DNA of 64,000 bases from Sphingomonas hengshuiensis (lineage in GTDB: Bacteria > Pseudomonadota > Alphaproteobacteria > Sphingomonadales > Sphingomonadaceae): NCBI RefSeq assembly GCF_000935025.1, contig NZ_CP010836.1, forward strand, positions 992,001-1,056,000, written 5' to 3'. This document shows positions 1 through 64,000 of the stretch, one piece after another. Position 1 is the stretch's first letter. Each line of letters starts with the position of its first letter. The notes beneath the pieces were generated by a model. The model made no database searches and was not told the origin of the DNA. It was given only the letters and a program-made list of their open reading frames with translations. A program made the position numbers and the translations under genes.

Positions 1-2181
1 GCAAGTGAGGCGGCGGTTTTCGAGAGTGCGCCCGGCGATGCCCATTATGCCACTGCGCCGTTCCAGGACCGCGAGGGCAATTGGTGGGTAGGCACCGATC
101 GCGGGATCGACCGCTTCCACCCGGTGGACGTGGTCCATAACAGCGCGGTCGACACGCAATTGCGGGCAGTCGGTCCTACAGAGTCGCGAGCGTACCAGGT
201 CTTTGCCGATGGGCGCAAAACCATATTCCTGCGGGTCGATCGCCGCTTTTTCCGAATCGCTGGCGATGGCAAGGCTGTGCCGCTGGCGACCGCAAGCCTG
301 GGTCCGGACGATATCGCCTGCGCGGCGCGGGACGCGGGGTTGTGGGTCCGCACGGCGCCCGATGGGGTGCGTCTTTTCGGCGGCGAGCGCCCCCGAAGCG
401 TTCGGATACCGCCGGCAGACCGACCGCTCGCAACCTCGTCGCGGTGTTTCGAGGATCGCGACGGGCGGCTGTGGCTGGGGATGCCGTCGCACGGCCTTAT
501 TCGATACGATCGGAACGATCGAAACCCGCAGGCGATGGCGTTCGACGATCGTCCGAATGCCTTTCCCTATATGGTGGCGCAGGGCCGCAACGGCGTGATC
601 ACCTATATTGGCTATGGCTATACCGCGGCGTTCGACGGACGCCGGTTCCGCACGCTGATCGGGTATGAGCGCAACCCGTTCACCTTTATCGGCGCGATCC
701 TGCAGCGTCCCGACGGATTGCTGATTGGCGGCGAAAGCGGGCTGGGCATTCTGCGCGACGGTCGTATCCGGATGGTGCCGGCGGGGGAGAACGGCGTCTT
801 CGGCGACGTATCGGGGCTGGTGCAGAACGCGGCGGGCGAGACCTGGCTGCAATCGCAGGCCGGGCTGGTGCGGGTGCCCTCCGCCGACTTGTCCGCGCGG
901 ATCGAGGGGCGGTCGGGCGCGTTCAAACCGCGCATCTTCGACCAGGATGACGGAGTGATCGGCCTTAGCAGCGTCCGCGGTTTCACCGATCTGGTCGAGG
1001 CCGTCGATGGACGCCTGTGGTTCGCCAACCGGACCGGCATCTATTCGCTCGACCCACGCCGCATCGCGCGCAACGCGCTGCCGCCGCCGGTCCTGATACG
1101 GGCAATCGCGGTGGACGGCAGACCCATAACCCCGGCGCCGTCGCTGGACTTGCCCGCCGGCACCCGCAGCCTCCAGATCGATTTCACCGCGACCAGCCTC
1201 GGCGTGCCGCGGCGCGTATCGTTCCGCTACCGCCTGGCCGGGGTCGATGCCGGCTGGGTCGATCCGGGGGCTCGGCGGCAGGCAATCTATACCGGGCTTG
1301 GCCCCGGCCGCTATCGCTTTCAGGTTATCGCCAGCAACGATGACGGCGTCTGGAACCCGACGGGCGCAATCCTGGAGATCGTCATCCCGCCGACCTTCAT
1401 CGAATCGCGCCGGTTCATTCTGCTGTGCGTGGTCGCTGCGCTCGCGATCGGCTGGCTGGTCTATGCGCTGCGCATTCGCCGCCTGAACCAGCGTTTCGAC
1501 GCGCTGCTGCGCGAACGGCTCAACGAACGTGAACGGATCGCGCGCGATCTGCACGACACCTTGTTGCAGGGTCTTCAGGGGCTCATGCTGCGCTTTCAAG
1601 CGGTGGCCAATCGGTTGCCGGCCGATAACACGCTGCGCGGCGCGGTCGACGATGCACTCGATCGCGCCGAGGCCGTGATCGTGGAAGGCCGCAACAAGGT
1701 GCGCGATCTGCGCAGCGAGACCAGCGACCTCCCGCTGGAGCGCCGGATAAGCGAGATGCTTGAAGCCGCGGCGCAGGACAGCGCCGTGCGAACCACGCTC
1801 ACGGTTGAGGGAACCACCCGACCGCTCTCCCGCCGCGCGGCGGGAGAGGCGTCTGCGATCGCCGCGGAGGCGCTGCGCAATGCCCATCGCCACGCTGCGG
1901 CACAGCATGTCGAAGTGGTCGTTACCTATGGCCTCGCCGCGCTGACCCTGACAATTCGCGACGATGGTCGCGGCATCGATCCGGACGAAGTGGCTGCGAA
2001 GCGACGCGACGGGCATTTTGGTCTTATCGGCATGGAAGAGCGCGCGGTGCGCGCCGGCGGGACGCTGCGCATCTCCACGCGCCGCGGACGGGGCACCGAG
2101 ATCGTGCTGACGATACCTGCTCTGGCCGCATATGGGCGGGGGCGCACCGCCCGCACGGTTGCCACGCACGAAGCGGACTGA
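1..2181 (+). CDS. Beta-propeller sensor histidine kinase, 5' end outside window
   Basis: The frame is open from base 1, so the start lies upstream; 726 residues are visible. The N-terminal part has repeated two-component-regulator propeller blades (for example DREGNWWVGTDRGIDRF near residue 25), followed by a Y_Y_Y-type beta-sandwich at about 360-465. A single membrane helix follows at about 473-491, then a HisKA_3 dimerisation region with phospho-acceptor His at about 518 (IARDLHDTLLQ), and a HATPase domain with DDGRGID and GLIGMEERA boxes. Family knowledge: periplasmic propeller sensors with NarX/LytS-like cytoplasmic kinases often respond to polysaccharides or cell-envelope cues. It is convergent with a response-regulator gene 5 bp away, so the partner regulator is not certain; it may lie upstream outside the window. 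Confidence 0.9.
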   Translation, partial: ASEAAVFESAPGDAHYATAPFQDREGNWWVGTDRGIDRFHPVDVVHNSAVDTQLRAVGPTESRAYQVFADGRKTIFLRVDRRFFRIAGDGKAVPLATASLGPDDIACAARDAGLWVRTAPDGVRLFGGERPRSVRIPPADRPLATSSRCFEDRDGRLWLGMPSHGLIRYDRNDRNPQAMAFDDRPNAFPYMVAQGRNGVITYIGYGYTAAFDGRRFRTLIGYERNPFTFIGAILQRPDGLLIGGESGLGILRDGRIRMVPAGENGVFGDVSGLVQNAAGETWLQSQAGLVRVPSADLSARIEGRSGAFKPRIFDQDDGVIGLSSVRGFTDLVEAVDGRLWFANRTGIYSLDPRRIARNALPPPVLIRAIAVDGRPITPAPSLDLPAGTRSLQIDFTATSLGVPRRVSFRYRLAGVDAGWVDPGARRQAIYTGLGPGRYRFQVIASNDDGVWNPTGAILEIVIPPTFIESRRFILLCVVAALAIGWLVYALRIRRLNQRFDALLRERLNERERIARDLHDTLLQGLQGLMLRFQAVANRLPADNTLRGAVDDALDRAEAVIVEGRNKVRDLRSETSDLPLERRISEMLEAAAQDSAVRTTLTVEGTTRPLSRRAAGEASAIAAEALRNAHRHAAAQHVEVVVTYGLAALTLTIRDDGRGIDPDEVAAKRRDGHFGLIGMEERAVRAGGTLRISTRRGRGTEIVLTIPALAAYGRGRTARTVATHEAD

Positions 2182-2185
2182 AATC

Positions 2186-2812
2186 CTAAGCCACGGGCAG
2201 ATGCGCGGCGATCTCCCTCCAGGCGCTGATCAATTCCCCGATCGTGGTCACCGCCATCTTGCGCATCACATTGCCGCGATGAAGCTTGACCGTGACTTCG
2301 CTGATCGAAAGATCATAGGCTACCTGCTTGTTGAGCCTGCCCTGCGCGACCAACTCCATTACCTCGCGCTCGCGCGGCGTCAGCGATGCGTGGCGCTCGA
2401 GCAGGCGATCGGTGATGCGCATTTCGGCGCGGCGCGTGCGGTCGCGGGCGATCCCGACCGATACCGCGTCGAGCAGAGTCTGATCCCGCACCGGCTTGGT
2501 GAGAAAATCGACCGCCCCGGCCTTCATAGCATCCACCGACATCGGAATGTCGCCATATCCGGTAAGAAATATGATCGGCTTGGCATCGCGCTCCGTCAGC
2601 AGCCGATGCTGGAGTTCGAGACCGCTGCCTCCCGGCATCCGGACGTCGAGGATCAAACAACCCGGCCGGTCCTCGCGGTCTGCCGCCAGCAACTCGCGCG
2701 GCGAGGCATAGCTGACCGCGTCGATCCCGACCGATTCGAGTAGTTCCTGAAGCGCGGCGCGCACCGCGCCGTCGTCGTCGACGATCAGCACCAGCGGTTG
2801 CGGATGGGGCAT
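2186..2812 (-). CDS. FixJ/NarL-type response regulator
   Basis: Protein of 208 residues. The receiver domain occupies 7-120, with the acidic pocket VDDD at 11-14, phospho-acceptor Asp56 (LILDVRMP) and Lys106 (FLTKPV). A LuxR/GerE helix-turn-helix follows at about 145-200 (LTPREREVMELV). The layout and the KP region resemble FixJ/TodT-type regulators. The start at 2812 is chosen because AAGGA lies seven bases upstream. An in-frame ATG at 2827 would overlap the kinase stop as ATGA and is the alternative. The upstream gene on the same strand is the PAS kinase, so the two form a translationally coupled two-component pair. Confidence 0.93.
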   Translation of the reverse strand: MPHPQPLVLIVDDDGAVRAALQELLESVGIDAVSYASPRELLAADREDRPGCLILDVRMPGGSGLELQHRLLTERDAKPIIFLTGYGDIPMSVDAMKAGAVDFLTKPVRDQTLLDAVSVGIARDRTRRAEMRITDRLLERHASLTPREREVMELVAQGRLNKQVAYDLSISEVTVKLHRGNVMRKMAVTTIGELISAWREIAAHLPVA

Positions 2813-2823
2813 GGCGGCTTCCT

Positions 2824-4320
2824 TCATGCGGGGAGGGGGAGCGAGAACAGCATGCGCGTACCCTGCGGCGCCGCTGGCTCGGCCTGGAGGTCGCCGCCAT
2901 GGGCACGCGCGATCGAGCGGCAGATCGCCAGGCCCATGCCCATGCCCTGCGCCTTGGTGGTGACGAAGGGCTCGAAGGCAGCGTCGGCGTCGTCGAAGCC
3001 ACTGCCGAAATCGCGGACCTCGAGGCACATATGCGTGTCGGTGCGGCGCGTCGCGAGCTCCAGGCGGCGGACCGCGCTTTCCTCCATGGCCTCCGCGCCG
3101 TTGCGCATCAGATTGACCAGCAGCTGCTGGATCTGGACCCGATCGACGGCAAGGGGCGGGAGGTCGGGATCCAGCGACATCGACACCTCCACCCCATGCG
3201 CACGCATCTCATCGTCGAGCAGCGCGTGCGCTTCGGCGACGATATGGTTGAGCTGGCCGGGTATACGCTGCTCGCCGGTCTGGCAGAACAGCGCGCGAAT
3301 CCGATCGACCACCTGCGCGCCGGCAAAGCCGTCGCGGACGATACGGGCGATGATCTGGCGCGCCCGGTCGAGATTGGGCGGGTCTGCCGCCAGCCAGCGC
3401 TGGCACGCCTGGGCATTGGTGACGACCGCGGCGAGCGGCTGGCTGACCTCGTGCGCGATCGACGCCGAAAGCGCTGACAGGTTAGCCGCCTGCGAGGCAC
3501 GCGCCAGCCGCTCGCGCGCGGTGCGTAGCGCCTCGCGATCACGAAGTTCGTCCTCGATGTCGCGTGATACGCCGTACCAGCGAACGATCCGCCCCACATC
3601 GTCGCAGAGCGGCTCAGCCTTGCCCTCCACCCAGCGATAGCTGCCATCCGCGCAACGATGGCGATAGCGCATCGCGAAGGGCGCGCCGGTGGCGAACGCA
3701 TTGCCCAGCGCCGCGCCCACCGCAACTGCGTCCTCGGGATGCACGGTCTGCGCGACTGCCGCTGCAAGCCGCGACCGGTCGGGGTCGTCGAGATCGGCCA
3801 GTTCGATCCCGGCCCATTCGGACAGCCGGCGATTGATGAACACGGGCTCACCGGTGGCGGTGGTGCTCCAGATCAGCACCGGCACCGTGTCCGCCAGCCG
3901 AACGAGCTCGTGCTCGCGCTCGCGCAATATGGTCTCGAGGCGCTTGAATTCGTCGATATCGATGATCGTGCCATACCAGTCGGTGATCGCGCCGCTGGCA
4001 TCGCGCACCGGAACGCCGTCGCATTGGCACCAGCGATAGGATCCGTCGGCGCCACGCATGCGCTGCTGCGAGAAATAGGGCTTTCCCGTGCGCAGGCTCT
4101 CGGCCCAGGCGCCCAGCGCAGCGACGGCGTCGTCGGGGTGCACCGCATCGACATAGTTGAAGCTGCCATCGGCATTGACGCGATGGTCCTCGATCCGCGC
4201 GCCCTGCCATTCGAGGAAGCGCGGATCGAGATGCAGGAAGTTGCCTGCAAAATCGGCGCGCCAGGCGAAGGCGGGCAGGTGCTCGGCGGAAGCGCGGGTG
4301 ATGGGGCGTCCGGTTAGCAT
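2824..4320 (-). CDS. PAS-domain sensor histidine kinase, FixL-like
   Basis: Protein of 498 residues with no membrane segment, so cytoplasmic. Two PAS/PAC units lie at about 10-125 and 140-258, each ending in the typical ADGSYRW core. A coiled connector leads to a HisKA domain with phospho-acceptor His290 (SIAHEVSQPLAAVVTNAQ, the form common in FixL-like kinases). The ATPase domain has its N box at about 403-407 (NLMRNGAEAM) and G boxes FGSGF and GMGMGL. PAS1 lacks an obvious haem histidine pattern, so oxygen sensing is not claimed. It is co-transcribed with the response regulator downstream and is the presumed kinase for it. Confidence 0.92.
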   Translation of the reverse strand: MLTGRPITRASAEHLPAFAWRADFAGNFLHLDPRFLEWQGARIEDHRVNADGSFNYVDAVHPDDAVAALGAWAESLRTGKPYFSQQRMRGADGSYRWCQCDGVPVRDASGAITDWYGTIIDIDEFKRLETILREREHELVRLADTVPVLIWSTTATGEPVFINRRLSEWAGIELADLDDPDRSRLAAAVAQTVHPEDAVAVGAALGNAFATGAPFAMRYRHRCADGSYRWVEGKAEPLCDDVGRIVRWYGVSRDIEDELRDREALRTARERLARASQAANLSALSASIAHEVSQPLAAVVTNAQACQRWLAADPPNLDRARQIIARIVRDGFAGAQVVDRIRALFCQTGEQRIPGQLNHIVAEAHALLDDEMRAHGVEVSMSLDPDLPPLAVDRVQIQQLLVNLMRNGAEAMEESAVRRLELATRRTDTHMCLEVRDFGSGFDDADAAFEPFVTTKAQGMGMGLAICRSIARAHGGDLQAEPAAPQGTRMLFSLPLPA

Positions 4321-4590
4321 GTTCCGTCGCGATCAGCCCGCCATGCGGGGCCGCAGCGGTCTACTATCGGATCCATAATTTCCCTTCCTCCCATCGCTCG
4401 ACAGCGCACATCATCGCACGCACTGCACAGCGCGACATACCGCACTCCGCTAGTTTGCGATCCCCCGTTCGGGGGATGCCAACGGCGATCCGCACGGCAT
4501 CAGGCGCGGGAACGGGCGGGCCCGTCTGACGTGCCTCCCGCTTTTCCTCCAGTTGACGCCGGAGTCCTGCCCCGGAGAAGGGACGGACAG
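4321..4590. other. Intergenic stretch between kinase and IS relic
   Basis: This non-coding stretch should carry the promoter of the PAS kinase operon on the minus strand. No convincing sigma-70 pair or repeat was recognised by eye. Open frames across it have no recognisable protein features. Confidence 0.4.
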
Positions 4591-4815
4591 AGGAAGCGGG
4601 AGCGGTTTTCGGAAGAGCAGAGTATCCGCACCCGGAAGGGGGCTGAGGCTGGCGCGGCGGTGACCGATCCGTGCCGTCGGCACGGGATGTCGAGCGCGAC
4701 CTATTGCGCGTGGAAGGCCAAGTTCGGCGCCATCGAGGTGTCCGACGCGAAGGGGCTGCGCGCGCTCTAGGAGGAGAACGCTCGGTCGCGCCCTGTCCGC
4801 GAGGATGCGATCCTC
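4591..4815 (+). pseudogene. Relic of IS3-family orfA (transposase helix-turn-helix subunit)
   Basis: The reading frame gives RKRERFSEEQ, then AEAGAAVTDPCRRHGMSSAT, then AWKAKFGAIEVSDAKGLRAL, which tracks the N-terminal HTH of IS3/IS911-type OrfA residue by residue. The frame hits TAG at 4768-4770 where family members have a Glu codon, and continues in the same frame as EENARSRPVREDAIL, still matching the leucine-zipper start. No orfB, terminal inverted repeats or target duplication were found, so this is a decayed fragment. It ends at the 3' end of the L,D-transpeptidase gene. Confidence 0.75.
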
Positions 4816-5521
4816 ACGGGATGCGTCCCGCCGGCGCGCGGGGCTCGCCCATCGCGAACACCGCCTCGATCGGGCGCGTCTCCGGCAGGATATAGACGAT
4901 GCCGACCGTTCCCTTGAAAAGGGGCATGATGACGCTGTCGTAGAATCGCGCGGGGACGTTGATGCAGCCATAGCTGATCCGATTGTCGAGCGGCGTCGGC
5001 GATGCGAGGCGGGCGTGGCGCCGATCCGATGGCTTCCCCGCAATGACGCGATGCATCGACAGCGCGGCGTCATAGTCGATCCAGAGAAGATCCTGTTTGA
5101 GATCGTGGCCAAGCGCCGCTTCGAACCGGCCCGCCGGCGTGGTGCGCTCTGCCGGCTTTATCGTCGCCAGCGCGCGCGCACCGATTCCCGCCACCTCGTC
5201 ATCCGCGCGCGCCAGACCCAGCAGTGCGGGCGCGGCGCCCCGGATCTTGGCCTGCGCATCGAAGACGAACACCATTGCGCCGGCCTTGTCGATGATCACG
5301 AACGGCAGCCCGCGATGGTCCCCCGACGCGGCTACCCAGTTCGCCAGCCGCTGTGTGTCGTTCGACGCGACTTGCCCGGAAAACTCGACCTGTGCCCGTG
5401 GGGCGGCCTGCGTCTCGGGCGGCCACGGTTGCGCGACCGCAGGTTGGACGCAGGTAAGCGCTGCCATCCAACCCCATCGCAGACCGCAAAGCGCCCGCAT
5501 TTTGGCCGTCACGGACCCCAT
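4814..5521 (-). CDS. YkuD-family L,D-transpeptidase
   Basis: Protein of up to 235 residues with an N-terminal export signal (hydrophobic stretch ending PAVAQ). The catalytic signature is complete: a histidine in ALSMHRV, then SPTPLDNRISYGCINVP with the nucleophilic Cys. Such enzymes form 3-3 peptidoglycan cross-links or attach proteins to peptidoglycan in the periplasm. The first ATG at 5521 is only 3 bp downstream of the TpsA stop, giving likely translational coupling; ATG at 5500 would give a tidier signal peptide. Its place as third gene of a TpsB-TpsA operon suggests a role in anchoring or wall remodelling for the secreted protein, which is inference. Confidence 0.88.
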   Translation of the reverse strand: MGSVTAKMRALCGLRWGWMAALTCVQPAVAQPWPPETQAAPRAQVEFSGQVASNDTQRLANWVAASGDHRGLPFVIIDKAGAMVFVFDAQAKIRGAAPALLGLARADDEVAGIGARALATIKPAERTTPAGRFEAALGHDLKQDLLWIDYDAALSMHRVIAGKPSDRRHARLASPTPLDNRISYGCINVPARFYDSVIMPLFKGTVGIVYILPETRPIEAVFAMGEPRAPAGRIP

Positions 5522-5524
5522 CGC

Positions 5525-8161
5525 TCAGTTCCGTGAGGGTTTGCGCGGATAGACCGGAACAGGCGGCGGCGTGGGCACCGGCGGCGGTGCCGGCGGCGTC
5601 TCGTACAGGGGTGGGGTGACCGGAGGCGGCGGGGGCGGCGGGATCACGGTCAATGGCGGACCCGGGGGCGGGGGGACGACAATCACGAGACCAGGCGGCG
5701 GCGACGGGAATTCTTCAACCGGCGGCAGCCCGGTGAGAGGCTGCGGCGGCGTGGGTGGCGGGGGTATCGGCGTCGGGGTCGGTGTTGGGGTCGGAGTTGG
5801 AGTTGGGGTCGGAGTTGGGGTCGGGGTTGGGGTCGGAGTTGGGGTCGGGGTTGGGGTCGGAGTTGGGGTCGGGGTTGGGGTCGGAGTTGGGGTCGGGGTT
5901 GGGGTCGGAGTTGGGGTCGGGGTTGGGGTCGGAGTTGGGGTCGGGGTTGGGGTTGGAGTTGGCGTCGGAGTTGGGGTTGGGGTCGGAGTTGGGGTTGGGG
6001 TCGGAGTTGGGGTTGGGGTCGGAGTTGGAGTTGGGGTTGGGGTCGGAGTTGGGGTTGGAGTTGGGGTTGGGGTCGGCGTCGGGGTCGGGGTCGGCGTTGG
6101 AGTTGGAGTTGGGGTTGGGGTCGGCGTCGGGGTCGGGGTCGGCGTTGGGGTCGGAGTTGGGGTCGGCGTCGGCGTCGGCGTCGGGGTTGGCGTCGGAGTA
6201 GGGACCGCAGTGATGTTGCCCGTCGTCCTCGCGCCGGGCGTGCAGCAGGAGTCGGCGAGCGCGTATTGCTCGGCATTGGCACCAGCAAGCGTATATCCGG
6301 AATAGGTGATCCCCACGCCTTCGCCGACAGTCGATGTGTCGAACTCCGCACTGGCCGAAGGACCCGCCACCAGGGTAACGCCAGCCGGAAGACCGGACTC
6401 CGCCGTGGTGTTGAACCCGGACAGGATGGCGGTGTTCGTGCCGTCGAAAACCTTGTCGCCCTTGGGGAAGAGCAGCATCTTCTGCGTCACGGTCGCGCCC
6501 TCGGTCAGCACGAAATGGGTCGAGAAGTCGGTCGGGGCCGCATAGGAGGGCGGATTGTAATAGATGTTGACCGGCGCGACCGTGACGGTCGTCGGCGGTG
6601 CGGCCGCGGCGAACAGGATCGTTCCGCCGGCGGTTCCCGGTCCGCTGCCGTCGGCGCCGGCGATCAGCGTCAATCCGACCGGCAGGCCAAGGCTTTGCGC
6701 GGGGATGACCGTGCCGCGGGTCAGCGTGATCGCCGCGGCGATTTCGACGTCATGGCCTGCGCACAGCCGGATATTGCCGTCGGTGGTGGTGATGGGGTGA
6801 AAGACGCGGATCGTCTGCCCGGCGTTCAGCGAGATGCTGCCATTGACCGTGGTCAGCGGCGCGTTGACGATGACGTCGCGACCGCAGCAGGCCAGGATGT
6901 TGCCGTTGGTGGCGCTGATCGGCGCATTGATCAGGAGATCGCGAAAGGCATTCATCGTCAGCGTGGTCGGCGTCCCGGATGCGGTCCAGGCGATCGCGTC
7001 GTTGATGATGATGTCGCCATTGCCGGCGGTGGTGTCGCCCGCCGCCGGAATCGTGCTGATCACGACGTTGTTGGTCACCAACTGCACCGACAGCGTCGCG
7101 CCCGAGATGTTGCCGCCCGCACCGACGATGAAGTCCGCAGGATCGATCAGCCAGGTGCCGGTCGTGCCGAGTGTGGCAGCGGTGGTGATCCGGGCATCCG
7201 CCGCGACGGTCACGGTTGCCGCCGACGTTTCAATGAAGCCGCCGTCGCCGCCCCCGGGGGCGCTGGCGTCCAGCGTGCCGTCGACCGTCACCGTACCGCT
7301 CTGCATGTCGCCGAGCAGCACGATCCTGCCCTCCCGCGTACCCAGCGTGCGCGCCTCGATGATCCCGCTGTTGTTGACCACCGTGCCGAGCAGGTCGCCG
7401 GCCGCCTGCGCGGTCAGTGTCACTTGCCCGCCATCGGCCTGGAGCAGACCGCCATTCTGGACGAGCGCTTTGACCGCGCCCTTGTCGATCGTCACGTTGA
7501 GCAGTCCGTCGCCCGCCACGTCGAGTGTGATCGCCTCGCCCGCTGCGAGTGCGACGGTGCCCAGCGTGGCGCGGATCACGCCGCGGTTGTCGACGCGCGC
7601 GCCGAGCAAAGCGACATAGCCGCCATCGGCGGTGATCGTGCCCTCGTTCCGCACCACGCCGCCGCTTCCGGAAAAGGCATAATTTCCCGCCATGAAATCG
7701 GCGTCCGAAATATCGAGCGTCGACGCGACAAGACCGCCGACATTGACGCTGGCACCCTTGCCGAACACCACGCCATTGGGGTTGACCAGGAACACCTTGC
7801 CGTTCGCGCTGAGCGACCCGAGGATGCTCGACACATCGGGACCGAGCACGCGATTGAGCGCCACCGCGCTGCTATTGGGCTGGACGAACACGACCTTGCC
7901 GGTCTCGCCGATCGAGAAGTTCTGCCAGTTGAGCGCCGCGCTCTGGCTGGTCTGTTGCACAGTCACGGTGTCGGCGCCCGTCGTGACCGTGGCGGCGCCC
8001 GCGACGACCTCTCCGCCCGTGGGGAGGACCGGGGCCTGCTGGGCCCTGGCCGGCGCCATAAGCGCGATCGGCGTGACGAGTCCGATCGTCGCCAGGCCGG
8101 CGAGTCTTACGAGGGCGCTCGATCCGAAGAGAGCGCGCCTGGAGCGGCCGATGCTGTTCAT
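5525..8161 (-). CDS. TpsA exoprotein: filamentous haemagglutinin N-domain with long Pro-Thr stalk
   Basis: Protein of 878 residues. A signal peptide (cleavage near residue 40, APARAQ) is followed by a two-partner-secretion domain with NWQNFSIG at 78-85 and the NPNG motif at 127-130, then beta-helix repeats to about 570. A YDG/MBG-like repeat follows ([15 protein letters not shown] onward, about 575-645). A stalk of about 70 uninterrupted PT dipeptides (about 653-798) ends in a Pro-rich tail (799-878). The start at 8161 has AAGGA eight bases upstream. It is secreted through the adjacent TpsB. The PT stalk resembles a wall- or surface-spanning spacer, and the tail has no recognised anchor. Function is probably adhesion or contact. 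Confidence 0.9.
5764..6202. repeat. Low-complexity 6-bp/24-bp tandem repeat encoding (PT)n
   Basis: About 438 bp of near-perfect hexamer repeats. On the + strand it reads GTCGGR / GTTGGR in alternation, with a higher-order 24-bp unit (GTCGGAGTTGGGGTCGGGGT plus TGGG) best preserved at about 5808-5950. Unit gain or loss in multiples of 6 bp keeps the TpsA frame, so the stalk length can vary without loss of function. The + strand carries many closely spaced G3-G4 runs. Confidence 0.95.
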
Positions 8162-8218
8162 GCTGTTATCCTTCACGCGGAATCGGAGACGATTGCCCCC
8201 GGGCACTGTCGTTGGTGG

Positions 8219-9889
8219 TCAGAACTGCTTCACGACCTGAAACCAGAAGCGTCCGTCCTTGTCGGGAGCGGAAGTGGCGGGGCCGGTGCCCAGTTTTCGC
8301 GCGTAGCTGGTGCGGATCAGCAGGCCCTGCGGTCCGGCCCAGTTGATGCCGGCACCATAGCCGCTGCGGCGCGCATGGTTCGATCCGGTGAACCAGGGGT
8401 CCTGCGCGTAGCGTACCTCGCCGGTGTCGATGAAGGCGGCCAGCTCGAACTGGCCGGGCAGCCGGTTCGAGTCTCCGCCAAGCTGGAGGCGTGCCTCGAT
8501 CGTCGCGATATAGCCGGAATCGCCAAAGGCCTCGCCCTCGGGATAGGCGCGGACGCCGTAAGCGCCGCCCAGTTCCATCTTTTCCGAGCTGTCGAGATTG
8601 TCGAAGGCGATTTGCGCGCGCGCCGCTGCATAGAGCGAAAACGGGCCGACGACCGATTGCAGACGCGCGACGCTGGATTGCAGCTTGTTGAACGTGCCCG
8701 CGCTGCGGGCCGTGCTCGCATCGATCGCGCGTTCGGGCGCGCTGCGAATATCGAGGGTGCCGATCGTCCAGCCGAGCGAATAGACCGTCGATCCGCCACC
8801 GGCCCAATCGTCGCGCCAGTCACCAGCCAGGCCCAGCGTGACTTCGCCGATGTGCTTGTTGGAATCGGTCGACACGACCCTTATCCGGTCGCGCAGCACT
8901 TTATAATCGATAGCGGCCAGTGCGTAGAGGTTCGCGCGTCGCGATCGGATGACGGGATAACGACCATAAGCGCTGACGATGTCGGCGGTGCCGGTGCCGT
9001 CGAGCGCTTCGAATTCCCGGCCGAGCGAATAGCGCAGATGGGCATAGGACACCCCCAGCGTCAAATTGCCGACCGGCGCCTGGTAGAAAGCGCGACCATA
9101 GGCCAGTCCGGCATCGGATGCGAGCAGGCGGACGCCGAGCTGATCGCCGATCCCGAACGGATTATTGAGGTTGATCGATCCGCCGAAGCGATAGATGCCG
9201 GTGTAGCGGCTCCCGCCATTGTCGGCCTCTACCGTGCCGCTGATGAGCGGTCCCGGCGTGACATCGACGATCAGGTCGGACGTTCCGGCCGCCGTCCCGG
9301 GGCTCAGCGTCGCGCGTGTACGAATTCCGGGGATGTCGGAAAGCAGCAGCAGCCGCCGTTCGAGCGGAGCATTGGTGACCAGCGCGCCGGGCGAAAGGCC
9401 GCGCAGCACGGCATTCGGGACGCGATCGGCGATCCGGGCCTCGTTGCGCAGCTGGATCGACCCGTAGCGCCCTTCGATGATTTCGATCGTGACGGCACCG
9501 TCCTGCACGTCCTGCGCCGGCAGATAGGCCTGCGCCAGGATGAAGCCGCGCCGATGATAATAATCGGCGATCCGCGCCGCGAACCCACGAAGTTCGGGCA
9601 AGGTGAGGTCGGTCCCGGCCGCGAACCCGGTCGCGCCGCGCAGGTCTGTCTCGGCAAAGGCGGTGTTGCCGGTGATGTGGAGCGCGGTGACGCGAACCGA
9701 CTGACCTGCCGGCGCGGAATCGGGCTGGGCCGCTAGCTTCCCGACGTCAAGGATGGGGGGCGATTTGGGCGGCGCCGGCGGCTGGGGGAGCTGCTGGAGT
9801 TGGGTCCCTGCGCTCGGTCGCTGCTGGGCATGCGCAACCATCGGCAGGAACACTGCCAGCGCAAGATATCGGGACTTTAGCATGATCAT
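8219..9889 (-). CDS. TpsB outer-membrane transporter (ShlB/FhaC/HecB family)
   Basis: Protein of 556 residues. A signal peptide (ending VAHAQ) and a Pro-rich linker precede a POTRA_2 domain at about 66-145 (VTALHITGNTAF, EIIEGRYG). A ShlB-type 16-strand beta-barrel follows. The conserved L6-loop region is seen as YGVRAYPEGEAFGDSGY near residue 455, and the protein ends in an aromatic Phe (FQVVKQF), typical of BAM substrates. It exports and folds the TpsA protein encoded 57 bp downstream. The start could be 9889 or 9883; no strong ribosome site precedes either. Confidence 0.94.
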   Translation of the reverse strand: MIMLKSRYLALAVFLPMVAHAQQRPSAGTQLQQLPQPPAPPKSPPILDVGKLAAQPDSAPAGQSVRVTALHITGNTAFAETDLRGATGFAAGTDLTLPELRGFAARIADYYHRRGFILAQAYLPAQDVQDGAVTIEIIEGRYGSIQLRNEARIADRVPNAVLRGLSPGALVTNAPLERRLLLLSDIPGIRTRATLSPGTAAGTSDLIVDVTPGPLISGTVEADNGGSRYTGIYRFGGSINLNNPFGIGDQLGVRLLASDAGLAYGRAFYQAPVGNLTLGVSYAHLRYSLGREFEALDGTGTADIVSAYGRYPVIRSRRANLYALAAIDYKVLRDRIRVVSTDSNKHIGEVTLGLAGDWRDDWAGGGSTVYSLGWTIGTLDIRSAPERAIDASTARSAGTFNKLQSSVARLQSVVGPFSLYAAARAQIAFDNLDSSEKMELGGAYGVRAYPEGEAFGDSGYIATIEARLQLGGDSNRLPGQFELAAFIDTGEVRYAQDPWFTGSNHARRSGYGAGINWAGPQGLLIRTSYARKLGTGPATSAPDKDGRFWFQVVKQF

Positions 9890-10041
9890 TTCGCCAGCTG
9901 ACAGATACGCAGCCGTGAACCGCTCCACGCAGCAGGGAAGCAGTCACGTAACCAGAATTTCGGCTTAGAAACTCGCCAAATAATTCGAAAAACTGCGCGT
10001 ATAACGGGAGTATACGAAAAATTTTTTCCATCAGGCGGGAG

Positions 10042-10070
10042 TGGAACCCTTTAATATTGCAAAGGTTCCA
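10042..10070. promoter_or_regulatory. Inverted repeat TGGAACC...GGTTCCA upstream of tpsB
   Basis: The arms TGGAACC (10042-10048) and GGTTCCA (10064-10070) are perfect complements. They extend inward by TTT/AAA with one bulged C, leaving an AT-rich loop. The element lies about 155 bp upstream of the tpsB start in the AT-rich region. It may be a repressor operator or a leader hairpin of the tps transcript. Confidence 0.45.
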
Positions 10071-10290
10071 GAACAAAAGTTATCTTATGATTTCACAAAA
10101 TTATAACGACTGGAAACGAGTATATTACCTGCATAGTCTTGAATAATTGAGAAAATGTCGGTGTAAACTCGCGTATTTCCAGATTTAATTTCAGAGACTC
10201 TTAAAATAGAATAATATGCTATTTATTCAAAATAACTGTCTATATTCAAAATGATAATGCAATATGTGGGGATAATGCGCCGCGTAAAAC

Positions 10291-10300
10291 TACCTAGGTA
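10291..10300. promoter_or_regulatory. Perfect 10-bp palindrome TACCTAGGTA
   Basis: A self-complementary decamer about 200 bp upstream of the DUF6065-cupin start, close to a TTGACG (10315-10320) that could be a -35 element. It may be a small regulator-binding site; chance occurrence is not excluded. Confidence 0.25.
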
Positions 10301-10503
10301 AAAGTGGCGCAGATTGACGAAGATCTAGGCGTTATTTTTGTCTCTACGGTGGTGTCGGGTTCGCATAATTTATGCGCGCCGGGTCCTTCAACTCTGTCAG
10401 GGTGCGCCGGCGCCCGGACCCTGCGTGGCATCGCGCGCTGGGCGCATCGCTCGCGATACGCGGGCCCGTAAGGCCCAGGGCTGGCCTAACAAGGGAGAGA
10501 TCG

Positions 10504-12156
10504 ATGGAATTGTCATGCTTCCTGTATCCGGGCTGGGAACCTCGAATCCGCCCCGCCGTCGCGCAGCGCGGCTGGATGGACGACGCGCCGGAATCCTTCC
10601 CGTATCGCTGCCTCCCGCTGGGCATCGCCAACAGCCATGGCTGGGAAATCCTGAGCCCTTGCGGGTTTGAAGCGGTCTGGAACGGTGGCAATGCCGCGGA
10701 TGACGTCGTGCTGTGCGTCGATGACGGCGCGCGGCCCGACAAGGTGCCCGTCGCGCTGTTCGGCCAGGGGATCGTCACCCTCCACATCGAAGGTCTGTTC
10801 CGGACCGCGCCGGGCTGGAACCTGTATGTGTCGGGGCCGCCGAACGTCTTCAAGGATGGCGCCGCGCCCTTGACCGCGATCATCGAGACCGATTGGTCGC
10901 CCTATAGCTTCACGATGAACTGGCGGCTGACGCGCCCGCATCAGCGGGTACGGTTTGAGGAGAACGAGCCGATCGCGCATGTTTTCCCGGTGCAGCGCGG
11001 GCTGGTCGAGAGCGTCATGCCATCGTTCGTCGCGATCGAAGACGACCCCGAACTCAAGGCGAGGTTCGAGCAATGGTCGACGGCGCGCGACGCATTTCAC
11101 GCCGAGGTGCTGGCGAACCCACCCCAGCGACCCGCCGATCGGTGGCAGAAATTCTATTTTCGCGGGCACAATCCCGACGGTATTTGTCCGATCACAGACC
11201 ATGGGACCAAGCTTCAGCCCCGCGCCTTCGCGCATCCCGAACTTACCGGGGGGGCGGTGGAGGCGATGCGTCCGCCGGTGCGCGAAAGTCCGCCTCCCGC
11301 CGCGGCGGCGGGTTCCGAAACAGAGGGTCCGTGCGCCAAATATGCGTGGCTGCTCGATACGCTTGAGCAACAACGCGCGCTATCCGCCGCGGCAAGCGGG
11401 ATCGCCCGTCGTGCAAATCTGACCGGCGAGAATTTTCTCGACGCTTATTATGCGCCCGGACGGCCTGTCGTGATTTCCGGTGAAATCGAGGATTGGCCGG
11501 CGCGGCGGCTATGGAGCGCGGCATATTTGCGCAACCAGATCGGCGATGCACCGATCGAGTATCAAGGCGGGCGGTCGGCGAGCGGCGATTTCGAGCGCTA
11601 TAAGGACGATCACAAGCGGCAGATGCCGTTCGGCCGCTTCATCGAGGCGATCGAGGCGGATCCGGGCAACGATGCCTATATCACTGCCTACAACTCGGCG
11701 AGCAACGCCGCTGCCCTATCCCCGCTGCATGCCGATATCGGCCGGCTGGACAAGTTTCTGGCGGAGAGCGTCGAGAATCCAGGCGGCATGCTGTGGATCG
11801 GCCCGCAAGGAACCTTCACGGCGCTCCATCACGATCTGACCAATAACCTGTTGGTCCAGGTGCTGGGACGCAAGCGCGTCATCCTCGCCGCCGCGACGGA
11901 GATTCCCAAACTTTACAACGACACCCACGTTTTCAGCAGGGTTCGGGACGTGACCGATCCCAACCTTGATCTTGTCGAGTTCGCCAGTTTGCGCGGCGTG
12001 CGCTTTCACGACGTGACGCTGATGCCGGGCGACGCACTGTTCATTCCCATTGGCTGGTGGCACCAGGTGCAATCGCTCGATTTTTCGGTATCCATCACCT
12101 TCACCAACTTTCATTGGCGCAATGATTTCTACAAGGACTATCCGGCGGAATCCTGA
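10504..12156 (+). CDS. DUF6065 domain fused to JmjC-like cupin (Cupin_8)
   Basis: Protein of 550 residues in two parts. The first 240 or so residues match the DUF6065 pattern (CFLYPGW, GWEILSPC, WNLYVSGPPN, IIETDWSPYSFTMNW). The C-terminal 280 form a Cupin_8/JmjC-type jelly roll with an HxD iron motif (TALHHDLTNN, H442/D444), a distal His520 (PIGWWHQVQS) and a conserved G(D)ALFIP turn. The cupin half is expected to be an Fe(II)/2-oxoglutarate oxygenase, possibly a protein or peptide hydroxylase. The start at 10504 has GGGAGA six bases upstream; an upstream in-frame ATG at 10372 lacks such support. Substrate unknown. Confidence 0.82.
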   Translation: MELSCFLYPGWEPRIRPAVAQRGWMDDAPESFPYRCLPLGIANSHGWEILSPCGFEAVWNGGNAADDVVLCVDDGARPDKVPVALFGQGIVTLHIEGLFRTAPGWNLYVSGPPNVFKDGAAPLTAIIETDWSPYSFTMNWRLTRPHQRVRFEENEPIAHVFPVQRGLVESVMPSFVAIEDDPELKARFEQWSTARDAFHAEVLANPPQRPADRWQKFYFRGHNPDGICPITDHGTKLQPRAFAHPELTGGAVEAMRPPVRESPPPAAAAGSETEGPCAKYAWLLDTLEQQRALSAAASGIARRANLTGENFLDAYYAPGRPVVISGEIEDWPARRLWSAAYLRNQIGDAPIEYQGGRSASGDFERYKDDHKRQMPFGRFIEAIEADPGNDAYITAYNSASNAAALSPLHADIGRLDKFLAESVENPGGMLWIGPQGTFTALHHDLTNNLLVQVLGRKRVILAAATEIPKLYNDTHVFSRVRDVTDPNLDLVEFASLRGVRFHDVTLMPGDALFIPIGWWHQVQSLDFSVSITFTNFHWRNDFYKDYPAES

Positions 12157-12355
12157 AGGCGTTCGCCGTGCTGCACTGAACCTTAGAGGCCGTTTGGAAA
12201 TGCGCTGAGGCGCATTTCGCGGCACCGGCTCGCTACTTGTTTTGCGGCTTTCGGTCAGAGCGGACGCTCCGCTTTGCATGGACAGGTCGTCGATTGACCG
12301 AGCTAATGCCTGCTCCTGAGCAACATTGCCTACCAGGCGCACCGGGGACGCCGCC
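12157..12355. other. Convergent intergenic region with 9-bp hairpin
   Basis: It contains GAAATGCGC (12197-12205), loop TGAG, and GCGCATTTC (12210-12218), a perfect 9-bp stem with a 4-nt loop between convergent genes. No T-run follows on the + strand, so an intrinsic terminator is only possible. The rest shows nothing recognisable. Confidence 0.45.
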
Positions 12356-14254
12356 TCAAAGGGGCGGGACGACATAGTCGTGTGTTCCGATTTGGCGATG
12401 CAGCTTGAGCGCGCCATCGCCCTGGCGCTGCCACAGCCGGATGCCGCCGCCCTTGACGATGCCCGACTGGCCGCCCGCGGTCCAATCGACGCGGAATTTT
12501 GGATATTCGATCAGCCATGCACCGTGATTTTCGAACGCCAGGGTCCACACCCGCACGTCGCGGAAGGTCGCGCCGCTTCCTGCTGCGGTATAGGCGGTCA
12601 GATAGGGGCGGATCTCGGCCATGCCGCGTTTGGGCGTATCGGCGAAGGGCATGAAGATGGCGTCGTCGGTGTAATCCACGAGCTTTGCCTCGACATCCTT
12701 GGTCCGCACCGCCTCGGCGTCGCGGTCGTTTCGCGCTCGCAGAAATTCGCTAAGTGCCCGGTCGGCCACGGCTGGCGGGATAGCCGACGACTCCGGTATC
12801 GCAGTGTAGAAGCCCGCGGGGTCGGCCAGCGGGCGGAAATAGCCCCAAATGTCGGCCTTGAGCCTGAGGCTGCCGTCCCGCTCGACGCCCCAGACATAAG
12901 CGTATTTTCCCCGCTCCTCGTCGGCGCGGTCGGACCAGCGGATCGTGAAGGTTCCGATCTCGACCAATGTGTCGCCCAGGTCGAAGACTTCGCTTGCGAC
13001 GGGCACATAATCGGTCACCTGCCGCCGTTCGCGCATGGCGCGGTGATAGGCGGCAATCTGGCGGGTGCCCTGCAGCACCGGCTGATATTCGGGCATGCTC
13101 AACGCGTCGGCGCGGTAGAGGCGGGCACGCGCATCGGCATCGTTGGAGAGCATCGTCTCGCGCAGCTTTGCATGTGCGGCGTTGATGCGTTCGCCAGGCG
13201 TTACGGGCGGCTCGAACAGCAGGGTTCGCGCGAAGAACGGGAGAAGATCGGTGTAGAAGCGACCCTGTTCGCCCCAATGCCGGTCGCGAAAGCCGCCGCC
13301 ATGCTCCTCGGCTTCGTGCGGTACGCCATATTCGGCGAGGAGATTGGAGAAGGCCTGCGCGCCATAGACGTGATCGACCAGCGTGTCCTGACGCCCCCAG
13401 TCGAACTTGAGGCCCCGCAGCGATTTGAGATTGTCGGCATAAGCGGGGAGCAAGGCCGTGAGCGCGAACCCCTGTTGAAAGCGCGCCATTTTGTCGCTGT
13501 CGACCACGATGCGCCCGTCCACGCGCCGCGCCGGTGGATCGAAGAACAGCGGCGGCCGGTTCGGGTTGGGCGCGAAGGCCTGATAGATCGACGTGAAGAT
13601 CAGCGAGAAGCCGTCGTCCTTCAGATCATCGAGCGACGTCGCGCGCGCCATGCGCTCGAAGTTCGGGCGGCTGTGCGTCGGCTGGATATTGGGGCCGGTC
13701 GCCACCGGCTGCATGCCATAGACCGCCCCGAACACTTCCGGATGGCGCATGCCGAAGCGGATCGCGCCATACGCCCCCGGGCCGTCCCCCGCGATCCCGC
13801 GCGAATCCCGGGTGGCGAGCGTGCGGTAGGTGGCATCCACGTGCGGCACCAGCTCGCGCACCATGAAGTCTTCCCAATTGCCCGTCGCGGGCGAGTTCAC
13901 GTACCACGCGCTGCCCGCGGGGGTCGTGAAGTCGGCGGTCACGACGATGACGTCGCCGATCAAACCCTGCGCGATAGCCTTGTCCAGCAACGTCTTGGCA
14001 CCGTGGCTGGCGAACGGCTCGCGCTGATCCTCGAAGAAATAGTTGAGGAAATAGACGACCGGGAAACGCTTGCCCGGCTCGGCGTAGCGCGGCGGCAGGT
14101 AGATCGTGATATTGCGTACCGGCGAGATGCCGATCTTGCTGCCGGCGAAGCTCGCGGACCGGATCTGCCCGGTCTCCAGCCTGCCTTGTGCCTGTGCTGG
14201 CGCGCCGAGCATGATGGCGAGCAACATCGCCATCAGCCTGTAACCCCATTTCAT
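12356..14254 (-). CDS. Esterase-D-like alpha/beta hydrolase lacking the nucleophile, fused to NTF2-like domains
   Basis: Protein of 632 residues with a signal peptide (ending PAQAQ), so exported. Residues about 30-330 follow the esterase D / enterochelin-esterase fold (NITIYLPPRY, FPVVYFL). The nucleophile elbow, normally GHSMGGYGA, reads GDGPGAYGA at 157-164: the Ser is replaced by Gly158. A candidate acid (WGRQDTLVDH) and base (RDRHWGEQ) are retained. Two SnoaL/NTF2-like segments follow (about 400-480 and 510-630). Hydrolase activity is doubtful, and a binding role is possible. The start at 14254 is preceded by AGGGAGG. It lies downstream of the LytS/LytTR pair on the same strand. Confidence 0.75.
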   Translation of the reverse strand: MKWGYRLMAMLLAIMLGAPAQAQGRLETGQIRSASFAGSKIGISPVRNITIYLPPRYAEPGKRFPVVYFLNYFFEDQREPFASHGAKTLLDKAIAQGLIGDVIVVTADFTTPAGSAWYVNSPATGNWEDFMVRELVPHVDATYRTLATRDSRGIAGDGPGAYGAIRFGMRHPEVFGAVYGMQPVATGPNIQPTHSRPNFERMARATSLDDLKDDGFSLIFTSIYQAFAPNPNRPPLFFDPPARRVDGRIVVDSDKMARFQQGFALTALLPAYADNLKSLRGLKFDWGRQDTLVDHVYGAQAFSNLLAEYGVPHEAEEHGGGFRDRHWGEQGRFYTDLLPFFARTLLFEPPVTPGERINAAHAKLRETMLSNDADARARLYRADALSMPEYQPVLQGTRQIAAYHRAMRERRQVTDYVPVASEVFDLGDTLVEIGTFTIRWSDRADEERGKYAYVWGVERDGSLRLKADIWGYFRPLADPAGFYTAIPESSAIPPAVADRALSEFLRARNDRDAEAVRTKDVEAKLVDYTDDAIFMPFADTPKRGMAEIRPYLTAYTAAGSGATFRDVRVWTLAFENHGAWLIEYPKFRVDWTAGGQSGIVKGGGIRLWQRQGDGALKLHRQIGTHDYVVPPL

Positions 14255-14352
14255 CGGCCAGCCCTCCCTCATGGTGCAGGGGAGAGAGGCCCGCCCCGCG
14301 GTGCGAGGCAACGGCGTTTCGCCGGGCGGGACCGGCGCGTCGCCGAACGGGA

Positions 14353-15072
14353 TCAGCGCGCGAGGAACAGGCCGATCGGCTTGCGATATCGCCGGCTGAA
14401 CCGCAGTTCCGCACCGCACGTCAGCCGCACCATGCCGTCGCCGTGCGTGCCGGGGACAATCTCGGCGAGCCGATCAAGCCGGACGATGACCGAGCGATGG
14501 ATGCGCGCGAATTCCGTACCGGGCAGCCGCGCCCCCAGCGACGCCAGCGATTCATCGAGCAGCATCGCGCGTCCCCGGCTATGGACCTCGGCATAGTCGC
14601 CCGCTGCACCGATCCAGTCGATCTCATCCAGCCGGATCAGCCGGGCGGTGCCGTTGCCCCGCACCACCAGCCGGGGCTGCGCGCCGAGCAGGCGGCGATG
14701 CTGATCGCCCGTGCCGATCTGCCGCCGCACCCGCTCGATCACGCGGGCAAAGCGCTGGTCGTCGAACGGCTTGAGCAAATAGTCGAGCGCCTCCGCCTCG
14801 AACGCGCGCACCGCATAGGCATCGAACGCCGTCACGAACACGACCAGCGGCATCGCATCCACGCCGATGGCGTCGATCACGCCGAAGCCGTCCATCGCGG
14901 GCATCTGGACGTCGAGGAATAGCAGATCGGGTCGCAACGTGCCGATTGCAGCCACCGCTTCCGCCCCGTGCCCCGCCTCGCCGACCAGTTCGAAATCGCC
15001 GAACCCGGCCAGCGACTGGCGCACAGCGCGGCGTGCCAGCGGCTCGTCATCGACGATCAGTGTCCGGATCAT
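14353..15072 (-). CDS. LytTR-family response regulator
   Basis: Protein of 239 residues. The receiver domain (1-120) has VDDE at 7-10, phospho-acceptor Asp54 (LLFLDVQMP) and the LLKPFD lysine. A LytTR DNA-binding domain follows at about 135-235 (IDWIGAAGDYAEVH, ARIHRSVIVRLDRL, FSRRYRKPI). It overlaps the upstream sensor kinase by ATGA at 15069-15072, so the two are translationally coupled. Targets are unknown; the esterase-like gene directly downstream is a candidate. Confidence 0.94.
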   Translation of the reverse strand: MIRTLIVDDEPLARRAVRQSLAGFGDFELVGEAGHGAEAVAAIGTLRPDLLFLDVQMPAMDGFGVIDAIGVDAMPLVVFVTAFDAYAVRAFEAEALDYLLKPFDDQRFARVIERVRRQIGTGDQHRRLLGAQPRLVVRGNGTARLIRLDEIDWIGAAGDYAEVHSRGRAMLLDESLASLGARLPGTEFARIHRSVIVRLDRLAEIVPGTHGDGMVRLTCGAELRFSRRYRKPIGLFLAR

Positions 15073-16133
15073 CGCGGCACCAGTATGGTGACGCGAAACC
15101 CTTCGCCCGGCGCGGTGTCGATCGCAAGCGACTGGCGCTCGCCGTAGAGCTGGCGCAACCGCAGCCGTGCGTTGCCGAGCCCGACACCTTCACGGATCGC
15201 AGCCGCGCCAATGCCGTCGTCGGCGACGCTGATGCCCAGCATGTCGCCGACCGGCATCGCCTCGATCGTCAGCGTGCCGCCCGCGACGGAGGGTGCGATC
15301 CCGTGGCGCACCGCATTCTCCACCAACGGCTGGAGCAGCAGCGCGGGCACCTGGACGGTCAGCATTTCGGGCGCGATGGCGCGGACGATCCGCAGCCGCT
15401 CGCCCAACCGCGCTTCCTCGATCGCCAGATAGGTGTCGGTAAAGTCGAGCTCGTCGGCGAGCGCGCTCTGCTGCGACCTGCGCTGGTCGATCGACAGCCG
15501 CAGCAGATCGCCCAGCCGCGCGATCAACCGCTGGGCCACGATCGGATCGTCGGGCACCAGCGCAGAAATGGCGTTGAGCGTGTTGAACAGGAAGTGCGGC
15601 TGCACCTGCGCGCGCAGTGCCGCGGTTTCCGCTTCTGCGAGCTGCGCCTCCAACCGCGCCTCCGCGACTTCGCGATCGCGCATCGTCCGATAGGCACGCG
15701 CGCCGAGCACGATCGCGACAAGGATCGCGTAGATCATCAGATGGACATGGATGCTGGTCGCCAGCTTCGTGATGAGCAGCGCACTGCTCCACGGCGCCCA
15801 GGGCGCGCGGAAATAGAGCATCGCGTTTATCGCGCTGTAGAGCGCCGCGTGCAGTACCGCGAAGACCAGCCCGAAGGCCAGATGGATGGCAAGCAGCCTG
15901 CCCAGCCGCCGTTCGTCGGCGAACGCGCGCGCCACCGCCACGACACCGGGCGTCAGTGCTGCCCAGGCCGAATACCAGATCAGCCCATTGACCAATGCCT
16001 GCCCCAGCGCGAGCCTGGGGCCACCCGCGAAACCCGCAGCATAGGTCTGGAACGCCGTCACCACCGCGACCGCCAGCCACACGGCCCAGATGCCCAGAGT
16101 GCGTAGGACGCCTTTCCGATGCGCTGCGGTCAT
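15069..16133 (-). CDS. LytS/YehU-type membrane sensor histidine kinase
   Basis: Protein of 354 residues from the ATG at 16133 (a TTG at 16139 would add two). Four membrane helices lie in the first 150 residues and no periplasmic sensor domain is visible. The His_kinase domain has its phospho-acceptor in QPHFLFNTLNAI (His180). The ATPase domain has LVENAVRHG, DDGIG and GLGNARLRL. It partners with the overlapping LytTR regulator. It is divergent from the TonB receptor across a 240-bp gap, so control of that receptor is possible. Confidence 0.93.
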   Translation of the reverse strand: MTAAHRKGVLRTLGIWAVWLAVAVVTAFQTYAAGFAGGPRLALGQALVNGLIWYSAWAALTPGVVAVARAFADERRLGRLLAIHLAFGLVFAVLHAALYSAINAMLYFRAPWAPWSSALLITKLATSIHVHLMIYAILVAIVLGARAYRTMRDREVAEARLEAQLAEAETAALRAQVQPHFLFNTLNAISALVPDDPIVAQRLIARLGDLLRLSIDQRRSQQSALADELDFTDTYLAIEEARLGERLRIVRAIAPEMLTVQVPALLLQPLVENAVRHGIAPSVAGGTLTIEAMPVGDMLGISVADDGIGAAAIREGVGLGNARLRLRQLYGERQSLAIDTAPGEGFRVTILVPR

Positions 16134-16381
16134 GGCCAATCATGCACAATCGCCCGACATTGAACAGTCGTGTGGTTATGTACGGCAAGTCCTGCAAATT
16201 GCGGCCGGGCACGCTGGCTAGGCGGCTTGTCGTAGATCAGCTTTCGTCATCAGCGACGGCGGCTGCGCACCGGCAGATGCCCAATTTGCATTGGAGCTGT
16301 GCCGGTTTCAGATTTGTCCTTCGCGGAACCTCTCCTACAACCCGTTCAAACTAAAAAAAACCGGGAGAGGGAATCTTGACC

Positions 16382-18715
16382 ATGCGGAGCACGCGCGCGC
16401 CTGGACGGCGCCACGGCATAGTATTGCTTTCGTCGGCGGCCGTCGTCGGATTGGCGACGATGCCGGCCATGGCGCAGGAGCGGAGCGCCGCCGCGACGCA
16501 GCAGGCGGCTGATCCCGGACCCGATCTCGACCAGGGCCAGATCGAGGACATCATCGTCACGGCGCGGCGGCGTGCGGAAAGCGCGCAGGATACGCCGCTG
16601 TCGATCAGCGCGATCTCCAGCGATCAGCTTCAGCAGCTCAACATCGTTCGTATCGAAGGCATTACCCAGCTCGCCCCCAGCCTGCGCGTCACCCAGGCGA
16701 GCGGCAGCGGCAATGCGCCCGCAATCTATATCCGCGGCATCGGCACGCTATCGACGGCGCTCTATGTCGAGCCTGCAGTCGGGATCTATGTCGATGGCGT
16801 GTACACGCCGCGTCCCAGCGGCAATACCTTCGACCTTCCCGACATCTCCAGTGTCGAGGTGCTGCGCGGGCCGCAGGGCACGTTGTTCGGTCGCAATACG
16901 ACGGGCGGCGCGATCCTGCTGTCGACGCGCAACCCGACGCCCGAATTCGGGATGAAGGCGGATTTCTCCTATGGTTCGTATAATGAGCTTATCGCTTCGT
17001 CGGTCGTTCAGCTTGGCCGCCTGGGCAACTCGCCGTTCATGGCGAAGGTGTCGGCCCAGGTCCATTCGCGCGACGGCTGGGTGGAAGCGCCGGGCTATTC
17101 TCCGGCGAAATGGGGCGGGGCGCTCGACAGCTTCGGCGTCGGCGGTGCAATCCGGGGCGAGATGGGCGATTTCACGCTCGACCTGCGCGGTCGCTACAAT
17201 GACCTGATTTCCTATACCGGCTGGGAAGCACTGGCGGGTACGGCGGTCGGCAAGGCCTATTTCGGCAATGCGGGCGTCGCCAATAACCGGCCCTTCCCGA
17301 TCGGCGTGGGACCGCGCGATTATAGCTATCGCGACCCTCGCAGCGACGCGAAGTCGCAGGTCAAGACCTGGGGCGGCGTGCTGACCGCGCAATATGATTT
17401 CAGCGCAGCGTTCCAGGTCAAATCGATCACCGGCTACAACAATATCGACCAGAATCTGCGCGGCAACATCGGCGGCGGATCGACGCTGGGCATTGTCGCA
17501 AATCCGGCGGTTCCGGGACAGTTCGTCGAATCGGTGACGCCGCACGTGACCCCGAACAACCCCGGCACGCAGAAGCAGTTTACCCAGGAGCTTCAGTTGC
17601 TCGGCGACGTCGGCGACTTCAACTATCTGCTTGGCCTGTATTATTATGACGAGAAGGTCGACGAGACGATCACCACGATCCTCAATTCGCCGCTCTCGGC
17701 CACTACGGCGATCCGGCTCAATCGCAGCACCAGCTATTCGATCGATTCGACCTCGCTCGCCGGCTTCGCCCAGATCGGATGGAAGCCATCCTTCGCCGGT
17801 GGCCGGCTCGAACTCGTCGGCGGGATCCGCTATACCGAGGACAAGAAGACGCTGAGTTCTCGCTCGGTATCGACCACCACCACCACCACGATCCTCACCC
17901 AGGCGCGCAAAGACAAATGGGACAATGTCGGCTGGATGGGGTCGATCAGCTACCAACTGGTGCCGGGGGTCCTGGTCTATGGCCGCGGCGCTTCTGCCTA
18001 TCGATCGGGCGGATACAACGCACCGACAGTGGGTGCGCCGCCGTTCGGCCCGGAAACCGCGCGCAGCTACGAACTGGGCGTCAAGAGCGACTTGTTCGAT
18101 CGCCACGTGCGCTTCAACGCCGCGGTCTATCAGACCGATTATGACGATCTCCAGGTCAACGGCTACAACATCGCGACCAACACCAACCAGCTCACCAATG
18201 CGGGCAAGGCGCGCTATCGCGGCTTCGAAGTAGAGGCGCAGGCCGGGCTCGGCGGGTTTCGGATCGACGGCAATGTCGGCTATGTCGATCCGCAGTATAG
18301 CGAATATATCATCGCCGTGGCGGGCAAGCCGACCAACGTCGCGGATCAGGCGGCGTTCGCGAACGTGCCCAACTGGACCTATCATGCCGGCGCGCAATAT
18401 GCGTTGGAGACGGCGTCGGCCGGCAAGTTCACGCTGCGCGGCGATTTCACCGGAAAGGGCAATGCGCCGACCTATTCGCTGATCTCGCAGGCGCCCAATA
18501 CTGCGCAGGTCCCGCTGTATGGCGTCGAATCCAACGTCAGCCTGCGCCTCCTCTGGAATGGCACGATCCAGGGCCGCAAGATGCGCGCCCAGATTTTCGC
18601 CGAGAACCTGACCGACAATCGCTTTCTGACCTTCGCAACCGATTTCGGCGCGATCATGTCGGGCGTGTACAACCGTCCGCGCTATTACGGCGCCTCGATC
18701 GGGATCGATTTCTGA
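16382..18715 (+). CDS. TonB-dependent outer-membrane receptor
   Basis: Protein of 777 residues. A signal peptide (ending AMAQE) is followed by a TonB box ([10 protein letters not shown]), a plug domain at about 50-170 ([35 protein letters not shown]) and a 22-strand barrel ending in GIDF with C-terminal Phe. No carboxypeptidase-like signalling extension is present. This receptor class is abundant in sphingomonads and imports large or hydrophobic compounds. Its place at the head of the steroid-type cluster suggests uptake of that substrate, which is inference. A TTG at 16376 is an alternative start. Confidence 0.93.
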
Positions 18716-18720
18716 TCGAG

Positions 18721-19488
18721 TTGCCAAAGCCCAGGGGCGCTCCCGGCGATCAGTCGCTGGGCGCGCTCTGGCGTCTCGATGGCAAGGTGGCGGTGGTGAC
18801 TGGCGCGGCGTCGGGGATCGGCCGTGCCGTGGCCCGGCACCTCGCCGATGCGGGCGCACGGACGATCCCGATCGATCGCCAGCCGATCGAGAGCGCGGGC
18901 GCGTTGGCGATAACCGCCGATGTTTCGGATTGGGAGGGACTGGAACGCGCAGTGGCCGCGACCTTCGCCAGCACGCCCCCTGATATTCTGGTCAATGCGG
19001 CGGGTCTGTTTCCCTCGCGCGGCGTGCTCGATCTGGACGAAGCGCATTGGGACCTGCTGCTCGATGTCAATCTGAAGGGCGCAGTGCGCATGTCGCAACT
19101 GGCCGCCCGGGCGATGGTCAAGGCGGGCAAGGGCGGCGCGATCGTCAACATCGGATCGGTCCAGGCCAGCCGCCCCACGGCGGGCAAGGCGGCCTATGCC
19201 GCGTCGAAGGCCGGGCTGGAGGCGATCACCCGCGTGCTGGCGCGTGAGCTGGCGGATGCGGCGATCCGCGTCAACGCGGTGGCGCCGGGGCCAGTGCTCA
19301 CCGAAGCGGCGCTCGTGCGCATCGCCGAAATCGAAGCTTCGGGAGGTGCCTTTCCCCCGCGCGAGGGGCGTAGCCCGCCGGGACGCCCCGACGAAATTGC
19401 GCGCGTCGTTCATTTCCTCGCCAGCCCCGCCGCATCGTTCGTGACCGGCGCGGTGTGGGTGGCGGATGGCGGCTCGACGCTGGATTGA
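18721..19488 (+). CDS. Short-chain dehydrogenase/reductase
   Basis: Protein of about 255 residues with a classical SDR layout: the NAD-binding TGAASGIG motif near residue 28, NAAG, catalytic Ser (NIGSVQAS), and YAASKAG with the Tyr and Lys. It ends with VADGGSTLD. The only start in good register is TTG at 18721, 5 bp after the receptor stop, so start choice is uncertain. It probably oxidises or reduces a hydroxyl on a cluster intermediate. Confidence 0.85.
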
Positions 19489-19614
19489 GCGTCCCATCCG
19501 ACCCGCCGATGCAGCTTCGGCACCGGAGAAATGCCCGATTGGAAACGGCCATTGCACAAGGGTGATGCTAGCCTTCAGTATAGCCGAATAATAAAGATAG
19601 AGAGGATTGCACGC

Positions 19615-20844
19615 ATGGCCACGATCTCGGTCCTCGCCCAGGATCCGCCGGTTACGTCGCCGGCTGCGGAACTGCCTGCGTGGCGCCGCATCCTGATCAT
19701 CGTCATCCTGCTGACCGGCGGCATAAAATCGGCGCTGGCCTTCACCACGGTCGTTCCCGCGCTCCAGCTTATCGCGCAGGAATATAGCGGGACCGGCGAT
19801 TCGGTGCTGAGCGCCCAGTTTGTCGTCACGCTCGCGCCGATCGGCATGGCGTTGGCCGGGCTGCTCGCCGGGGCCATCGTCTCCTCGTCCAATCTGCGCG
19901 GCATGATGTTCGGCAGCCTGGCCGTCTGCACGATGGCGGGCCTGCTGCAACTCGTGCCGATGAACTATTACGCACTGCTGGCCAGCCGCTTCGTGCTCGG
20001 CTTCAGCGCGGTGCTGGCCGATGTCGCGATGACCAGCATTCTCGCCGCGCAGTTCGGCGGGGCGTTCCGATCCAAGCTGATCGGCTATCGCCAGGCGATT
20101 TCGTCGATCGGCACCGTGTCCACCATGCTGCTGGCCGGCTGGCTGGCCCAAACCTATGGCTGGCGCGCGCCGGGCATCATGTTCCTGCTGCCGGGCGTGA
20201 TGCTCGCGGCGGCGATTTTCGCGTTCAACAAGCCGATCACGCTGGAGCGCCAGGCCGCCGCTGCGGGCGAGCGTTTCTCGATCTGGCAGCTCTGGCCGCT
20301 GCTGCTGCTTTCGCTGGTCATGTCGATCGGTCACACCATGCCGTCGTTCCAGATGCCCTTCCTGCTGCGGGAGAATGGCATCACCAGCGCGGTGCTGGTG
20401 TCGCGCGTACCCGCGCTCAGTTCGGCGATCTCCATTCTGGCGGCATTCGCCTTCGGCTTCGTCTATGCCCGGCTCGGCGCCTGGACGCTGGTGATTTCCG
20501 CCACGCTGATGGGGATCGGCTTCATCGGCGCGGGGCTCGTGCCCAGCTATGAACTGGTGCTGCTCTGCGTGGTGATCGAGGGAGTCGGGGCGGGGTGGAC
20601 GATGCCGTTCTTCCTCAACCGGGTTCTCGACAAGGCCAGTCCGGCCCAGCGCAATTACGGGATCGGCATCGTCCAGTCGTCGCTGTTCCTGGGCCATTTC
20701 CTCAACCCGATCCTGACCGCGCCGATCCGGCTCAACTTCGGCATCCATGGCACGTTCGTCGCGGTCGGCTCTGCGCTGGTGACCGTCGCGGTGTTGATCG
20801 CGGCATGGACGATGGCGACGCGCGGGGGGCGGCGCGGGATCTAG
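19615..20844 (+). CDS. MFS transporter
   Basis: Protein of 409 residues with twelve predicted membrane helices. An Ala-rich inner-membrane carrier of the CynX/NNP-like MFS type is likely (GLLAGAIV, ADVAMTSILAAQFGG, FLNRVLDKASPAQRNYG). The start at 19615 has AGAGAGGA eight bases upstream, whereas the upstream in-frame ATG at 19531 lacks a ribosome site. Its setting after the TonB receptor and SDR suggests inner-membrane uptake of the cluster's substrate or an intermediate. Confidence 0.88.
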   Translation: MATISVLAQDPPVTSPAAELPAWRRILIIVILLTGGIKSALAFTTVVPALQLIAQEYSGTGDSVLSAQFVVTLAPIGMALAGLLAGAIVSSSNLRGMMFGSLAVCTMAGLLQLVPMNYYALLASRFVLGFSAVLADVAMTSILAAQFGGAFRSKLIGYRQAISSIGTVSTMLLAGWLAQTYGWRAPGIMFLLPGVMLAAAIFAFNKPITLERQAAAAGERFSIWQLWPLLLLSLVMSIGHTMPSFQMPFLLRENGITSAVLVSRVPALSSAISILAAFAFGFVYARLGAWTLVISATLMGIGFIGAGLVPSYELVLLCVVIEGVGAGWTMPFFLNRVLDKASPAQRNYGIGIVQSSLFLGHFLNPILTAPIRLNFGIHGTFVAVGSALVTVAVLIAAWTMATRGGRRGI

Positions 20845-20859
20845 AATCGCCGGTTTTTT
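20830..20859 (+). terminator. Possible intrinsic terminator at MFS gene end
   Basis: CGGCG (20830-20834) and CGCCG (20848-20852) can pair across the MFS stop codon and are followed by G and six T (20854-20859). The stem is short, so strength is uncertain. It separates the MFS transcript from the next promoter. Confidence 0.35.
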
Positions 20860-20884
20860 AGGGCGCTGCGGCACGTCCGCCGCA

Positions 20885-20925
20885 TTGACCCTCGCTGGAC
20901 CCAACGCTAACATATAAAAGATAGC
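20885..20925 (+). promoter_or_regulatory. Sigma-70-like promoter with overlapping GCTAAC-N8-GATAGC operator
   Basis: TTGACC (20885-20890) and TAACAT (20908-20913) are separated by exactly 17 bp, 30 bp before the amidohydrolase start. A 20-bp imperfect inverted repeat, GCTAAC-N8-GATAGC (20906-20925), covers the -10 element. The same arrangement, in the same register, occurs at 46386-46426. Confidence 0.65.
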
Positions 20926-20942
20926 AATGTAGGAGTTTGGAT

Positions 20943-22088
20943 ATGCCTTTGGGAAGTTCGCGGCTGATCTCTGCCGACAGCCATTTCAACGAGCCGGGTG
21001 ACCTGTTCACCAAGCGCGTTGCCGAGAAGTTCAAGCGCCGTGCGCCCCGGATGGAGAGCTTTCCGGAAGGCGATGGCTGGATTTTCGAAGGGCTCGACGG
21101 TCCGCGCAATTTCGGCTGGAACGCCTGTGCCGGACTACCGCCCGAAGAGACCAAGGCATGGATGCGTTTCGACGATATGCGCAAAGGAGGCTGGGACCCC
21201 GCCGAGCGGCTGAAGGAGCAGGATCGCGACGGCGTCACCGCCGAAGTCATGTATCCCACACCGTCGATCCAGGCGGCGATCGCCCTGGTCGAGGATGAGG
21301 AGCTCCACCTCGCGCTGGTGCGGGCGTATAATGACTGGGTCTCGGAATATGTCGCTTACGACCCGGCGCGCTTCTGCGGCCTGGTGTTCCTCCCCAATCG
21401 CGGCGGCGTGAAGGTCGCGGTCGACGAGATGAACCGCGTGCTCGGCCGCCCCGGCATGCGCGCGGTGATGGCCCAGGCCTATCCGACCGGCACGACGGTG
21501 ATGACCGACGAGCATGATTATCTGTGGGCGGCGATCCACGAGCGCGACGTCAGCTTCAACATCCACGTCGCGCTCGGCATCTACAAGCCGAGCCCGCACA
21601 AGGCGAAGCTCCCCGGCTATGGCCGGTTCTTCGACGCGCCCAACCGCTGCATCGAATTCATCTTCAACGGCGTGTTCGATCGCTATCCGAACCTGAAGGT
21701 CGCCTTTGCCGAAGTCGATTTCGGCTGGGTGCCCTATGTGAAGGAGCAGATCGACAACAATTATCAGCGGCTTGAGAAGGTCAACCAGTTCGGCCTTGAG
21801 CGGCTGCCGTCCGAATATATCGATGAGCATTTCTATTTCGGCTACATGACCGACAGCTTCGGGCTCAACAACCTCAACTATATGAACCCCGAACGGGTGC
21901 TGTGGTCGACCGACTATCCGCACATAAGCGCCGATTATCCCTATAGCTGGCGCACGATCCAGGCGTCGATGTCCGGCGTGCCCGGCCCGGTAAAGGCCGC
22001 GATCCTCCACGAGAATGCGGCGAAGCTCTATGGCTTCCCCGATGTCGCGGCCAAGGTGGAGAGCCGCCCGGCGCTCGCCGCCGAGTAA
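20943..22088 (+). CDS. Amidohydrolase-2 family metal-dependent hydrolase
   Basis: Protein of 381 residues of the ACMSD/LigY-like amidohydrolase-2 family, a TIM barrel. The N-terminal metal motif is atypical (ISADSHF in place of DxHxH). Later motifs include NIHVALGIYK and the terminal LWSTDYPH with the metal-binding Asp. Relatives decarboxylate or hydrolyse carbon-carbon bonds of ring-cleavage products. It is first in the block leading into ipdA and ipdB and has its own promoter and operator, so it is likely catabolic. The exact reaction cannot be assigned. The ATG at 20943 has GGAG upstream. Confidence 0.82.
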   Translation: MPLGSSRLISADSHFNEPGDLFTKRVAEKFKRRAPRMESFPEGDGWIFEGLDGPRNFGWNACAGLPPEETKAWMRFDDMRKGGWDPAERLKEQDRDGVTAEVMYPTPSIQAAIALVEDEELHLALVRAYNDWVSEYVAYDPARFCGLVFLPNRGGVKVAVDEMNRVLGRPGMRAVMAQAYPTGTTVMTDEHDYLWAAIHERDVSFNIHVALGIYKPSPHKAKLPGYGRFFDAPNRCIEFIFNGVFDRYPNLKVAFAEVDFGWVPYVKEQIDNNYQRLEKVNQFGLERLPSEYIDEHFYFGYMTDSFGLNNLNYMNPERVLWSTDYPHISADYPYSWRTIQASMSGVPGPVKAAILHENAAKLYGFPDVAAKVESRPALAAE

Positions 22089-22171
22089 GCCAAGTCCCGT
22101 TCCTCCGTGCAGGCCGCGAGTCCGGCCTGCACGGATCGTTTTCGCGCGCCCGGCGTCGCTGAAGGAAAAGC

Positions 22172-23041
22172 ATGTTTGACAAGAGGATGACGGTCGACGC
22201 GATCGTCGATCAGCTGTGCGATGGCATGACCATCGCCATTGGCGGCTGGGCGACGCGGCGAAAGCCGATGGCGCTGGTCCGGGCAATTGCCCGCTCCAAT
22301 CTCAAGGACCTGACGGTGATCGCCTATGGCGGCCCCGATGTCGGCATCCTCGCCGCCTGTGGCAAGCTGCGCCTGCTCGTCTTCGCATTCGTCTCGATGG
22401 ACCAGATTCCTATCGAGCCGCACTTCAGGGCCGCGCGCCAGGCGGGCCTGGAGGTGTGGGAAATGGACGAGGGGATGCTCCATTGGGGCCTGCGCGCGGC
22501 GGCGATGGGGCTGCCGTTCCTGCCGACCCGTGTGGGCATCGGGACCGCGATTGCTGACGACCCGCGGTTCAAGACGGTAACCAGCCCTTACGGCGATGGC
22601 GAGACGCTGATCGCGATGCCCGCGATCAAGCCCGACGTCGCGCTGCTCCACGTTCATCGCAGCGACGAGAAGGGCAATGTCCTGACGCTCTCGCCCGATC
22701 CGTTCTTCGACGAACTGATGGCGCGCGCTGCCGAACAGACCTTCGTGACGACCGAGCAGGTCGTCTCGACCGCAGAGCTGGATCTGCCGGCCAATGCGCG
22801 CTTCCATCTGGTCGAGCGGGCGTTGATCGCGGGCGTCGCGGAGGTGCCCTTCGGCGCTCACCCGACCAGCGCCGCGCCGGACTATCACCTCGATCTCGCC
22901 CATCTGCGCAGCTACGCCGCCGCCGAGGGGGAGGCGTGGGACGCCTATCGCGCGCGCTATATCGGCGTGGATGCCCCCTCCTATCTGGCGGCGGTCGGCG
23001 GGGCGGATGCGATCCGCGCCATTCCCGCACCGAACTATTGA
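22172..23041 (+). CDS. ipdA: CoA-transferase-fold steroid ring hydrolase, alpha subunit (IpdA-like)
   Basis: Protein of 289 residues that follows actinobacterial IpdA closely: an MFDKRMTVDAIVDQL start, GGWATRRKPMALVRAI, AYGGPDVGIL, the EMDEGML box at 97-103, LPFLPTRVGIG and VTSPYGDGETLIAMPA. In Mycobacterium and Rhodococcus, IpdAB forms a heterodimer with the CoA-transferase fold that hydrolytically opens the last carbocycle of the steroid nucleus (COCHEA-CoA). Comamonas ScdL1L2 plays the same part. The beta subunit follows after 10 bp. The match is by motif and order, judged by eye. Confidence 0.86.
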   Translation: MFDKRMTVDAIVDQLCDGMTIAIGGWATRRKPMALVRAIARSNLKDLTVIAYGGPDVGILAACGKLRLLVFAFVSMDQIPIEPHFRAARQAGLEVWEMDEGMLHWGLRAAAMGLPFLPTRVGIGTAIADDPRFKTVTSPYGDGETLIAMPAIKPDVALLHVHRSDEKGNVLTLSPDPFFDELMARAAEQTFVTTEQVVSTAELDLPANARFHLVERALIAGVAEVPFGAHPTSAAPDYHLDLAHLRSYAAAEGEAWDAYRARYIGVDAPSYLAAVGGADAIRAIPAPNY

Positions 23042-23051
23042 GGAGCGGCGC

Positions 23052-23843
23052 ATGACCGACACCCAAGCCACGCTCGCCGACCTGCTGATCGCCGCCTGCG
23101 CCGAAGTGTGGCGCGACGATCCCGAATGGCTGGCGACCGGCATCACCCCGATCCCACGCCTGGGGGCGAGCCTGGCCAAGCTGAGCTTCAACCCGCGGCT
23201 GATGATCACCGATGCGGAGAACATGTTCCTGGAGGAACCGGCGCCGATCGGCCCGCGCGATGCCTCGCCGACCGCCGAAGGATGGGCGCCCTATGCCCGC
23301 ACCTTCGACAATCTGTGGGGCGGGCGGCGGCACGCATTGGTCGCGCCGGTGCAGATCGACCGTTTCGGCCAGACCAACATCAGCGTGATCGGCGATCATG
23401 CCGCACCCAAGGCGGCGCTGCTGGGCGCGCGGGGCTTTCCGGGCAACAGCATCTCGCACCCGAACAGCTTCTTCGTACCGCAGCATAGCCGCCGGTCGCT
23501 GGTCGCGGGCGAAGTCGATTATGTCTGTTCGGCGGGCTATAATCCGGCGCGCTGGCCCGATGGCCGCCCGCCGCATCGGCTGGAGCTTCGACGGATCGTC
23601 ACCAATCTGTGCGTGATGGATTTTGGTGGGCCGGATCATGCCATCCGGCTGGTGTCGCTGCATCCCGGCGTCGGCGTCGAGGAGGTGCGCGACAATAGCG
23701 GGTTCGATGTGGTCGTGGAGGGCGATGTGCCCGCTACGCCGGTGCCCGACGCGGCGGCGCTGGCGATCATCCGGCGCCTCGATCCCCACGGCATTCGCGC
23801 CAGCTTGTTGAAGGGCAACCCGCCCGCCGTTCGCGCCACGTGA
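23052..23843 (+). CDS. ipdB: CoA-transferase-fold steroid ring hydrolase, beta subunit (IpdB-like)
   Basis: Protein of 263 residues. It shares the IpdB pattern: an ACAEVWRDD start region, LGASLAKLSFNPRLMITDAE, EGWAPYARTF, LWGGRRHALV, QIDRFGQTNIS, GFPGNSISHP, and VTNLCVMDFGGPDHAIRLVS with LHPGV. It is expected to form the active hydrolase with IpdA. The start ATG at 23052 has GAGGAG upstream and lies 10 bp after the ipdA stop. Confidence 0.86.
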   Translation: MTDTQATLADLLIAACAEVWRDDPEWLATGITPIPRLGASLAKLSFNPRLMITDAENMFLEEPAPIGPRDASPTAEGWAPYARTFDNLWGGRRHALVAPVQIDRFGQTNISVIGDHAAPKAALLGARGFPGNSISHPNSFFVPQHSRRSLVAGEVDYVCSAGYNPARWPDGRPPHRLELRRIVTNLCVMDFGGPDHAIRLVSLHPGVGVEEVRDNSGFDVVVEGDVPATPVPDAAALAIIRRLDPHGIRASLLKGNPPAVRAT

Positions 23844-23908
23844 TCGCCGGCGGGCTTGCGATGTTTTCAAAGCACCACTGACTTGCCGCGACGCTATCGA
23901 GCGGGCGG

Positions 23909-23940
23909 TTGACGGCCCCAACATTATAATGATTGATAGT
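23909..23940 (+). promoter_or_regulatory. Candidate promoter before the enoyl-CoA hydratase operon
   Basis: TTGACG (23909-23914) is followed after 17 bp by ATTGAT (23932-23937), with a TATAAT (23925-23930) inside the spacer. A GATAG half-site (23935-23939) matches the right arm of the operator at 20906. The gap of 120 bp after ipdB is long for this otherwise packed operon, supporting a separate promoter. Confidence 0.4.
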
Positions 23941-23963
23941 CGAAAGAGCGGAGAGGGTCAGGA

Positions 23964-24854
23964 ATGAGCGCGGGCACGCCCGGGGCGGCGGACATTGTCT
24001 ATGAGACCGACGCGCCGGTCCTCTATGAGGTTCGCAGCGGCGTCGCCTGGGTGACCATGTCGCGCGAGCGCTACAACAACGCCCAGAACAGCCAGATGAC
24101 CTATGCGCTGGACGACGCCTTCCGCCGCGCGGTCGACGATCCGGAGGTCAAGGCGATCGTGCTGGCCGGGGCGGGGAAGCATTTCTCCGCCGGGCACGAC
24201 ATCGGCACGCCGGGTCGCGATCTGGCGCGCAGCTTCCCCCGCGCGCACCTGCTGCCCGACCATGTCGGGCGGCCCGGCGCAGAACTGCTCTATACCCGCG
24301 AGCAGGAAGTCTATCTCGGTATGTGCCGCCGCTGGCGCGACATCCCCAAGCCGACGATCGCGATGGTGCATGGCGCCTGCATCGCGGGCGGGCTGATGCT
24401 GGCCTGGGTCTGCGATCTGATCATCGCGTCCGATGACGCGTTTTTCCAGGACCCCGTCTCGCGGATGATGGGGATTCCCGGCGTCGAATATTTCGCGCAC
24501 GGCTTCGAACTGCCGCCGCGCGTGGCGAAGGAATTCCTGCTGCTCGGCGAACGGATGCCCGCCGAGCGCGCCTATGGCTTCGGGATGGTCAACAAGGTGG
24601 TCTCCCGCGCCGAACTGGCGGAGGCGACTGCGGAGATAGCGGCCAAGCTGGCGGCGCAAGCGTCGCTCGGCATGTGGCTGACCAAGCAGGCGATCCATCA
24701 GGTCGAGGAACTGCGCGGCAAGCGTAGCGCGATGGATGCCGTGTTCCACATGCACCATTTCGCCCATGCCCAGAACGACCTGACCACCGGCAATGCGCTG
24801 GGCGGCGTCACCGGCAAAAGCGCTGCCGCCGACAACAAACAGGCGGAGGGATGA
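23964..24854 (+). CDS. Enoyl-CoA hydratase/isomerase family protein
   Basis: Protein of 296 residues with the crotonase fold: oxyanion-hole motifs HFSAGHDIG and HGACIAGGLML. It is longer than typical hydratases because of an N-terminal 20-residue extension and a His-rich C-terminal helix region. Related proteins with this size occur in steroid gene sets next to the nitronate-monooxygenase-like reductase. It overlaps the next gene by ATGA (24851-24854), so it is in the same operon. Substrate not assignable from sequence. Confidence 0.85.
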   Translation: MSAGTPGAADIVYETDAPVLYEVRSGVAWVTMSRERYNNAQNSQMTYALDDAFRRAVDDPEVKAIVLAGAGKHFSAGHDIGTPGRDLARSFPRAHLLPDHVGRPGAELLYTREQEVYLGMCRRWRDIPKPTIAMVHGACIAGGLMLAWVCDLIIASDDAFFQDPVSRMMGIPGVEYFAHGFELPPRVAKEFLLLGERMPAERAYGFGMVNKVVSRAELAEATAEIAAKLAAQASLGMWLTKQAIHQVEELRGKRSAMDAVFHMHHFAHAQNDLTTGNALGGVTGKSAAADNKQAEG

Positions 24855-25939
24855 GCGACGAGCTCGCCACGCCGCTGACCGCCATGCTGGGGTGCCGCCT
24901 GCCGGTGATCCAGACCGCAATGGGCTGGGTCGCCGAGCCGGTGCTGGTCGCGGCGACCGCAGAGGCGGGCGGTTTCGGGTTCCTCGGGGCGGCGGTGATG
25001 ACTCCGGTCGAGGCGGCGGCGAAGATTGCCGAGGTGCGGCGGCGGACCCCGCTGCGCTTCGGCGTGAACTTCCACATGTTTCAGCCGGGGGCGGCGGAAC
25101 TGGTCGATGTCATCCTCGCCAATCGCGAACAGGTGGCGGCGGTCAGCTTCGGGCGGGGGCCGGACGGGCGGATGATCGCGCGATTTCGCGACGCCGGCAT
25201 CCGCTGCGTGCCGACCGTGGGCGCGGTCAAACATGCGCGGAAGATGGCGGCGCTGGGCGCCGACATGCTGGTGGTGCAGGGCGGCGAGGGCGGTGGGCAT
25301 ACCGGATCGGTGGCGACCACGGTGCTGCTGCCGCAGGTGCTCGATGCCGTCGATCTGCCGGTGGTTGCGGCGGGCGGCTTTGCCGACGGGCGCGGGCTCG
25401 CGGCGGCGCTGGCCTATGGGGCCGTTGGCATCGCGATGGGCACGCGCTTCCTGATGACGCGCGAGAGCCCGGTGCCGGCGCAGGTGAAGCACTATTATAT
25501 CGGTGCGCGGACCGATGACATCCTCGTCACCGACAAGGTGGACGGAATCCCGCAGCGGATGATCCGCAACCCCGCGCTCACGCGGGTCACCGGAGGCGGG
25601 CGGATCGGTTCGTGGACATCGGCGCTGTCTGCCGGGCTGGCGATGAAGCGCGCCACGGGTGCGTCCTGGCCGCAGTTGTTGCGGATGGCGCAGGGAATGC
25701 GCCGCCATGGCGGGCTGAGCCTGTCGCAGGCGCTGCGCGCCGCCGCCGCGCCCGCGTTGCTTCAGCGTGCAGTGGTAGGCGGCGATGCCGAGGGCGGGCT
25801 GATGGCGACGGGCCAGGTCGCGGGCCGGATCGAGGACCTCCCCAGCGTCGCGGACTTGCTTGGCGGGATCGAGCGCGAGGCGCGGGCCCGGATCGCCGCG
25901 CTCACCGCCGCGCCGCCGCTAAAGAGAAAGCACGCCTGA
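24851..25939 (+). CDS. ipdC: Nitronate-monooxygenase-fold flavoprotein (IpdC-like)
   Basis: Protein of 362 residues, an FMN-binding TIM barrel of the NPD/2-nitropropane-dioxygenase family: an IQTAMGWVAEP start, QGGEGGGHTGS, and the phosphate-binding AAGGFADGRG plus GTRFLMTRESP. In actinobacteria the cognate IpdC is a flavin-dependent reductase acting on the 5-hydroxy-hexahydroindane CoA intermediate, and the gene lies beside ipdAB as here. It overlaps the hydratase genes on both sides by 4 bp and 1 bp, showing tight coupling. Confidence 0.82.
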   Translation: MSDELATPLTAMLGCRLPVIQTAMGWVAEPVLVAATAEAGGFGFLGAAVMTPVEAAAKIAEVRRRTPLRFGVNFHMFQPGAAELVDVILANREQVAAVSFGRGPDGRMIARFRDAGIRCVPTVGAVKHARKMAALGADMLVVQGGEGGGHTGSVATTVLLPQVLDAVDLPVVAAGGFADGRGLAAALAYGAVGIAMGTRFLMTRESPVPAQVKHYYIGARTDDILVTDKVDGIPQRMIRNPALTRVTGGGRIGSWTSALSAGLAMKRATGASWPQLLRMAQGMRRHGGLSLSQALRAAAAPALLQRAVVGGDAEGGLMATGQVAGRIEDLPSVADLLGGIEREARARIAALTAAPPLKRKHA

Positions 25940-26688
25940 TGCCGATACGCACCCGCGTCGCCGACCGTATCGGCGAGATCATCCTCGATCATCCGCCGGT
26001 CAACGCGCTCGACAGCGCGGGCTGGAACGCGGTGCCCGGGATTGTCACGGCGATGGGTCGCGATCCCGAGGTCCGCTGCGTGCTGATCCGTGGCGAGGGA
26101 CGCGGCTTTTGCGGCGGGGTCGACATCAAGGAGATGCAGGCCCATCCGGAGCGGATCGTCCAGCTCAATCGCGGCAATTACCGCAGCTTCCAGGCGGTGC
26201 GCGCCTGCGAAGTGCCGGTGGTAAGCGCGGTACACGGCTTCATCATCGGATCGGGCATCGGCATTTGCGGCGCCTCCGACGTGGTGATCGCGGCGGAGGA
26301 TGCCTATTTTTCTCTGCCCGAGGTCGATCGCGGCGCGATGGGCGGGGCCAGCCACCTGATGCGGATGTTCCCGCTGCAAAAGGTTCGGGCGGCGTTCTTC
26401 ACAGGCGGGCGGATCGACGCCGCCGAGGCCTATCGGCTCGGCGCGGTGGAGAAGGTGGTCCCGCGCGAACACCTCGTCGAGGAGGCGCGGGCGTTCTGCG
26501 CGGTGATCGCGTCGAAGAGCCGCAAGGCGCTGACCACCGCAAAGGAAGCGCTCAACGGCATCGAGCCGCGCGACGTCGATCATGGCTATCGCTTCGAACA
26601 GGGCTTCACGCTGGAGATGTACCTCCACGAGGACAGCCAGCGTGCCCGCGATGCCTTTGTCCAGACCGGCAAGACGGCGGATTATTGA
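25939..26688 (+). CDS. echA20: Enoyl-CoA hydratase-fold ring hydrolase (EchA20-like)
   Basis: Protein of 249 residues. Motifs match actinobacterial EchA20: DHPPVNAL, EGRGFCGGVDIKEMQ, VNGF-like VHGFIIGSGIGI, GASDVVIAAEDAYFSLPEVDRGA, and the C-terminal YRFEQGFTLEMYLH. EchA20 opens ring C of the steroid nucleus as a CoA-ester hydrolase before IpdAB acts. Its start overlaps the ipdC stop by one base. Together with ipdA, ipdB and ipdC this completes the known C/D-ring opening set. Confidence 0.83.
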   Translation: MPIRTRVADRIGEIILDHPPVNALDSAGWNAVPGIVTAMGRDPEVRCVLIRGEGRGFCGGVDIKEMQAHPERIVQLNRGNYRSFQAVRACEVPVVSAVHGFIIGSGIGICGASDVVIAAEDAYFSLPEVDRGAMGGASHLMRMFPLQKVRAAFFTGGRIDAAEAYRLGAVEKVVPREHLVEEARAFCAVIASKSRKALTTAKEALNGIEPRDVDHGYRFEQGFTLEMYLHEDSQRARDAFVQTGKTADY

Positions 26689-26690
26689 CC

Positions 26691-27851
26691 ATGGACCTGC
26701 GCTACAGCCCCGCCGAACAGGTCTTCCGCGCCGAAGTGCGCCAATGGCTCGCCGAGCATGTGCCCGCCGCGCCGCTGCCCGACTTCGACTCCTCAGTCGA
26801 AGGGTTCGAGGCGCACCGTGCGTGGGAACGCACGCTCCATGCCGGGGGCTGGGGTATGGTCACCTGGCCGGTCGACTATGGCGGGCGGGGGCTCGACTTG
26901 ATCCGCTGGCTGATCTTCGAGGAAGAATATTACCGCGCCGGTGCGCCGCTGCGCGTCAACCAGAACGGCATCTTCCTGCTCGGTCCCACCCTGATCGAAT
27001 ATGGAACGCCCGAGCAGAAAGCCCGCTTCCTGCCCGCAATGGCGGCGGGGGACGAGATCTGGGCGCAGGCATGGTCCGAACCGAGCGCCGGCAGCGACCT
27101 TGCCGGTGTGCGCTCGACTTTGGTGCGGGATGGCGACGAGTATGTGCTGTCGGGCCACAAGATCTGGTCCTCCCGCGCGGTCCATGCCGATTGGGCGTTC
27201 GGGCTGTTCCGCACGCCGGGCAGCGAGCGGCACAAGGGCCTGTCGCTCGTCTTCTTCCCGCTGGACGCGGCGGGGGTGACGGTGAAGCCGATCGCGCGGC
27301 TCGACGGCAAGCCGGTGTTCGCCGAGCTGTTCCTCGACGAGGTGCGCGTGCCCGCGTTCAATCGGCTGGGCGCGGAAGGCCAGGGTTGGTCGGTGTGCAT
27401 GTCGACTGCCGGCTTCGAACGCGGGCTGATGCTGCGCAGCCCGGCGCGCTTCCAGATGGCGGCGGCAAGGCTGGTCGAACTCCATCGCGGTCGCGCCGAC
27501 AGCGTCGAGCCCGAGGTACGGGCGCGGGTGCTACAGGCGTGGATGGACGCCGACGCCTATGCGCTGTCGATCTATTCCACCGCCAGCCGATTGATGGCGG
27601 GCGGCGCGATCGGGCCGGAAACGAGCACCAACAAGATTTTCTGGTCCGAGCTGGATCTCGATCTGCACAGGACCGCGCTGGCGCTTCTCGGTGCCGAGGC
27701 CGAGCTGACCGGCGCCGCGCCCGATGCCTCGGCGGATATAGGCGACTGGCTCGACGGCTACGTCTTTTCGCTGGCTGGCCCGATCTATGCGGGCGCGAAC
27801 GAGATCCAGCGCAACATCATCGCCGAGCGTATGCTCGGACTGCCGAGGTAG
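26691..27851 (+). CDS. Acyl-CoA dehydrogenase, steroid-type large subunit
   Basis: Protein of 386 residues with the full ACAD fold (WPVDYGGRG, WSEPSAGSDLAG, GHKIWSS, IIAERMLGLPR). The usual C-terminal base Glu of YEGT is replaced by Ala (IYAGANEIQRN). A Glu at about 243 (GFERG) lies where isovaleryl-CoA and steroid ChsE4-type dehydrogenases place theirs. It is followed directly by a second ACAD gene, as in heterotetrameric steroid side-chain or ring dehydrogenases. Substrate is probably a steroid-derived acyl-CoA. Confidence 0.85.
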   Translation: MDLRYSPAEQVFRAEVRQWLAEHVPAAPLPDFDSSVEGFEAHRAWERTLHAGGWGMVTWPVDYGGRGLDLIRWLIFEEEYYRAGAPLRVNQNGIFLLGPTLIEYGTPEQKARFLPAMAAGDEIWAQAWSEPSAGSDLAGVRSTLVRDGDEYVLSGHKIWSSRAVHADWAFGLFRTPGSERHKGLSLVFFPLDAAGVTVKPIARLDGKPVFAELFLDEVRVPAFNRLGAEGQGWSVCMSTAGFERGLMLRSPARFQMAAARLVELHRGRADSVEPEVRARVLQAWMDADAYALSIYSTASRLMAGGAIGPETSTNKIFWSELDLDLHRTALALLGAEAELTGAAPDASADIGDWLDGYVFSLAGPIYAGANEIQRNIIAERMLGLPR

Positions 27852-27856
27852 CGCGC

Positions 27857-28900
27857 ATGGATTTTCGCCTTACCGATGAGCAGCAGATGCTGGCCGACAT
27901 GGTCGCCCAGCTTCTGGCCGAGACCTGCACCGGCGCGGATTTGCGGCGGCTGCTGGAAAGCGGCGAACCGCGCGATGCTGCGCGCTGGGAACAGATTGTG
28001 GGACTGGGCCTGCCGGGCACGATGGCGCCCGAAAGCGCTGGCGGCAGCGGGCTCGGGCGGGTGGAGATGGCGCTGATCGCCACCGCCTGCGGCTATGCCG
28101 TCCTGCCCGAGCCTTTGGTGGAGCACGCCGGGATCGCGGTGCCGCTGCTTGCCGCTGCGGGGGTGGAGCTTGGCGCGGCGCTGTCGGGCGGGACGATCGC
28201 GGTTGGCCATCCGATCAACCCCTTCGTCGCCGACGCCGATGCGGCGAAGTCGCTGTTGCTCGCCGAGGGCGACGCCGTGCATCTGGTGCCCCGCGACCGG
28301 GTGACGCTGGTGCGGCAGCCAAGCATCGATCCCTTCCGCCGCCTGTTCCGGGTCGATTGGCAACCTTCGGCCCAAACACGGATCGGGGGCGGGGCATTGT
28401 GGGCGGATGCGCTGGATCGTGGCGCCTTGCTCGCGGCGGCGCAGCTTCTCGGCCTTGCTCAGCGGGCCGTTGATCTCTCGGTCGCCTATGCGGCCGAGCG
28501 GCAGCAATTCGGCAAGCCGATCGGGGCGTTTCAGGCCATCAAGCACCACCTCGCCAACGCGCAGGTCAGGATCGAGTTCGCGCGGCCCGTGATCCTCGCC
28601 GCCGCCGCGATGCCGCCCTCGCCGCTGGCGCAGGCGCGGATCAGCCATGCCAAGCTTGCTGCCACCGCCGCTGCCGAGGCCGCAACCCATGCGGTGGTGC
28701 AGGTCCATGGCGCGATGGGCTATTCGTGGGAAGTCGACGTGCATTTCCTGCTAAAGCGCAGCCTTGCGCTCGGTCAGGCCTGGGGGACGCCGGGCTTCCA
28801 CCGCTCCCGCGTCGCCGATCATGTGCTGTCCGCCCCGCTCGGTGCCGACCGCACCTTTGACACCGGCCAGATCGAGGAGATCCGCAGTGAAGCCGCTTGA
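27857..28900 (+). CDS. Acyl-CoA dehydrogenase, second subunit
   Basis: Protein of 347 residues, shorter than a complete ACAD. It has MDFRLTDEQQML at the start, RQQFGKPIGAFQAIKHHLA, and a C-terminal VHGAMGYSWEVDVHFLLKR region. No catalytic Glu is evident at either usual site. The gene starts 5 bp after the large-subunit gene, which fits the alpha2beta2 dehydrogenases of steroid catabolism in which one subunit supplies the base and both share FAD. Its stop overlaps the next gene. Confidence 0.83.
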   Translation: MDFRLTDEQQMLADMVAQLLAETCTGADLRRLLESGEPRDAARWEQIVGLGLPGTMAPESAGGSGLGRVEMALIATACGYAVLPEPLVEHAGIAVPLLAAAGVELGAALSGGTIAVGHPINPFVADADAAKSLLLAEGDAVHLVPRDRVTLVRQPSIDPFRRLFRVDWQPSAQTRIGGGALWADALDRGALLAAAQLLGLAQRAVDLSVAYAAERQQFGKPIGAFQAIKHHLANAQVRIEFARPVILAAAAMPPSPLAQARISHAKLAATAAAEAATHAVVQVHGAMGYSWEVDVHFLLKRSLALGQAWGTPGFHRSRVADHVLSAPLGADRTFDTGQIEEIRSEAA

Positions 28901-30512
28901 GGTCGCACGCAGCCTGCGGGCCGACCCGGAGGTCGCCGCGCGCTATCACGCCGCTGGCTGGTGGAGCGAACGCACTTTGTCCGGTCGCGTGGCCGCGCTT
29001 GCCGCGACCCGTCCCGAGCAGACCGCCTGGATCACGCCACAGGGCCGCTTCAGCTGGGGCGCCTATGATCGCGCTGCGACCCGCATCGCCGCGCTGCTTT
29101 CCGCCAAGGGGCTATTGCCCGGCGCGCGGGTTGCGGTGCTGCTGCCCGATGGACCGGCGGTTCATGCCGCATTGCTGGGGATCGAGCGGGCGGGCATGGT
29201 CGCGGTGGGCATCGGCGCGCGCGCAGGCGTGGCGGAGGTCGCGCATCTGCTCAGGCGCACCGGCGCCACGATCATCCTTGCGCACGACAGGATGCGCGAT
29301 GGTACGCTGCCCGAACTGGTCGAGGCGGCACGCGCGCAGGGCGCGCCGCTGGAGGACTGGCTGATCGTTCCCGACCTGATGGCGTTTCGCAACTGGAGCG
29401 CGGGGGAGACGCCGGACCATCCCCCGTTTCCGGCGGGCGATCCCGACACATTGTTTCTGATCAACTCGACTTCGGGCACCACGGGAATGCCCAAATGCGT
29501 GATGCACACGCAGAATCGCTGGTTCTATTTCCACCAGCTCGCCGCCGAGGCGGGCCGTTTCGGCGCGGACGAGATCTTCATGGGCGCGGTTCCGGCGCCG
29601 TTCGGCTTCGGGCTGTGGACCTCGCATTTCTCGCCGACGATCCTGGGCTGCCCGACCGTGGTGCTGCCCAAATTCGATGCGGGCACCGCATTGGACATGA
29701 TCGAGCGCGAGCGGGTGACGGTGCTGTGCTGCGTCTCGACTCAGTTCATCATGCTGCTCAACGAACAGGCCGAGCGCCCGCGCGATCTCTCGTCGCTGCG
29801 GTCGATGTTCACCGGCGGCGAAGCCGTGCCCTATCGCCGCGCCGCCGAGTTCGAGGAAGTGACCGGCGCGGCGGTGCTGCAATTCTATGGCTCGAACGAA
29901 ACCGGCGCGCTCAGCCGTACCACCGCCGCCGATACACGCGACCGGCGGCTGAACACGGCGGGGCGCGTCATCCCCGAAATGGAGGTCCGGCTGTTCGACC
30001 CCGTCAGCGGCGCCGAGGTCGCGGGCAGGGGACAGCCCGGCTGTCGGGGTCCTGCGACCTGCCTCGGCTATTGGGACGATGACGCGGCGAATGCGAAGCT
30101 CTTCACGCCCGATGGCTGGATGCTGATGGGCGACATCGTCGAGGTCGATGACGAAGCCTATCTGCGCGTCGTCGGTCGCACCTCCGAATTCATCATTCGT
30201 GGCGGCAAGAACCTCTCGGCGCCGGCGATCGAGGCCGAGGTCGCGACGCACCCGGCGGTGGCGCTGGTCGCGGCGGTCCCGGCGCCCGATGCGGTGTTCG
30301 GCGAGCGCGTCTGCATCTATGTCACGCCGCGCCCGCACCAGCAGGTGACGCTCGAAGGCATCACCGCCCATCTCCACGCGCGCGGTGTCTCGCGCGAATG
30401 GTTTCCCGAATATCTCGTCCTGATGGACGACCTGCCGCGCTCGTCGGGCGGCAAGGTCGCCAAGGGCGAACTCACTGCGGACGCGAAGAGGCGTTGGGCG
30501 GTGCCAGCATGA
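28887..30512 (+). CDS. Acyl-CoA synthetase (ANL superfamily)
   Basis: Protein of 541 residues. It carries the A3 loop STSGTTGMPKCVMHTQ, FYGSNETG, the GWMLMGDIVEVDDE and VVGRTSEFIIRGGKNLSAP core, and a C-terminal SSGGKVAKGEL lysine. It adenylates a carboxylic acid and forms its CoA thioester. The start is GTG at 28887, with GGAG eight bases upstream and an overlap of 14 bp with the preceding stop. Being inside the operon it may activate a steroid side-chain or hexahydroindane propanoate, but it is not obviously FadD3. Confidence 0.85.
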   Translation: MKPLEVARSLRADPEVAARYHAAGWWSERTLSGRVAALAATRPEQTAWITPQGRFSWGAYDRAATRIAALLSAKGLLPGARVAVLLPDGPAVHAALLGIERAGMVAVGIGARAGVAEVAHLLRRTGATIILAHDRMRDGTLPELVEAARAQGAPLEDWLIVPDLMAFRNWSAGETPDHPPFPAGDPDTLFLINSTSGTTGMPKCVMHTQNRWFYFHQLAAEAGRFGADEIFMGAVPAPFGFGLWTSHFSPTILGCPTVVLPKFDAGTALDMIERERVTVLCCVSTQFIMLLNEQAERPRDLSSLRSMFTGGEAVPYRRAAEFEEVTGAAVLQFYGSNETGALSRTTAADTRDRRLNTAGRVIPEMEVRLFDPVSGAEVAGRGQPGCRGPATCLGYWDDDAANAKLFTPDGWMLMGDIVEVDDEAYLRVVGRTSEFIIRGGKNLSAPAIEAEVATHPAVALVAAVPAPDAVFGERVCIYVTPRPHQQVTLEGITAHLHARGVSREWFPEYLVLMDDLPRSSGGKVAKGELTADAKRRWAVPA

Positions 30513-31306
30513 CCTACCAGAACCTCAAGCTCGAACTCGACGGCCGCATTGCGCGCGTCACCCTGGCGCGCGGCGACAAGCTCAACCCGCTCGACTGGTC
30601 GACGGTCAAGGAACTGAAGGCCGTCGTCGCCCGGATCGAGGCCGCGCCCGGCATCGATTTCGTGCTGCTGACGGGGGAGGGGCGCAGCTTCTCCGCCGGG
30701 GGCGACCTCGATGGCTATATCCGGCTCTATCGCGATCCCGCCGCCTTCCAGGCCTTTCTCGACGATTTCTTCGCGATGCTGACCGGCATCGAAAAGGCGC
30801 GGGCGATCTGGATCGCGGCGGTGAACGGCGTGTGCGTGGCGGGCGGGATCGAATTGCTGCTCGCGTGCGACATGGGCGTAGCCGCCGAGAGCGCGAAGAT
30901 CGGCGATGGCCATCTCAATTTCGGCCAGCTCCCCGGCGCGGGCGGATCGCAGCGTCTGCCACGGGCGATCGGGCTGCTGCGCGCCAAGCATCTGATGCTC
31001 ACCGGCGAACTGCTCGATGCCCGGACGGCGGAACGCTGGGGGCTGGTGACAAAGGTCGTGCCCGATGCCGATCTGATGGCGGCTGCGGGCGCCTGGATCG
31101 CGGGCATGTCCGCCAAGAGCGCCGTCGGGCTGGCCGGGGCCAAGCGGCTCGCCAACCTGACGCTCGACACGCCCTACGAGGAGGGGCTCCGGCGGGAGAT
31201 CGCCTTCGTCCACCGCTACGCCACCACCGAGCCCGACGCCACCGAGGGCCTTGTCGCCTTCAAGGAAAAGCGCGCCCCGCGTTTCGGCACGCCCAGGAAA
31301 GACTGA
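30509..31306 (+). CDS. Enoyl-CoA hydratase/isomerase family protein
   Basis: Protein of 265 residues with the crotonase fold: SFSAGGDLDGY and VNGVCVAGGIELLLACD for the oxyanion hole, and LPGAGGSQRLPRAIG. It overlaps the synthetase by ATGA. Probably a beta-oxidation step on a side-chain or ring-derived CoA ester. Confidence 0.88.
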   Translation: MTYQNLKLELDGRIARVTLARGDKLNPLDWSTVKELKAVVARIEAAPGIDFVLLTGEGRSFSAGGDLDGYIRLYRDPAAFQAFLDDFFAMLTGIEKARAIWIAAVNGVCVAGGIELLLACDMGVAAESAKIGDGHLNFGQLPGAGGSQRLPRAIGLLRAKHLMLTGELLDARTAERWGLVTKVVPDADLMAAAGAWIAGMSAKSAVGLAGAKRLANLTLDTPYEEGLRREIAFVHRYATTEPDATEGLVAFKEKRAPRFGTPRKD

Positions 31307-31308
31307 CC

Positions 31309-32466
31309 ATGTTCAAACTGCGTGACAAATATGCGATCGCCGGGATCGGCAACACCGATTACACCAAGGCATCGGGCCGGACGGTGCGGAGTCTCGCCAC
31401 CGAAGCATGCCTGAAGGCGATCGAGGATGCGGGGCTGACCGTCGCCGATATCGACGGCATCGTCAGCTTCAATTTCAACGACAGCGCGCCGGCCATCGGC
31501 GTTGCGACCGAGATGGGCATCGAGAATGCCGGCTATGCGGTTGATTATGCCGCCGGGGGCAATGGCGCCAATCTGATCACGCTGGCGGCGACCGCCGCGA
31601 TCGAGGCCGGGCTGGCGAAGAACGTCGTCTGCTTTCGCGCGATGAACGGACGCTCGGGCTTCCGCCTCGGCGGGGGGCGCGATCTGTCGGCCTATGGCGT
31701 CACCCAATACACCGCGCCGCTCGGCTGGATAACCTATCCGCAGGCGATGGCGATGTGGGCGCGGCGCCATATGATCGACTACGGCACCACCGAGGAACAT
31801 TGGGCCGAGATCGCCACGACCTTCCGCGACAATGCCGTGATCAACGAACGCGCGATGCAGCGTACGCCGATGACCAGGGACGATTATTACAACTCGCGCT
31901 TCATCGTCGATCCGTTCCGCATGTACGACATCTGCCTGGAGAGCGACGGCGCCTGCGCAGTGGTCATCACCTCGGCCGAGCATGCCCGCGATCTAAAGCA
32001 GAAGCCGGTCTATATCATGGGTGGCGCCTATGGCGGCGGGCCCAGCCAGGGCGACGACCTGTTCGACGCGATCCGCTGGCCGAGCCATTCGCATAATTGC
32101 TTCAAATACCTGGCCGACGATCTGTGGGGCAGCGCGGGCATCGGTCCGCAGGATATCGACGTCGCCGAAATCTATGACTGCTTCACCTACAGCGTGCTGA
32201 TGGCGCTGGAGGGGCTGGGCTTCTGCAAGGAGGGGGAGGGTGGCCCCTTCGTCATGGGCGGGCGGATTGCCCGCGACGGCGCACTGCCGCTCAACACCCA
32301 TGGCGGGCTGTTGTCCGAGGCGTATATCCACGGCTTCAACCATGTGATCGAGGCGGTCGAGCAACTGCGCGGCACCTCTGGCGCGCGCCAGATTGAGGGC
32401 GCGGAGATCGCGCTTACCACCGCGGGCGCGATGACCTGCGGCAGCGCCATGATCCTGAGGAACTGA
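31309..32466 (+). CDS. Thiolase-fold lipid-transfer protein, likely retro-aldolase (Ltp2-like)
   Basis: Protein of 385 residues with the thiolase fold (YAIAGIGNTDY start, DIDVAEIYDCFTYSVL, PLNTHGGLLSEAY, GSAMILRN). At the position of the thiolase nucleophilic Cys it has Gly (DYAAGGNGANL), so ordinary thiolysis is unlikely. This fits the Ltp2-type enzymes that, with a DUF35 partner, cleave beta-hydroxyacyl-CoA side chains by retro-aldol reaction in steroid catabolism. The DUF35 gene follows after 1 bp. Confidence 0.82.
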   Translation: MFKLRDKYAIAGIGNTDYTKASGRTVRSLATEACLKAIEDAGLTVADIDGIVSFNFNDSAPAIGVATEMGIENAGYAVDYAAGGNGANLITLAATAAIEAGLAKNVVCFRAMNGRSGFRLGGGRDLSAYGVTQYTAPLGWITYPQAMAMWARRHMIDYGTTEEHWAEIATTFRDNAVINERAMQRTPMTRDDYYNSRFIVDPFRMYDICLESDGACAVVITSAEHARDLKQKPVYIMGGAYGGGPSQGDDLFDAIRWPSHSHNCFKYLADDLWGSAGIGPQDIDVAEIYDCFTYSVLMALEGLGFCKEGEGGPFVMGGRIARDGALPLNTHGGLLSEAYIHGFNHVIEAVEQLRGTSGARQIEGAEIALTTAGAMTCGSAMILRN

Positions 32467-32467
32467 C

Positions 32468-32887
32468 GTGCAACAGACCGCCTACACCAAGCCGCTGCCC
32501 GTTCCCGATTCGGAGAGCACGCCGTTCTGGGACGGGATGCGCGAGGGCAAATTGATGCTCCAGCGCTGTGCGTCGAGCGGGGCGTATCTCTTCCCGCCGG
32601 TGACCTTTTGCCCCGGTTCGCTCGAACGCCCCGAATGGGTGGAGGCGAGCGGCAAGGGGACGGTGTTTAGCTGGATCACGGTGCGCCACCCGGTGCCGCG
32701 CGACATCTATGCGGAGGACGTGCCCTATGTCGTCGCGATCGTCGCGCTCGACAATGGCTGCCGCATGACCGGCAACCTGGTCGGCTGCACGCCCGAGGAG
32801 GTGCGCGCCGGGATGCCGGTCGAGCTCGTGTTCAACCGCGTCACGCCGGAGATCACCCTGCCGGCCTTCCGCCCTGTCGGAGGCTGA
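32468..32887 (+). CDS. DUF35 OB-fold protein, partner of the thiolase-fold enzyme
   Basis: Protein of 139 residues with the DUF35 layout: an N-terminal rubredoxin-like segment and an OB-fold (GKGTVFSWITVRHPVP, PYVVAIVALDNG). The zinc ribbon, normally two CxxC pairs, has only Cys34 and Cys48; the partner positions read Ser (CASSG, CPGS). Zinc binding is therefore doubtful. The start is GTG at 32468. Family members gate or complete the active site of Ltp aldolases, and gene adjacency supports a complex. Confidence 0.82.
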   Translation: MQQTAYTKPLPVPDSESTPFWDGMREGKLMLQRCASSGAYLFPPVTFCPGSLERPEWVEASGKGTVFSWITVRHPVPRDIYAEDVPYVVAIVALDNGCRMTGNLVGCTPEEVRAGMPVELVFNRVTPEITLPAFRPVGG

Positions 32888-32890
32888 GCG

Positions 32891-34294
32891 ATGGCGTCGC
32901 CCCCGATCGCCGATCCCTTCGCCGCATCGCCGCTGCTGCGCCGATTCAGCGCGGCCACGCGCGAAGCGTTGGAGGCGCATCAGCTCCGCAAGGTGCAGGC
33001 GCTGTGCGGGCGGCTCTACGCCAGGAGCGATTATTACCGCGCCCGGATGGACGAAGGCGGACTGACGGACGGCGAGGTCGACAGCCTCGATCGCTTCGCC
33101 AAGGCCTTCGCCCCCTCGGCCAAGGCCGACTTTCTCACGGACCAGCAGGTCGCTCCGCCGTTCGGCACGCGACTGGGCGTCGATCGCGGGGAGGTTGTGC
33201 ATATCAGCATGACCAGCGGCACTTCGGGGCAGGGCCAGGAGATTTACGGCCGCACCCAGCGCGACGTCCACATGCTCGGCTATCTCCACGCGCTGCCCTG
33301 GTACATGGCCGGGCTGCGCAAGGGCGATACCGCGATCAACTGCGTCCCCGCCGGGGGCATGACCACCGGTGGCTGGGGTCCGGGCGAGGCGATCCGCATC
33401 CTCGGCGCTACCGGCTTCCATGTCGGCGGCGCGACGTCGACCGAGTCCAAGATCGACCTGATGCTCAGGCTCGGCGGCATCCACTTCATCTATGCATCGA
33501 CCAATTATCTCCACACGCTGACCGAGGCGCTGCTGGCGCGCGGCATCACCCCGCGTGAGGCGTTTCCGGACATGCACGGGCTGTTCATCGCGGCGGAAGG
33601 CTATCCGCTCGAATGGGCGGCCAAGATCGAGGAACATTGGGGCTGCAGGTTGCAGGAGGGCTATGGCAGCACCCAGCTCAACGGCTTCGGCGCCTCGACC
33701 GGCGCTTTGGGCGTCTTCGGCGAGAAGGGCGAACGCGGCCTGCTCCGGCTGTTCGAATGGGAGCATCTGGTCGAGATCGTCGATCCCGCGACCGGCGCCC
33801 CCGTGCTCCCCGGCGAGGTGGGGGAGATGGTGGTGACCAATCTCTCGGTCGAGGGCAGCCCGGCGGTGCGTTTCCGCACCGGCGACGCGGCGCGTTTCGT
33901 GCCGTGGCAGGAATGCGACGGCGGCGCGTGGAACGCGATCGAGTGCGGCACGATCGGTCGCTTCGACGACATGATGAAGATCCGCGGCAACAATATCTGG
34001 CCGTCGATGTTCGACGCCGCCGTCTTCGCCCACCCCCAGGTCGGCGAGTATAAGGGCCGCGTCTATACCCGCGACGGCAAGACCGAGGTCGAGGTGAAGA
34101 TCGCGGTTGCCGAGCACCAGTCGGCGCTGTCGGCAGAAGAACGCGCGCGGCTGGTCCAGTCGGTACGCGCGGCGATCAAGGAGCGCAGCAATTTGTGGGT
34201 CGATGTGTGCGAAGTGCCGCGCGCCGAGTTCCAGGGCTTTGCCTATAAGGCGCGGCGCTGGAGCGACGAGCGGCAGGACGGGTACCGGCTGTGA
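32891..34294 (+). CDS. Phenylacetate-CoA-ligase-like adenylate-forming enzyme
   Basis: Protein of 467 residues related to PaaK / coenzyme F390 synthetase: the MTSGTSGQGQEIYGRT phosphate loop, EGYGSTQLNGF, FRTGDAARFV, and IGRFDDMMKIRGNNIWPSM. It lacks the long N-terminal domain of FadD-type ligases. It activates an aromatic or cyclic acid, or possibly a short fragment released by the aldolase pair upstream. It overlaps the next small ORF by 4 bp. Confidence 0.83.
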   Translation: MASPPIADPFAASPLLRRFSAATREALEAHQLRKVQALCGRLYARSDYYRARMDEGGLTDGEVDSLDRFAKAFAPSAKADFLTDQQVAPPFGTRLGVDRGEVVHISMTSGTSGQGQEIYGRTQRDVHMLGYLHALPWYMAGLRKGDTAINCVPAGGMTTGGWGPGEAIRILGATGFHVGGATSTESKIDLMLRLGGIHFIYASTNYLHTLTEALLARGITPREAFPDMHGLFIAAEGYPLEWAAKIEEHWGCRLQEGYGSTQLNGFGASTGALGVFGEKGERGLLRLFEWEHLVEIVDPATGAPVLPGEVGEMVVTNLSVEGSPAVRFRTGDAARFVPWQECDGGAWNAIECGTIGRFDDMMKIRGNNIWPSMFDAAVFAHPQVGEYKGRVYTRDGKTEVEVKIAVAEHQSALSAEERARLVQSVRAAIKERSNLWVDVCEVPRAEFQGFAYKARRWSDERQDGYRL

Positions 34295-34470
34295 GCGAAC
34301 CCGATATGCCCCGCGACGAAGCCGCGATGCTGCGCGACATGCTGGCGATCGCCGATCGGCTGGCCGCTAGCGAGGACGCGCTGATGGCCGGGCAATATGC
34401 GCATCTGCGCGCGCGCGTCGCCGCTCTGGTCGAGTTGCGGTCGTTCGCCGATGGGGCGGAAGCGGCGTGA
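34291..34470 (+). CDS. Small acidic/Ala-rich helical protein, unknown
   Basis: GTG-started frame of 59 residues, overlapping the ligase stop (GTGA at 34291-34294) and the SDR start (34467-34470). The sequence is predicted almost wholly helical (DEAAMLRDMLAIADRLAASE onward) with no membrane segment or known motif. Overlaps at both ends suggest it is translated as part of the operon. It was not recognised; it may be a small subunit or accessory protein. Confidence 0.5.
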   Translation: MSEPDMPRDEAAMLRDMLAIADRLAASEDALMAGQYAHLRARVAALVELRSFADGAEAA

Positions 34471-35236
34471 GCGGCATCCGGCGTTTCGCGCTCGACGGGC
34501 AGGTCGCGGTGGTCACCGGCGGTGGCGGGGGCTGGGCTCGGCAGGCGCGCGGGCGCTGGCCGAGGCGGGGGCGGACGTGGCGTTGATCGCGCGCAACCGC
34601 GCCAGGCTGGAAGAGGCTGCGCGCTCGGTCGAGGAGACGGGACGGCGCGCGCTGATCGTCGAGGCCGATGTCTCGGATGCCCCCGGCCTGGTCGCCGCCG
34701 CGGATCAGGTCGCGGCGGCGTTTGGCCGCGTGGATATCCTGTTCAACAACGCCGGGATCACCAATCCGCAAACCGTGCTCGACGTGGCGCCGGAGGCGTT
34801 CCTGCGCGTCCTCGAAGTCAACGTCGCGGGCGCCTTCCACGTCATTCGCGCCTTCGCGCCGAAGATGATCGAGCGCGGCTATGGCCGGATCATCAACATG
34901 GGATCGATCCTGTCGGGCCGCGGCATGGCGAACCGGGCCGCCTATTGCGCGTCCAAGGCCGGGCTCGCCAATCTGGGCGCCGCCTGCGCGTTCGAATTCG
35001 GCGCCGACGGCATCACCGTCAACACCTTGGGCGCCACCGTGATCGTCACCGATCTCAACCGCGAACTCGTCCGCACCCAGCCGCACCTTTATGAGCGGAT
35101 CGTGCAGCGCACGCCGCTCGGCCGCCTGGGCGAGACCGAGGACCTGATGGGTGCCCTGTTGTTCCTCGCTTCCCCCGCGTCCGGTTTCATCACCGGACAG
35201 ACCCTGTTCGTGGACGGCGGCTACACCGCCGGCTGA
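34467..35236 (+). pseudogene. Short-chain dehydrogenase with frameshift in a G run
   Basis: The GTG start at 34467 gives MSGIRRFALDGQVAVVTGGG, a normal SDR beginning. Within the glycine-rich NAD loop the frame is lost at a run of five G (34527-34531). From there the next frame continues as LGSAGARALAEAGADVALIA to the end, with the usual NNAG, NMGSI, YCASKAG and FVDGGY motifs. One missing G would explain it. Either the gene is broken or the base is a sequencing error; everything downstream is intact, which favours a recent change or an error. Confidence 0.8.
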
Positions 35237-35248
35237 AGAAAGAGAGTC

Positions 35249-36034
35249 ATGACGACCACCTCCCTCAAGACGCTGTTCGATCTCACCGGCCGCACCGCAT
35301 TGATAACCGGCGGCTCGCGCGGGCTGGGCCTGACCATGGCCGAGGCGCTGGGCGAGTTCGGCGCGAAGATCATCGTTACCGCACGCAAACAGGCCGAGCT
35401 GGACGACGCCGTCGCGCATCTCCGGACCCTCGGCATCGAAGCCACCGCCATCGCCGCCGATGTCGGCAAGCAAGAGGAAGCCGCGCGCATCGTCGAGACG
35501 GTGAAGGCGGCGGGTGGCCGCATCGACATCCTGGTCAACAATGCCGGCACCTCCTGGGGCTCCAAGACCGAGGAGATGCCGCTCGACGGCTGGAACAAGC
35601 TGATGGCGGTCAATTTGACCGGCCCGTTCCTGATGGCCCAGGCGATTGCGCGCGAATTCATGATCCCCGCGGGCTGGGGGAAGATCATCAACATCGCCTC
35701 GGTCGAGGGGCTGCTGGGGCACCATCCCCGGATGGTCGGCACGATCGCCTATAACGCCAGCAAGGGCGGACTGATCAACTTCACTCGCGCGCTGGCGGCG
35801 GAATGGGGCGGGCTGGGGATCACCGTCAATGCGCTTGCGCCCGGCTATTTCCCGTCGAAATTGACCGGCTACGTCATCGACAAGCATGGCGACCAGCTCC
35901 GCGACGACACGCCGCGCGGGCAATTGGGCACCGACGATGACCTGAAGGGCGCGGTGCTGCTGCTCGCCTCCGACGCCGGCGCGCATATCACCGGACAGGT
36001 GCTGGCGGTCGACGGCGGCGCGTCGATCATCTGA
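35249..36034 (+). CDS. Short-chain dehydrogenase/reductase
   Basis: Protein of 261 residues, a classical SDR: TGGSRGLGLTMAEALG, NNAGTSWG, NIASVEG, YNASKGGLINFTRALA and a VDGGASII end. It is closest in style to gluconate-5-dehydrogenase-like and 3-oxoacyl reductases. It lies 12 bp downstream of the frameshifted SDR and ends the rightward operon that began at 23964. Likely oxidises a hydroxyacyl intermediate. Confidence 0.88.
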   Translation: MTTTSLKTLFDLTGRTALITGGSRGLGLTMAEALGEFGAKIIVTARKQAELDDAVAHLRTLGIEATAIAADVGKQEEAARIVETVKAAGGRIDILVNNAGTSWGSKTEEMPLDGWNKLMAVNLTGPFLMAQAIAREFMIPAGWGKIINIASVEGLLGHHPRMVGTIAYNASKGGLINFTRALAAEWGGLGITVNALAPGYFPSKLTGYVIDKHGDQLRDDTPRGQLGTDDDLKGAVLLLASDAGAHITGQVLAVDGGASII

Positions 36035-36054
36035 ACTCGTCGGCAGGCCGACCG

Positions 36055-36825
36055 TCAGCCGCCGGCGAGTTGGTCCGTCACCCGCTCGAACCGGGTGCGG
36101 GCAATGTCGGTAAAGCTCGGATGGGTCAGGATCTTTGACAGCCCGGCGGCGGCGCCGGCGAAGGCGATCTCGGCGGCGCGCTGCGGCAGGATCGAATCCG
36201 CCGGGGCAGCGCGATCAGGATCGGTCGCGGCGAAAATGCCGGTGGCGACCGCCCCGGGCATCAGCAAGGATGCGCCGACGGGGGTGCCGGCCAGTTCGGC
36301 CTCCAATGCTTCGACGATCGCCCATAAGGCATATTTGGTCGCGCAATAGGCGGCGAGACCCGGGGCGGTTGCCATTGATGCGGTGGAGCCGGTGACGACG
36401 GCGCGTGCGGGCTCGCCAAGCTCGACCATTGCCGGAACGAAGGCCCGGAGCGTGACCACCGAGCCGATCACGTTGACGTCGAACACGCTGTGCCACTGGT
36501 CGAGCGGCGTTGCCAGCACTGATCCCATGCGCAGCAGCCCGGCATTGGCAAAGAGCAGCGTCACGGGCGCAAGCTGCTGCGCCGCCTCGGCAAAGCCGGC
36601 CATCGCCGATGGGTCGGTCACATCCAGCAGGTGCAGCGCGTGCGGCACGCTCGCGGCGACCAAATCGCCGCGCAGCCGCTCCAGGCCGGCGGCGTCGCGG
36701 TCGCACGCCGCAACCGCCATGCCCTGGCGCGCGGCGTGACGCGCGAGCGCGGCGCCGATGCCAGAGGCTGCGCCTGTGATAACCGCCGTCCGCCCCGCGC
36801 GCACCGGGCTTGCCGCCGCGCTCAC
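36055..36825 (-). CDS. Short-chain dehydrogenase/reductase
   Basis: Protein of 256 residues from a GTG at 36825 that overlaps the LLM stop (GTGA). Motifs: [52 protein letters not shown]. The long C-terminal tail resembles SDRs that act on alcohols beside monooxygenases. It is co-transcribed with the LLM flavoprotein upstream and convergent with the large operon. Confidence 0.86.
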   Translation of the reverse strand: MSAAASPVRAGRTAVITGAASGIGAALARHAARQGMAVAACDRDAAGLERLRGDLVAASVPHALHLLDVTDPSAMAGFAEAAQQLAPVTLLFANAGLLRMGSVLATPLDQWHSVFDVNVIGSVVTLRAFVPAMVELGEPARAVVTGSTASMATAPGLAAYCATKYALWAIVEALEAELAGTPVGASLLMPGAVATGIFAATDPDRAAPADSILPQRAAEIAFAGAAAGLSKILTHPSFTDIARTRFERVTDQLAGG

Positions 36826-37952
36826 CGGAAGTGCGGGATCACATGCGTGCCGATCTTGCGCAGCGTCTCGAGCTGCGCCCATTGCGGCACCGTGCCCATA
36901 TTGGTCATGAACAATATCTCGTCGGCCCCGGCGGCGGCGAGCTGTTCGACATAATCGATGCAGTCGGCGACGGTGCCATAGGCATTCTTGGCACTTAATA
37001 TGCCCGAGCTGGGGCGCCGCCCGCCTTCGTCCGGGCGGAGGTCCATCGTGATCGTCTCGGACGCCAGCTTGGTCGTGATGATGGTGTCGGTGCCTTCCTC
37101 GATCAGGTCCTCGCTCCAGGTCTCCGGGTCGGGGCGTGGCCCGCCGCCGTACCAATAATTGAGCGATTCGTAGAAATAGCGCTGCCCACGGATGCCAATC
37201 CGGCGGGCCTGCTCGACATCGTCGAGCACGATCGTCGGGCACAGCGCGGCGAGATGCTGGATCGGACGATAGCCGACCTGATCGGCAACGTCGCGCGTCG
37301 CCCAGGCGTCGCGATAGATCTTGTTCTTCTTGGCCACTTCCTCAGGGCCACCAAAGCCCAGCACCAACGCACCCAGCCCGCGCTGGCCGGCGCGCGCCAG
37401 CGTATCGAGATTGGTACACGCCATATACATTGGCGGATGCGGATCCTGATAGGGCTTGGGATGGATCGGCCGCAGCGGAACGGTGATGTGCGGGCCGTTA
37501 TGCTCGACCTCGTCGTTCACGAACATCTTGGGGATCAGGTACATCGCCTCGTCGATGATCGGCTGCAACTCCTTCAGGTCATAGCCATAGGCGCCGGCCT
37601 CCTGCTGGCTGCCGCCCTTGCCGACGCCGAAATGGACGCGGCCCTTCGATAATATGTCCAGCGTCGCAACGCGCTCGGCCACTTTGATCGGATGGTTCAT
37701 CGCCGGCATCAGGCAGACGACGCCATGGCCGATTCCGATCCGACTGGTCTTGCCCGCGATATAGGCGAGGAAGGTCTCGGGCGCGCTCATATGGGCATAA
37801 TGAGTCAGCGAAGTGTGCTCGACGCTCCACACAACGTCGAAGCCGAGTTGCTCGGCGAGCAGCGCCTGCTCTACCAGTTCGTCGAATACCTGGCGTTCAC
37901 CACGCGGCGACGCATCGACGATCTGGGCCTCGAAAATCAGGGAAAAACGCAT
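36822..37952 (-). CDS. LLM-class flavin-dependent monooxygenase
   Basis: Protein of 376 residues of the bacterial-luciferase-like family: SLIFEAQIVDAS start, LGFDVVWSVEHTSLTHYAHMSAP, HFGVGKGGSQQEAGAYGYD, PYQDPHPPMYMACTN. Such enzymes use reduced FMN from a separate reductase to oxygenate ketones, alkanes or sulfonates. A gene for an FMN reductase lies divergently 214 bp away, making a two-component system likely. A Baeyer-Villiger-type or hydroxylation step in ring breakdown is possible. Confidence 0.87.
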   Translation of the reverse strand: MRFSLIFEAQIVDASPRGERQVFDELVEQALLAEQLGFDVVWSVEHTSLTHYAHMSAPETFLAYIAGKTSRIGIGHGVVCLMPAMNHPIKVAERVATLDILSKGRVHFGVGKGGSQQEAGAYGYDLKELQPIIDEAMYLIPKMFVNDEVEHNGPHITVPLRPIHPKPYQDPHPPMYMACTNLDTLARAGQRGLGALVLGFGGPEEVAKKNKIYRDAWATRDVADQVGYRPIQHLAALCPTIVLDDVEQARRIGIRGQRYFYESLNYWYGGGPRPDPETWSEDLIEEGTDTIITTKLASETITMDLRPDEGGRRPSSGILSAKNAYGTVADCIDYVEQLAAAGADEILFMTNMGTVPQWAQLETLRKIGTHVIPHFR

Positions 37953-38022
37953 TTTGGAGACTCTCTAGCCGGGGATCGTGTTCGCCACTGACCCTCGACG
38001 TGGGCACCTCCTGTTTCAAATG

Positions 38023-38071
38023 CCGTTTGGCGGCGCGACCGTTTGCCTACCGGCATCGCTGGGGCCGTTTG
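38023..38071. promoter_or_regulatory. Three CCGTTTG direct repeats between LLM and FMN reductase genes
   Basis: CCGTTTG occurs at 38023-38029, 38039-38045 and 38065-38071 inside the 214-bp divergent gap. The spacings (16 and 26 bp) are not equal. They could be binding sites coordinating both genes. Confidence 0.3.
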
Positions 38072-38166
38072 TTGCCTAAATGCGATCGCTGGCATCGGGA
38101 GCGGGCACTCGACCGTCGCGCCTCGCACGACCTAACCCGACGTCACAGATTGGACAGGAGTGGATC

Positions 38167-38748
38167 ATGGGCGAGGCGATCAAGATCGTCGGCATCGGCG
38201 GAACGGCGCGGCTAAATTCGAGCAGCGAGCGCGTGGTGCGCTGCGCGCTTGCCGCCGCAGCGGCGGAAGGGGCCGAGATCGAGTTGTTCGACGGCCCGTT
38301 CCTGGCGAGCCTCCCGCTCTATATCCCCGACCGCGTCGAACGCACCGAAAACGAACGGCGCTTCGTCGAGGCGGTGCGGGGATGCGACGGCGTCATTGTC
38401 GGCTCGCCCGGCTATCACGGCAGCCTGTCCGGTCCGATCAAGAACGTGCTCGACCTGCTCGAAGACCTGGCCCGTGACGAGCGGCCCTATCTTGAGGGGC
38501 GCGCCTTCGGGTCGATCGTCACGGCCTATGGCTGGCAGGCATGTGGCACCACGCTGGTCGCGATGCGATCGATCGCCCATGCTCTGCGCGCCTGGCCGAC
38601 GCCCTTTGGCGCGGCGGTGAACGCATCGGCGCCGCTGTTCGACGAAAAGGGCGATTGCCTGGACCCCAAGACCGCCGAGCAACTCGCCATCGTCGGCCGG
38701 CAGGTGACCGAATTCGCCCAGTGGCGCCGGGCCGGTCTCGCCGCCTGA
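38167..38748 (+). CDS. NAD(P)H-dependent FMN reductase
   Basis: Protein of 193 residues with the flavodoxin-like FMN_red fold: GIGGTARLNSSSER phosphate loop and GSPGYHGSLSGPIKNVLD. It reduces free FMN, most likely for the divergently encoded LLM monooxygenase. ATG at 38167 has AGGAG at good spacing. The thiolase and RibBA-like genes follow on the same strand. Confidence 0.88.
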   Translation: MGEAIKIVGIGGTARLNSSSERVVRCALAAAAAEGAEIELFDGPFLASLPLYIPDRVERTENERRFVEAVRGCDGVIVGSPGYHGSLSGPIKNVLDLLEDLARDERPYLEGRAFGSIVTAYGWQACGTTLVAMRSIAHALRAWPTPFGAAVNASAPLFDEKGDCLDPKTAEQLAIVGRQVTEFAQWRRAGLAA

Positions 38749-38855
38749 TGCTGCCCGGCGACGTGGCTGATCGCCCATCGGCAATAGAGGGCGCGCGGAC
38801 ACGCCGATAGACGATCGCAAACGGCGGCGCTCCCGCCGACAACCAGGAACAACCG

Positions 38856-40058
38856 ATGCGCGAAGCCCTTATCGTTTCCACCGCCCGCACCCCGATCGGC
38901 AAGGCCTATCGCGGTGCCTATAACGATGCCGAGGCGCCCTTGCTCTCCGGCCACGCCGTCGCCGAAGCCGTGCGCCGCGCGGGCATCGACCCGGCGCGGG
39001 TCGAGGACGTCATCATCGGCTGCGCGGCGCAACAGGGGACGCAGGGCTATAATATCGGGCGGCTGACCGCCGCTGCGGCGGGGCTGCCGGCCAGCGTCGC
39101 GGGCATGTCGGTCGATCGGCAATGCGCATCGGGGCTGATGGCGATCGCGACCGCCGCCAGGCAGATCGTCCATGACGGGATGGAGGTCGCTATGGGCGGC
39201 GGCGTCGAATCGATCAGCCTCACCCAGAACGCCCATAAGAACGGCTATCGCGCCCAGTCGCGGGCGGTGACCGCGCACAGTCCGCATATGTATGTCGCGA
39301 TGCTCGAGACCGCCGAGTTGGTCGCCGAGCGCTACGGCGTCAGCCGCGAGGCGCAGGACGCCTATGCGCTGCAGAGTCAGCAGCGCACCGCCGCCGCCTA
39401 TGCCGCCGGCCGCTACGCCGCCGAGCTGGCGCCGCTGACCACCCGGATGCGCGTCACCGACAAGGCCACGGGCGAGACCAGCGAGCGCGAGGTTACGCTG
39501 GACCGCGACGAGGGCTTCCGCGCCGACACCACGATCGAGGGGCTGTCGAGCCTCAAGCCGGTCTGGCCCGGCGGCGATCTGGCCGGGCAGGGGCGCTATG
39601 TCACCGCCGGCAATGCCAGCCAGCTTTCGGACGGCGCCGCCGCCTGTCTGCTCGTCGAGGCCGGCGTCGCCGCGCGCGAAGGGCTGACGCCGCTCGGCGC
39701 CTATCGCGGCATCGCGGTCGTCGGCTGCCCGCCCGAGGAAATGGGCATCGGCCCGATCTACGCGGTACCGCGCCTGCTCGAGCGCCATGGCCTCACCGTC
39801 GATGACATTGGCCTGTGGGAGTTGAACGAAGCCTTTGCCGCGCAGGTGCTGCCGTGCCGCGACCGGCTGGGTATCCCCGACGATCGCCTCAACGTCGATG
39901 GCGGCGCCATCGCGATCGGGCATCCGTTCGGCATGTCGGGCGCGCGGATGGTCGGTCACGCGCTGATCGAGGGCAAAAGGCGCGGGGTGAAGCATGTCGT
40001 CGTCACGATGTGCGTCGGCGGCGGCATGGGCGCCGCCGGCCTGTTCGAGGTGCTGTGA
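38856..40058 (+). CDS. Acetyl-CoA acyltransferase (thiolase), FadA6-like
   Basis: Protein of 400 residues with a full catalytic set: nucleophile Cys in [11 protein letters not shown] (near residue 89), His in [16 protein letters not shown], and the second Cys in [13 protein letters not shown]. It cleaves 3-oxoacyl-CoA with CoA. In actinobacterial steroid clusters a FadA6 thiolase completes the breakdown after IpdAB, a plausible role here. Its stop shares one base with the next start (TGATG at 40056-40060). Confidence 0.88.
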
Positions 40059-41200
40059 TGGCAAGTCTTCCCAAAATCCCACTGCAGCGTGCGTTTCTGT
40101 CCAGCCCTGAGGAGATTATCGACGAGGCGCGCAACGGCCGCATGTTCATCCTGGTCGACGACGAAGACCGGGAGAATGAAGGAGACCTGATCATCCCGGC
40201 GCAGATGGCGACGCCCGACGCGGTCAACTTCATGGCGCGGTTCGGCTGCGGTCTGATCTGCCTGGCATTGTCAAAGGCGCGAGTCGACGAATTGGGCCTC
40301 GCGCCGATGACCCCGAACAACGGCACCCAATTCGGAACCGCGTTCACCGTGTCGATCGAGGCGCGCGACGGCGTGACTACGGGGATCTCGGCCGCGGATC
40401 GGGCGCGGACGATTGCCGTGGCGATCGATTCGGGGAACGGTCCCGAGCATATCGTGACGCCGGGCCATGTATTTCCGCTGATCGCGCGCGAGGGCGGCGT
40501 GCTCGTTCGCGCCGGGCATACCGAGGCGGCGGTCGACGTGTCGCGACTGGCCGGGCTCAATCCATCGGCGGTCATCTGCGAAGTGTTGAACGACGATGGG
40601 ACGATGGCGCGACTGGACGATCTCGTCGCGTTCTCCCAGCTTCACAACCTTAAGATCGGCACGATCCGCGATCTGATCGCCTATCGCCGTCGCTACGACC
40701 ATCTGGTCGAGAAGCGCGCGGAGATGCAATTCCGCAGCCGTTGGGGCGCCGATTGGCGGATCATGAGCTATCGCAACAAGGTCACCGGCAGCGAAGTCGT
40801 CGCGCTGGTAAAGGGGGACATCGATCCTGCCGGGCCGGTGCTGGTGCGCATGCACGTCCATTCGCCGCTCGCCGACTTGTTCGCCGAAGAGGATAGTCGG
40901 TCGGGGATGCTCGACCGCGCGATGATGGCGATCGCCGAGGCGGGCAGCGGTGTCGTCGTGGTCCTCAGCTCGCCGGCGCCGGATCTGGTCGGCTGCGTCA
41001 TCCGCGCGCGGCAGGAAGGGCGCGAGGAGAGCGGTGGACGCATGGTGGCGGTGCGCGAATATGGCATCGGGGCGCAGGTCCTGACCGATCTCGGCATTCA
41101 TCGCATCACGCTGCTGAGCAACAGCAACACCAATTATGTCGGTCTCGACGGCCATGGAATTGAGATCGTCGGCCAGCAGCCCCTGGCGCGCGATAACTAA
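40058..41200 (+). CDS. ribBA: RibBA-type protein: DHBP synthase with degenerate GTP cyclohydrolase II half
   Basis: Protein of 380 residues. The N-terminal half is an intact 3,4-dihydroxy-2-butanone-4-phosphate synthase: VDDEDRENEGDL, TTGISAADRARTI, FPLIAREGGVLVRAGHTEAA. The C-terminal half (from about 210) keeps the fold outline, but the zinc cysteines are gone (VRMHVHSPLADLF; EEDSRSG in place of RCDC) and QEGRGIGL is absent. Only the ribulose-5-phosphate step of riboflavin synthesis is expected. Coupling to the catabolic thiolase suggests flavin supply for the many flavoenzymes nearby. Confidence 0.87.
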   Translation: MASLPKIPLQRAFLSSPEEIIDEARNGRMFILVDDEDRENEGDLIIPAQMATPDAVNFMARFGCGLICLALSKARVDELGLAPMTPNNGTQFGTAFTVSIEARDGVTTGISAADRARTIAVAIDSGNGPEHIVTPGHVFPLIAREGGVLVRAGHTEAAVDVSRLAGLNPSAVICEVLNDDGTMARLDDLVAFSQLHNLKIGTIRDLIAYRRRYDHLVEKRAEMQFRSRWGADWRIMSYRNKVTGSEVVALVKGDIDPAGPVLVRMHVHSPLADLFAEEDSRSGMLDRAMMAIAEAGSGVVVVLSSPAPDLVGCVIRARQEGREESGGRMVAVREYGIGAQVLTDLGIHRITLLSNSNTNYVGLDGHGIEIVGQQPLARDN

Positions 41201-41258
41201 CCTTGCAATCTTAGATATGATATGACGTAATCGCCAAAAGCAAAATCAAGGAGAGGCT

Positions 41259-42995
41259 ATGAGCGACATTCTCATTCAGGGGGGCACCGTTGTCGATGGT
41301 ACCGGCGCCGCTTCCTATCCTGCCGATGTCCGCGTCCGGGACGGCGTGATCGCCGAGATCGCGCCCGGGCTCAGCCCCGCCGCCGGCGAGCGGGTGGTGG
41401 ATGCCGCCGGGTGCATCGTCTCGCCGGGCTTTATCGAGCCGCACACGCATATGGATGCCGTGATGTGGTGGCAGCCCAGCCTCGATCCGCTTCCCGGCTA
41501 CGGGGTCAGCACGGTGGTCATCGGCAATTGCGGCTTCACCGCCGCGCCCGTCCACAAGGACCCGGAGGTGCGGATGGAGATGGTCAAGATCTTCTCCTTC
41601 TTCGAGGAAGTGGCCGAGACGCCGTTCCTCGAAATGCTGCCCTGGGACTGGGAGACCTGGTCAGAATATCGCGCGTCGATGGTGGCCAAGTGCAAGACCT
41701 CGACCAACATCGCGGGCTATGCCGGCCATATCGCGATCCGCCTCGCGGTGATGGGCATGGCCGCATGGGAGCGCGCCGCCACCCCTGACGAAATCCGCAA
41801 GATGTGTGCGTTGCTGGAGGATGCGATCGATGCCGGTGCGCTCGGCATGTCGTCCAACCTGATGGACCATGACAGCAAGGACCGCCCGGTCCCCAGCCTG
41901 GTCGCCGACGACGCCGAATGGTCGGCGCTGATCGGCGTGCTCGCCAGCCGTCCGGGCAGCCAGCTCCAGGTTATCCTGGATACTTTCTTCAAGCTCCGCG
42001 CGCCCGAACAGATGGAGCGTCTGGGCAACCTTTGTCACGATCGGGGCGTCCGCGTCCAGATGGCGGGAGCGGGCGGACTGCTGCGCTTCCAGGATTCGAT
42101 CCGCGAAAAGATGTGGGAAATCACCGCCAGGCAGAAGGCAGAGGGCCTGGATTTCTGGCCGAGCTTCGCGCATGTGCCGCCGACGACGGCGCTGAACTTC
42201 TTCAGCAGCTCGTCTTTCGCCCAGGCCAATGAATATGTCTGGCACGAAGTCGTCCAGGCGCCGACCGAGGCGGAGAAGCTGGCTTTGCTGCGCGATCCCG
42301 ACTTCCGCGCCCGTGCCCGCGATAGCTGGGACAACAAGGCGTTCAAGCAGTCGCTCGTCGCCAATCCGCACATGATGTTGCTGATGGATTCCGAAACCGG
42401 CGTCGGACCGCTCGACCTGAACCTCAAGGAACTGGCCGAGCAGCGCGGCGTGCATCCCTCGGATGCGCTGGCAGACTGGGTGATCGCCAACGGCGTGCAG
42501 TCGATCATCAGCCGCGTGCCGCACCCGATGGCCTATGAACAGACCATCGAGATGCTCAAGGACAGCCAGACCGTCGCCAATATCTCCGACGCGGGCGCGC
42601 ACGGCCAGATGCTGTGCGGCGGTGGCGAAAACATCCTGTTGCTTACTCAGTTCGTCAAGAACAACGATCTCACGCTGGAAGAGGCGATCCACGTCCAGAC
42701 TGGCAAGCAGGCCGAACATTTCAACTTCGGCGATCGCGGGGTGTTGAAGCCCGGCTATCGCGCCGACATCGCCGTGTTCAACCTCGACGAGATCGAACCG
42801 CGCCCGCTGCGGCGCTCGTTCGACGTGCCGGATGGCAAGGGCGGCTTCACCTGGCGCTTCACCCGCGACGCCGCGCCGATGCGGCTGACGCTCGTCAACG
42901 GCGTGCCGACGTTCGACAATGGCGCGTTCACCGGCGAACTGCCCGGCGAGTTCGTCAGTCCGGTGATCACCCGGGCCGAAGCCGTGGCAGCCTGA
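41259..42995 (+). CDS. N-acyl-D-amino-acid-deacylase-like amidohydrolase
   Basis: Protein of 578 residues of the amidohydrolase-3 / D-aminoacylase family: ILIQGGTVVDGTG start, SPGFIEPHTHMDAVMWW with the HxH metal pair, GNCGFTAAP, NISDAGAHGQMLC with the late Asp, and a C-terminal beta-domain. Relatives hydrolyse amides or cyclic C-N and C-O bonds. Homologues occur in sphingomonad catabolic clusters with unassigned roles. It starts 58 bp after the ribBA gene, behind an AT-rich leader, with AAGGAGAGG before the ATG. Confidence 0.85.
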   Translation: MSDILIQGGTVVDGTGAASYPADVRVRDGVIAEIAPGLSPAAGERVVDAAGCIVSPGFIEPHTHMDAVMWWQPSLDPLPGYGVSTVVIGNCGFTAAPVHKDPEVRMEMVKIFSFFEEVAETPFLEMLPWDWETWSEYRASMVAKCKTSTNIAGYAGHIAIRLAVMGMAAWERAATPDEIRKMCALLEDAIDAGALGMSSNLMDHDSKDRPVPSLVADDAEWSALIGVLASRPGSQLQVILDTFFKLRAPEQMERLGNLCHDRGVRVQMAGAGGLLRFQDSIREKMWEITARQKAEGLDFWPSFAHVPPTTALNFFSSSSFAQANEYVWHEVVQAPTEAEKLALLRDPDFRARARDSWDNKAFKQSLVANPHMMLLMDSETGVGPLDLNLKELAEQRGVHPSDALADWVIANGVQSIISRVPHPMAYEQTIEMLKDSQTVANISDAGAHGQMLCGGGENILLLTQFVKNNDLTLEEAIHVQTGKQAEHFNFGDRGVLKPGYRADIAVFNLDEIEPRPLRRSFDVPDGKGGFTWRFTRDAAPMRLTLVNGVPTFDNGAFTGELPGEFVSPVITRAEAVAA

Positions 42996-43006
42996 AGGAA
43001 GATGGT

Positions 43007-43867
43007 ATGAACGAAGACGATCTGCCCTACCTTCAGCGTGGACGCCAGAAGGTCGAGACGACGAGCAGCGTGCTCATCAGCTCCTCCAAATATCTCAACG
43101 ATTATCGCATCCGCGAATGGGTCACGACCCAGTCGCTAAAGCGCAACGGGCGGGATTATCCGCCGACCTATGGCATCCCGATGCTGATCGAGGCAGTGCG
43201 CGAGGTGCAGGATCACGAGCGCATCGAAACGCTGTTCAACGAAGCGCGCAAGGATTGGCCCGCATTCGATAAATGGCTGGACGATCGCTGGCTGGCCCGG
43301 CTCAGCCGCGAGGACATGAAGTCCTGCCCCGAAGGATCGGTCGGCGGCATCTGGTACAAGCAGCTTGTCGGTGCCGGGATGCAGGTCGACATCATCCCCA
43401 CTTTCGAGCCACGATCGAGCTTCGAATATTTCTTCCTGCGCGGCGTGCAGATCCACGACATCATGCATATTTTGAGCGGCGGCGGGTTCGATGCACTGGG
43501 TGAGATCATGCCCGCGTTCCTGAAATACGGGAACTTGTTCCGGTACTTCACGCCGGAACTGGCCGGTCTGCTCAACGTGCAGAACACGCTGCTGACCATC
43601 CCGATGTTCATGCGCGGCCCGCTTCATTATCCTGAGCTGTTCGTGCGGATGTGGGATCTGGCGCATTATGCGATGAAGCTCGGCCAGGATTCGGACGCGC
43701 TGTTCCTGCCGCGCTATGAGGAATGGCTCGATCTGCCGCTGGAGGAGGCGCGCGCGAAGTTCGGCGTGCGCGGCGCGAGGACGATCGACACGTCGCGCGA
43801 ATCCGATTTCTTCGACCAGCGGATCGCCTCGCTGGACCCGCAGCCAGAGGCGGTGGCTGCGGAATAG
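43007..43867 (+). CDS. Coq4-family protein
   Basis: Protein of 286 residues. The central region (FFLRGVQIHDIMHILSGGG, LGEIMPAFLKYGN) carries the Coq4 signature with its HDxxH metal motif. True Coq4 acts in ubiquinone biosynthesis as an oxidative decarboxylase/hydroxylase or scaffold. Placement 11 bp after an amidohydrolase in a catabolic block suggests a specialised paralogue instead. It ends before a bidirectional terminator. Confidence 0.8.
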   Translation: MNEDDLPYLQRGRQKVETTSSVLISSSKYLNDYRIREWVTTQSLKRNGRDYPPTYGIPMLIEAVREVQDHERIETLFNEARKDWPAFDKWLDDRWLARLSREDMKSCPEGSVGGIWYKQLVGAGMQVDIIPTFEPRSSFEYFFLRGVQIHDIMHILSGGGFDALGEIMPAFLKYGNLFRYFTPELAGLLNVQNTLLTIPMFMRGPLHYPELFVRMWDLAHYAMKLGQDSDALFLPRYEEWLDLPLEEARAKFGVRGARTIDTSRESDFFDQRIASLDPQPEAVAAE

Positions 43868-43898
43868 CCATACCCTCGGGCGCACCACCGGGAATGGG

Positions 43899-43927
43899 AA
43901 GGCGAGGGGGTTCGACTCCCTCGCCTT
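43899..43927. terminator. Bidirectional intrinsic terminator
   Basis: AAGGCGAGGG (43899-43908) and CCCTCGCCTT (43918-43927) form a perfect 10-bp stem with a 9-nt loop. It is followed by TTCCTTT on the + strand and preceded by a purine run for the minus strand. It lies between the convergent Coq4-like and DHDPS-like genes. Confidence 0.7.
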
Positions 43928-43933
43928 TTCCTT

Positions 43934-44851
43934 TCACCAGCCCTCGATCTCGGCGAGCCCGATTTCCTCGACTACCGCGAGCGCCTTGGCCAGCGAGTCC
44001 GGTTCCGCCGGCAGCCGCGGCGGGCGCGGAAAGCCGCCGGCTTGGCCGAAATGGTTCAGCAGCGCCTTGGTGACGCGGATGCCGCCATTGCCGTACAACG
44101 CCATGAACAGCCGCATCAGCTTGCCCCAGCGCTCCAGGAACAGCGCATTGTCACCCGTTCTGGCGGCTTCGATCACGCTGACGCATAGTCGCGGCGCGAT
44201 ATTGCCTTCGGAAGAGAGGAAGCCCTGCGCGCCGAACGCCAGCGCCATCGGCGCCTGGTGCGGACCGCCGACGCAGATATCGACTCGGTCGCCCAGCGCA
44301 TCGGCGAGCGTGCGGAGATAGCCGGGGTCCTGATGGCTGACGTTCAGCCCGATCAACTGTTTGTGGCGTTCGAACAGTTCGATGATGACCTGCGGCGGGA
44401 TGACATAGCCGACCGACTGGTGCGTCGAGAGCACCGAAGGCATGTCGGTGTTCGATAGAACCGCATCGAAATAGGCATCTAGCTCGCGCGGCGTGGGCGC
44501 ATGGCCGTGGCCGACATCGAGCGAATAGACCTGTGCCGCATCGACGCCCGCCTGTGACGCTGCCTCGATGAATTCGATCATCTGCCTTGCGGTGCGCGGC
44601 TCGACACCCATTGCCCGCACCGGCACGCGCCCTTTCAGTTCCTCCACCGCGATCGCCAGCAACCGGGCGGTCTCCTCGCGCGTCAGCGTATAGCCTTCGC
44701 CGCTGCCGCCGCCGCCGACATAGACGCCAACCCCGGCCTCGCCCAGCTTGCGCAGATGGCGGCGCAATCCCGCCTCGTCGATCGCACCGTCTTCCGCGAA
44801 GGGCGTGATGCTGATGGTAAAGGTCTGGTAACGCGAAACATCGGGTTTCAT
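43934..44851 (-). CDS. Dihydrodipicolinate-synthase-family protein lacking the Schiff-base lysine
   Basis: Protein of 305 residues with the DapA/NAL TIM-barrel pattern (FTISITPFAEDGAIDE, GGGGSGEGYTLTREE, FGAQGFLSSEGNIAPRL). At the catalytic lysine site, normally GIK, it has GLN (Asn170; codon AAC). The conserved YNVP tyrosine position reads STHQ. Aldolase chemistry by Schiff base is therefore not expected. The start at 44851 has AGGAG six bases upstream. It is divergent from a GntR gene, which may control it. Confidence 0.83.
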   Translation of the reverse strand: MKPDVSRYQTFTISITPFAEDGAIDEAGLRRHLRKLGEAGVGVYVGGGGSGEGYTLTREETARLLAIAVEELKGRVPVRAMGVEPRTARQMIEFIEAASQAGVDAAQVYSLDVGHGHAPTPRELDAYFDAVLSNTDMPSVLSTHQSVGYVIPPQVIIELFERHKQLIGLNVSHQDPGYLRTLADALGDRVDICVGGPHQAPMALAFGAQGFLSSEGNIAPRLCVSVIEAARTGDNALFLERWGKLMRLFMALYGNGGIRVTKALLNHFGQAGGFPRPPRLPAEPDSLAKALAVVEEIGLAEIEGW

Positions 44852-44888
44852 CCGTCTCTCCTGGATATTTCTATTGGGGTGGCTGGAC

Positions 44889-44923
44889 TTGCAAAGAGGT
44901 CGTGTGCGCTTATTGCAAAGGGG
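44889..44923. promoter_or_regulatory. Direct repeats TTGCAAAGRGG in divergent GntR promoter
   Basis: TTGCAAAGAGG (44889-44899) and TTGCAAAGGGG (44913-44923) are spaced 24 bp start to start, in the 100-bp gap between the DHDPS-like gene and the GntR gene. They are candidate binding sites for the GntR protein. Confidence 0.45.
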
Positions 44924-44951
44924 CGAGTGGCGATGATGCCGAGAGGATGAT

Positions 44952-45734
44952 GTGAGCGAAGGCACCAAGAAACGGCGATTGCGCCAGCCCAGGGTTGCGG
45001 AAATCGTCGCCTCCAGCCTCCGCTCGCGCATCCTGTCGGGCGCGTTGGCCGATGGCGACTTGCTGCCCAAGCAGGAGGAACTGCTCGCCGAGTTTGGTGT
45101 CAGCCCGCCGTGCATCCGCGAGGCGTTCCGCATTCTTGAGACCGAGGGGCTGGTGACCGTGATCCGCGGCAATATCGGCGGCGCGGTGGTGCACGTGCCG
45201 CACCCGGGCACGGCGGCCTATATGCTTGGCCTGGTGCTGGAGGCGCGCGCGGTTTCGCTCTACGACCTGCTCAACGGGATGCGCCTGCTCGAACCTGCCT
45301 GCGCCGCCGAGGCCGCGCTCCGTCCGGACCGCGAAACGACAGTGCTGCCCAGGCTTCGCGCCAATATCGAGGCGAGCATGGCCGCGATCGACGATCCCAA
45401 GGCCTTTATTGGACTGGCGCGGGACTTTCACACCGAACTGGTCAGCAATTGCGGCAACCAGACGATGAGCCTGGTCGTCGGCGCGCTGGAGCGGCTGTGG
45501 TCGGCACAGGTCGAGGTACTGGCGATCGACCGATCGGAGCATGGCAGCTTCTCCGACCGCGCGGTGCGGATGTCGCTCCAGCGCGAACATGAGCGGATCT
45601 ATCGCGCGATCGAGGAGGGCGATGCGCCCAGCGCCGAACGTGCGATCCGCGAGCATTTCTCCGGCGGCGTCGGCGAGCGGCGGCATGGCTTTGACACCGG
45701 CGTCACGATCAAGGCGGACATGCTCCGAGCCTGA
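44952..45734 (+). CDS. GntR-family regulator with FCD domain
   Basis: Protein of 260 residues. The N-terminal winged helix (RILSGALADGDLLPKQEELLAEFGVSPPCIREAFRILE, in parts) is typical of the FadR subgroup. The all-helical FCD ligand domain (about 95-235) has the DFHTELV metal-binding segment and later His positions. The start is GTG at 44952. Ligand is likely an organic acid or CoA-derived metabolite. It probably represses its divergent neighbour and perhaps further genes in the island. Confidence 0.9.
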   Translation: MSEGTKKRRLRQPRVAEIVASSLRSRILSGALADGDLLPKQEELLAEFGVSPPCIREAFRILETEGLVTVIRGNIGGAVVHVPHPGTAAYMLGLVLEARAVSLYDLLNGMRLLEPACAAEAALRPDRETTVLPRLRANIEASMAAIDDPKAFIGLARDFHTELVSNCGNQTMSLVVGALERLWSAQVEVLAIDRSEHGSFSDRAVRMSLQREHERIYRAIEEGDAPSAERAIREHFSGGVGERRHGFDTGVTIKADMLRA

Positions 45735-45754
45735 GAGCGCACGATCCAGGCCGA

Positions 45755-46342
45755 TCAGAGCGTCAGCCAGCGCACGACATCTTCGGCCCTGGCGCGCGGA
45801 CGCGGCGGCGCCGCTTCCGCGACGCTTCCGATCAGCACGACGCCCGCGACCTTTTGCCCCTCCTCCAGTCCGAGCAGCGCGGTCGCTCGGGCATCATAAG
45901 CGTGCCAGCCGGTCAGCCAGTTGGCGCCATAGCCCAGGGCGTGCGCCCCATTGAGCAGGTTCATGCACACCGCGCCCGCCGACAGCGTTTGCTCCCATTC
46001 GGGCACCTTGTGACCCGGGATGGTCGCCGAAACCACGATAACCGCCAGCGGCGCCGACGCCAGTTTGCGCGTGCTGACCCGAACCTTGGCGGCATCCTCG
46101 CGCGTCTCCGCCAGCGCAAGGAGTTGTTCGACCCAACGGTGCTTGGCCTCGCCTGCGACCAGCACCAGCCGCCAGGGGCTTAGCCGGCCATGGTCCGGCA
46201 CGCGCAGCGCGATTTCGACCAGACGGTCGACATCGGTACGATCAGGCCCCGGTGCCACCAGCGCGTCGGGCATCGGCGAACGGCGCGCCGCCAGGAGGTC
46301 CGCAGCCGATAGCTCGGGGAAATGGGTCGCTGTCGATGCCAT
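45755..46342 (-). CDS. Nitroreductase-family oxidoreductase
   Basis: Protein of 195 residues with the FMN-dependent nitroreductase fold of the YdjA type: RRSPMPDALV, VPDHGRLSPWRLVLVAGE, GHKVPEWEQTLSAGAVCMNLL, GYGANWLTGW. The start at 46342 has GGAGAG upstream. It is divergent from a small unknown gene across a region with two overlapping palindromes, so the two may be co-regulated. Confidence 0.86.
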   Translation of the reverse strand: MASTATHFPELSAADLLAARRSPMPDALVAPGPDRTDVDRLVEIALRVPDHGRLSPWRLVLVAGEAKHRWVEQLLALAETREDAAKVRVSTRKLASAPLAVIVVSATIPGHKVPEWEQTLSAGAVCMNLLNGAHALGYGANWLTGWHAYDARATALLGLEEGQKVAGVVLIGSVAEAAPPRPRARAEDVVRWLTL

Positions 46343-46385
46343 CACTGTCTCTCCATGCTGTGCGGCCTGTCGCCGCATCGATTGT

Positions 46386-46426
46386 TTGACGCTCATAGCC
46401 GAATCGGCTATCCTTTAAAAGATAGC
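46386..46426 (+). promoter_or_regulatory. Promoter with two overlapping palindromes (GCTATC-N8-GATAGC)
   Basis: TTGACG (46386-46391), a 17-bp spacer and TATCCT (46409-46414) form a sigma-70-like promoter. GCTATC-N8-GATAGC (46407-46426) is a perfect 6-bp-arm inverted repeat over the -10. ATAGCCGA-A-TCGGCTAT (46395-46411) is a second palindrome in the spacer. The first element matches the one at 20906-20925 in sequence and position relative to the -10. Confidence 0.7.
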
Positions 46427-46483
46427 ACATATAACAAGCGTGCAATCCACCGGAGAAACGTCCGGCCCGGTCTAGGAGAGGTT

Positions 46484-46783
46484 ATGAAAGCTGCCATCCG
46501 GTTCACCGATGTCTCGCTGGGGCAACCCGTCGAACTTGACGAGCGCATGGAAAGCGACTCGCCGATAGCGGAGCGTGCCTGCGCGATGGTCCGCCAATGG
46601 GCCGGCGCTGCCACAGCGTCGCTGGTCTCGATGCACCTCTGGGACGACCGTCTGGCGCCGGAGCAAGTCGCGGGCAGGGTCATGGCGCGGCATCTGGACG
46701 GCAGCAATCGCGCCGATGTAGAAATACTGATGCGCGCGCAGGACCGTTGCGCAAGGGCCGTCGTCCGTGTGGCGCTCGGGTGA
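46484..46783 (+). CDS. Hypothetical protein, 99 residues
   Basis: ATG at 46484 has AGGAGAGG directly upstream and a strong promoter with operators 58 bp away, so it is very likely expressed. The protein starts MKAAIRFTDVSLGQPVELDE, is mixed helix and strand, and has no signal, membrane segment or recognised motif. It contains two Cys. It is followed by a LysR gene. Function unknown. Confidence 0.6.
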   Translation: MKAAIRFTDVSLGQPVELDERMESDSPIAERACAMVRQWAGAATASLVSMHLWDDRLAPEQVAGRVMARHLDGSNRADVEILMRAQDRCARAVVRVALG

Positions 46784-46838
46784 CGCGGCCGCGCCGGGCA
46801 GCCGGCTCGCGGCCTCAGAACATAGCATAGCAACGGGC

Positions 46839-47798
46839 ATGTCCGCCTCGCTTTCCCCCACGGTTCCGCGTGAAGTGGCGACGTTGCGCACGCTGCGCAT
46901 CGCCAAGCACTTCCCCTTCTTCCTCGCGGTGGCGGAAGAGCAGAACCTCCATCGCGCCGCCGAGCGCCTGAACATCGCACAATCCGCATTGTCGCGCCGC
47001 ATCGCCGATCTGGAGCGCGAACTGGGCGGCATCGAGCTGTTCGAGCGTCAGGCGCGCGGCGTGGCGATCACGCCCGCTGGAGAGACGCTGGCCTATGATG
47101 TGCGGCGCATCCTGTTGTCGATCGAGGAGGCGCGCCGCAACGTCCGGCGCATTGCCGAAGGCGATACCGGGACGCTGCGTGTGGCCTTTTCCGAGGCGAT
47201 GTTGCGACGACCAGTGCTGCCGGCGGTGCTGCGCGAGTTCCGTTCGGTGCATCCCGAGGTTGAACTGCGCGCCTATCCGCTGACGTCAGATGCGCAGCGG
47301 AGCCGATTACTGGCCGACGAGATCGACGTCGCCTTCGTCATCGACGAGGTTACCGACCGCGATCAGTTCGAGACGCTGAATGTCGGTTGGGACAAGTTCG
47401 TGCTGGTATTGCCCGCCGACCATCCGCTCGCGGAGAAGCAGGTGGTGTCGCTTCAGGACATTTCGGGCGAGCCACTGTTATGGCCTGCGCGGCACACCTC
47501 GCCACGGCTGTTCGATCGCATGATCGCCGCGTTCGATGCGCAGGGGATTTCGCCCAATATCGCCGTGGAGGTGTCCGCTGTCGACATTGGCTATGAGCTG
47601 ACGGCGGCGGGCATCGGACTGGGTATCGTGACGGCGGCGCGCGCGGATCGCACGCCGCCCGGCGTCGTCCTGCGCGACCTTGCCGATCTCGATCTGCCGC
47701 TGCCACTCAGCATGTTGTGGTCCAAAAACGGCACCTCGCCGCTGGTCCGGCGGTTCGTGGAACTTGTCCAGCAGCGTCTGGACGAGACCGAGGCCTAA
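46839..47798 (+). CDS. LysR-family transcriptional regulator
   Basis: Protein of 319 residues. The N-terminal winged HTH (FFLAVAEEQNLHRAAERLNI, AQSALSRRIADLERELG) is preceded by a 25-residue extension. The LysR substrate domain follows (LRVAFSEAML, DVAFVIDE, GIGLGIVTAA), in a form like CatR/BenM regulators of aromatic catabolism. Its end overlaps the convergent hydrolase by 4 bp. The palindrome at 48757 upstream of the next operon is a possible target. Confidence 0.9.
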   Translation: MSASLSPTVPREVATLRTLRIAKHFPFFLAVAEEQNLHRAAERLNIAQSALSRRIADLERELGGIELFERQARGVAITPAGETLAYDVRRILLSIEEARRNVRRIAEGDTGTLRVAFSEAMLRRPVLPAVLREFRSVHPEVELRAYPLTSDAQRSRLLADEIDVAFVIDEVTDRDQFETLNVGWDKFVLVLPADHPLAEKQVVSLQDISGEPLLWPARHTSPRLFDRMIAAFDAQGISPNIAVEVSAVDIGYELTAAGIGLGIVTAARADRTPPGVVLRDLADLDLPLPLSMLWSKNGTSPLVRRFVELVQQRLDETEA

Positions 47799-48709
47799 AT
47801 CCGCGCGAAGGCGGTTGCGATCAGGCCGCCGACCGCTTCGACTTCGCGATTGGCGGCACCAAGCAGGTCGACCAGAGTGAAAAAGCCGTGCGCCATCCCG
47901 GGATGGTCCCGAACCGTCACCGCCACCCCGGCGCGGCGTAGCGCGGCGGCATAAGCGAGACCCTCGTCATGCAGGGGGTCGCAGCCTGCGAGAACGACGA
48001 ACGCCTCGGGCAGGCCCGCCAGATCGGCGGCGAGCGGAACCGCCTCCGGGTGGGCGCGGTCGGCGACAGAGACATAGTGATCCCAGAACCAGCGCATATC
48101 GTCAGCGGAGAGCAGATAGTCGCCCCGACCAAATTTGACATAGGAAGGCCGCTCGAAATCGGGCGAGACCACCGGATAGAGCAGCACCTGGAGATCGATA
48201 TGCGGGCCGCCGCGATCGCGGGCGCGGATCGCCAGTGCGGCGGCGAGGTTCCCCCCGGCGCTGTCGCCCATCACTGCGACTGGGCCTGTGTCGGCAAGTG
48301 CTTGCAACGCCGCCCAGGCATCATCGAGCGGGCCGGGAAAGCGGTGTTCGGGGGCGAGGCGATAGTCGACGCTGACCACCGCCGCGCCGGTGACCTGCGC
48401 AAGCTGACGACAGACCGGATCGAAGCCGTCGAGCGTCCCGAACGTCCAGCCACCGCCATGCAGATAGAGGATCAGGCCATGCGACGTCGCCCCCGCTACG
48501 TATCGGCGCATTCGGACCGGGCCGTCGGGACCATCGATCGAGAAGTCCTCCATCGTCGCGACGGCTGCGCCCCTGTTCGGCGGCAGTGCAGCCTGCGATT
48601 CCGCGAAGATGCGGCGCACGTCCGCGACGGTGCCCGTGCTGAAGCCGGGAAGCCCCAGTGCGTTGCGGCGGTCGAGCATCGCTTGCATCTCGGGATCGAG
48701 CGGTCCCAT
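47795..48709 (-). CDS. HSL-family alpha/beta hydrolase
   Basis: Protein of 304 residues (Abhydrolase_3): oxyanion motif YLHGGGWTFG, VDYRLAPEH, nucleophile Ser in GDSAGGNLA, acid in the CDPLHDEG region and His in GMAHGF. It hydrolyses carboxyl esters or lactones in the cytoplasm. The start at 48709 has AGGAG six bases upstream. It is divergent from the acyl-CoA dehydrogenase operon; a role in opening a lactone or ester intermediate is possible. Confidence 0.9.
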   Translation of the reverse strand: MGPLDPEMQAMLDRRNALGLPGFSTGTVADVRRIFAESQAALPPNRGAAVATMEDFSIDGPDGPVRMRRYVAGATSHGLILYLHGGGWTFGTLDGFDPVCRQLAQVTGAAVVSVDYRLAPEHRFPGPLDDAWAALQALADTGPVAVMGDSAGGNLAAALAIRARDRGGPHIDLQVLLYPVVSPDFERPSYVKFGRGDYLLSADDMRWFWDHYVSVADRAHPEAVPLAADLAGLPEAFVVLAGCDPLHDEGLAYAAALRRAGVAVTVRDHPGMAHGFFTLVDLLGAANREVEAVGGLIATAFARI

Positions 48710-48756
48710 TCGGCTCTCCTGAACTCGCCCGACGATGGTCGCAGCCACGCCCGGCA

Positions 48757-48774
48757 CGCAATTGCCCAATTGCG
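48757..48774. promoter_or_regulatory. Inverted repeat CGCAATTG-CC-CAATTGCG
   Basis: Perfect 8-bp arms with a 2-bp spacer, centrally placed in the 142-bp gap between the divergent hydrolase and acyl-CoA dehydrogenase genes. Outer GGCA and TGCC (one base offset) extend the symmetry. It is a strong operator candidate. A CGCAATTGCG palindrome also lies at 56701-56710, just before the tetR start. Confidence 0.6.
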
Positions 48775-48851
48775 ATGCCTTTGATGAGGCTTCGGTATTC
48801 GACGGTTCGCAACCCCAGGGCCTATGGCCCCGGCTCTGGGAACGGAGCCGA

Positions 48852-50591
48852 ATGAGCGAGTATCTGATTGCGCGTGAGGAACTGGATTTCCTCCTCTGGG
48901 ATTGGCTGGACCTCGCCGGGGATTGCGGTGACGCAGTCGATCGCGAGAGCGCCGACGCGATTCTCGATCTGTCCGCGCGGCTCGCCGCCGACGCCTTCCT
49001 TCCGCATTACAAGACCGCTGATCGCGTCGAGCCTTTTCAGGACGGGACCGGAGTACATGCGCTGCCGGAGATCGGAGCGGCGCTGCGCGAATATGCTGAA
49101 CTAGGCCTGTTCGCAGCGAGCTTTCCGCCCGAACTGGGCGGGCTTGGGTTGCCCAGCCTGCTGGCCAATGCCTCCTTTGCGCAGTTCCTGGCGGCCAATG
49201 TCTCGACCGCTGCCTATGTGATGTTGACCACTGCCAATGCACGGTTGCTCGCGACCTTCGGGAGCCCGGCGCAGATCACCCAATTCGCGCTGCCACAGAT
49301 CGAGGGGCGATGGTTCGGCACCATGTGTCTTTCCGAACCGCAGGCGGGATCTAACCTGGGCGATGTCGCGACGCGCGCGGTTGCCGATGGCGCTGACGCC
49401 TTGGGGGATCGCTATCGTCTTACCGGCAACAAGATGTGGATTTCCGGCGGCGACCACGATCTGAGCGAGAATATCGTCCATCTGGTGCTCGCCAAGGTGG
49501 CGGAGCCGGGCCGCGCGACCGAGGAGGGGACAAAGGGCCTCTCGCTGTTCGTCGTCCCCAAATTCCTGCCCACGGGCGCGCGCAACGACGTGGCCGTGGC
49601 GGGGCTCAACCACAAGATGGGGTATCGGGGAACCACCAACTGCCTGCTCAACTTCGGCGAAGGCGAGGGCGCGCTCGGCTGGATCATCGGCACGCCGGGC
49701 CAGGGGCTGCCCCAGATGTTCAAGATGATGAACGAGGCGCGGATCGGCGTCGCGCTGGGAGCGGCGGCCCTGGGCTATCGCGGCTATCGCCACGCCTTGG
49801 CCTATGCGCGTGAGCGCAGGCAGGGGCGGCCATCCGGCGCGGGTGCGGGGCCGTCACGACCGATCCTCGCGCACCCCGACGTGCGCGACATGCTGTTGAC
49901 GGCCAAATGCTATGCCGAGGGCGCGCTTGCGTTGGTGCTCTATTGCGCGAAGCTGGTCGATCGGGCCGAGCAGGACGCGGAAGCAGCGACGTTGCTGGCG
50001 CTGCTGACCCCGATCGCCAAGACCTGGGCCTCGGAATATGGCCTTGCGGTGAACGACATCGCGATCCAGGTCCATGGCGGCTATGGCTATACCCGCGACT
50101 TCGACGTGGAACAGCTATGGCGAGACAATCGCCTCAATCCGATCCACGAAGGCACTACGGGCATCCAGGCGCTCGACCTGGCCGGGCGCAAGCTGCGTGA
50201 CGGCGCCGGGCTGGCGATCCTGCGCACGCGGATCGCGGAAACCATCGCCAGGGCAGAAGCGGGTGCGGCGCTGACCGGCCATGCGGAGGCGCTGGACCTA
50301 TGCTGGCGGCGGATTGCGGATGCCGTCGGCACGCTTCGCGACGCCGGGTCGCAGGGCATGGCCTCCAACGCGACGGCGCTGCTTCGCGCCTTCGGGCACG
50401 GGGTGGTCGGGTGGCAATGGCTCGACCGTGCGTTGCTGTGCACCGACGCCCCCGAGGACCCGTTTCGCGGCGGCAAGCTATGGGCGTGTCGCTATTTCTT
50501 CGAGCGCGAGATGCCCAGGATCGACGCCTGGCTGCGCCCGATCGAGGCCGGCAGCGATATCGGTGCCGCCGTGCCGGCTGAATTTCTTTGA
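48852..50591 (+). CDS. Acyl-CoA dehydrogenase, large form with C-terminal extension
   Basis: Protein of 579 residues. It has the ACAD core: CLSEPQAGSNLGD, GNKMWISGGDHD, GYRGTTNCLLNFG, QVHGGYGYTRDFDVEQLWRDNR, and the catalytic Glu in IHEGTTGIQALDL. A further 120-residue helical C-terminal domain follows, as in DmdC/FadE5-like enzymes. It oxidises an acyl-CoA at alpha-beta carbons. The ATG at 48852 has GGAG upstream. It heads the operon running to RidA. Confidence 0.9.
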   Translation: MSEYLIAREELDFLLWDWLDLAGDCGDAVDRESADAILDLSARLAADAFLPHYKTADRVEPFQDGTGVHALPEIGAALREYAELGLFAASFPPELGGLGLPSLLANASFAQFLAANVSTAAYVMLTTANARLLATFGSPAQITQFALPQIEGRWFGTMCLSEPQAGSNLGDVATRAVADGADALGDRYRLTGNKMWISGGDHDLSENIVHLVLAKVAEPGRATEEGTKGLSLFVVPKFLPTGARNDVAVAGLNHKMGYRGTTNCLLNFGEGEGALGWIIGTPGQGLPQMFKMMNEARIGVALGAAALGYRGYRHALAYARERRQGRPSGAGAGPSRPILAHPDVRDMLLTAKCYAEGALALVLYCAKLVDRAEQDAEAATLLALLTPIAKTWASEYGLAVNDIAIQVHGGYGYTRDFDVEQLWRDNRLNPIHEGTTGIQALDLAGRKLRDGAGLAILRTRIAETIARAEAGAALTGHAEALDLCWRRIADAVGTLRDAGSQGMASNATALLRAFGHGVVGWQWLDRALLCTDAPEDPFRGGKLWACRYFFEREMPRIDAWLRPIEAGSDIGAAVPAEFL

Positions 50592-50611
50592 ACAAACAGG
50601 GGGAGCAGAAG

Positions 50612-51535
50612 ATGCGGATCGATCTGAGCGGTCGCGTGGCCATCGTGACCGGCGCGGGCGGAGGGCTGGGCCGTGCCCATGCGCTGCTGCTGGCAAAGCG
50701 GGGCGCCAAAGTGGTGGTCAACGATCTGGGCGGTGCGCGCGACGGCAGCGGCGGCAGCGCGACCATGGCCGAGCAGGTGGTCGAGGAGATTCGCCGGGCA
50801 GGCGGCGAGGCGATCGCCAATGGCGCGAGCGTCACCGATTTCGATCAGGTCGGCGCGATGGTCGATCAGGCGATGGCGATTTGGGGCCGGATCGACATAT
50901 TGGTGAACAATGCGGGCATCCTGCGCGACCGCACCTTCGCCAAACAGGATCTGAGCGATTTCCGCACGGTGATCGACGTGCATCTGATGGGATCGGTCCA
51001 TTGCACCAAGGCAGTGTGGGACATCATGATCGCGCAGCAATTCGGGCGAGTCCTGATGACCACCTCCTCCTCCGGGCTCTACGGCAATTTCGGCCAGTCG
51101 CAGTACGGCGCCGCCAAAATGGGCCTGGTGGGCCTGATGAAGACGCTGAGCCAGGAGGGACGGAAACACGACATTCGCGTCAATTGCCTGGCACCGTCGG
51201 CGGCGACGCGGATGACCGAGGACATCATGTCTGCGGACGAACTGATGGCGCTCGCGCCCGCGTCGGTATCGCCCGCCATGCTCGCGCTGGTCAGCGACGA
51301 TGCGCCGACCGGCACGATATTGTGCGCGGGGGCGGGGAGCTTCGAATGCGCACACATCACGCTGACCAAGGGGCTGTATGTCGGCGTCGGCGAAGATGCG
51401 GCGGAGCAGGTGCTTGCCGGACTGGGGCAAATCGTGGACCGCAACGGGGAGGTGGTGCCTGCGACCGGGCTGGAGCAGCCGCGCTACGAACTGTCGCGCG
51501 TGCCGGGGCTGATGCCCGCCGCCGCGCATGGTTGA
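50612..51535 (+). CDS. SDR of the MFE-2 / HSD17B4 type (3-hydroxyacyl-CoA dehydrogenase)
   Basis: Protein of 307 residues. GRVAIVTGAGGGLGRAHALL and VVVNDLGGARDGSGGS are hallmarks of the multifunctional-enzyme-2 dehydrogenase domain. The catalytic set is TSSSG with YGAAKMG. Family members oxidise 3-hydroxyacyl-CoA, including steroid side-chain esters. The ATG at 50612 has GGGAG at normal spacing, while a TTG at 50588 is less likely. It overlaps the next gene by 8 bp. Confidence 0.88.
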   Translation: MRIDLSGRVAIVTGAGGGLGRAHALLLAKRGAKVVVNDLGGARDGSGGSATMAEQVVEEIRRAGGEAIANGASVTDFDQVGAMVDQAMAIWGRIDILVNNAGILRDRTFAKQDLSDFRTVIDVHLMGSVHCTKAVWDIMIAQQFGRVLMTTSSSGLYGNFGQSQYGAAKMGLVGLMKTLSQEGRKHDIRVNCLAPSAATRMTEDIMSADELMALAPASVSPAMLALVSDDAPTGTILCAGAGSFECAHITLTKGLYVGVGEDAAEQVLAGLGQIVDRNGEVVPATGLEQPRYELSRVPGLMPAAAHG

Positions 51536-52580
51536 GGCTTTGGCGCCGGTCCGCGCTGCGCATCGTTTCGACGAGACGGGGTTGCTGCGCTGGATGGAGC
51601 AGCATGTCGCGGGCTTTGACGGTCCGCTGACGGTCGAGCAGTTTTCGGGCGGCCAGTCCAATCCGACCTATCGTCTGCGCACGTCGGGGCGAGACTATGT
51701 GCTGCGCCGCAAGCCACCCGGCATCCTGCTGAAGGGGGCCCATGCGGTGGACCGCGAGTTTCGCGTGATCTCGGCGCTCCATGCCGCCGGCTTCCCGGTG
51801 CCCCAGGCGTTTGGGCTATGCCTCGACGAGAGCGTGATCGGCACGGTCTTCTACGTCATGGAAATGGTGGCAGGGCGCAATTTCTGGAACACCGCCTTCC
51901 CGGAGGTGCCGCGCGAGGAGCGCCCTGCCTATCTGGACGCGATGAACGCTACGATCGCGCGACTGCATTCCATCGATCCAGCGGCGATCGGGCTCGAGGA
52001 TTTCGGGCGGCCCGGCAATTACTTCGAACGTCAGGTGGGCCGTTGGTCACGGCAATATCTGGAGGACTCGGAGGCGGGTCGGGTGCCGGCGATGGATGCG
52101 CTGATCGAGTGGCTGCCGGCAAACATCCCGCCCGGCGACGAGACCAGCATCGTGCACGGCGATTTCCGCTGCGACAATATGCTGTTCCACCCGAGCCAAC
52201 CGCGCGTGATCGCGGTTCTGGACTGGGAGCTGTCGACGCTGGGGCATCCGCTGGCGGACTTGGCCTATCATCTGATGATGTATCGGATGCCGCCGGGCTT
52301 TTCGACCGGGCTGGCGGGGCTCGATCTTCCGGCGCTGAACATCCCGAGCGAGGCCAGCTATATCGCGGACTATTGCCGAAGGACCGGGCGCGACGGGATC
52401 GAACGGCTCGATTTCCACCTGGCATTCAGCCTGTTTCGATTGGCGGCGATCATCCACGGTATCAAGGGGCGGATGCTGCGCGGCACGGCGTCGTCGCCCC
52501 AGGCCGCAGCGGCGGTCGAGCAGCTCGAACGGGTTGCCGAGCTGGCGCTCCAGCAGACGCATGCGAATTTCGGGGGCTGA
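51528..52580 (+). CDS. Phosphotransferase (APH fold), ACAD10/11 N-domain type
   Basis: Protein of 350 residues with the aminoglycoside-phosphotransferase fold: [21 protein letters not shown] (ATP Lys), [13 protein letters not shown] (catalytic Asp) and [19 protein letters not shown] (metal Asp). This subgroup corresponds to the kinase domain of mammalian ACAD10/ACAD11 and bacterial LvaA, which phosphorylate 4-hydroxyacyl-CoA. The adjacent dehydrogenase matches the other half of those proteins. An antibiotic-resistance role is not indicated. Confidence 0.87.
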
Positions 52581-52582
52581 CG

Positions 52583-53821
52583 ATGGACTTCACTTATTCC
52601 GAGCGCCAGACTCACTGGCTGGAGCGCGTGCGGGCGTTCATGGCGGCGCATGTGGCGCCAGCCGAGGCGCGCTATCATGCCGAAATCGACTCGGGGCCAA
52701 CACGGTGGCGCGTGCTGCCGGTGATCGAGGAACTGAAGGCCAAGGCCAGGGCGGAGGGGCTGTGGAACCTGTTCCTGCCGCCCGCCGCGCATGATGCGGG
52801 GAGCTATCGCGGTGCGGGGCTCACCAACCTCGATTATGCGCCCTGCGCCGAGGAAATGGGGCGAATCCCCTGGGCTTCAGAGATATTCAACTGCTCCGCG
52901 CCCGATACCGGCAATATGGAGGTGCTCCACCGCTATGGCACTGCCGAGCAGAAGCAACGCTGGCTCAAACCGCTGATGGCGGGCGAGATCCGGTCCGCCT
53001 TCGCGATGACCGAGCCGGATGTGGCGAGCTCGGACGCGACCAACATCGCAACACGGATCGAGCGGCATGGCGACGACTATGTGCTGAACGGGCGCAAATG
53101 GTGGATATCCGGTGCCGGCGACCCGCGCTGCAAGCTGCTGATCGTGTTGGGGGTCAGCGATGCCGATGCCGAGCGCCATGCGCGGCACAGCCAGATCTTC
53201 GTGCCGGTGGATACGCCGGGCGTCACGATCGGGCGGGCGCTCCCGGTGTTCGGCTATGACGATGCGCCGCATGGCCATTGCGAGGTGACCTTCGACAATG
53301 CCCGCGTGCCCGCCGCGAATATCGTGCTGGGCGAGGGGCGCGGGTTCGAAGTCGCGCAGGGTCGGCTGGGGCCGGGGCGCATCCACCATTGTATGCGCGC
53401 GATCGGCCTGGCCGAAATGGCGCTGGACGCGATGGTCCAGCGCCTGCTGCGCCGCGAGGCATTCGGCAAGCGCATCGCCGACCAGTCGATCTGGGAGCAG
53501 CGCGTGGCCGAGGCACGGACCGAGATCGAGATGACCCGGCTGTTGTGCCTCAAGGCCGCCGACATGATGGACAAGGTCGGCAACAAGGTCGCGCAGCGCG
53601 AGATCGCCATGATCAAGGTCGCCGGGCCGAAACTGGCGCTGAAGGTTATCGACGACGCGATCCAGGCGCATGGCGGGGCGGGGGTGTGCAGCGACTTCCC
53701 GCTGGCGGCGGCCTATGCACTGGCGCGCACGCTCCGCCTGGCCGACGGGCCGGACGAGGTCCACAACCGGGCGATCGCACGGATCGAATATCGCCGCTTC
53801 AAGGAGACCGTGAATGGCTGA
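52583..53821 (+). CDS. Acyl-CoA dehydrogenase, ACAD10/11 type
   Basis: Protein of 412 residues. [32 protein letters not shown] and the end motif [18 protein letters not shown] are specific to the ACAD10/11 subgroup. In that subgroup the YEGT base is replaced by DGPD. Family knowledge: it converts 4-phospho-acyl-CoA to the unsaturated ester that enters beta-oxidation. It starts 2 bp after the kinase and overlaps RidA by 8 bp. Confidence 0.9.
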
Positions 53822-54170
53822 AATCCGGCGGCTCCAGAGCAATCCGCGGATGAGCGGCGCGGTCGTTCATAATGGCGTGGTTTCGCTGTCCGGGCAGGTC
53901 GCGATCGACCATCGCGGCGGCGTCGTGGCGGATCAGGTGCGCGAGGTGCTGGAGCGTATCGACCTGCTGCTGGCGGAGGCGGGGGCCGACAAATCGCGCC
54001 TGCTCACGGCCAATCTGTATTTGGCCGACATCGCTTCGCTGGGGGTGCTCAACGCCGCCTGGGATCGCTGGGTCGTGCCCGGTTGCACCCCGACGCGCAC
54101 CACGATCCAGGCGGTGCTGGCCTCCCCCGATTATGCGGTGGAAATCGCCGTCACGGCGGCGCTCGACTGA
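53814..54170 (+). CDS. RidA/YjgF-family protein
   Basis: Protein of 118 residues with the RidA fold: [29 protein letters not shown], and the conserved Arg in [15 protein letters not shown] followed by VEIAVTAAL. It probably deaminates enamine/imine intermediates, perhaps from the convergent PLP enzyme. Its 3' end overlaps that gene by 40 bp on the opposite strand. Confidence 0.88.
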
Positions 54171-55345
54171 AGCATCTCGCGGGTGAGTGCGCCCAGACGG
54201 TAGACGCCCTCTCGCGCGGGCTCGGTCGGGATCATCGAGAAGCTGAGGCGCAACGTGTTGCGTTCGGCGGCTATTCCGCGTGGGTAGAAGGCGGCGCCCG
54301 CGATCGCGGAGACCCCCTGTTCCTCCAATGCGCGCTGGGTCAGGACCGTGGCGTCGATCTGCTCGGGTAGTTCGATCCAGATGTAGAGCCCGCCCTCGGG
54401 CCGGCTCCAGCGAACGCCGTGCGGCATATGTTCGGCGAGCGCGGCCAGCATCGAATCGCGGCGTTCGCGATAGACGGCGCAGGCGGTTGCGATCGTCTCC
54501 TCCAAATGCGCCTCAACTACATCGAGCAGCAGCATCTGGCTCAGCGCGCTGGTGGCAAGGTCGCTCGCCTGCTTGATCAGCACCAGCTTGCGGATGACGG
54601 CGGCAGGCCCGGCGATCCAGCCGATGCGCAGCGATGGCGCCACCATCTTGGAGAAGGTGCCGGTGTACAGGACCGGCGCAGCCTCGACGCTGCCACGGCG
54701 GGCGCAGGCCAGCGCGATCAGCGAGGGTAGCGGCGCGCCATCATAGCGGAGCCGCTCGTAGCAGCCATCCTCCAGGATCGCCATGCCGCTGGCATCGGCC
54801 ATGTCGAGCAACGCCTCGCGCTCCGCCAGCGTCATCGTGGTGCCGGTGGGGTTGCGGAAATCGGGACCGGCATAGCAGAACTTCACGTCCGTAGGGTTAC
54901 CCCCCGGCAGCCCGACATAGGTGGGCTGATAGGCGTCAAACGCCCGGAGCGCTCCGATGAAGCTCGGTATCTCCACCATTGCCCGGTCGCCTGGCGACAG
55001 GAGCAGCTTGGCGACGAAATCCAGGCCCTGCTGCGATCCGTTGGTGATCAGGATATTGTCGACCGCGCAGGGCGCGCCCAGCCCGGTCATATACGCGGCA
55101 ATCCACGCGCGCAGCGGCCCGTACCCTTCGCTCGGCGCATATTGCAGCGCGGTGCGCGCGACGGCGCGGTCGGCCCAGATGCGGTTCGACGCAGCGGCAA
55201 TTGCTTCATAGGGAAAGATGTCGGGATCGGGCAGGCCGCCGCCGAGATGGATGAGCTGCTTTGCGGCGAGCAGCTTCATCCTTTCGCGGATGTCTGAAGC
55301 CACGACATCGCGCATCCGCGAGGCATAGAGTCTGTCCCAATCCAT
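54131..55345 (-). CDS. PLP-dependent aminotransferase, class I (2-aminoadipate/MocR-like)
   Basis: Protein of 404 residues: IHLGGGLPDPDIFPYE, ITNGSQQGLDFVAKLLLSPG, PDFRNPTGTTM, ILEDGCYERLRYDG, and the PLP lysine in YTGTFSKMVAPSLRIGW. It lacks the GntR domain of MocR regulators. Likely transfers amino groups from an amino acid. An aminotransferase also occurs in the actinobacterial KstR2 cluster (aspB). The start at 55345 was chosen at MDWDRLYASRM; the upstream in-frame ATG gives a Cys/Arg-rich leader unlike protein. Confidence 0.86.
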   Translation of the reverse strand: MDWDRLYASRMRDVVASDIRERMKLLAAKQLIHLGGGLPDPDIFPYEAIAAASNRIWADRAVARTALQYAPSEGYGPLRAWIAAYMTGLGAPCAVDNILITNGSQQGLDFVAKLLLSPGDRAMVEIPSFIGALRAFDAYQPTYVGLPGGNPTDVKFCYAGPDFRNPTGTTMTLAEREALLDMADASGMAILEDGCYERLRYDGAPLPSLIALACARRGSVEAAPVLYTGTFSKMVAPSLRIGWIAGPAAVIRKLVLIKQASDLATSALSQMLLLDVVEAHLEETIATACAVYRERRDSMLAALAEHMPHGVRWSRPEGGLYIWIELPEQIDATVLTQRALEEQGVSAIAGAAFYPRGIAAERNTLRLSFSMIPTEPAREGVYRLGALTREMLQSSAAVTAISTA

Positions 55346-55388
55346 CCTTCCGAACCTCCCAAATCGTCTGTTTGCTGAACGCTCGGGG

Positions 55389-56642
55389 TCAGGGCGCCAG
55401 CACCACCGGCATATGCTTGATGCCGCCAACGAAGTTGGAGCGCAGCCGGTCGACCGGGCCGGCCAGTTCCATGCCGGGAAAGCGCGCGAGCAATTCGGTC
55501 AGCACCGCGCGCAGTTCGATGCGGGCAAGGTCGTTGCCGAGGCAGCTATGACGACCAAAGCCGAAGGTCAGATGGCGGTTGGGGCGCCGCGCCAGATCGA
55601 GCGTGCTGGGCGCCTCGAACACGCTCTCGTCGCGATTGGCGGAGGGGTAGAACAGCACGACCTTTTCTCCCGCGCGCACCGTCTGCCCGCCGATCTCGAC
55701 ATCGCGCGTGGCCGTGCGCGCCATATAGACGATCGGCGTCACCCAACGCAGCAATTCCTCCACCGCCGTCGGCATCAGCGCGGGATCGGCAGTGAGCGCA
55801 GCGCGCGCGGCGGGGTTCTCGATCAGCGCGAGCATCGCGCCGCTGGTGGCGTTGCGCGTCGTCTCGTTGCCGGCGATGGCGAGCAGGAAGCAGAAGCCGA
55901 GGATTTCGCGATCGTTGAGCGGCGCCCCGTCGATGCGAGCCTCGACCAGCAGGCTCACCAGATCCTCACGCGGGGAGGCCCGTCGCGCGGCGATGAAGCG
56001 GGCGAAGTAGGCGAACATCGCCTGCTGCGCCGCCACGATCGCCTCGCGCGGCAGGTCGACGCTGCCATATTCGGGGTCCTCGCTGCCGATCACCGCATTG
56101 CTCCACAGATACATCTGGTCGCGGTCCTCGCCGGGCACCCCCAGCAGCTCGAGGATCACGTCGAGCGGCAGGCGCATCGCGATTGCCTCGACGAAGTCGA
56201 TCCGGCCATCGCCTTCGGCGGTGCGCACCCGCGCGGCGGCGACTTCGTCGGCGATCTCGCGGCAGCGGGCGATGATATGCTCCTCCAGCGCGCGCATCAC
56301 GCTGGGCTTGAACCGCTCGCGCAGGACCATGCGGCTCTTGTGATGTTCGGGCGGGTCCATGGTGAGCAGGAGCGGCACGCGCGGCGCATCCGCAGCGATC
56401 ATCTGATCCTTGCGCAGGATGGTGACGCCAGGCGCATTGATGAAGCTGTCACTGTCTTTGCCGACATCGGTGACGTGCCCGTAGCGGGTGATCGCCCAGA
56501 ATGGCTGGCGAATGCCGTCGTCGTGCCAGGCGACCGGCGTGTCGCGCCGCATCCGGGCCCAGATGTCGTGCGGATAGCCATGGCTTGCGAAGCGATCGGG
56601 ATCGAAACAGGCGTGGTCGGCCAGCGGACGCGCGGTTGCCAT
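55389..56642 (-). CDS. Cytochrome P450 with CYP125/142-like features
   Basis: Protein of 417 residues, soluble bacterial P450. The I-helix reads AIAGNETTRNATSG, characteristic of CYP125/CYP142-type enzymes. The ExxR motif is EELLRW and the haem loop FGFGRHSCLGNDLARIE has Cys367. LTMDPPEHHKSRMVLRERF precedes. In actinobacteria this group oxidises the terminal carbon of sterol side chains, which fits the steroid-type genes nearby. No ferredoxin gene is adjacent. It is divergent from a tetR gene across a palindromic operator. Confidence 0.88.
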   Translation of the reverse strand: MATARPLADHACFDPDRFASHGYPHDIWARMRRDTPVAWHDDGIRQPFWAITRYGHVTDVGKDSDSFINAPGVTILRKDQMIAADAPRVPLLLTMDPPEHHKSRMVLRERFKPSVMRALEEHIIARCREIADEVAAARVRTAEGDGRIDFVEAIAMRLPLDVILELLGVPGEDRDQMYLWSNAVIGSEDPEYGSVDLPREAIVAAQQAMFAYFARFIAARRASPREDLVSLLVEARIDGAPLNDREILGFCFLLAIAGNETTRNATSGAMLALIENPAARAALTADPALMPTAVEELLRWVTPIVYMARTATRDVEIGGQTVRAGEKVVLFYPSANRDESVFEAPSTLDLARRPNRHLTFGFGRHSCLGNDLARIELRAVLTELLARFPGMELAGPVDRLRSNFVGGIKHMPVVLAP

Positions 56643-56656
56643 GCAAGGGCTCCTTA

Positions 56657-56674
56657 AGTGAACGATCGTTCACT
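56657..56674. promoter_or_regulatory. 18-bp perfect palindrome AGTGAACGATCGTTCACT
   Basis: Fully self-complementary, in the 68-bp gap between the divergent P450 and tetR starts, 15 bp before the P450 start codon. Its form (GTGAACGATCGTTCAC core) is typical of TetR-family operators. It very likely binds the adjacent TetR protein and controls both genes. Confidence 0.8.
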
Positions 56675-56710
56675 AGCATCGCGACCCGTACTCTGCTAGC
56701 CGCAATTGCG

Positions 56711-57274
56711 ATGAGCAAATCGCGAACGCGCATGGCGCCCGACGAGCGGCGAGCGGTGATCCTGTTGGCGGCTGCGGCGATGTTTCAGGAGCGCGGCTTT
56801 GCGGCGTCGAGCATCGATGCGATCGCCGCCGCCGCCGGGATCAGCGGCCCCGCGATCTACCGCTATTTCGCGCGCAAGACCGAATTGCTGGTGGCCTTGC
56901 TGGAGGGCGCGACTCGTACCGCGATGGTGGAGGTTGCGGATGCGGTGGCGCGGACCGGCGAGGGGGAGCGGTTGGCGGCAATGGCCGACGCGCTCGCCCG
57001 CCATGCGCAACGCGAAGGCGCGGTGATCGGGCTATTGCAGTCGACCGTGGCGGAGATGGAACCGGCCGATCGCGCGCGGCTGGACGAAATCCGCTCGCGA
57101 CTTGTCGCCGAACTCGCCGGGCTGCTCCTTGCCGAGCGGTCTGACCTGGACACTGTGGAAGCGCATATTCATGTCGAAGCGGCGCTGGGCGTCATCGGGC
57201 AGCTGGCACGACGGCCTCAACCGCAGCATTCGGAACGGTTTCGTCGGTTGTTGCTGGCAATCCTTGAAGCGTGA
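56711..57274 (+). CDS. TetR-family transcriptional regulator
   Basis: Protein of 187 residues. HTH at about 12-58: AVILLAAAAMFQERGFAASS, IDAIAAAAGISGPAIYRYFARKTEL. The ligand domain is short and helical. It probably represses the divergent P450 gene and itself through the palindrome at 56657. KstR2, the regulator of steroid ring C/D genes in actinobacteria, is also TetR-family, but orthology is not evident from sequence. Confidence 0.9.
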   Translation: MSKSRTRMAPDERRAVILLAAAAMFQERGFAASSIDAIAAAAGISGPAIYRYFARKTELLVALLEGATRTAMVEVADAVARTGEGERLAAMADALARHAQREGAVIGLLQSTVAEMEPADRARLDEIRSRLVAELAGLLLAERSDLDTVEAHIHVEAALGVIGQLARRPQPQHSERFRRLLLAILEA

Positions 57275-57678
57275 AGCTGGTACCGACAGCCTTTTCATAG
57301 TGGAAACCGATTTTCACAGGCGCAGTCGGACGCTGGAGAGAGGTCGGCAAAGGCATTTGATTTGCTGCGTGCGCTTGCGGAGCTTTCCGCCATGATGCTG
57401 TCGATTGCCGGGGCGGGGGTGCTGCTTGCGAAGGATGTCCCCCGTTGCGGCAACCCCCGCCGGGCGAGCCCGCGATGGCTGGTATCGGAAAAGCTTCGTC
57501 ACAGTTTCGCAGTTTGCTGTCGATCGGCAGATCGAACTGCCTCGGTCCTGCAGTCGGCGGCGTTGATTGCGGTAAAACCGATTCCCCAAATTTGCTTCGG
57601 CTTCAGCGTGCGCTGCGCGGGATCGATATTGCGCGCGGCGTTCCGCAGGATCGCGAGCCGTTCGTGGCGCGGGGTCGT
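57275..57678. other. Intergenic stretch containing a recombinase relic
   Basis: About 400 bp between convergent tetR and the DASS transporter. Apart from the integrase fragment at 57485-57615 no gene-like frame or terminator was recognised. Confidence 0.5.
57485..57615 (-). pseudogene. Relic of a tyrosine recombinase (phage-integrase type)
   Basis: Read on the minus strand, one frame gives LKPKQIWGIGF and, after a frameshift, another gives FDLPIDSKLRNCDEAF. These match the LKPKxIWAIRF and FDLAIDSKLRGCDLVK blocks near the N-terminus of a widespread alphaproteobacterial integrase family. Nothing resembling the catalytic R-H-R-Y region follows. It marks a past mobile-element insertion at the edge of the catabolic island. 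Confidence 0.6.
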
Positions 57679-58977
57679 TCAGAACGGGAAAAAATAGGGA
57701 ATGACGAGCACGCCTGCGGCCCAGGTCAGGAAGTTGAGCGGCACGCCGACCCGCACGAAATCCATATATTTGTATTTGCCGAGCTGGAAGACGAGGACGT
57801 TGGTCTGATAGCCGAAGGGCGTTGCGAACGCCGCGCTGGCAGCCATCATCACCGCCACCAGGAATGGTCGCGGATCGACCCCCAGGCTCTCGGCCAGTGC
57901 CACCGCGACCGGCGTGATCAACACGGCCACAGCCGCGTTGGAAAGAAATTCGGTGGCGAACAGCGTCACGCCGTAGAGCATGGCGAGCGCGACCCAGGGT
58001 CCAAAGGGCCGGATGAAGTCGATCAGCAGCGCAGTCCCCGCTGAAGCCAGTCCGGTCACCTCGATCGAAAGCCCGACGACGACCATGCCGGCGATAAGCA
58101 GCAGCACTTCGGGCCGCAGCCCGGCATAGGCTTCCTCGGGGCTGATCACCCGCAGCAGGATCAGCGTGACCGCACCGGCAAAGGCAGTGGCCGCGATCGG
58201 CGCGAAGCCGGTCGCTGCCCCGGCAATCACCGCCACGAATACCGCCAGCGAGATCAATGCACGCTTCGGCTGAAACGGCCGGTCGACTGCGAACAGCTCG
58301 GCGTCGCCCATCGTGCCGTCGCCGGTCTGTTCGTGCGGCTCGCGCACGGGCTGGGTGCTGCCGTGGCTTCTGGCCAGTTGCGGGCCGCCGACGAAGAACA
58401 GGTAGAGCCCACCGACTGCCGCGATCACCAGAGCGACCGGCGTGATCTCGAATATGCCGAACACCGGCTGCCCGGCGTTTCGCGCCATGTCGTTGACCAG
58501 GAGGTTGGTCGAGGTGCCGATCAGGGTACAGGCGCCCCCCATGATGGTGATGTAGCTGAGCGGGATAAGGAAGCGCTTCGGCGACAGCCCGAGCGAATTG
58601 GCGACATCCTTGACGACCGGCGCGGCGAGCACGACGATCGGAGTATTGTTGAGGAAGGCCGACGCACCCCCGCACGCTGCCATCATCAGCCATATTCCAA
58701 CCGCGCCGAGCCGCGCGCAGAGCTTCGTGGCCTGGCGGATCAGCAGCCCGAGCAGGCCGGAAAGCTCAATCGCATAGGCGATCACGAACAGGCAGGCGAG
58801 GGCGATGACCGCCGGGCTGGCGAACGCGCCCTGCACCTCGACCGGCCGGATCACGCCGAGGACGAGCAACGCTGCCGCCGCCGACAGCGCGGCAACGTCC
58901 GAACGCAGCCTGCCATCGATCAGCACGCCGACCACGGCGACCAGAACGACCAGCGCCGCGATCTGATTGAACTCCAT
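57679..58977 (-). CDS. DASS/SLC13-type anion transporter
   Basis: Protein of 432 residues with about eleven membrane helices. Two Asn-Thr motifs mark the two halves: LIGTSTNLLV (about 155) and GYQTNVLVFQLG (about 405). FLNNTPIVVLAAPVV and FLSNAAVAVLITPVA are the paired hairpin loops of the family. The TrkA_C domains found in many homologues are absent, replaced by a short hydrophilic linker (about 205-235). It probably takes up dicarboxylate or sulfate with sodium. Confidence 0.87.
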   Translation of the reverse strand: MEFNQIAALVVLVAVVGVLIDGRLRSDVAALSAAAALLVLGVIRPVEVQGAFASPAVIALACLFVIAYAIELSGLLGLLIRQATKLCARLGAVGIWLMMAACGGASAFLNNTPIVVLAAPVVKDVANSLGLSPKRFLIPLSYITIMGGACTLIGTSTNLLVNDMARNAGQPVFGIFEITPVALVIAAVGGLYLFFVGGPQLARSHGSTQPVREPHEQTGDGTMGDAELFAVDRPFQPKRALISLAVFVAVIAGAATGFAPIAATAFAGAVTLILLRVISPEEAYAGLRPEVLLLIAGMVVVGLSIEVTGLASAGTALLIDFIRPFGPWVALAMLYGVTLFATEFLSNAAVAVLITPVAVALAESLGVDPRPFLVAVMMAASAAFATPFGYQTNVLVFQLGKYKYMDFVRVGVPLNFLTWAAGVLVIPYFFPF

Positions 58978-59061
58978 CCGCCCTGCAGAGCCGCGCAGGA
59001 CCGGTTCGTCAAGCGATCAGCGCGACCTCCCATTATCGTGAGGACCTGCTATCGTCGCTGC

Positions 59062-59919
59062 ATGTCGTTACAGCCACATACGCCGGCACCAAGGCCGGGC
59101 CTGCATCTGGCGGCGCTGATATTGTTCGGTTTGATGCTGGCCGGTTGCGATCGCACAGCGCCCGAGCAAGCCGCCAATGCCCAGGCCGAGACGCCGGCCC
59201 CGACGATGCCGAAGCTGCCGGCGCCGGTCCCGGCGCTGTCGCGGGGCGATCTCATCGCTGCCGCCGCTCGGGCGGCATCGGCCTTCGCCGAGGGCAAGCC
59301 CTCCGAGGGGACGGATCCGCTGGTCGGGCGTACCTTCTCGGTGCGCATCGCCTTTGGCTGCACCGGCCCCGCGTCTGGCGGGCCGCAGGATGAGGATTTG
59401 CGGGGCGTGGCGAGCTGGACGCCGGGGCCCGACGGCAAGACTATCGAGCTCAGGATGACGCCGGGCGACTGGGCGGGTTCGGCGTTGATCGCCGCCGGCA
59501 CCGACGCTCCGGCCTGGGAAGCCGTCGAGGGTTTCTGGATTCCGCGGCCGTGGCTCGACTCGGAATCGTGTCCCGTCGTAAAGGGCGATCCGCTCCAGAC
59601 CGGAGAATTGGCCGCCGCGCCGCAGACTTTGGGGCTCGCCGCCATATTCGAAGAAGGCGGATCGCGGATCGGGCGCCGGAATGGACGGGCCTATACGTTC
59701 ACGGTCCGCGCGACGGGGGACACGCCGCTGCCGGCGCCCAACCAGGGCTATCGGATGGTGCTCCAAGGCAGGATCGCCTCGTTCCCGGATGGCCGGGCGA
59801 TCCGTTGCCGCGCGCCGGGCGTCGATCAGCGCCCGGTCTGCGTCGTCGCCACCAAACTCGACCGCGTCGCCTTCGAGGATTCGGACGGGGCGATGCTGAG
59901 CGAATGGCGGCCCGGCTGA
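59062..59919 (+). CDS. Putative lipoprotein of unknown function
   Basis: Protein of 285 residues. The N-terminal signal ends in a lipobox, LMLAGC, so the mature protein is expected to be lipid-anchored in the periplasm. An Ala/Pro-rich linker precedes a beta-rich domain (FSVRIAFGCTGPASG, VASWTPGPDGKTIELRM, YTFTVRATGD) with several Cys that could form disulfides. No known family was recognised. The ATG at 59062 is preceded by no strong ribosome site. Confidence 0.65.
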   Translation: MSLQPHTPAPRPGLHLAALILFGLMLAGCDRTAPEQAANAQAETPAPTMPKLPAPVPALSRGDLIAAAARAASAFAEGKPSEGTDPLVGRTFSVRIAFGCTGPASGGPQDEDLRGVASWTPGPDGKTIELRMTPGDWAGSALIAAGTDAPAWEAVEGFWIPRPWLDSESCPVVKGDPLQTGELAAAPQTLGLAAIFEEGGSRIGRRNGRAYTFTVRATGDTPLPAPNQGYRMVLQGRIASFPDGRAIRCRAPGVDQRPVCVVATKLDRVAFEDSDGAMLSEWRPG

Positions 59920-59926
59920 GGCGCGC

Positions 59927-61300
59927 TTAGTACAGACTTGGGTTCGTCCGTCCGGCCATGGCGACAGCTACAGATACCTCGTCTCCCGGAATCCCGACTC
60001 CGCGCAGCGACTGACCGGCGGTCTCGGGCGTAAACCGCAAGGCGACGGCGCCGACCGCGCAGGCCGCCATCATCACGAAAGCGGGCATGAGCTCGTTTCC
60101 CGTCGCGCCGATCAGCCAGCTGTTGAAGGCGGGCGCGGTGCCGCCGAACAGCGAGGTCGAGACGTTATAGGCGATCGCGAACCCGGCGAAGCGGACATGG
60201 GTCGGGAACATCGCCGGGAAGGTGGCCGAGATCGTCGCGAGCTGCGGTACGTAGAGCAGGCCGAGAAGCGCGAACCCGACGATGGCGCCGACCAGTCCGG
60301 TGGCCATCAGCAGATAGAGCGGCACGACCAGCACGAAGAGGCCGGTGAGCGAGAACCACCACAGCGGCTTGCGCCCGACGCGGTCGGACAGGGCGCCGGC
60401 GAACGGCACCACCAGCGCCTCGTCGCCGCTGAGGCCCAGGCGCCGCTGGAGGTAGGTCGGCATATAGCTGAGTAGCGTATAGTTGACGACGTTGAGCGCG
60501 ACGACGAGCCCACTCATCTCGAGCAATGGCCGCCAGTATCGCGTCAGGAGATGCCTGAGCTCGGTCGATGCCGCCGGCTCGCGCGCGCCCTGCGCCTCGA
60601 TCTCGCGGAAGATCGGCGTGTCCTCCATCCGCGAGCGCAGATACATGCCGACCAGCCCCATCGGCCCGGCCACCAGGAACGGGATCCGCCACGCCCAGTC
60701 GTGCATCGCCGCCTCGCCGAGCAGCAGCGAGAAGCCGAGCATGAGCAGCGCGCCGAGCGAGAAGCCCGCCAGCGTGCCGAATTCGAGGAAGCTGCCGCAC
60801 AGGCCGCGTTTATCGTCGGGCGCATATTCGGCCATGAAGGTCGCGGCGCCGCCATATTCGCCGCCGGTCGAGAAGCCCTGAATCATCCGCAGCGCGACCA
60901 GCAGCACTGGTGCCCAGACCCCGATCGTCGCGTAGGACGGGATCAGCCCGACGCCGACCGTCGCCGCCGACATCATCAGGATGGTGATCGCGAGCACCGA
61001 CTTGCGGCCGTAACGGTCGCCGAGCGGGCCCCAGAACAGCCCGCCGAGCGGACGCACGAGGAACGAGATCGCGAACGTCGCCAGCGCGAACAGGGTTGCC
61101 TGTTCGGTCTCCCCGGGAAACAGCGCCGCGGCAATATAGGTGACGCCATAGGCATAGATGCCGTAATCGAACCATTCGGTGGCATTGCCCATCGCCGAAG
61201 CCGCGATCGCCTTGCGCAACACGCCGGGGGGCACTGCGTCGGTGTTGCCGAGCGGGACATTGGCGCCGATGTCCGGCGCTGCATCTAGATCGCTGATCAT
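59927..61300 (-). CDS. ProP-like MFS transporter (MHS family) with possible internal deletion
   Basis: Protein of 457 residues of the metabolite:H+ symporter family: SAMGNATEWFDYGIYAYG, FLVRPLGGLFWGPLGDRYGRK, RMIQGFSTGGEYGGAATFMAE. Between QRRLGLSGDEA and the second GALSDRVGRKP loop only about ten residues occur, where relatives have a full membrane helix. An in-frame loss of about 16-18 residues near position 293-299 is suggested. Homologues import proline, betaine or ectoine. It overlaps the upstream MFS gene by 4 bp. Confidence 0.82.
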   Translation of the reverse strand: MISDLDAAPDIGANVPLGNTDAVPPGVLRKAIAASAMGNATEWFDYGIYAYGVTYIAAALFPGETEQATLFALATFAISFLVRPLGGLFWGPLGDRYGRKSVLAITILMMSAATVGVGLIPSYATIGVWAPVLLVALRMIQGFSTGGEYGGAATFMAEYAPDDKRGLCGSFLEFGTLAGFSLGALLMLGFSLLLGEAAMHDWAWRIPFLVAGPMGLVGMYLRSRMEDTPIFREIEAQGAREPAASTELRHLLTRYWRPLLEMSGLVVALNVVNYTLLSYMPTYLQRRLGLSGDEALVVPFAGALSDRVGRKPLWWFSLTGLFVLVVPLYLLMATGLVGAIVGFALLGLLYVPQLATISATFPAMFPTHVRFAGFAIAYNVSTSLFGGTAPAFNSWLIGATGNELMPAFVMMAACAVGAVALRFTPETAGQSLRGVGIPGDEVSVAVAMAGRTNPSLY

Positions 61301-62544
61301 GTCTTATCCCTCCGGTCTGGTTCCTCGCCTGCGAGCGGATCGAGTGCAGCCGACATCGGCGTCGTGCGCGGCAGCACCTGATAGCTTCCCTGCCGCTCGG
61401 CCGGCACCGGCAGCGCGCGGAGCTGCCGCCAGACGCCGAAGGCAAGCGCGGTTCCGGCGCACAGGCCGATGAACAGGAACAGGCCCGGCGCGCCGAGCAG
61501 CGTCATCGCCGCGGCGCCGGCGAGCGGGCCCACCGCCGCGCCGATCGAATAGAGCAGCACCAGCCCACCGCTGGCGGCGACGCGCTGATCCGGGGCGAGA
61601 TGGTCGTTGGTGTGCGCCACGCACAGCGGATAGAGCGCGAAGCTGAGCCCGCCGAACAGCGCGCCGAAGAGCAGCAGCGGCAGCCCGGGACCGTCGATCA
61701 GCGCGATGGCGAGACAGGCGGCGAGCGCGCCCCCGAACGCGGCGACGATGACTCGGCGGCGATCGAAGCGGTCGGACAGCCGGCCCAGCGGCCATTGCAG
61801 CGCGACGCCGCCGAGGATGACGATGCTCATGAACCACGCGGTTGCCGAGAGGTCCATGCCGAGCCGCCGCACATAGACGGCTCCGAGCGAATAGAATGCG
61901 CCGAGCATCACCCCGGTCGCGGTCGCGCCGACGATGCCGAGCGGGGAAATCGCATAAAGCTGGCGCACCGACAGCGGTGTGCCCTCGTCGGGCGGGGGCG
62001 CGGAGATGCGCGTCAGCACCACCGGGATCGCGGCGAGCGAGATGAGGATCGAGGCGACCAGGAATGGCATGGACGGCTTGGCCTCGCTCAGATTGAGCAG
62101 GAACTGGCCGATCGCCTGGCCGGCATAGAGCGCGATCATGTAGCTGGCGAGTATTGACCCGCGCGTCTCGGCCTCGGCGCGTTCGTTGAGCCAACTCTCG
62201 AGGCAGACGAAGACCCCGGCGACGCACAATCCGTCGATGAAGCGCAGCCCGGCCCAGAGCAAAGGGTCCTGGTGCACTGCATAGGTCAGCGTGCTGGCCG
62301 AGAATAGCGAGACGAACGCCGCGAAGGCGCGGATATGGCCGACGCGGCGGATGATCCGCGACACGCGCAGCGATCCGATCACCAGCCCTAGGAAATAGGC
62401 GGTGCCGACCGCGCCGATATACAGCGCGCTGCTCCCGGCGCGCTCAAGCCGGACGCTCGTGAGCGTCGCCAGGAAGCCGCTGCCCGCCATCAGCATGAAG
62501 ATAGCGAGCAACAGGCTCCGCACCGGGAGCATCGCACTCAGCAT
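61297..62544 (-). CDS. MFS transporter, YcaD-like
   Basis: Protein of 415 residues with twelve membrane helices: GSLRVSRIIRRVGHIRAFA, FIDGLCVAGVFVCLESWLNERA, PLGRLSDRFDRRRVIVAAF. It belongs to the YcaD / MFS_1 group of small-molecule carriers. It lies 48 bp downstream of the aspartokinase gene and overlaps the ProP-like gene, so all three probably form one operon. Substrate unknown; an osmolyte is possible from context. Confidence 0.85.
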   Translation of the reverse strand: MLSAMLPVRSLLLAIFMLMAGSGFLATLTSVRLERAGSSALYIGAVGTAYFLGLVIGSLRVSRIIRRVGHIRAFAAFVSLFSASTLTYAVHQDPLLWAGLRFIDGLCVAGVFVCLESWLNERAEAETRGSILASYMIALYAGQAIGQFLLNLSEAKPSMPFLVASILISLAAIPVVLTRISAPPPDEGTPLSVRQLYAISPLGIVGATATGVMLGAFYSLGAVYVRRLGMDLSATAWFMSIVILGGVALQWPLGRLSDRFDRRRVIVAAFGGALAACLAIALIDGPGLPLLLFGALFGGLSFALYPLCVAHTNDHLAPDQRVAASGGLVLLYSIGAAVGPLAGAAAMTLLGAPGLFLFIGLCAGTALAFGVWRQLRALPVPAERQGSYQVLPRTTPMSAALDPLAGEEPDRRDKT

Positions 62545-62592
62545 GAGAGGATATCGCGGCGGAAGCTGAAAGGTTGCATGTGCCCGGCCGAC

Positions 62593-64000
62593 CTAGGCGG
62601 CCACGCGCTTGCTCCGGGTTGCCCCGGCGTCGTCGATCAGCGCCGAATGCAGCGCACAGACCGCCGGTTCGAAGGCGTCGCATTCGACGATGAACTGGAC
62701 ATCGACGTTGCGGATCTGGTGCTGCATCGCGATCATCGTGATCCCGGCCTTGTCGAGCGCGAGCAGCGCCCGCGGCACCAGGCCGGGCTCGGAGATATCG
62801 CTTCCGATCACCGACACCATCGCCACCGGGCGCGACGAGACCGCCGCGCCGGGATGATCCCGTTCGAGATCGGCGATCACCCGTGCCACCGCCGCAGCGT
62901 CGCTCGACAGATAATGGGTGATCGTGTTGGCGTTCGACGACTTGCTCACGATCCAGATGCCGTGGCGGGTCAGCGCATCGAGGATAGCGGCGTCGAAACC
63001 CTTTTCGCCGACCATGTCCTGCTCGAAAAACTGGAGCGCTTGCACGGTGCGCAGCCCGGTGACGATCTCGACCCGCGGCTTGTGCGAGACATAGTCGCCG
63101 CTGATCAGCGTACCGGCATCGAGCCGGTCGAAGGTGTTGCGCACCCTGAGCGGGATTTTCGCCTGTCGCAGGCCGCGCCCGGCGCGCGGATGGATCGCCT
63201 CCATGCCGAGATTGGCGAGCTGGTCGGCGACGTCGTAGTTGGTGCGGCCGATCTTGCGCGCGCGATCCTCGCCGACCAGCCTGGGATCGGCGCTGGAGAG
63301 GTGGAATTCCTTGTGGATGATCGCCTCGCGCGCCCGCGTCAGCACGGCGATGCGCGAGAAGGTCATCTCCGAATAGCCGCGCGCATAGCGGCGGACCATG
63401 CCGCCCTCGCACCCGGCATAGCCGGTGACGATCGGCATCTGCGTGGCGAGATCGATCGGCGCCAGCGCATCGCGGATGCGCGTGTCGAGCGGATCGAGGC
63501 CGTCCTGCGTCCAGACGGTGAGGTCGACGAACACCGCATTCACCCCGCGATCGCGCAGCAGCAACGCCGTGCTGTGCGCGCTATGCGCCTCGCCCAGCCC
63601 GGCGAGCATCTCGCGGACAGTGGTCAACTGATTCTTGAGGCAGAAGCGGCCGTGCGCGCGCAGCCGATCGAGGTCGGCGAGGCATTCGCGCAAGCCTTCG
63701 ATGCGTTGCTCGACGAAAGCGTCGCATTCGGCGCGGCTGCGTGCGCGGACGAACATCGCCGCGTTGCGCGCGAGCATCGCGGCCCGGACTTTCTCCAGCG
63801 CGTCGCGCCAGCAGGCGGCGCCATCGTTCAGCGCGAAGCAGGCATAGACGCCCGGCTCGCCGCTCTTCTTATGTTCGAGCAGCAGGTCGGTCATTCCGGC
63901 ATAGGCCGAGACGACGAAGATCCGGTTGTAGAGAGCCGCGCCGCTGCGCCCGGCGATCAGCACGTTGTCGAACAAGGTGGCGGTGGCGGCCATCGACGTG
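62593..64000 (-). CDS. ask: Aspartokinase, ectoine-associated type; 5' end outside window
   Basis: The frame runs off the right edge: upstream of the first in-window ATG (63993) the codons read TSM, part of the family's KIGGTSM ATP loop, so the true start is outside. 469 residues are visible. NRIFVVSAYAGMTDLLLEHKKSGEPGVYA, TVREMLAGLGEAHSAHSTA, IIHKEFHLSSADPRLVGED and NYDVADQLANLGMEAIHPRA (read as parts) match the Ask_Ect group encoded with ectABC. Two ACT domains end the protein. It supplies aspartyl-phosphate for ectoine, an osmoprotectant. Confidence 0.87.
   Translation of the reverse strand, partial: TSMAATATLFDNVLIAGRSGAALYNRIFVVSAYAGMTDLLLEHKKSGEPGVYACFALNDGAACWRDALEKVRAAMLARNAAMFVRARSRAECDAFVEQRIEGLRECLADLDRLRAHGRFCLKNQLTTVREMLAGLGEAHSAHSTALLLRDRGVNAVFVDLTVWTQDGLDPLDTRIRDALAPIDLATQMPIVTGYAGCEGGMVRRYARGYSEMTFSRIAVLTRAREAIIHKEFHLSSADPRLVGEDRARKIGRTNYDVADQLANLGMEAIHPRAGRGLRQAKIPLRVRNTFDRLDAGTLISGDYVSHKPRVEIVTGLRTVQALQFFEQDMVGEKGFDAAILDALTRHGIWIVSKSSNANTITHYLSSDAAAVARVIADLERDHPGAAVSSRPVAMVSVIGSDISEPGLVPRALLALDKAGITMIAMQHQIRNVDVQFIVECDAFEPAVCALHSALIDDAGATRSKRVAA

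Follow-up and report, generated by a model that had tools for sequence, protein, structure and literature searches.

A steroid C/D-ring gene set in a conserved sphingomonad island, possibly fed independently of the 9,10-seco pathway

Introduction

The gene set for steroid rings C and D and its Comamonas order are already known in Proteobacteria, as the consulted parts of two reports document (PMC13101464, PMC5380842). In the steA-tesR cluster of Comamonas testosteroni TA441 the excerpted text gives the order scdL1L2-N-K-Y-M1M2-F-E-C1C2-G-D-J, together with tesB (PMC13101464). For the bile-salt clusters of Caenibius tardaugens and Sphingobium Chol11, the available portion of PMC12882949 describes an "amidohydrolase" gene, EGO55_16305, that is strongly induced by cholate. 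Holert et al. 2018, in the section available, called a genome bin a steroid degrader only when it held at least one of KshA or HsaC (PMC5790920). In the literature that we searched, mostly judged by titles and abstract openings and with partial coverage, we found no description of an island such as the one reported here.

Materials and methods

We analysed a window (the whole stretch of DNA studied) of 64,000 nt from Sphingomonas hengshuiensis, GCF_000935025.1, NZ_CP010836.1 positions 992,001-1,056,000, forward strand. The assembly, labelled G000, has two contigs and is 100% complete. IpdA was counted in 295 genomes of the genus at E<=1e-60, gene order was read in 80 fetched relatives with flanks of up to 10 kb, and the G484 copies served as the canonical genus cluster for identities. 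The tree of 107 IpdA+IpdB pairs was built from IpdAB only and rooted on 6co6. Island ORFs were scanned for Pfam domains, some small ORFs being left out. Four upper-pathway markers were tried, KshA_C (PF19298), BphC_D1, KstD and HsaA; the extradiol dioxygenase search covered PF22632 (BphC_D1) only, leaving out LigB-type enzymes, and the KstD and HsaA queries were G337 proteins named by position and motif only, used at E<=1e-40. Orthologues of ScdC1 and ScdF were sought in eight genomes (four canonical ones plus G000, G410, G556 and G002).

Results and discussion

The window holds seven adjacent genes of the C/D-ring pathway (percentages are identities to the canonical genus copy):

22172..23041, + strand, IpdA / ScdL1 (PDB search and comparison with the canonical genus copy)
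22971..23843, + strand, IpdB / ScdL2 (same basis)
23964..24854, + strand, hydratase at the ScdN position (PRK08290, 405 bits, cut-off 280; 76%)
24851..25939, + strand, IpdC / ScdK, FabK-like flavoprotein (best model FabK, 225 bits, below cut-off 453; 70%)
25939..26688, + strand, EchA20 / ScdY (PRK07938, 337.5 bits, above cut-off 260; 77%)
26691..27851, + strand, ACAD1 / ScdM1 (64%)
27857..28900, + strand, ACAD2 / ScdM2, IpdE2-like (47%)

IpdA matched PDB 6co6_A with 235.8 bits, against 90.8 for the next class, glutaconate CoA-transferase, and at most 61.3 for acetate/3-oxoacid types; IpdB scored 176.7 bits to solved IpdAB and 53.2 to other CoA-transferases. By score the pair is thus much nearer to solved IpdAB than to other CoA-transferases, with a predicted role as COCHEA-CoA hydrolase, and these scores speak against a place among ordinary 3-oxoacid CoA-transferases, which an earlier note on this DNA had named as the finding that would overturn its reading. 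As to the searches suggested in that note, the PDB comparison bore out IpdA and IpdB and the PRK07938 model EchA20 (we take this model to be the EchA20 family), and IpdC had a FabK model under its cut-off. Against the curated IpdE2 model NF050027, ACAD2 reached 134 bits, below the cut-off of 450. EchA20 starts at 25939, the long ORF start at 25612 not being the gene start, and IpdB probably starts later than its ORF start. A 772-aa ORF (26582-28900) that would fuse ACAD1 and ACAD2 was rejected as a frame artefact.

The order of the seven genes is that of Comamonas scdL1-L2-N-K-Y-M1-M2. It was complete in 40 of the 80 relatives, several of the remainder having short contigs or a partly different order, and is not due to chance. 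The adjacency and identities of the IpdA, IpdB, IpdC and EchA20 homologues claimed by the earlier note (22172..26688) hold, as does its longer series ending in a ligase, the ligase LIG1 coming directly after ACAD2. Its reading needs qualifying in one respect: such a set is commonplace among Proteobacteria, and Alphaproteobacteria are no exception. Its Comamonas order is in print, and 18 of the 295 genus genomes carry IpdA. Orthologues of ScdK, Y, L1L2, N, M1M2 and J are present in G000, J by position only.

The core lies in an island of ~40 kb whose gene content is nearly the same throughout in five genomes, in agreement with the proposal of a separate lower-pathway island. Besides the core and the genes listed further below, it contains:

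16376..18715, + strand, TonB-dependent receptor (Pfam; 72-89% in four other island genomes)
18721..19488, + strand, SDR, SDRa (Pfam; 58-92% in the same four)
19531..20844, + strand, MFS transporter (Pfam; 70-93% in the same four)
28887..30512, + strand, LIG1, acyl-CoA ligase
30509..31306, + strand, ECH2, crotonase
32891..34294, + strand, PaaK-like acyl-CoA ligase
34397..35236, + strand, SDR, SDRb (Pfam)
35249..36034, + strand, SDR, SDRc (Pfam)
36055..36816, - strand, SDR, SDRe (orthologue absent from the CECT 9361 copy)
36822..37952, - strand, LLM, luciferase-like monooxygenase (Pfam; PDB matches distant only)
38080..38748, + strand, FMN reductase (Pfam)
38856..40058, + strand, THIO, thiolase orthologous to the ScdJ-position gene (60% identical to the canonical cluster's THIO2)
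40058..41200, + strand, RibBA-type, DHBP synthase / GTP cyclohydrolase II (Pfam)
41259..42995, + strand, AH3, Amidohydro_3 protein (Pfam)
42614..43867, + strand, ORF with weak similarity to Coq4 (22.5 bits against a cut-off of 22.9)
43934..44863, - strand, DHDPS-fold aldolase/lyase (Pfam)
44952..45734, + strand, GntR-FCD regulator (Pfam)
46767..47798, + strand, LysR regulator (Pfam)
48735..50591, + strand, ACAD3 (Pfam)
50588..51535, + strand, SDRd (Pfam; no match in the G556 copy)
51528..52580, + strand, APH-fold kinase (Pfam)
52583..53821, + strand, ACAD4 (Pfam)
54131..55429, - strand, aminotransferase (Pfam; upstream in CECT 9361)
55389..56642, - strand, P450 of the CYP125/124/142/terp clan (74-94% in four other island genomes; upstream in CECT 9361)

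A TetR regulator lies near the P450. The best P450 score was to chain CYP125MRCA (376.9 bits), while a CYP125 (258.6) and P450terp (258.0) came out almost equal; judged by these scores, the match marks the clan and not a CYP125. LIG1 is not FadD3 by the cut-off of that model (207 bits, cut-off 657), and its counterpart in Caulobacter MAG L015 (65%) comes after ACAD2 as well. The Coq4-like gene probably starts near 42990. The Pfam scan of the island ORFs, some small ones excepted, found no aldehyde dehydrogenase or ferredoxin domain.

As far as the consulted parts of the reports go, the TA441 cluster shares with the island the order of its first seven genes, and the island thiolase is orthologous to the genus-mate's gene at the ScdJ position; unlike TA441, G000 lacks a ScdC1 orthologue and BphC_D1, has only distant relatives of ScdF, and carries in its island ARO (see below), LIG1, ECH2, LTP2-DUF35, LLM and P450 instead. 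The KstR2 regulon of Mycobacterium and Rhodococcus, in the portion available of Crowe et al. 2017 (PMC5380842), likewise has ipdA, ipdB, ipdC, echA20 and two ACAD homologues, but the island has a different gene order, GntR and LysR regulators and no adjoining fadA6/fadE30 orthologue. With Caenibius tardaugens and Sphingobium Chol11 it shares a sphingomonad host, an "amidohydrolase" gene and side-chain and HIP genes, whereas the excerpted text of PMC12882949 has its authors assigning the 9,10-seco route to those strains.

Searches of the whole G000 genome gave 0 matches for KshA (KshA_C) and 0 for the HsaC/TesB-type extradiol dioxygenase domain (BphC_D1), and 0 for KstD and HsaA/TesA2 at E<=1e-40; all four markers are missing from G556 as well. 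The earlier note was right that no ring A/B genes lie nearby, and for the four markers tried this extends to the genome. Estrogen 4,5-dioxygenase is of the BphC_D1 type. Breakdown of androgen, bile acid or estrogen, substrates that the note allowed, is unsupported as far as the known aerobic routes go, relatives of KshA_C, BphC_D1, KstD and HsaA being absent at the thresholds used. Among the genus genomes carrying IpdA (18), all but the three of the window type gave a KshA_C match above 26 bits. On the other side, KshA_C-type Rieske genes occur within the island copy of S. colocasiae (90 bits) and adjoining the P450 of CECT 9361 (87 bits). BphC_D1 is also absent from four genus-mates that carry scd-type clusters (G472, G321, G484 and G507), so its lack is by itself weakly informative. 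These absences rest on homology thresholds, and unrelated enzymes could catalyse the same steps. In G321, G507 and G472, despite their scd-type clusters, BphC_D1 is lacking and neither KstD nor HsaA gave a match at E<=1e-40, which leaves room for divergent upper enzymes. An ordinary steroid degrader whose upper pathway lies elsewhere and escaped the searches, the island being its lower pathway with side-chain genes, would also fit the Ltp2-DUF35 pair and the CYP125-clan P450, which are consistent with sterol side-chain removal. We consider it rather improbable: those three genomes keep KshA_C-type Rieske genes (91-107 bits), whereas G000 and G556 have none and lack all four markers.

The entry genes for HIP gave a similar picture. 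An orthologue of ScdC1, the HIP-CoA dehydrogenase, was found at 69-81% in four of the eight genomes searched and not in G000, G410, G556 or G002, where the best matches (43-45%; 43% in G000) were ACAD1 itself. For ScdF/FadA6 the best match was 56% in G000 and G410 and 44% in G556 and G002, compared with 70-84% in the four canonical genomes; what G000 has would be a distant relative at best. The locus is accordingly more than the KstR2-type HIP island of the earlier reading, with its missing ScdC1, distant ScdF and GntR, LysR and TetR regulators. It is unlikely that the strain does without ring A/B enzymes by scavenging HIP, or acids resembling it, that other organisms release when they degrade steroids. 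The propionate chain would in that case be stripped by LIG1, ACAD3/4, ECH2, the SDRs and THIO before the usual scd core takes over. In favour of this, the genes include importers, a ligase, a hydratase, dehydrogenases and a thiolase, the core is near canonical (47-77%) and the four upper markers were not found in G000. The ScdC1 and ScdF results tell against it, and it gives no account of the conserved ARO, P450, LLM/FMN reductase and Ltp2-DUF35 genes.

G000 thus lacks the upper markers searched for and also, of the genes that ordinary HIP breakdown requires, an orthologue of ScdC1 and a near relative of ScdF, while it has ScdK, Y, L, N, M and J. The module therefore seems to begin with hydrindane-carboxyl-CoA, supplied by another route. 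With a probability of little more than one half, we read the locus as the lower half of the scd/ipd C/D-ring pathway (ScdK, Y, L1L2, N, M1M2 and J equivalents) fed by a non-9,10-seco route, which would handle a sterol- or terpenoid-like substrate. The window-type IpdAB formed a subclade of its own, separate from the canonical copies of sphingomonads (IpdA 53-60% identical to those) and, like the island's own feeder genes and the steroid-nucleus markers not found (four searched), this would agree with recruitment for a non-steroid hydrindane, e.g. a plant or microbial hydrindanone acid, the IpdAB fold being kept to open a cyclic beta-diketone-type CoA ester. That seems very improbable, since EchA20, hydratase and IpdC are still 70-77% identical to the canonical copies, a sign that the late intermediates are almost unchanged.

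Candidates for the steroid- or terpenoid-directed feeder lie on both sides of the core:

20937..22088, + strand, AH2, "amidohydrolase" PF04909, directly upstream of ipdA
31309..32466, + strand, LTP2, Ltp2/Sal-type aldolase of the thiolase superfamily (6ok1, 248.7 bits)
32468..32887, + strand, DUF35, OB_ChsH2_C, stand-alone (Pfam)

AH2 has all six metal ligands (D,H,H,E,D,H) of PtmU3-type dinuclear oxygenases, as do 22 of 22 aligned homologues, and we read it as a predicted PtmU3-like dinuclear oxygenase (ARO). Fold and ligands are those of PtmU3 (platensimycin/platencin), AibH2, SfbO and LynB7, going by the consulted parts of PMC10811679, PMC10401708 and PMC10127204; unlike PtmU3, to which it is 26-27% identical, AH2 sits in a catabolic island and is known here from its sequence. 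When 26 PF04909 proteins from genomes with IpdA were aligned, AH2 among them, 20 had the ligand set and 6 lacked it. Against a special link with this pathway, AROs are widespread in these genomes and not confined to the surroundings of ipd genes: 17 of 20 genomes have an AH2 match at E<=1e-12, most of them with 26-36% identity and some lacking the ligands. At the position beside ipdA, eight genus-mates instead have a BphC_D1 (TesB-type dioxygenase) domain, 735-758 nt away.

LTP2 has tyrosines aligned to Tyr294 and Tyr344 of TcLtp2 and a YDCF motif that retains the catalytic YD-motif Tyr; together with the adjoining DUF35 gene it is a candidate retro-aldolase. The roles of these residues in Ltp2-type aldolases are set out in the accessible part of PMC12329534. 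Like Ltp2-ChsH2(DUF35) and Sal-Shy(DUF35) in the excerpts of PMC12329534 and PMC12502768, it is a thiolase-fold aldolase beside a DUF35 protein; YDCF differs from both in being TbSLP-like, near the YDCY of Sal, yet with a Tyr at the place of Ltp2 Tyr344. The DUF35 protein (139 aa) comprises a zinc ribbon and OB fold only; unlike in Ltp2-ChsH2, no DUF35-MaoC hydratase fusion was found, nor any MaoC domain among the island ORFs scanned.

Under the preferred reading, a sterol- or terpenoid-like substrate would be imported via the TonB receptor and MFS carrier, oxidised at one end by the P450 and converted to a CoA thioester by LIG1 or the PaaK-like ligase. AH2 may then place a hydroxyl group on a tertiary carbon of the thioester, by analogy with PtmU3 and its diterpenoid-CoA substrate, and LTP2 with DUF35 would cleave the beta-hydroxyacyl-CoA by a retro-aldol reaction, the bond cut being at the C17 side chain or in ring A/B. 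Further acyl-CoA steps would deliver methyl-hydrindanone carboxyl-CoA to IpdC, EchA20 and IpdAB for the opening of rings D and C, and ACAD1/2, hydratase and thiolase would end the beta-oxidation. A bolder version, which we regard as doubtful, makes this a second aerobic entry to the C/D-ring pathway, in which hydroxylation of CoA thioesters at a tertiary carbon by the PtmU3-type oxygenase and cleavage by the stand-alone Ltp2-DUF35 retro-aldolase replace KstD/KshA ring A aromatisation and HsaC meta-cleavage, so that hydrindanone-carboxyl-CoA passes directly to IpdC/EchA20/IpdAB.

An IpdAB pathway operating where both KshA and HsaC are lacking would imply that the C/D-ring module works with more than one upper pathway, and that surveys which detect steroid degraders by KshA/HsaC matches overlook some steroid or terpenoid breakdown. 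It would also give a testable function to "amidohydrolases" bearing the ligands of O2-activating dinuclear enzymes; if the second entry is true, AROs, which the sources name amidohydrolases, would be recurrent oxygenases of sphingomonad steroid or terpenoid catabolism.

The core cluster and its distribution

The window corresponds to positions 992001-1056000 on contig 1; the genome comprises two contigs and 5.23 Mb, with completeness 100 and contamination 0.65. Here, a TonB receptor, an SDR, an MFS carrier and AH2, a PF04909 protein, precede IpdA and IpdB, which are followed by a PRK08290 hydratase, IpdC, EchA20 (start at 25939), two acyl-CoA dehydrogenases (ACAD1 and ACAD2) and a ligase. The earlier note had placed and ordered the genes from ipdA to the ligase correctly. 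Its interpretation held insofar as homologues of the C/D-ring enzymes stand side by side in a separate island, but the reading shifts in that the set is already known in this group and it is the surrounding island that is unusual. The closest named relatives of IpdA belong to Sphingomonas populi (90% identity) and S. colocasiae (86%). We dismissed an IpdE1-IpdE2 fusion for the 772-aa ORF at 26582-28900, the first half of which is a wrong frame.

We retrieved the 80 best relatives, out of at least 550, as loci with flanks of up to 10 kb. Half of these best 80 (40/80) carry the full ipdA-ipdB-hydratase-ipdC-echA20-ACAD-ACAD order, in Alpha-, Beta- and Gammaproteobacteria; among the remaining 40, many are short contigs or have no hydratase, and some contain IpdAB alone. 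The order in the window is identical to the scdL1L2-N-K-Y-M1M2 order of Comamonas testosteroni TA441 as given in PMC13101464, and Comamonas genes are tabulated in Crowe et al. 2017 (PMC5380842). An IpdA match at E<=1e-60 was obtained in 41 of 298 sampled Sphingomonadaceae genomes and in 18 of 295 genus genomes, that of S. hengshuiensis included in both counts. The core set as such is already known in the Sphingomonadaceae. A thiolase follows the core in 36 of the 40 full-order loci, with an SDR next in 33 of these; the window-type ligase (LIG1) follows the core in three, from S. colocasiae, Sphingobium sp. CECT 9361 and a Caulobacter MAG, where it stands directly behind ACAD2 at 65% identity. 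Identification of LIG1 as FadD3 or as a steroid-24-oyl-CoA ligase was dismissed, its scores being far below the cut-off for both.

The surrounding island

Past ACAD2, the window continues with LIG1, the crotonase ECH2, the Ltp2/Sal-type protein LTP2, a DUF35 protein, a PaaK-like ligase and SDRs, then a luciferase-like monooxygenase and its neighbouring FMN reductase, a thiolase and RibBA; more genes follow, the last being a P450 that ends at 56642. Four other genomes were compared with the window for 34 predicted products of this island, one of which (UNK43) proved to be an antisense frame. Every compared product was present in the genus genome G410 (73-98% identity) and in S. colocasiae (60-96%, with extra genes inserted); all except SDRd were found in the genus genome G556 (69-99%), and all except SDRe in CECT 9361 (58-95%), where the P450 and the aminotransferase lie upstream. 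LTP2 (95-99%), AH2 (91-98%) and EchA20 (87-97%) belong to the best-conserved group in this four-genome comparison. On this evidence, the core is a further example of a known cluster and the island as a whole a novel variant. Literature searches covering DitZ/PtmU3 together with diterpenoids, IpdAB in terpenoid breakdown, and the species S. colocasiae and S. populi found nothing on this island.

UNK43 (43136-43888, minus strand), at first sight a conserved unknown, was dismissed because it runs opposite a gene on the plus strand that weakly matches Coq4. Also in the island stretch, outside the comparison, are a nitroreductase (45755-46396) and a small gene, RidA-like (Ribonuc_L-PSP), at 53814-54170 on the plus strand, which sits between ACAD4 and the aminotransferase. 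A TetR-family regulator (56501-57274, plus strand) adjoins the P450 and is a candidate island regulator; a LytTR response regulator and a histidine kinase (14353-16139, minus strand) lie just upstream of the TonB receptor and divergent from it. Relatives of ACAD4 (61-62%) and of the island thiolase (61-67%) occur at ipdAB loci of a Rhodospirillales MAG and two Rhizobiaceae MAGs (L026, L046 and L054), L026 also having a relative of the island APH (55%). Five loci (L005, L006, L055, L072 and L162) carry relatives of the luciferase-like monooxygenase (59-69%) near ipdAB.

Entry point of the module

Against L165, the canonical scd cluster of the genus genome G484, the window encodes orthologues of ScdL1 (57%), L2 (60%), N (76%), K (70%), Y (77%), M1 (64%) and M2 (47%); for ScdF, E, C1C2, G and J, the corresponding L165 gene was identified from its position. 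The window thiolase is an orthologue, at 60% identity, of the one at the ScdJ position, and the best window matches to ScdF, C2 and C1 reached 35, 37 and 42%. Searched genome-wide, ScdC1 and ScdF, the two proteins covered, had matches of 69-81% and 70-84%, respectively, in G001, G453, G337 and G321. In S. hengshuiensis, G410, G556 and CECT 9361, ScdC1 found at best 43-45%, the matching protein being ACAD1 itself, and ScdF found 56, 56, 44 and 44%. From these comparisons, the module seems to start once the HIP propionate chain has been removed.

Upper-pathway markers

KshA_C matches were found in 13 of 15 IpdA-bearing genomes, the exceptions being S. hengshuiensis and G003, and BphC_D1 matches in 9 of 10, the exception again being S. 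hengshuiensis; 14 control genomes gave one match per family, each below the family cut-off. Some KshA_C match was present in 16 of the 18 IpdA-bearing genus genomes. The three with the window-type IpdA gave none (S. hengshuiensis and G556) or 25.6 bits (G410), and the best match in the other 15 was at least 91 bits. Window-type IpdA was encountered in five genomes in all. BphC_D1 was present in 11 of the 18 and absent from S. hengshuiensis, G410, G556, G472, G321, G484 and G507.

KstD and HsaA queries, taken from a canonical genus-mate and named by position and motif, were run against 11 genomes at E<=1e-40. S. hengshuiensis and G556 gave zero matches to either, and G410 36% matches only. CECT 9361 had no KstD match, a 43% HsaA-like protein, a single KshA_C match (87 bits) and two BphC_D1 matches, both weak (28 and 25 bits). 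S. colocasiae, which has a second IpdA of canonical type, encodes KstD-like (43%) and HsaA-like (66%) proteins. In S. hengshuiensis, none of the KshA_C, BphC_D1, KstD and HsaA searches detected an upper pathway at the thresholds used. The four genus genomes behind loci L161-L172 (G321, G484, G507 and G472) have scd-type clusters without BphC_D1, and three of them (G321, G507 and G472) also gave no KstD or HsaA matches, so marker absence alone is no proof of a new route. The island could feed the C/D-ring module by a mechanism that is new.

AH2, LTP2 and the candidate substrate

AH2 was compared with DitZ, PtmU3, AibH and SfbO; the remaining matches, which reflect the general PF04909 fold, were left aside. 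We dismissed AH2 as a thioesterase or a plain amidohydrolase, because PtmU3 is a diiron monooxygenase according to the papers on PtmU3 and other AROs (PMC10811679, PMC10401708, PMC10127204) and the AH2 ligand pattern is unlike that of other PF04909 paralogues. The full ARO ligand set was found in 20 of the 26 aligned PF04909 proteins. In PtmU3 substrates, C-5 is presumably beta to the thioester. Separately, seven sphingomonad genomes encode PF04909 proteins that carry the full set and are 1.5-1.8 kb away from a KshA_C-family Rieske match scoring ~100 bits (L187, L188, L191, L193, L198, L199, L205 and L206, in G382, G383, G411, G507, G462, G411, G001 and G484, respectively), possibly a conserved oxygenase pair.

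LTP2 aligned with Thermomonospora curvata Ltp2 (6ok1) at 248.7 bits, with Tyr at both Tyr294 and Tyr344. Its YDCF motif is identical to that of TbSLP and near the YDCY of CtSal, residue roles being those in PMC12329534. By these similarities LTP2 is probably an aldolase; its DUF35 partner is a stand-alone protein. Canonical side-chain removal, as described in PMC12502768, obtains the beta-hydroxyl through the joint action of a dehydrogenase and a hydratase of the MaoC type. The island ORFs scanned showed no MaoC domain. A PtmU3-type hydroxylase could form such a hydroxyl directly. The P450 falls in the CYP125/124/142/terp clan, which together with LTP2 suggests a branched isoprenoid chain, so that the candidate substrate class would be compounds resembling a sterol, secosteroid or terpenoid.

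Other genes in the window

Upstream of the island, a two-partner-secretion transporter (ShlB, POTRA) is encoded at 8219-9928 on the minus strand, with a long ORF that has no Pfam match on the opposite strand, and a DUF6065 domain is fused to a Cupin_8/JmjC-like domain at 10372-12156 on the plus strand.
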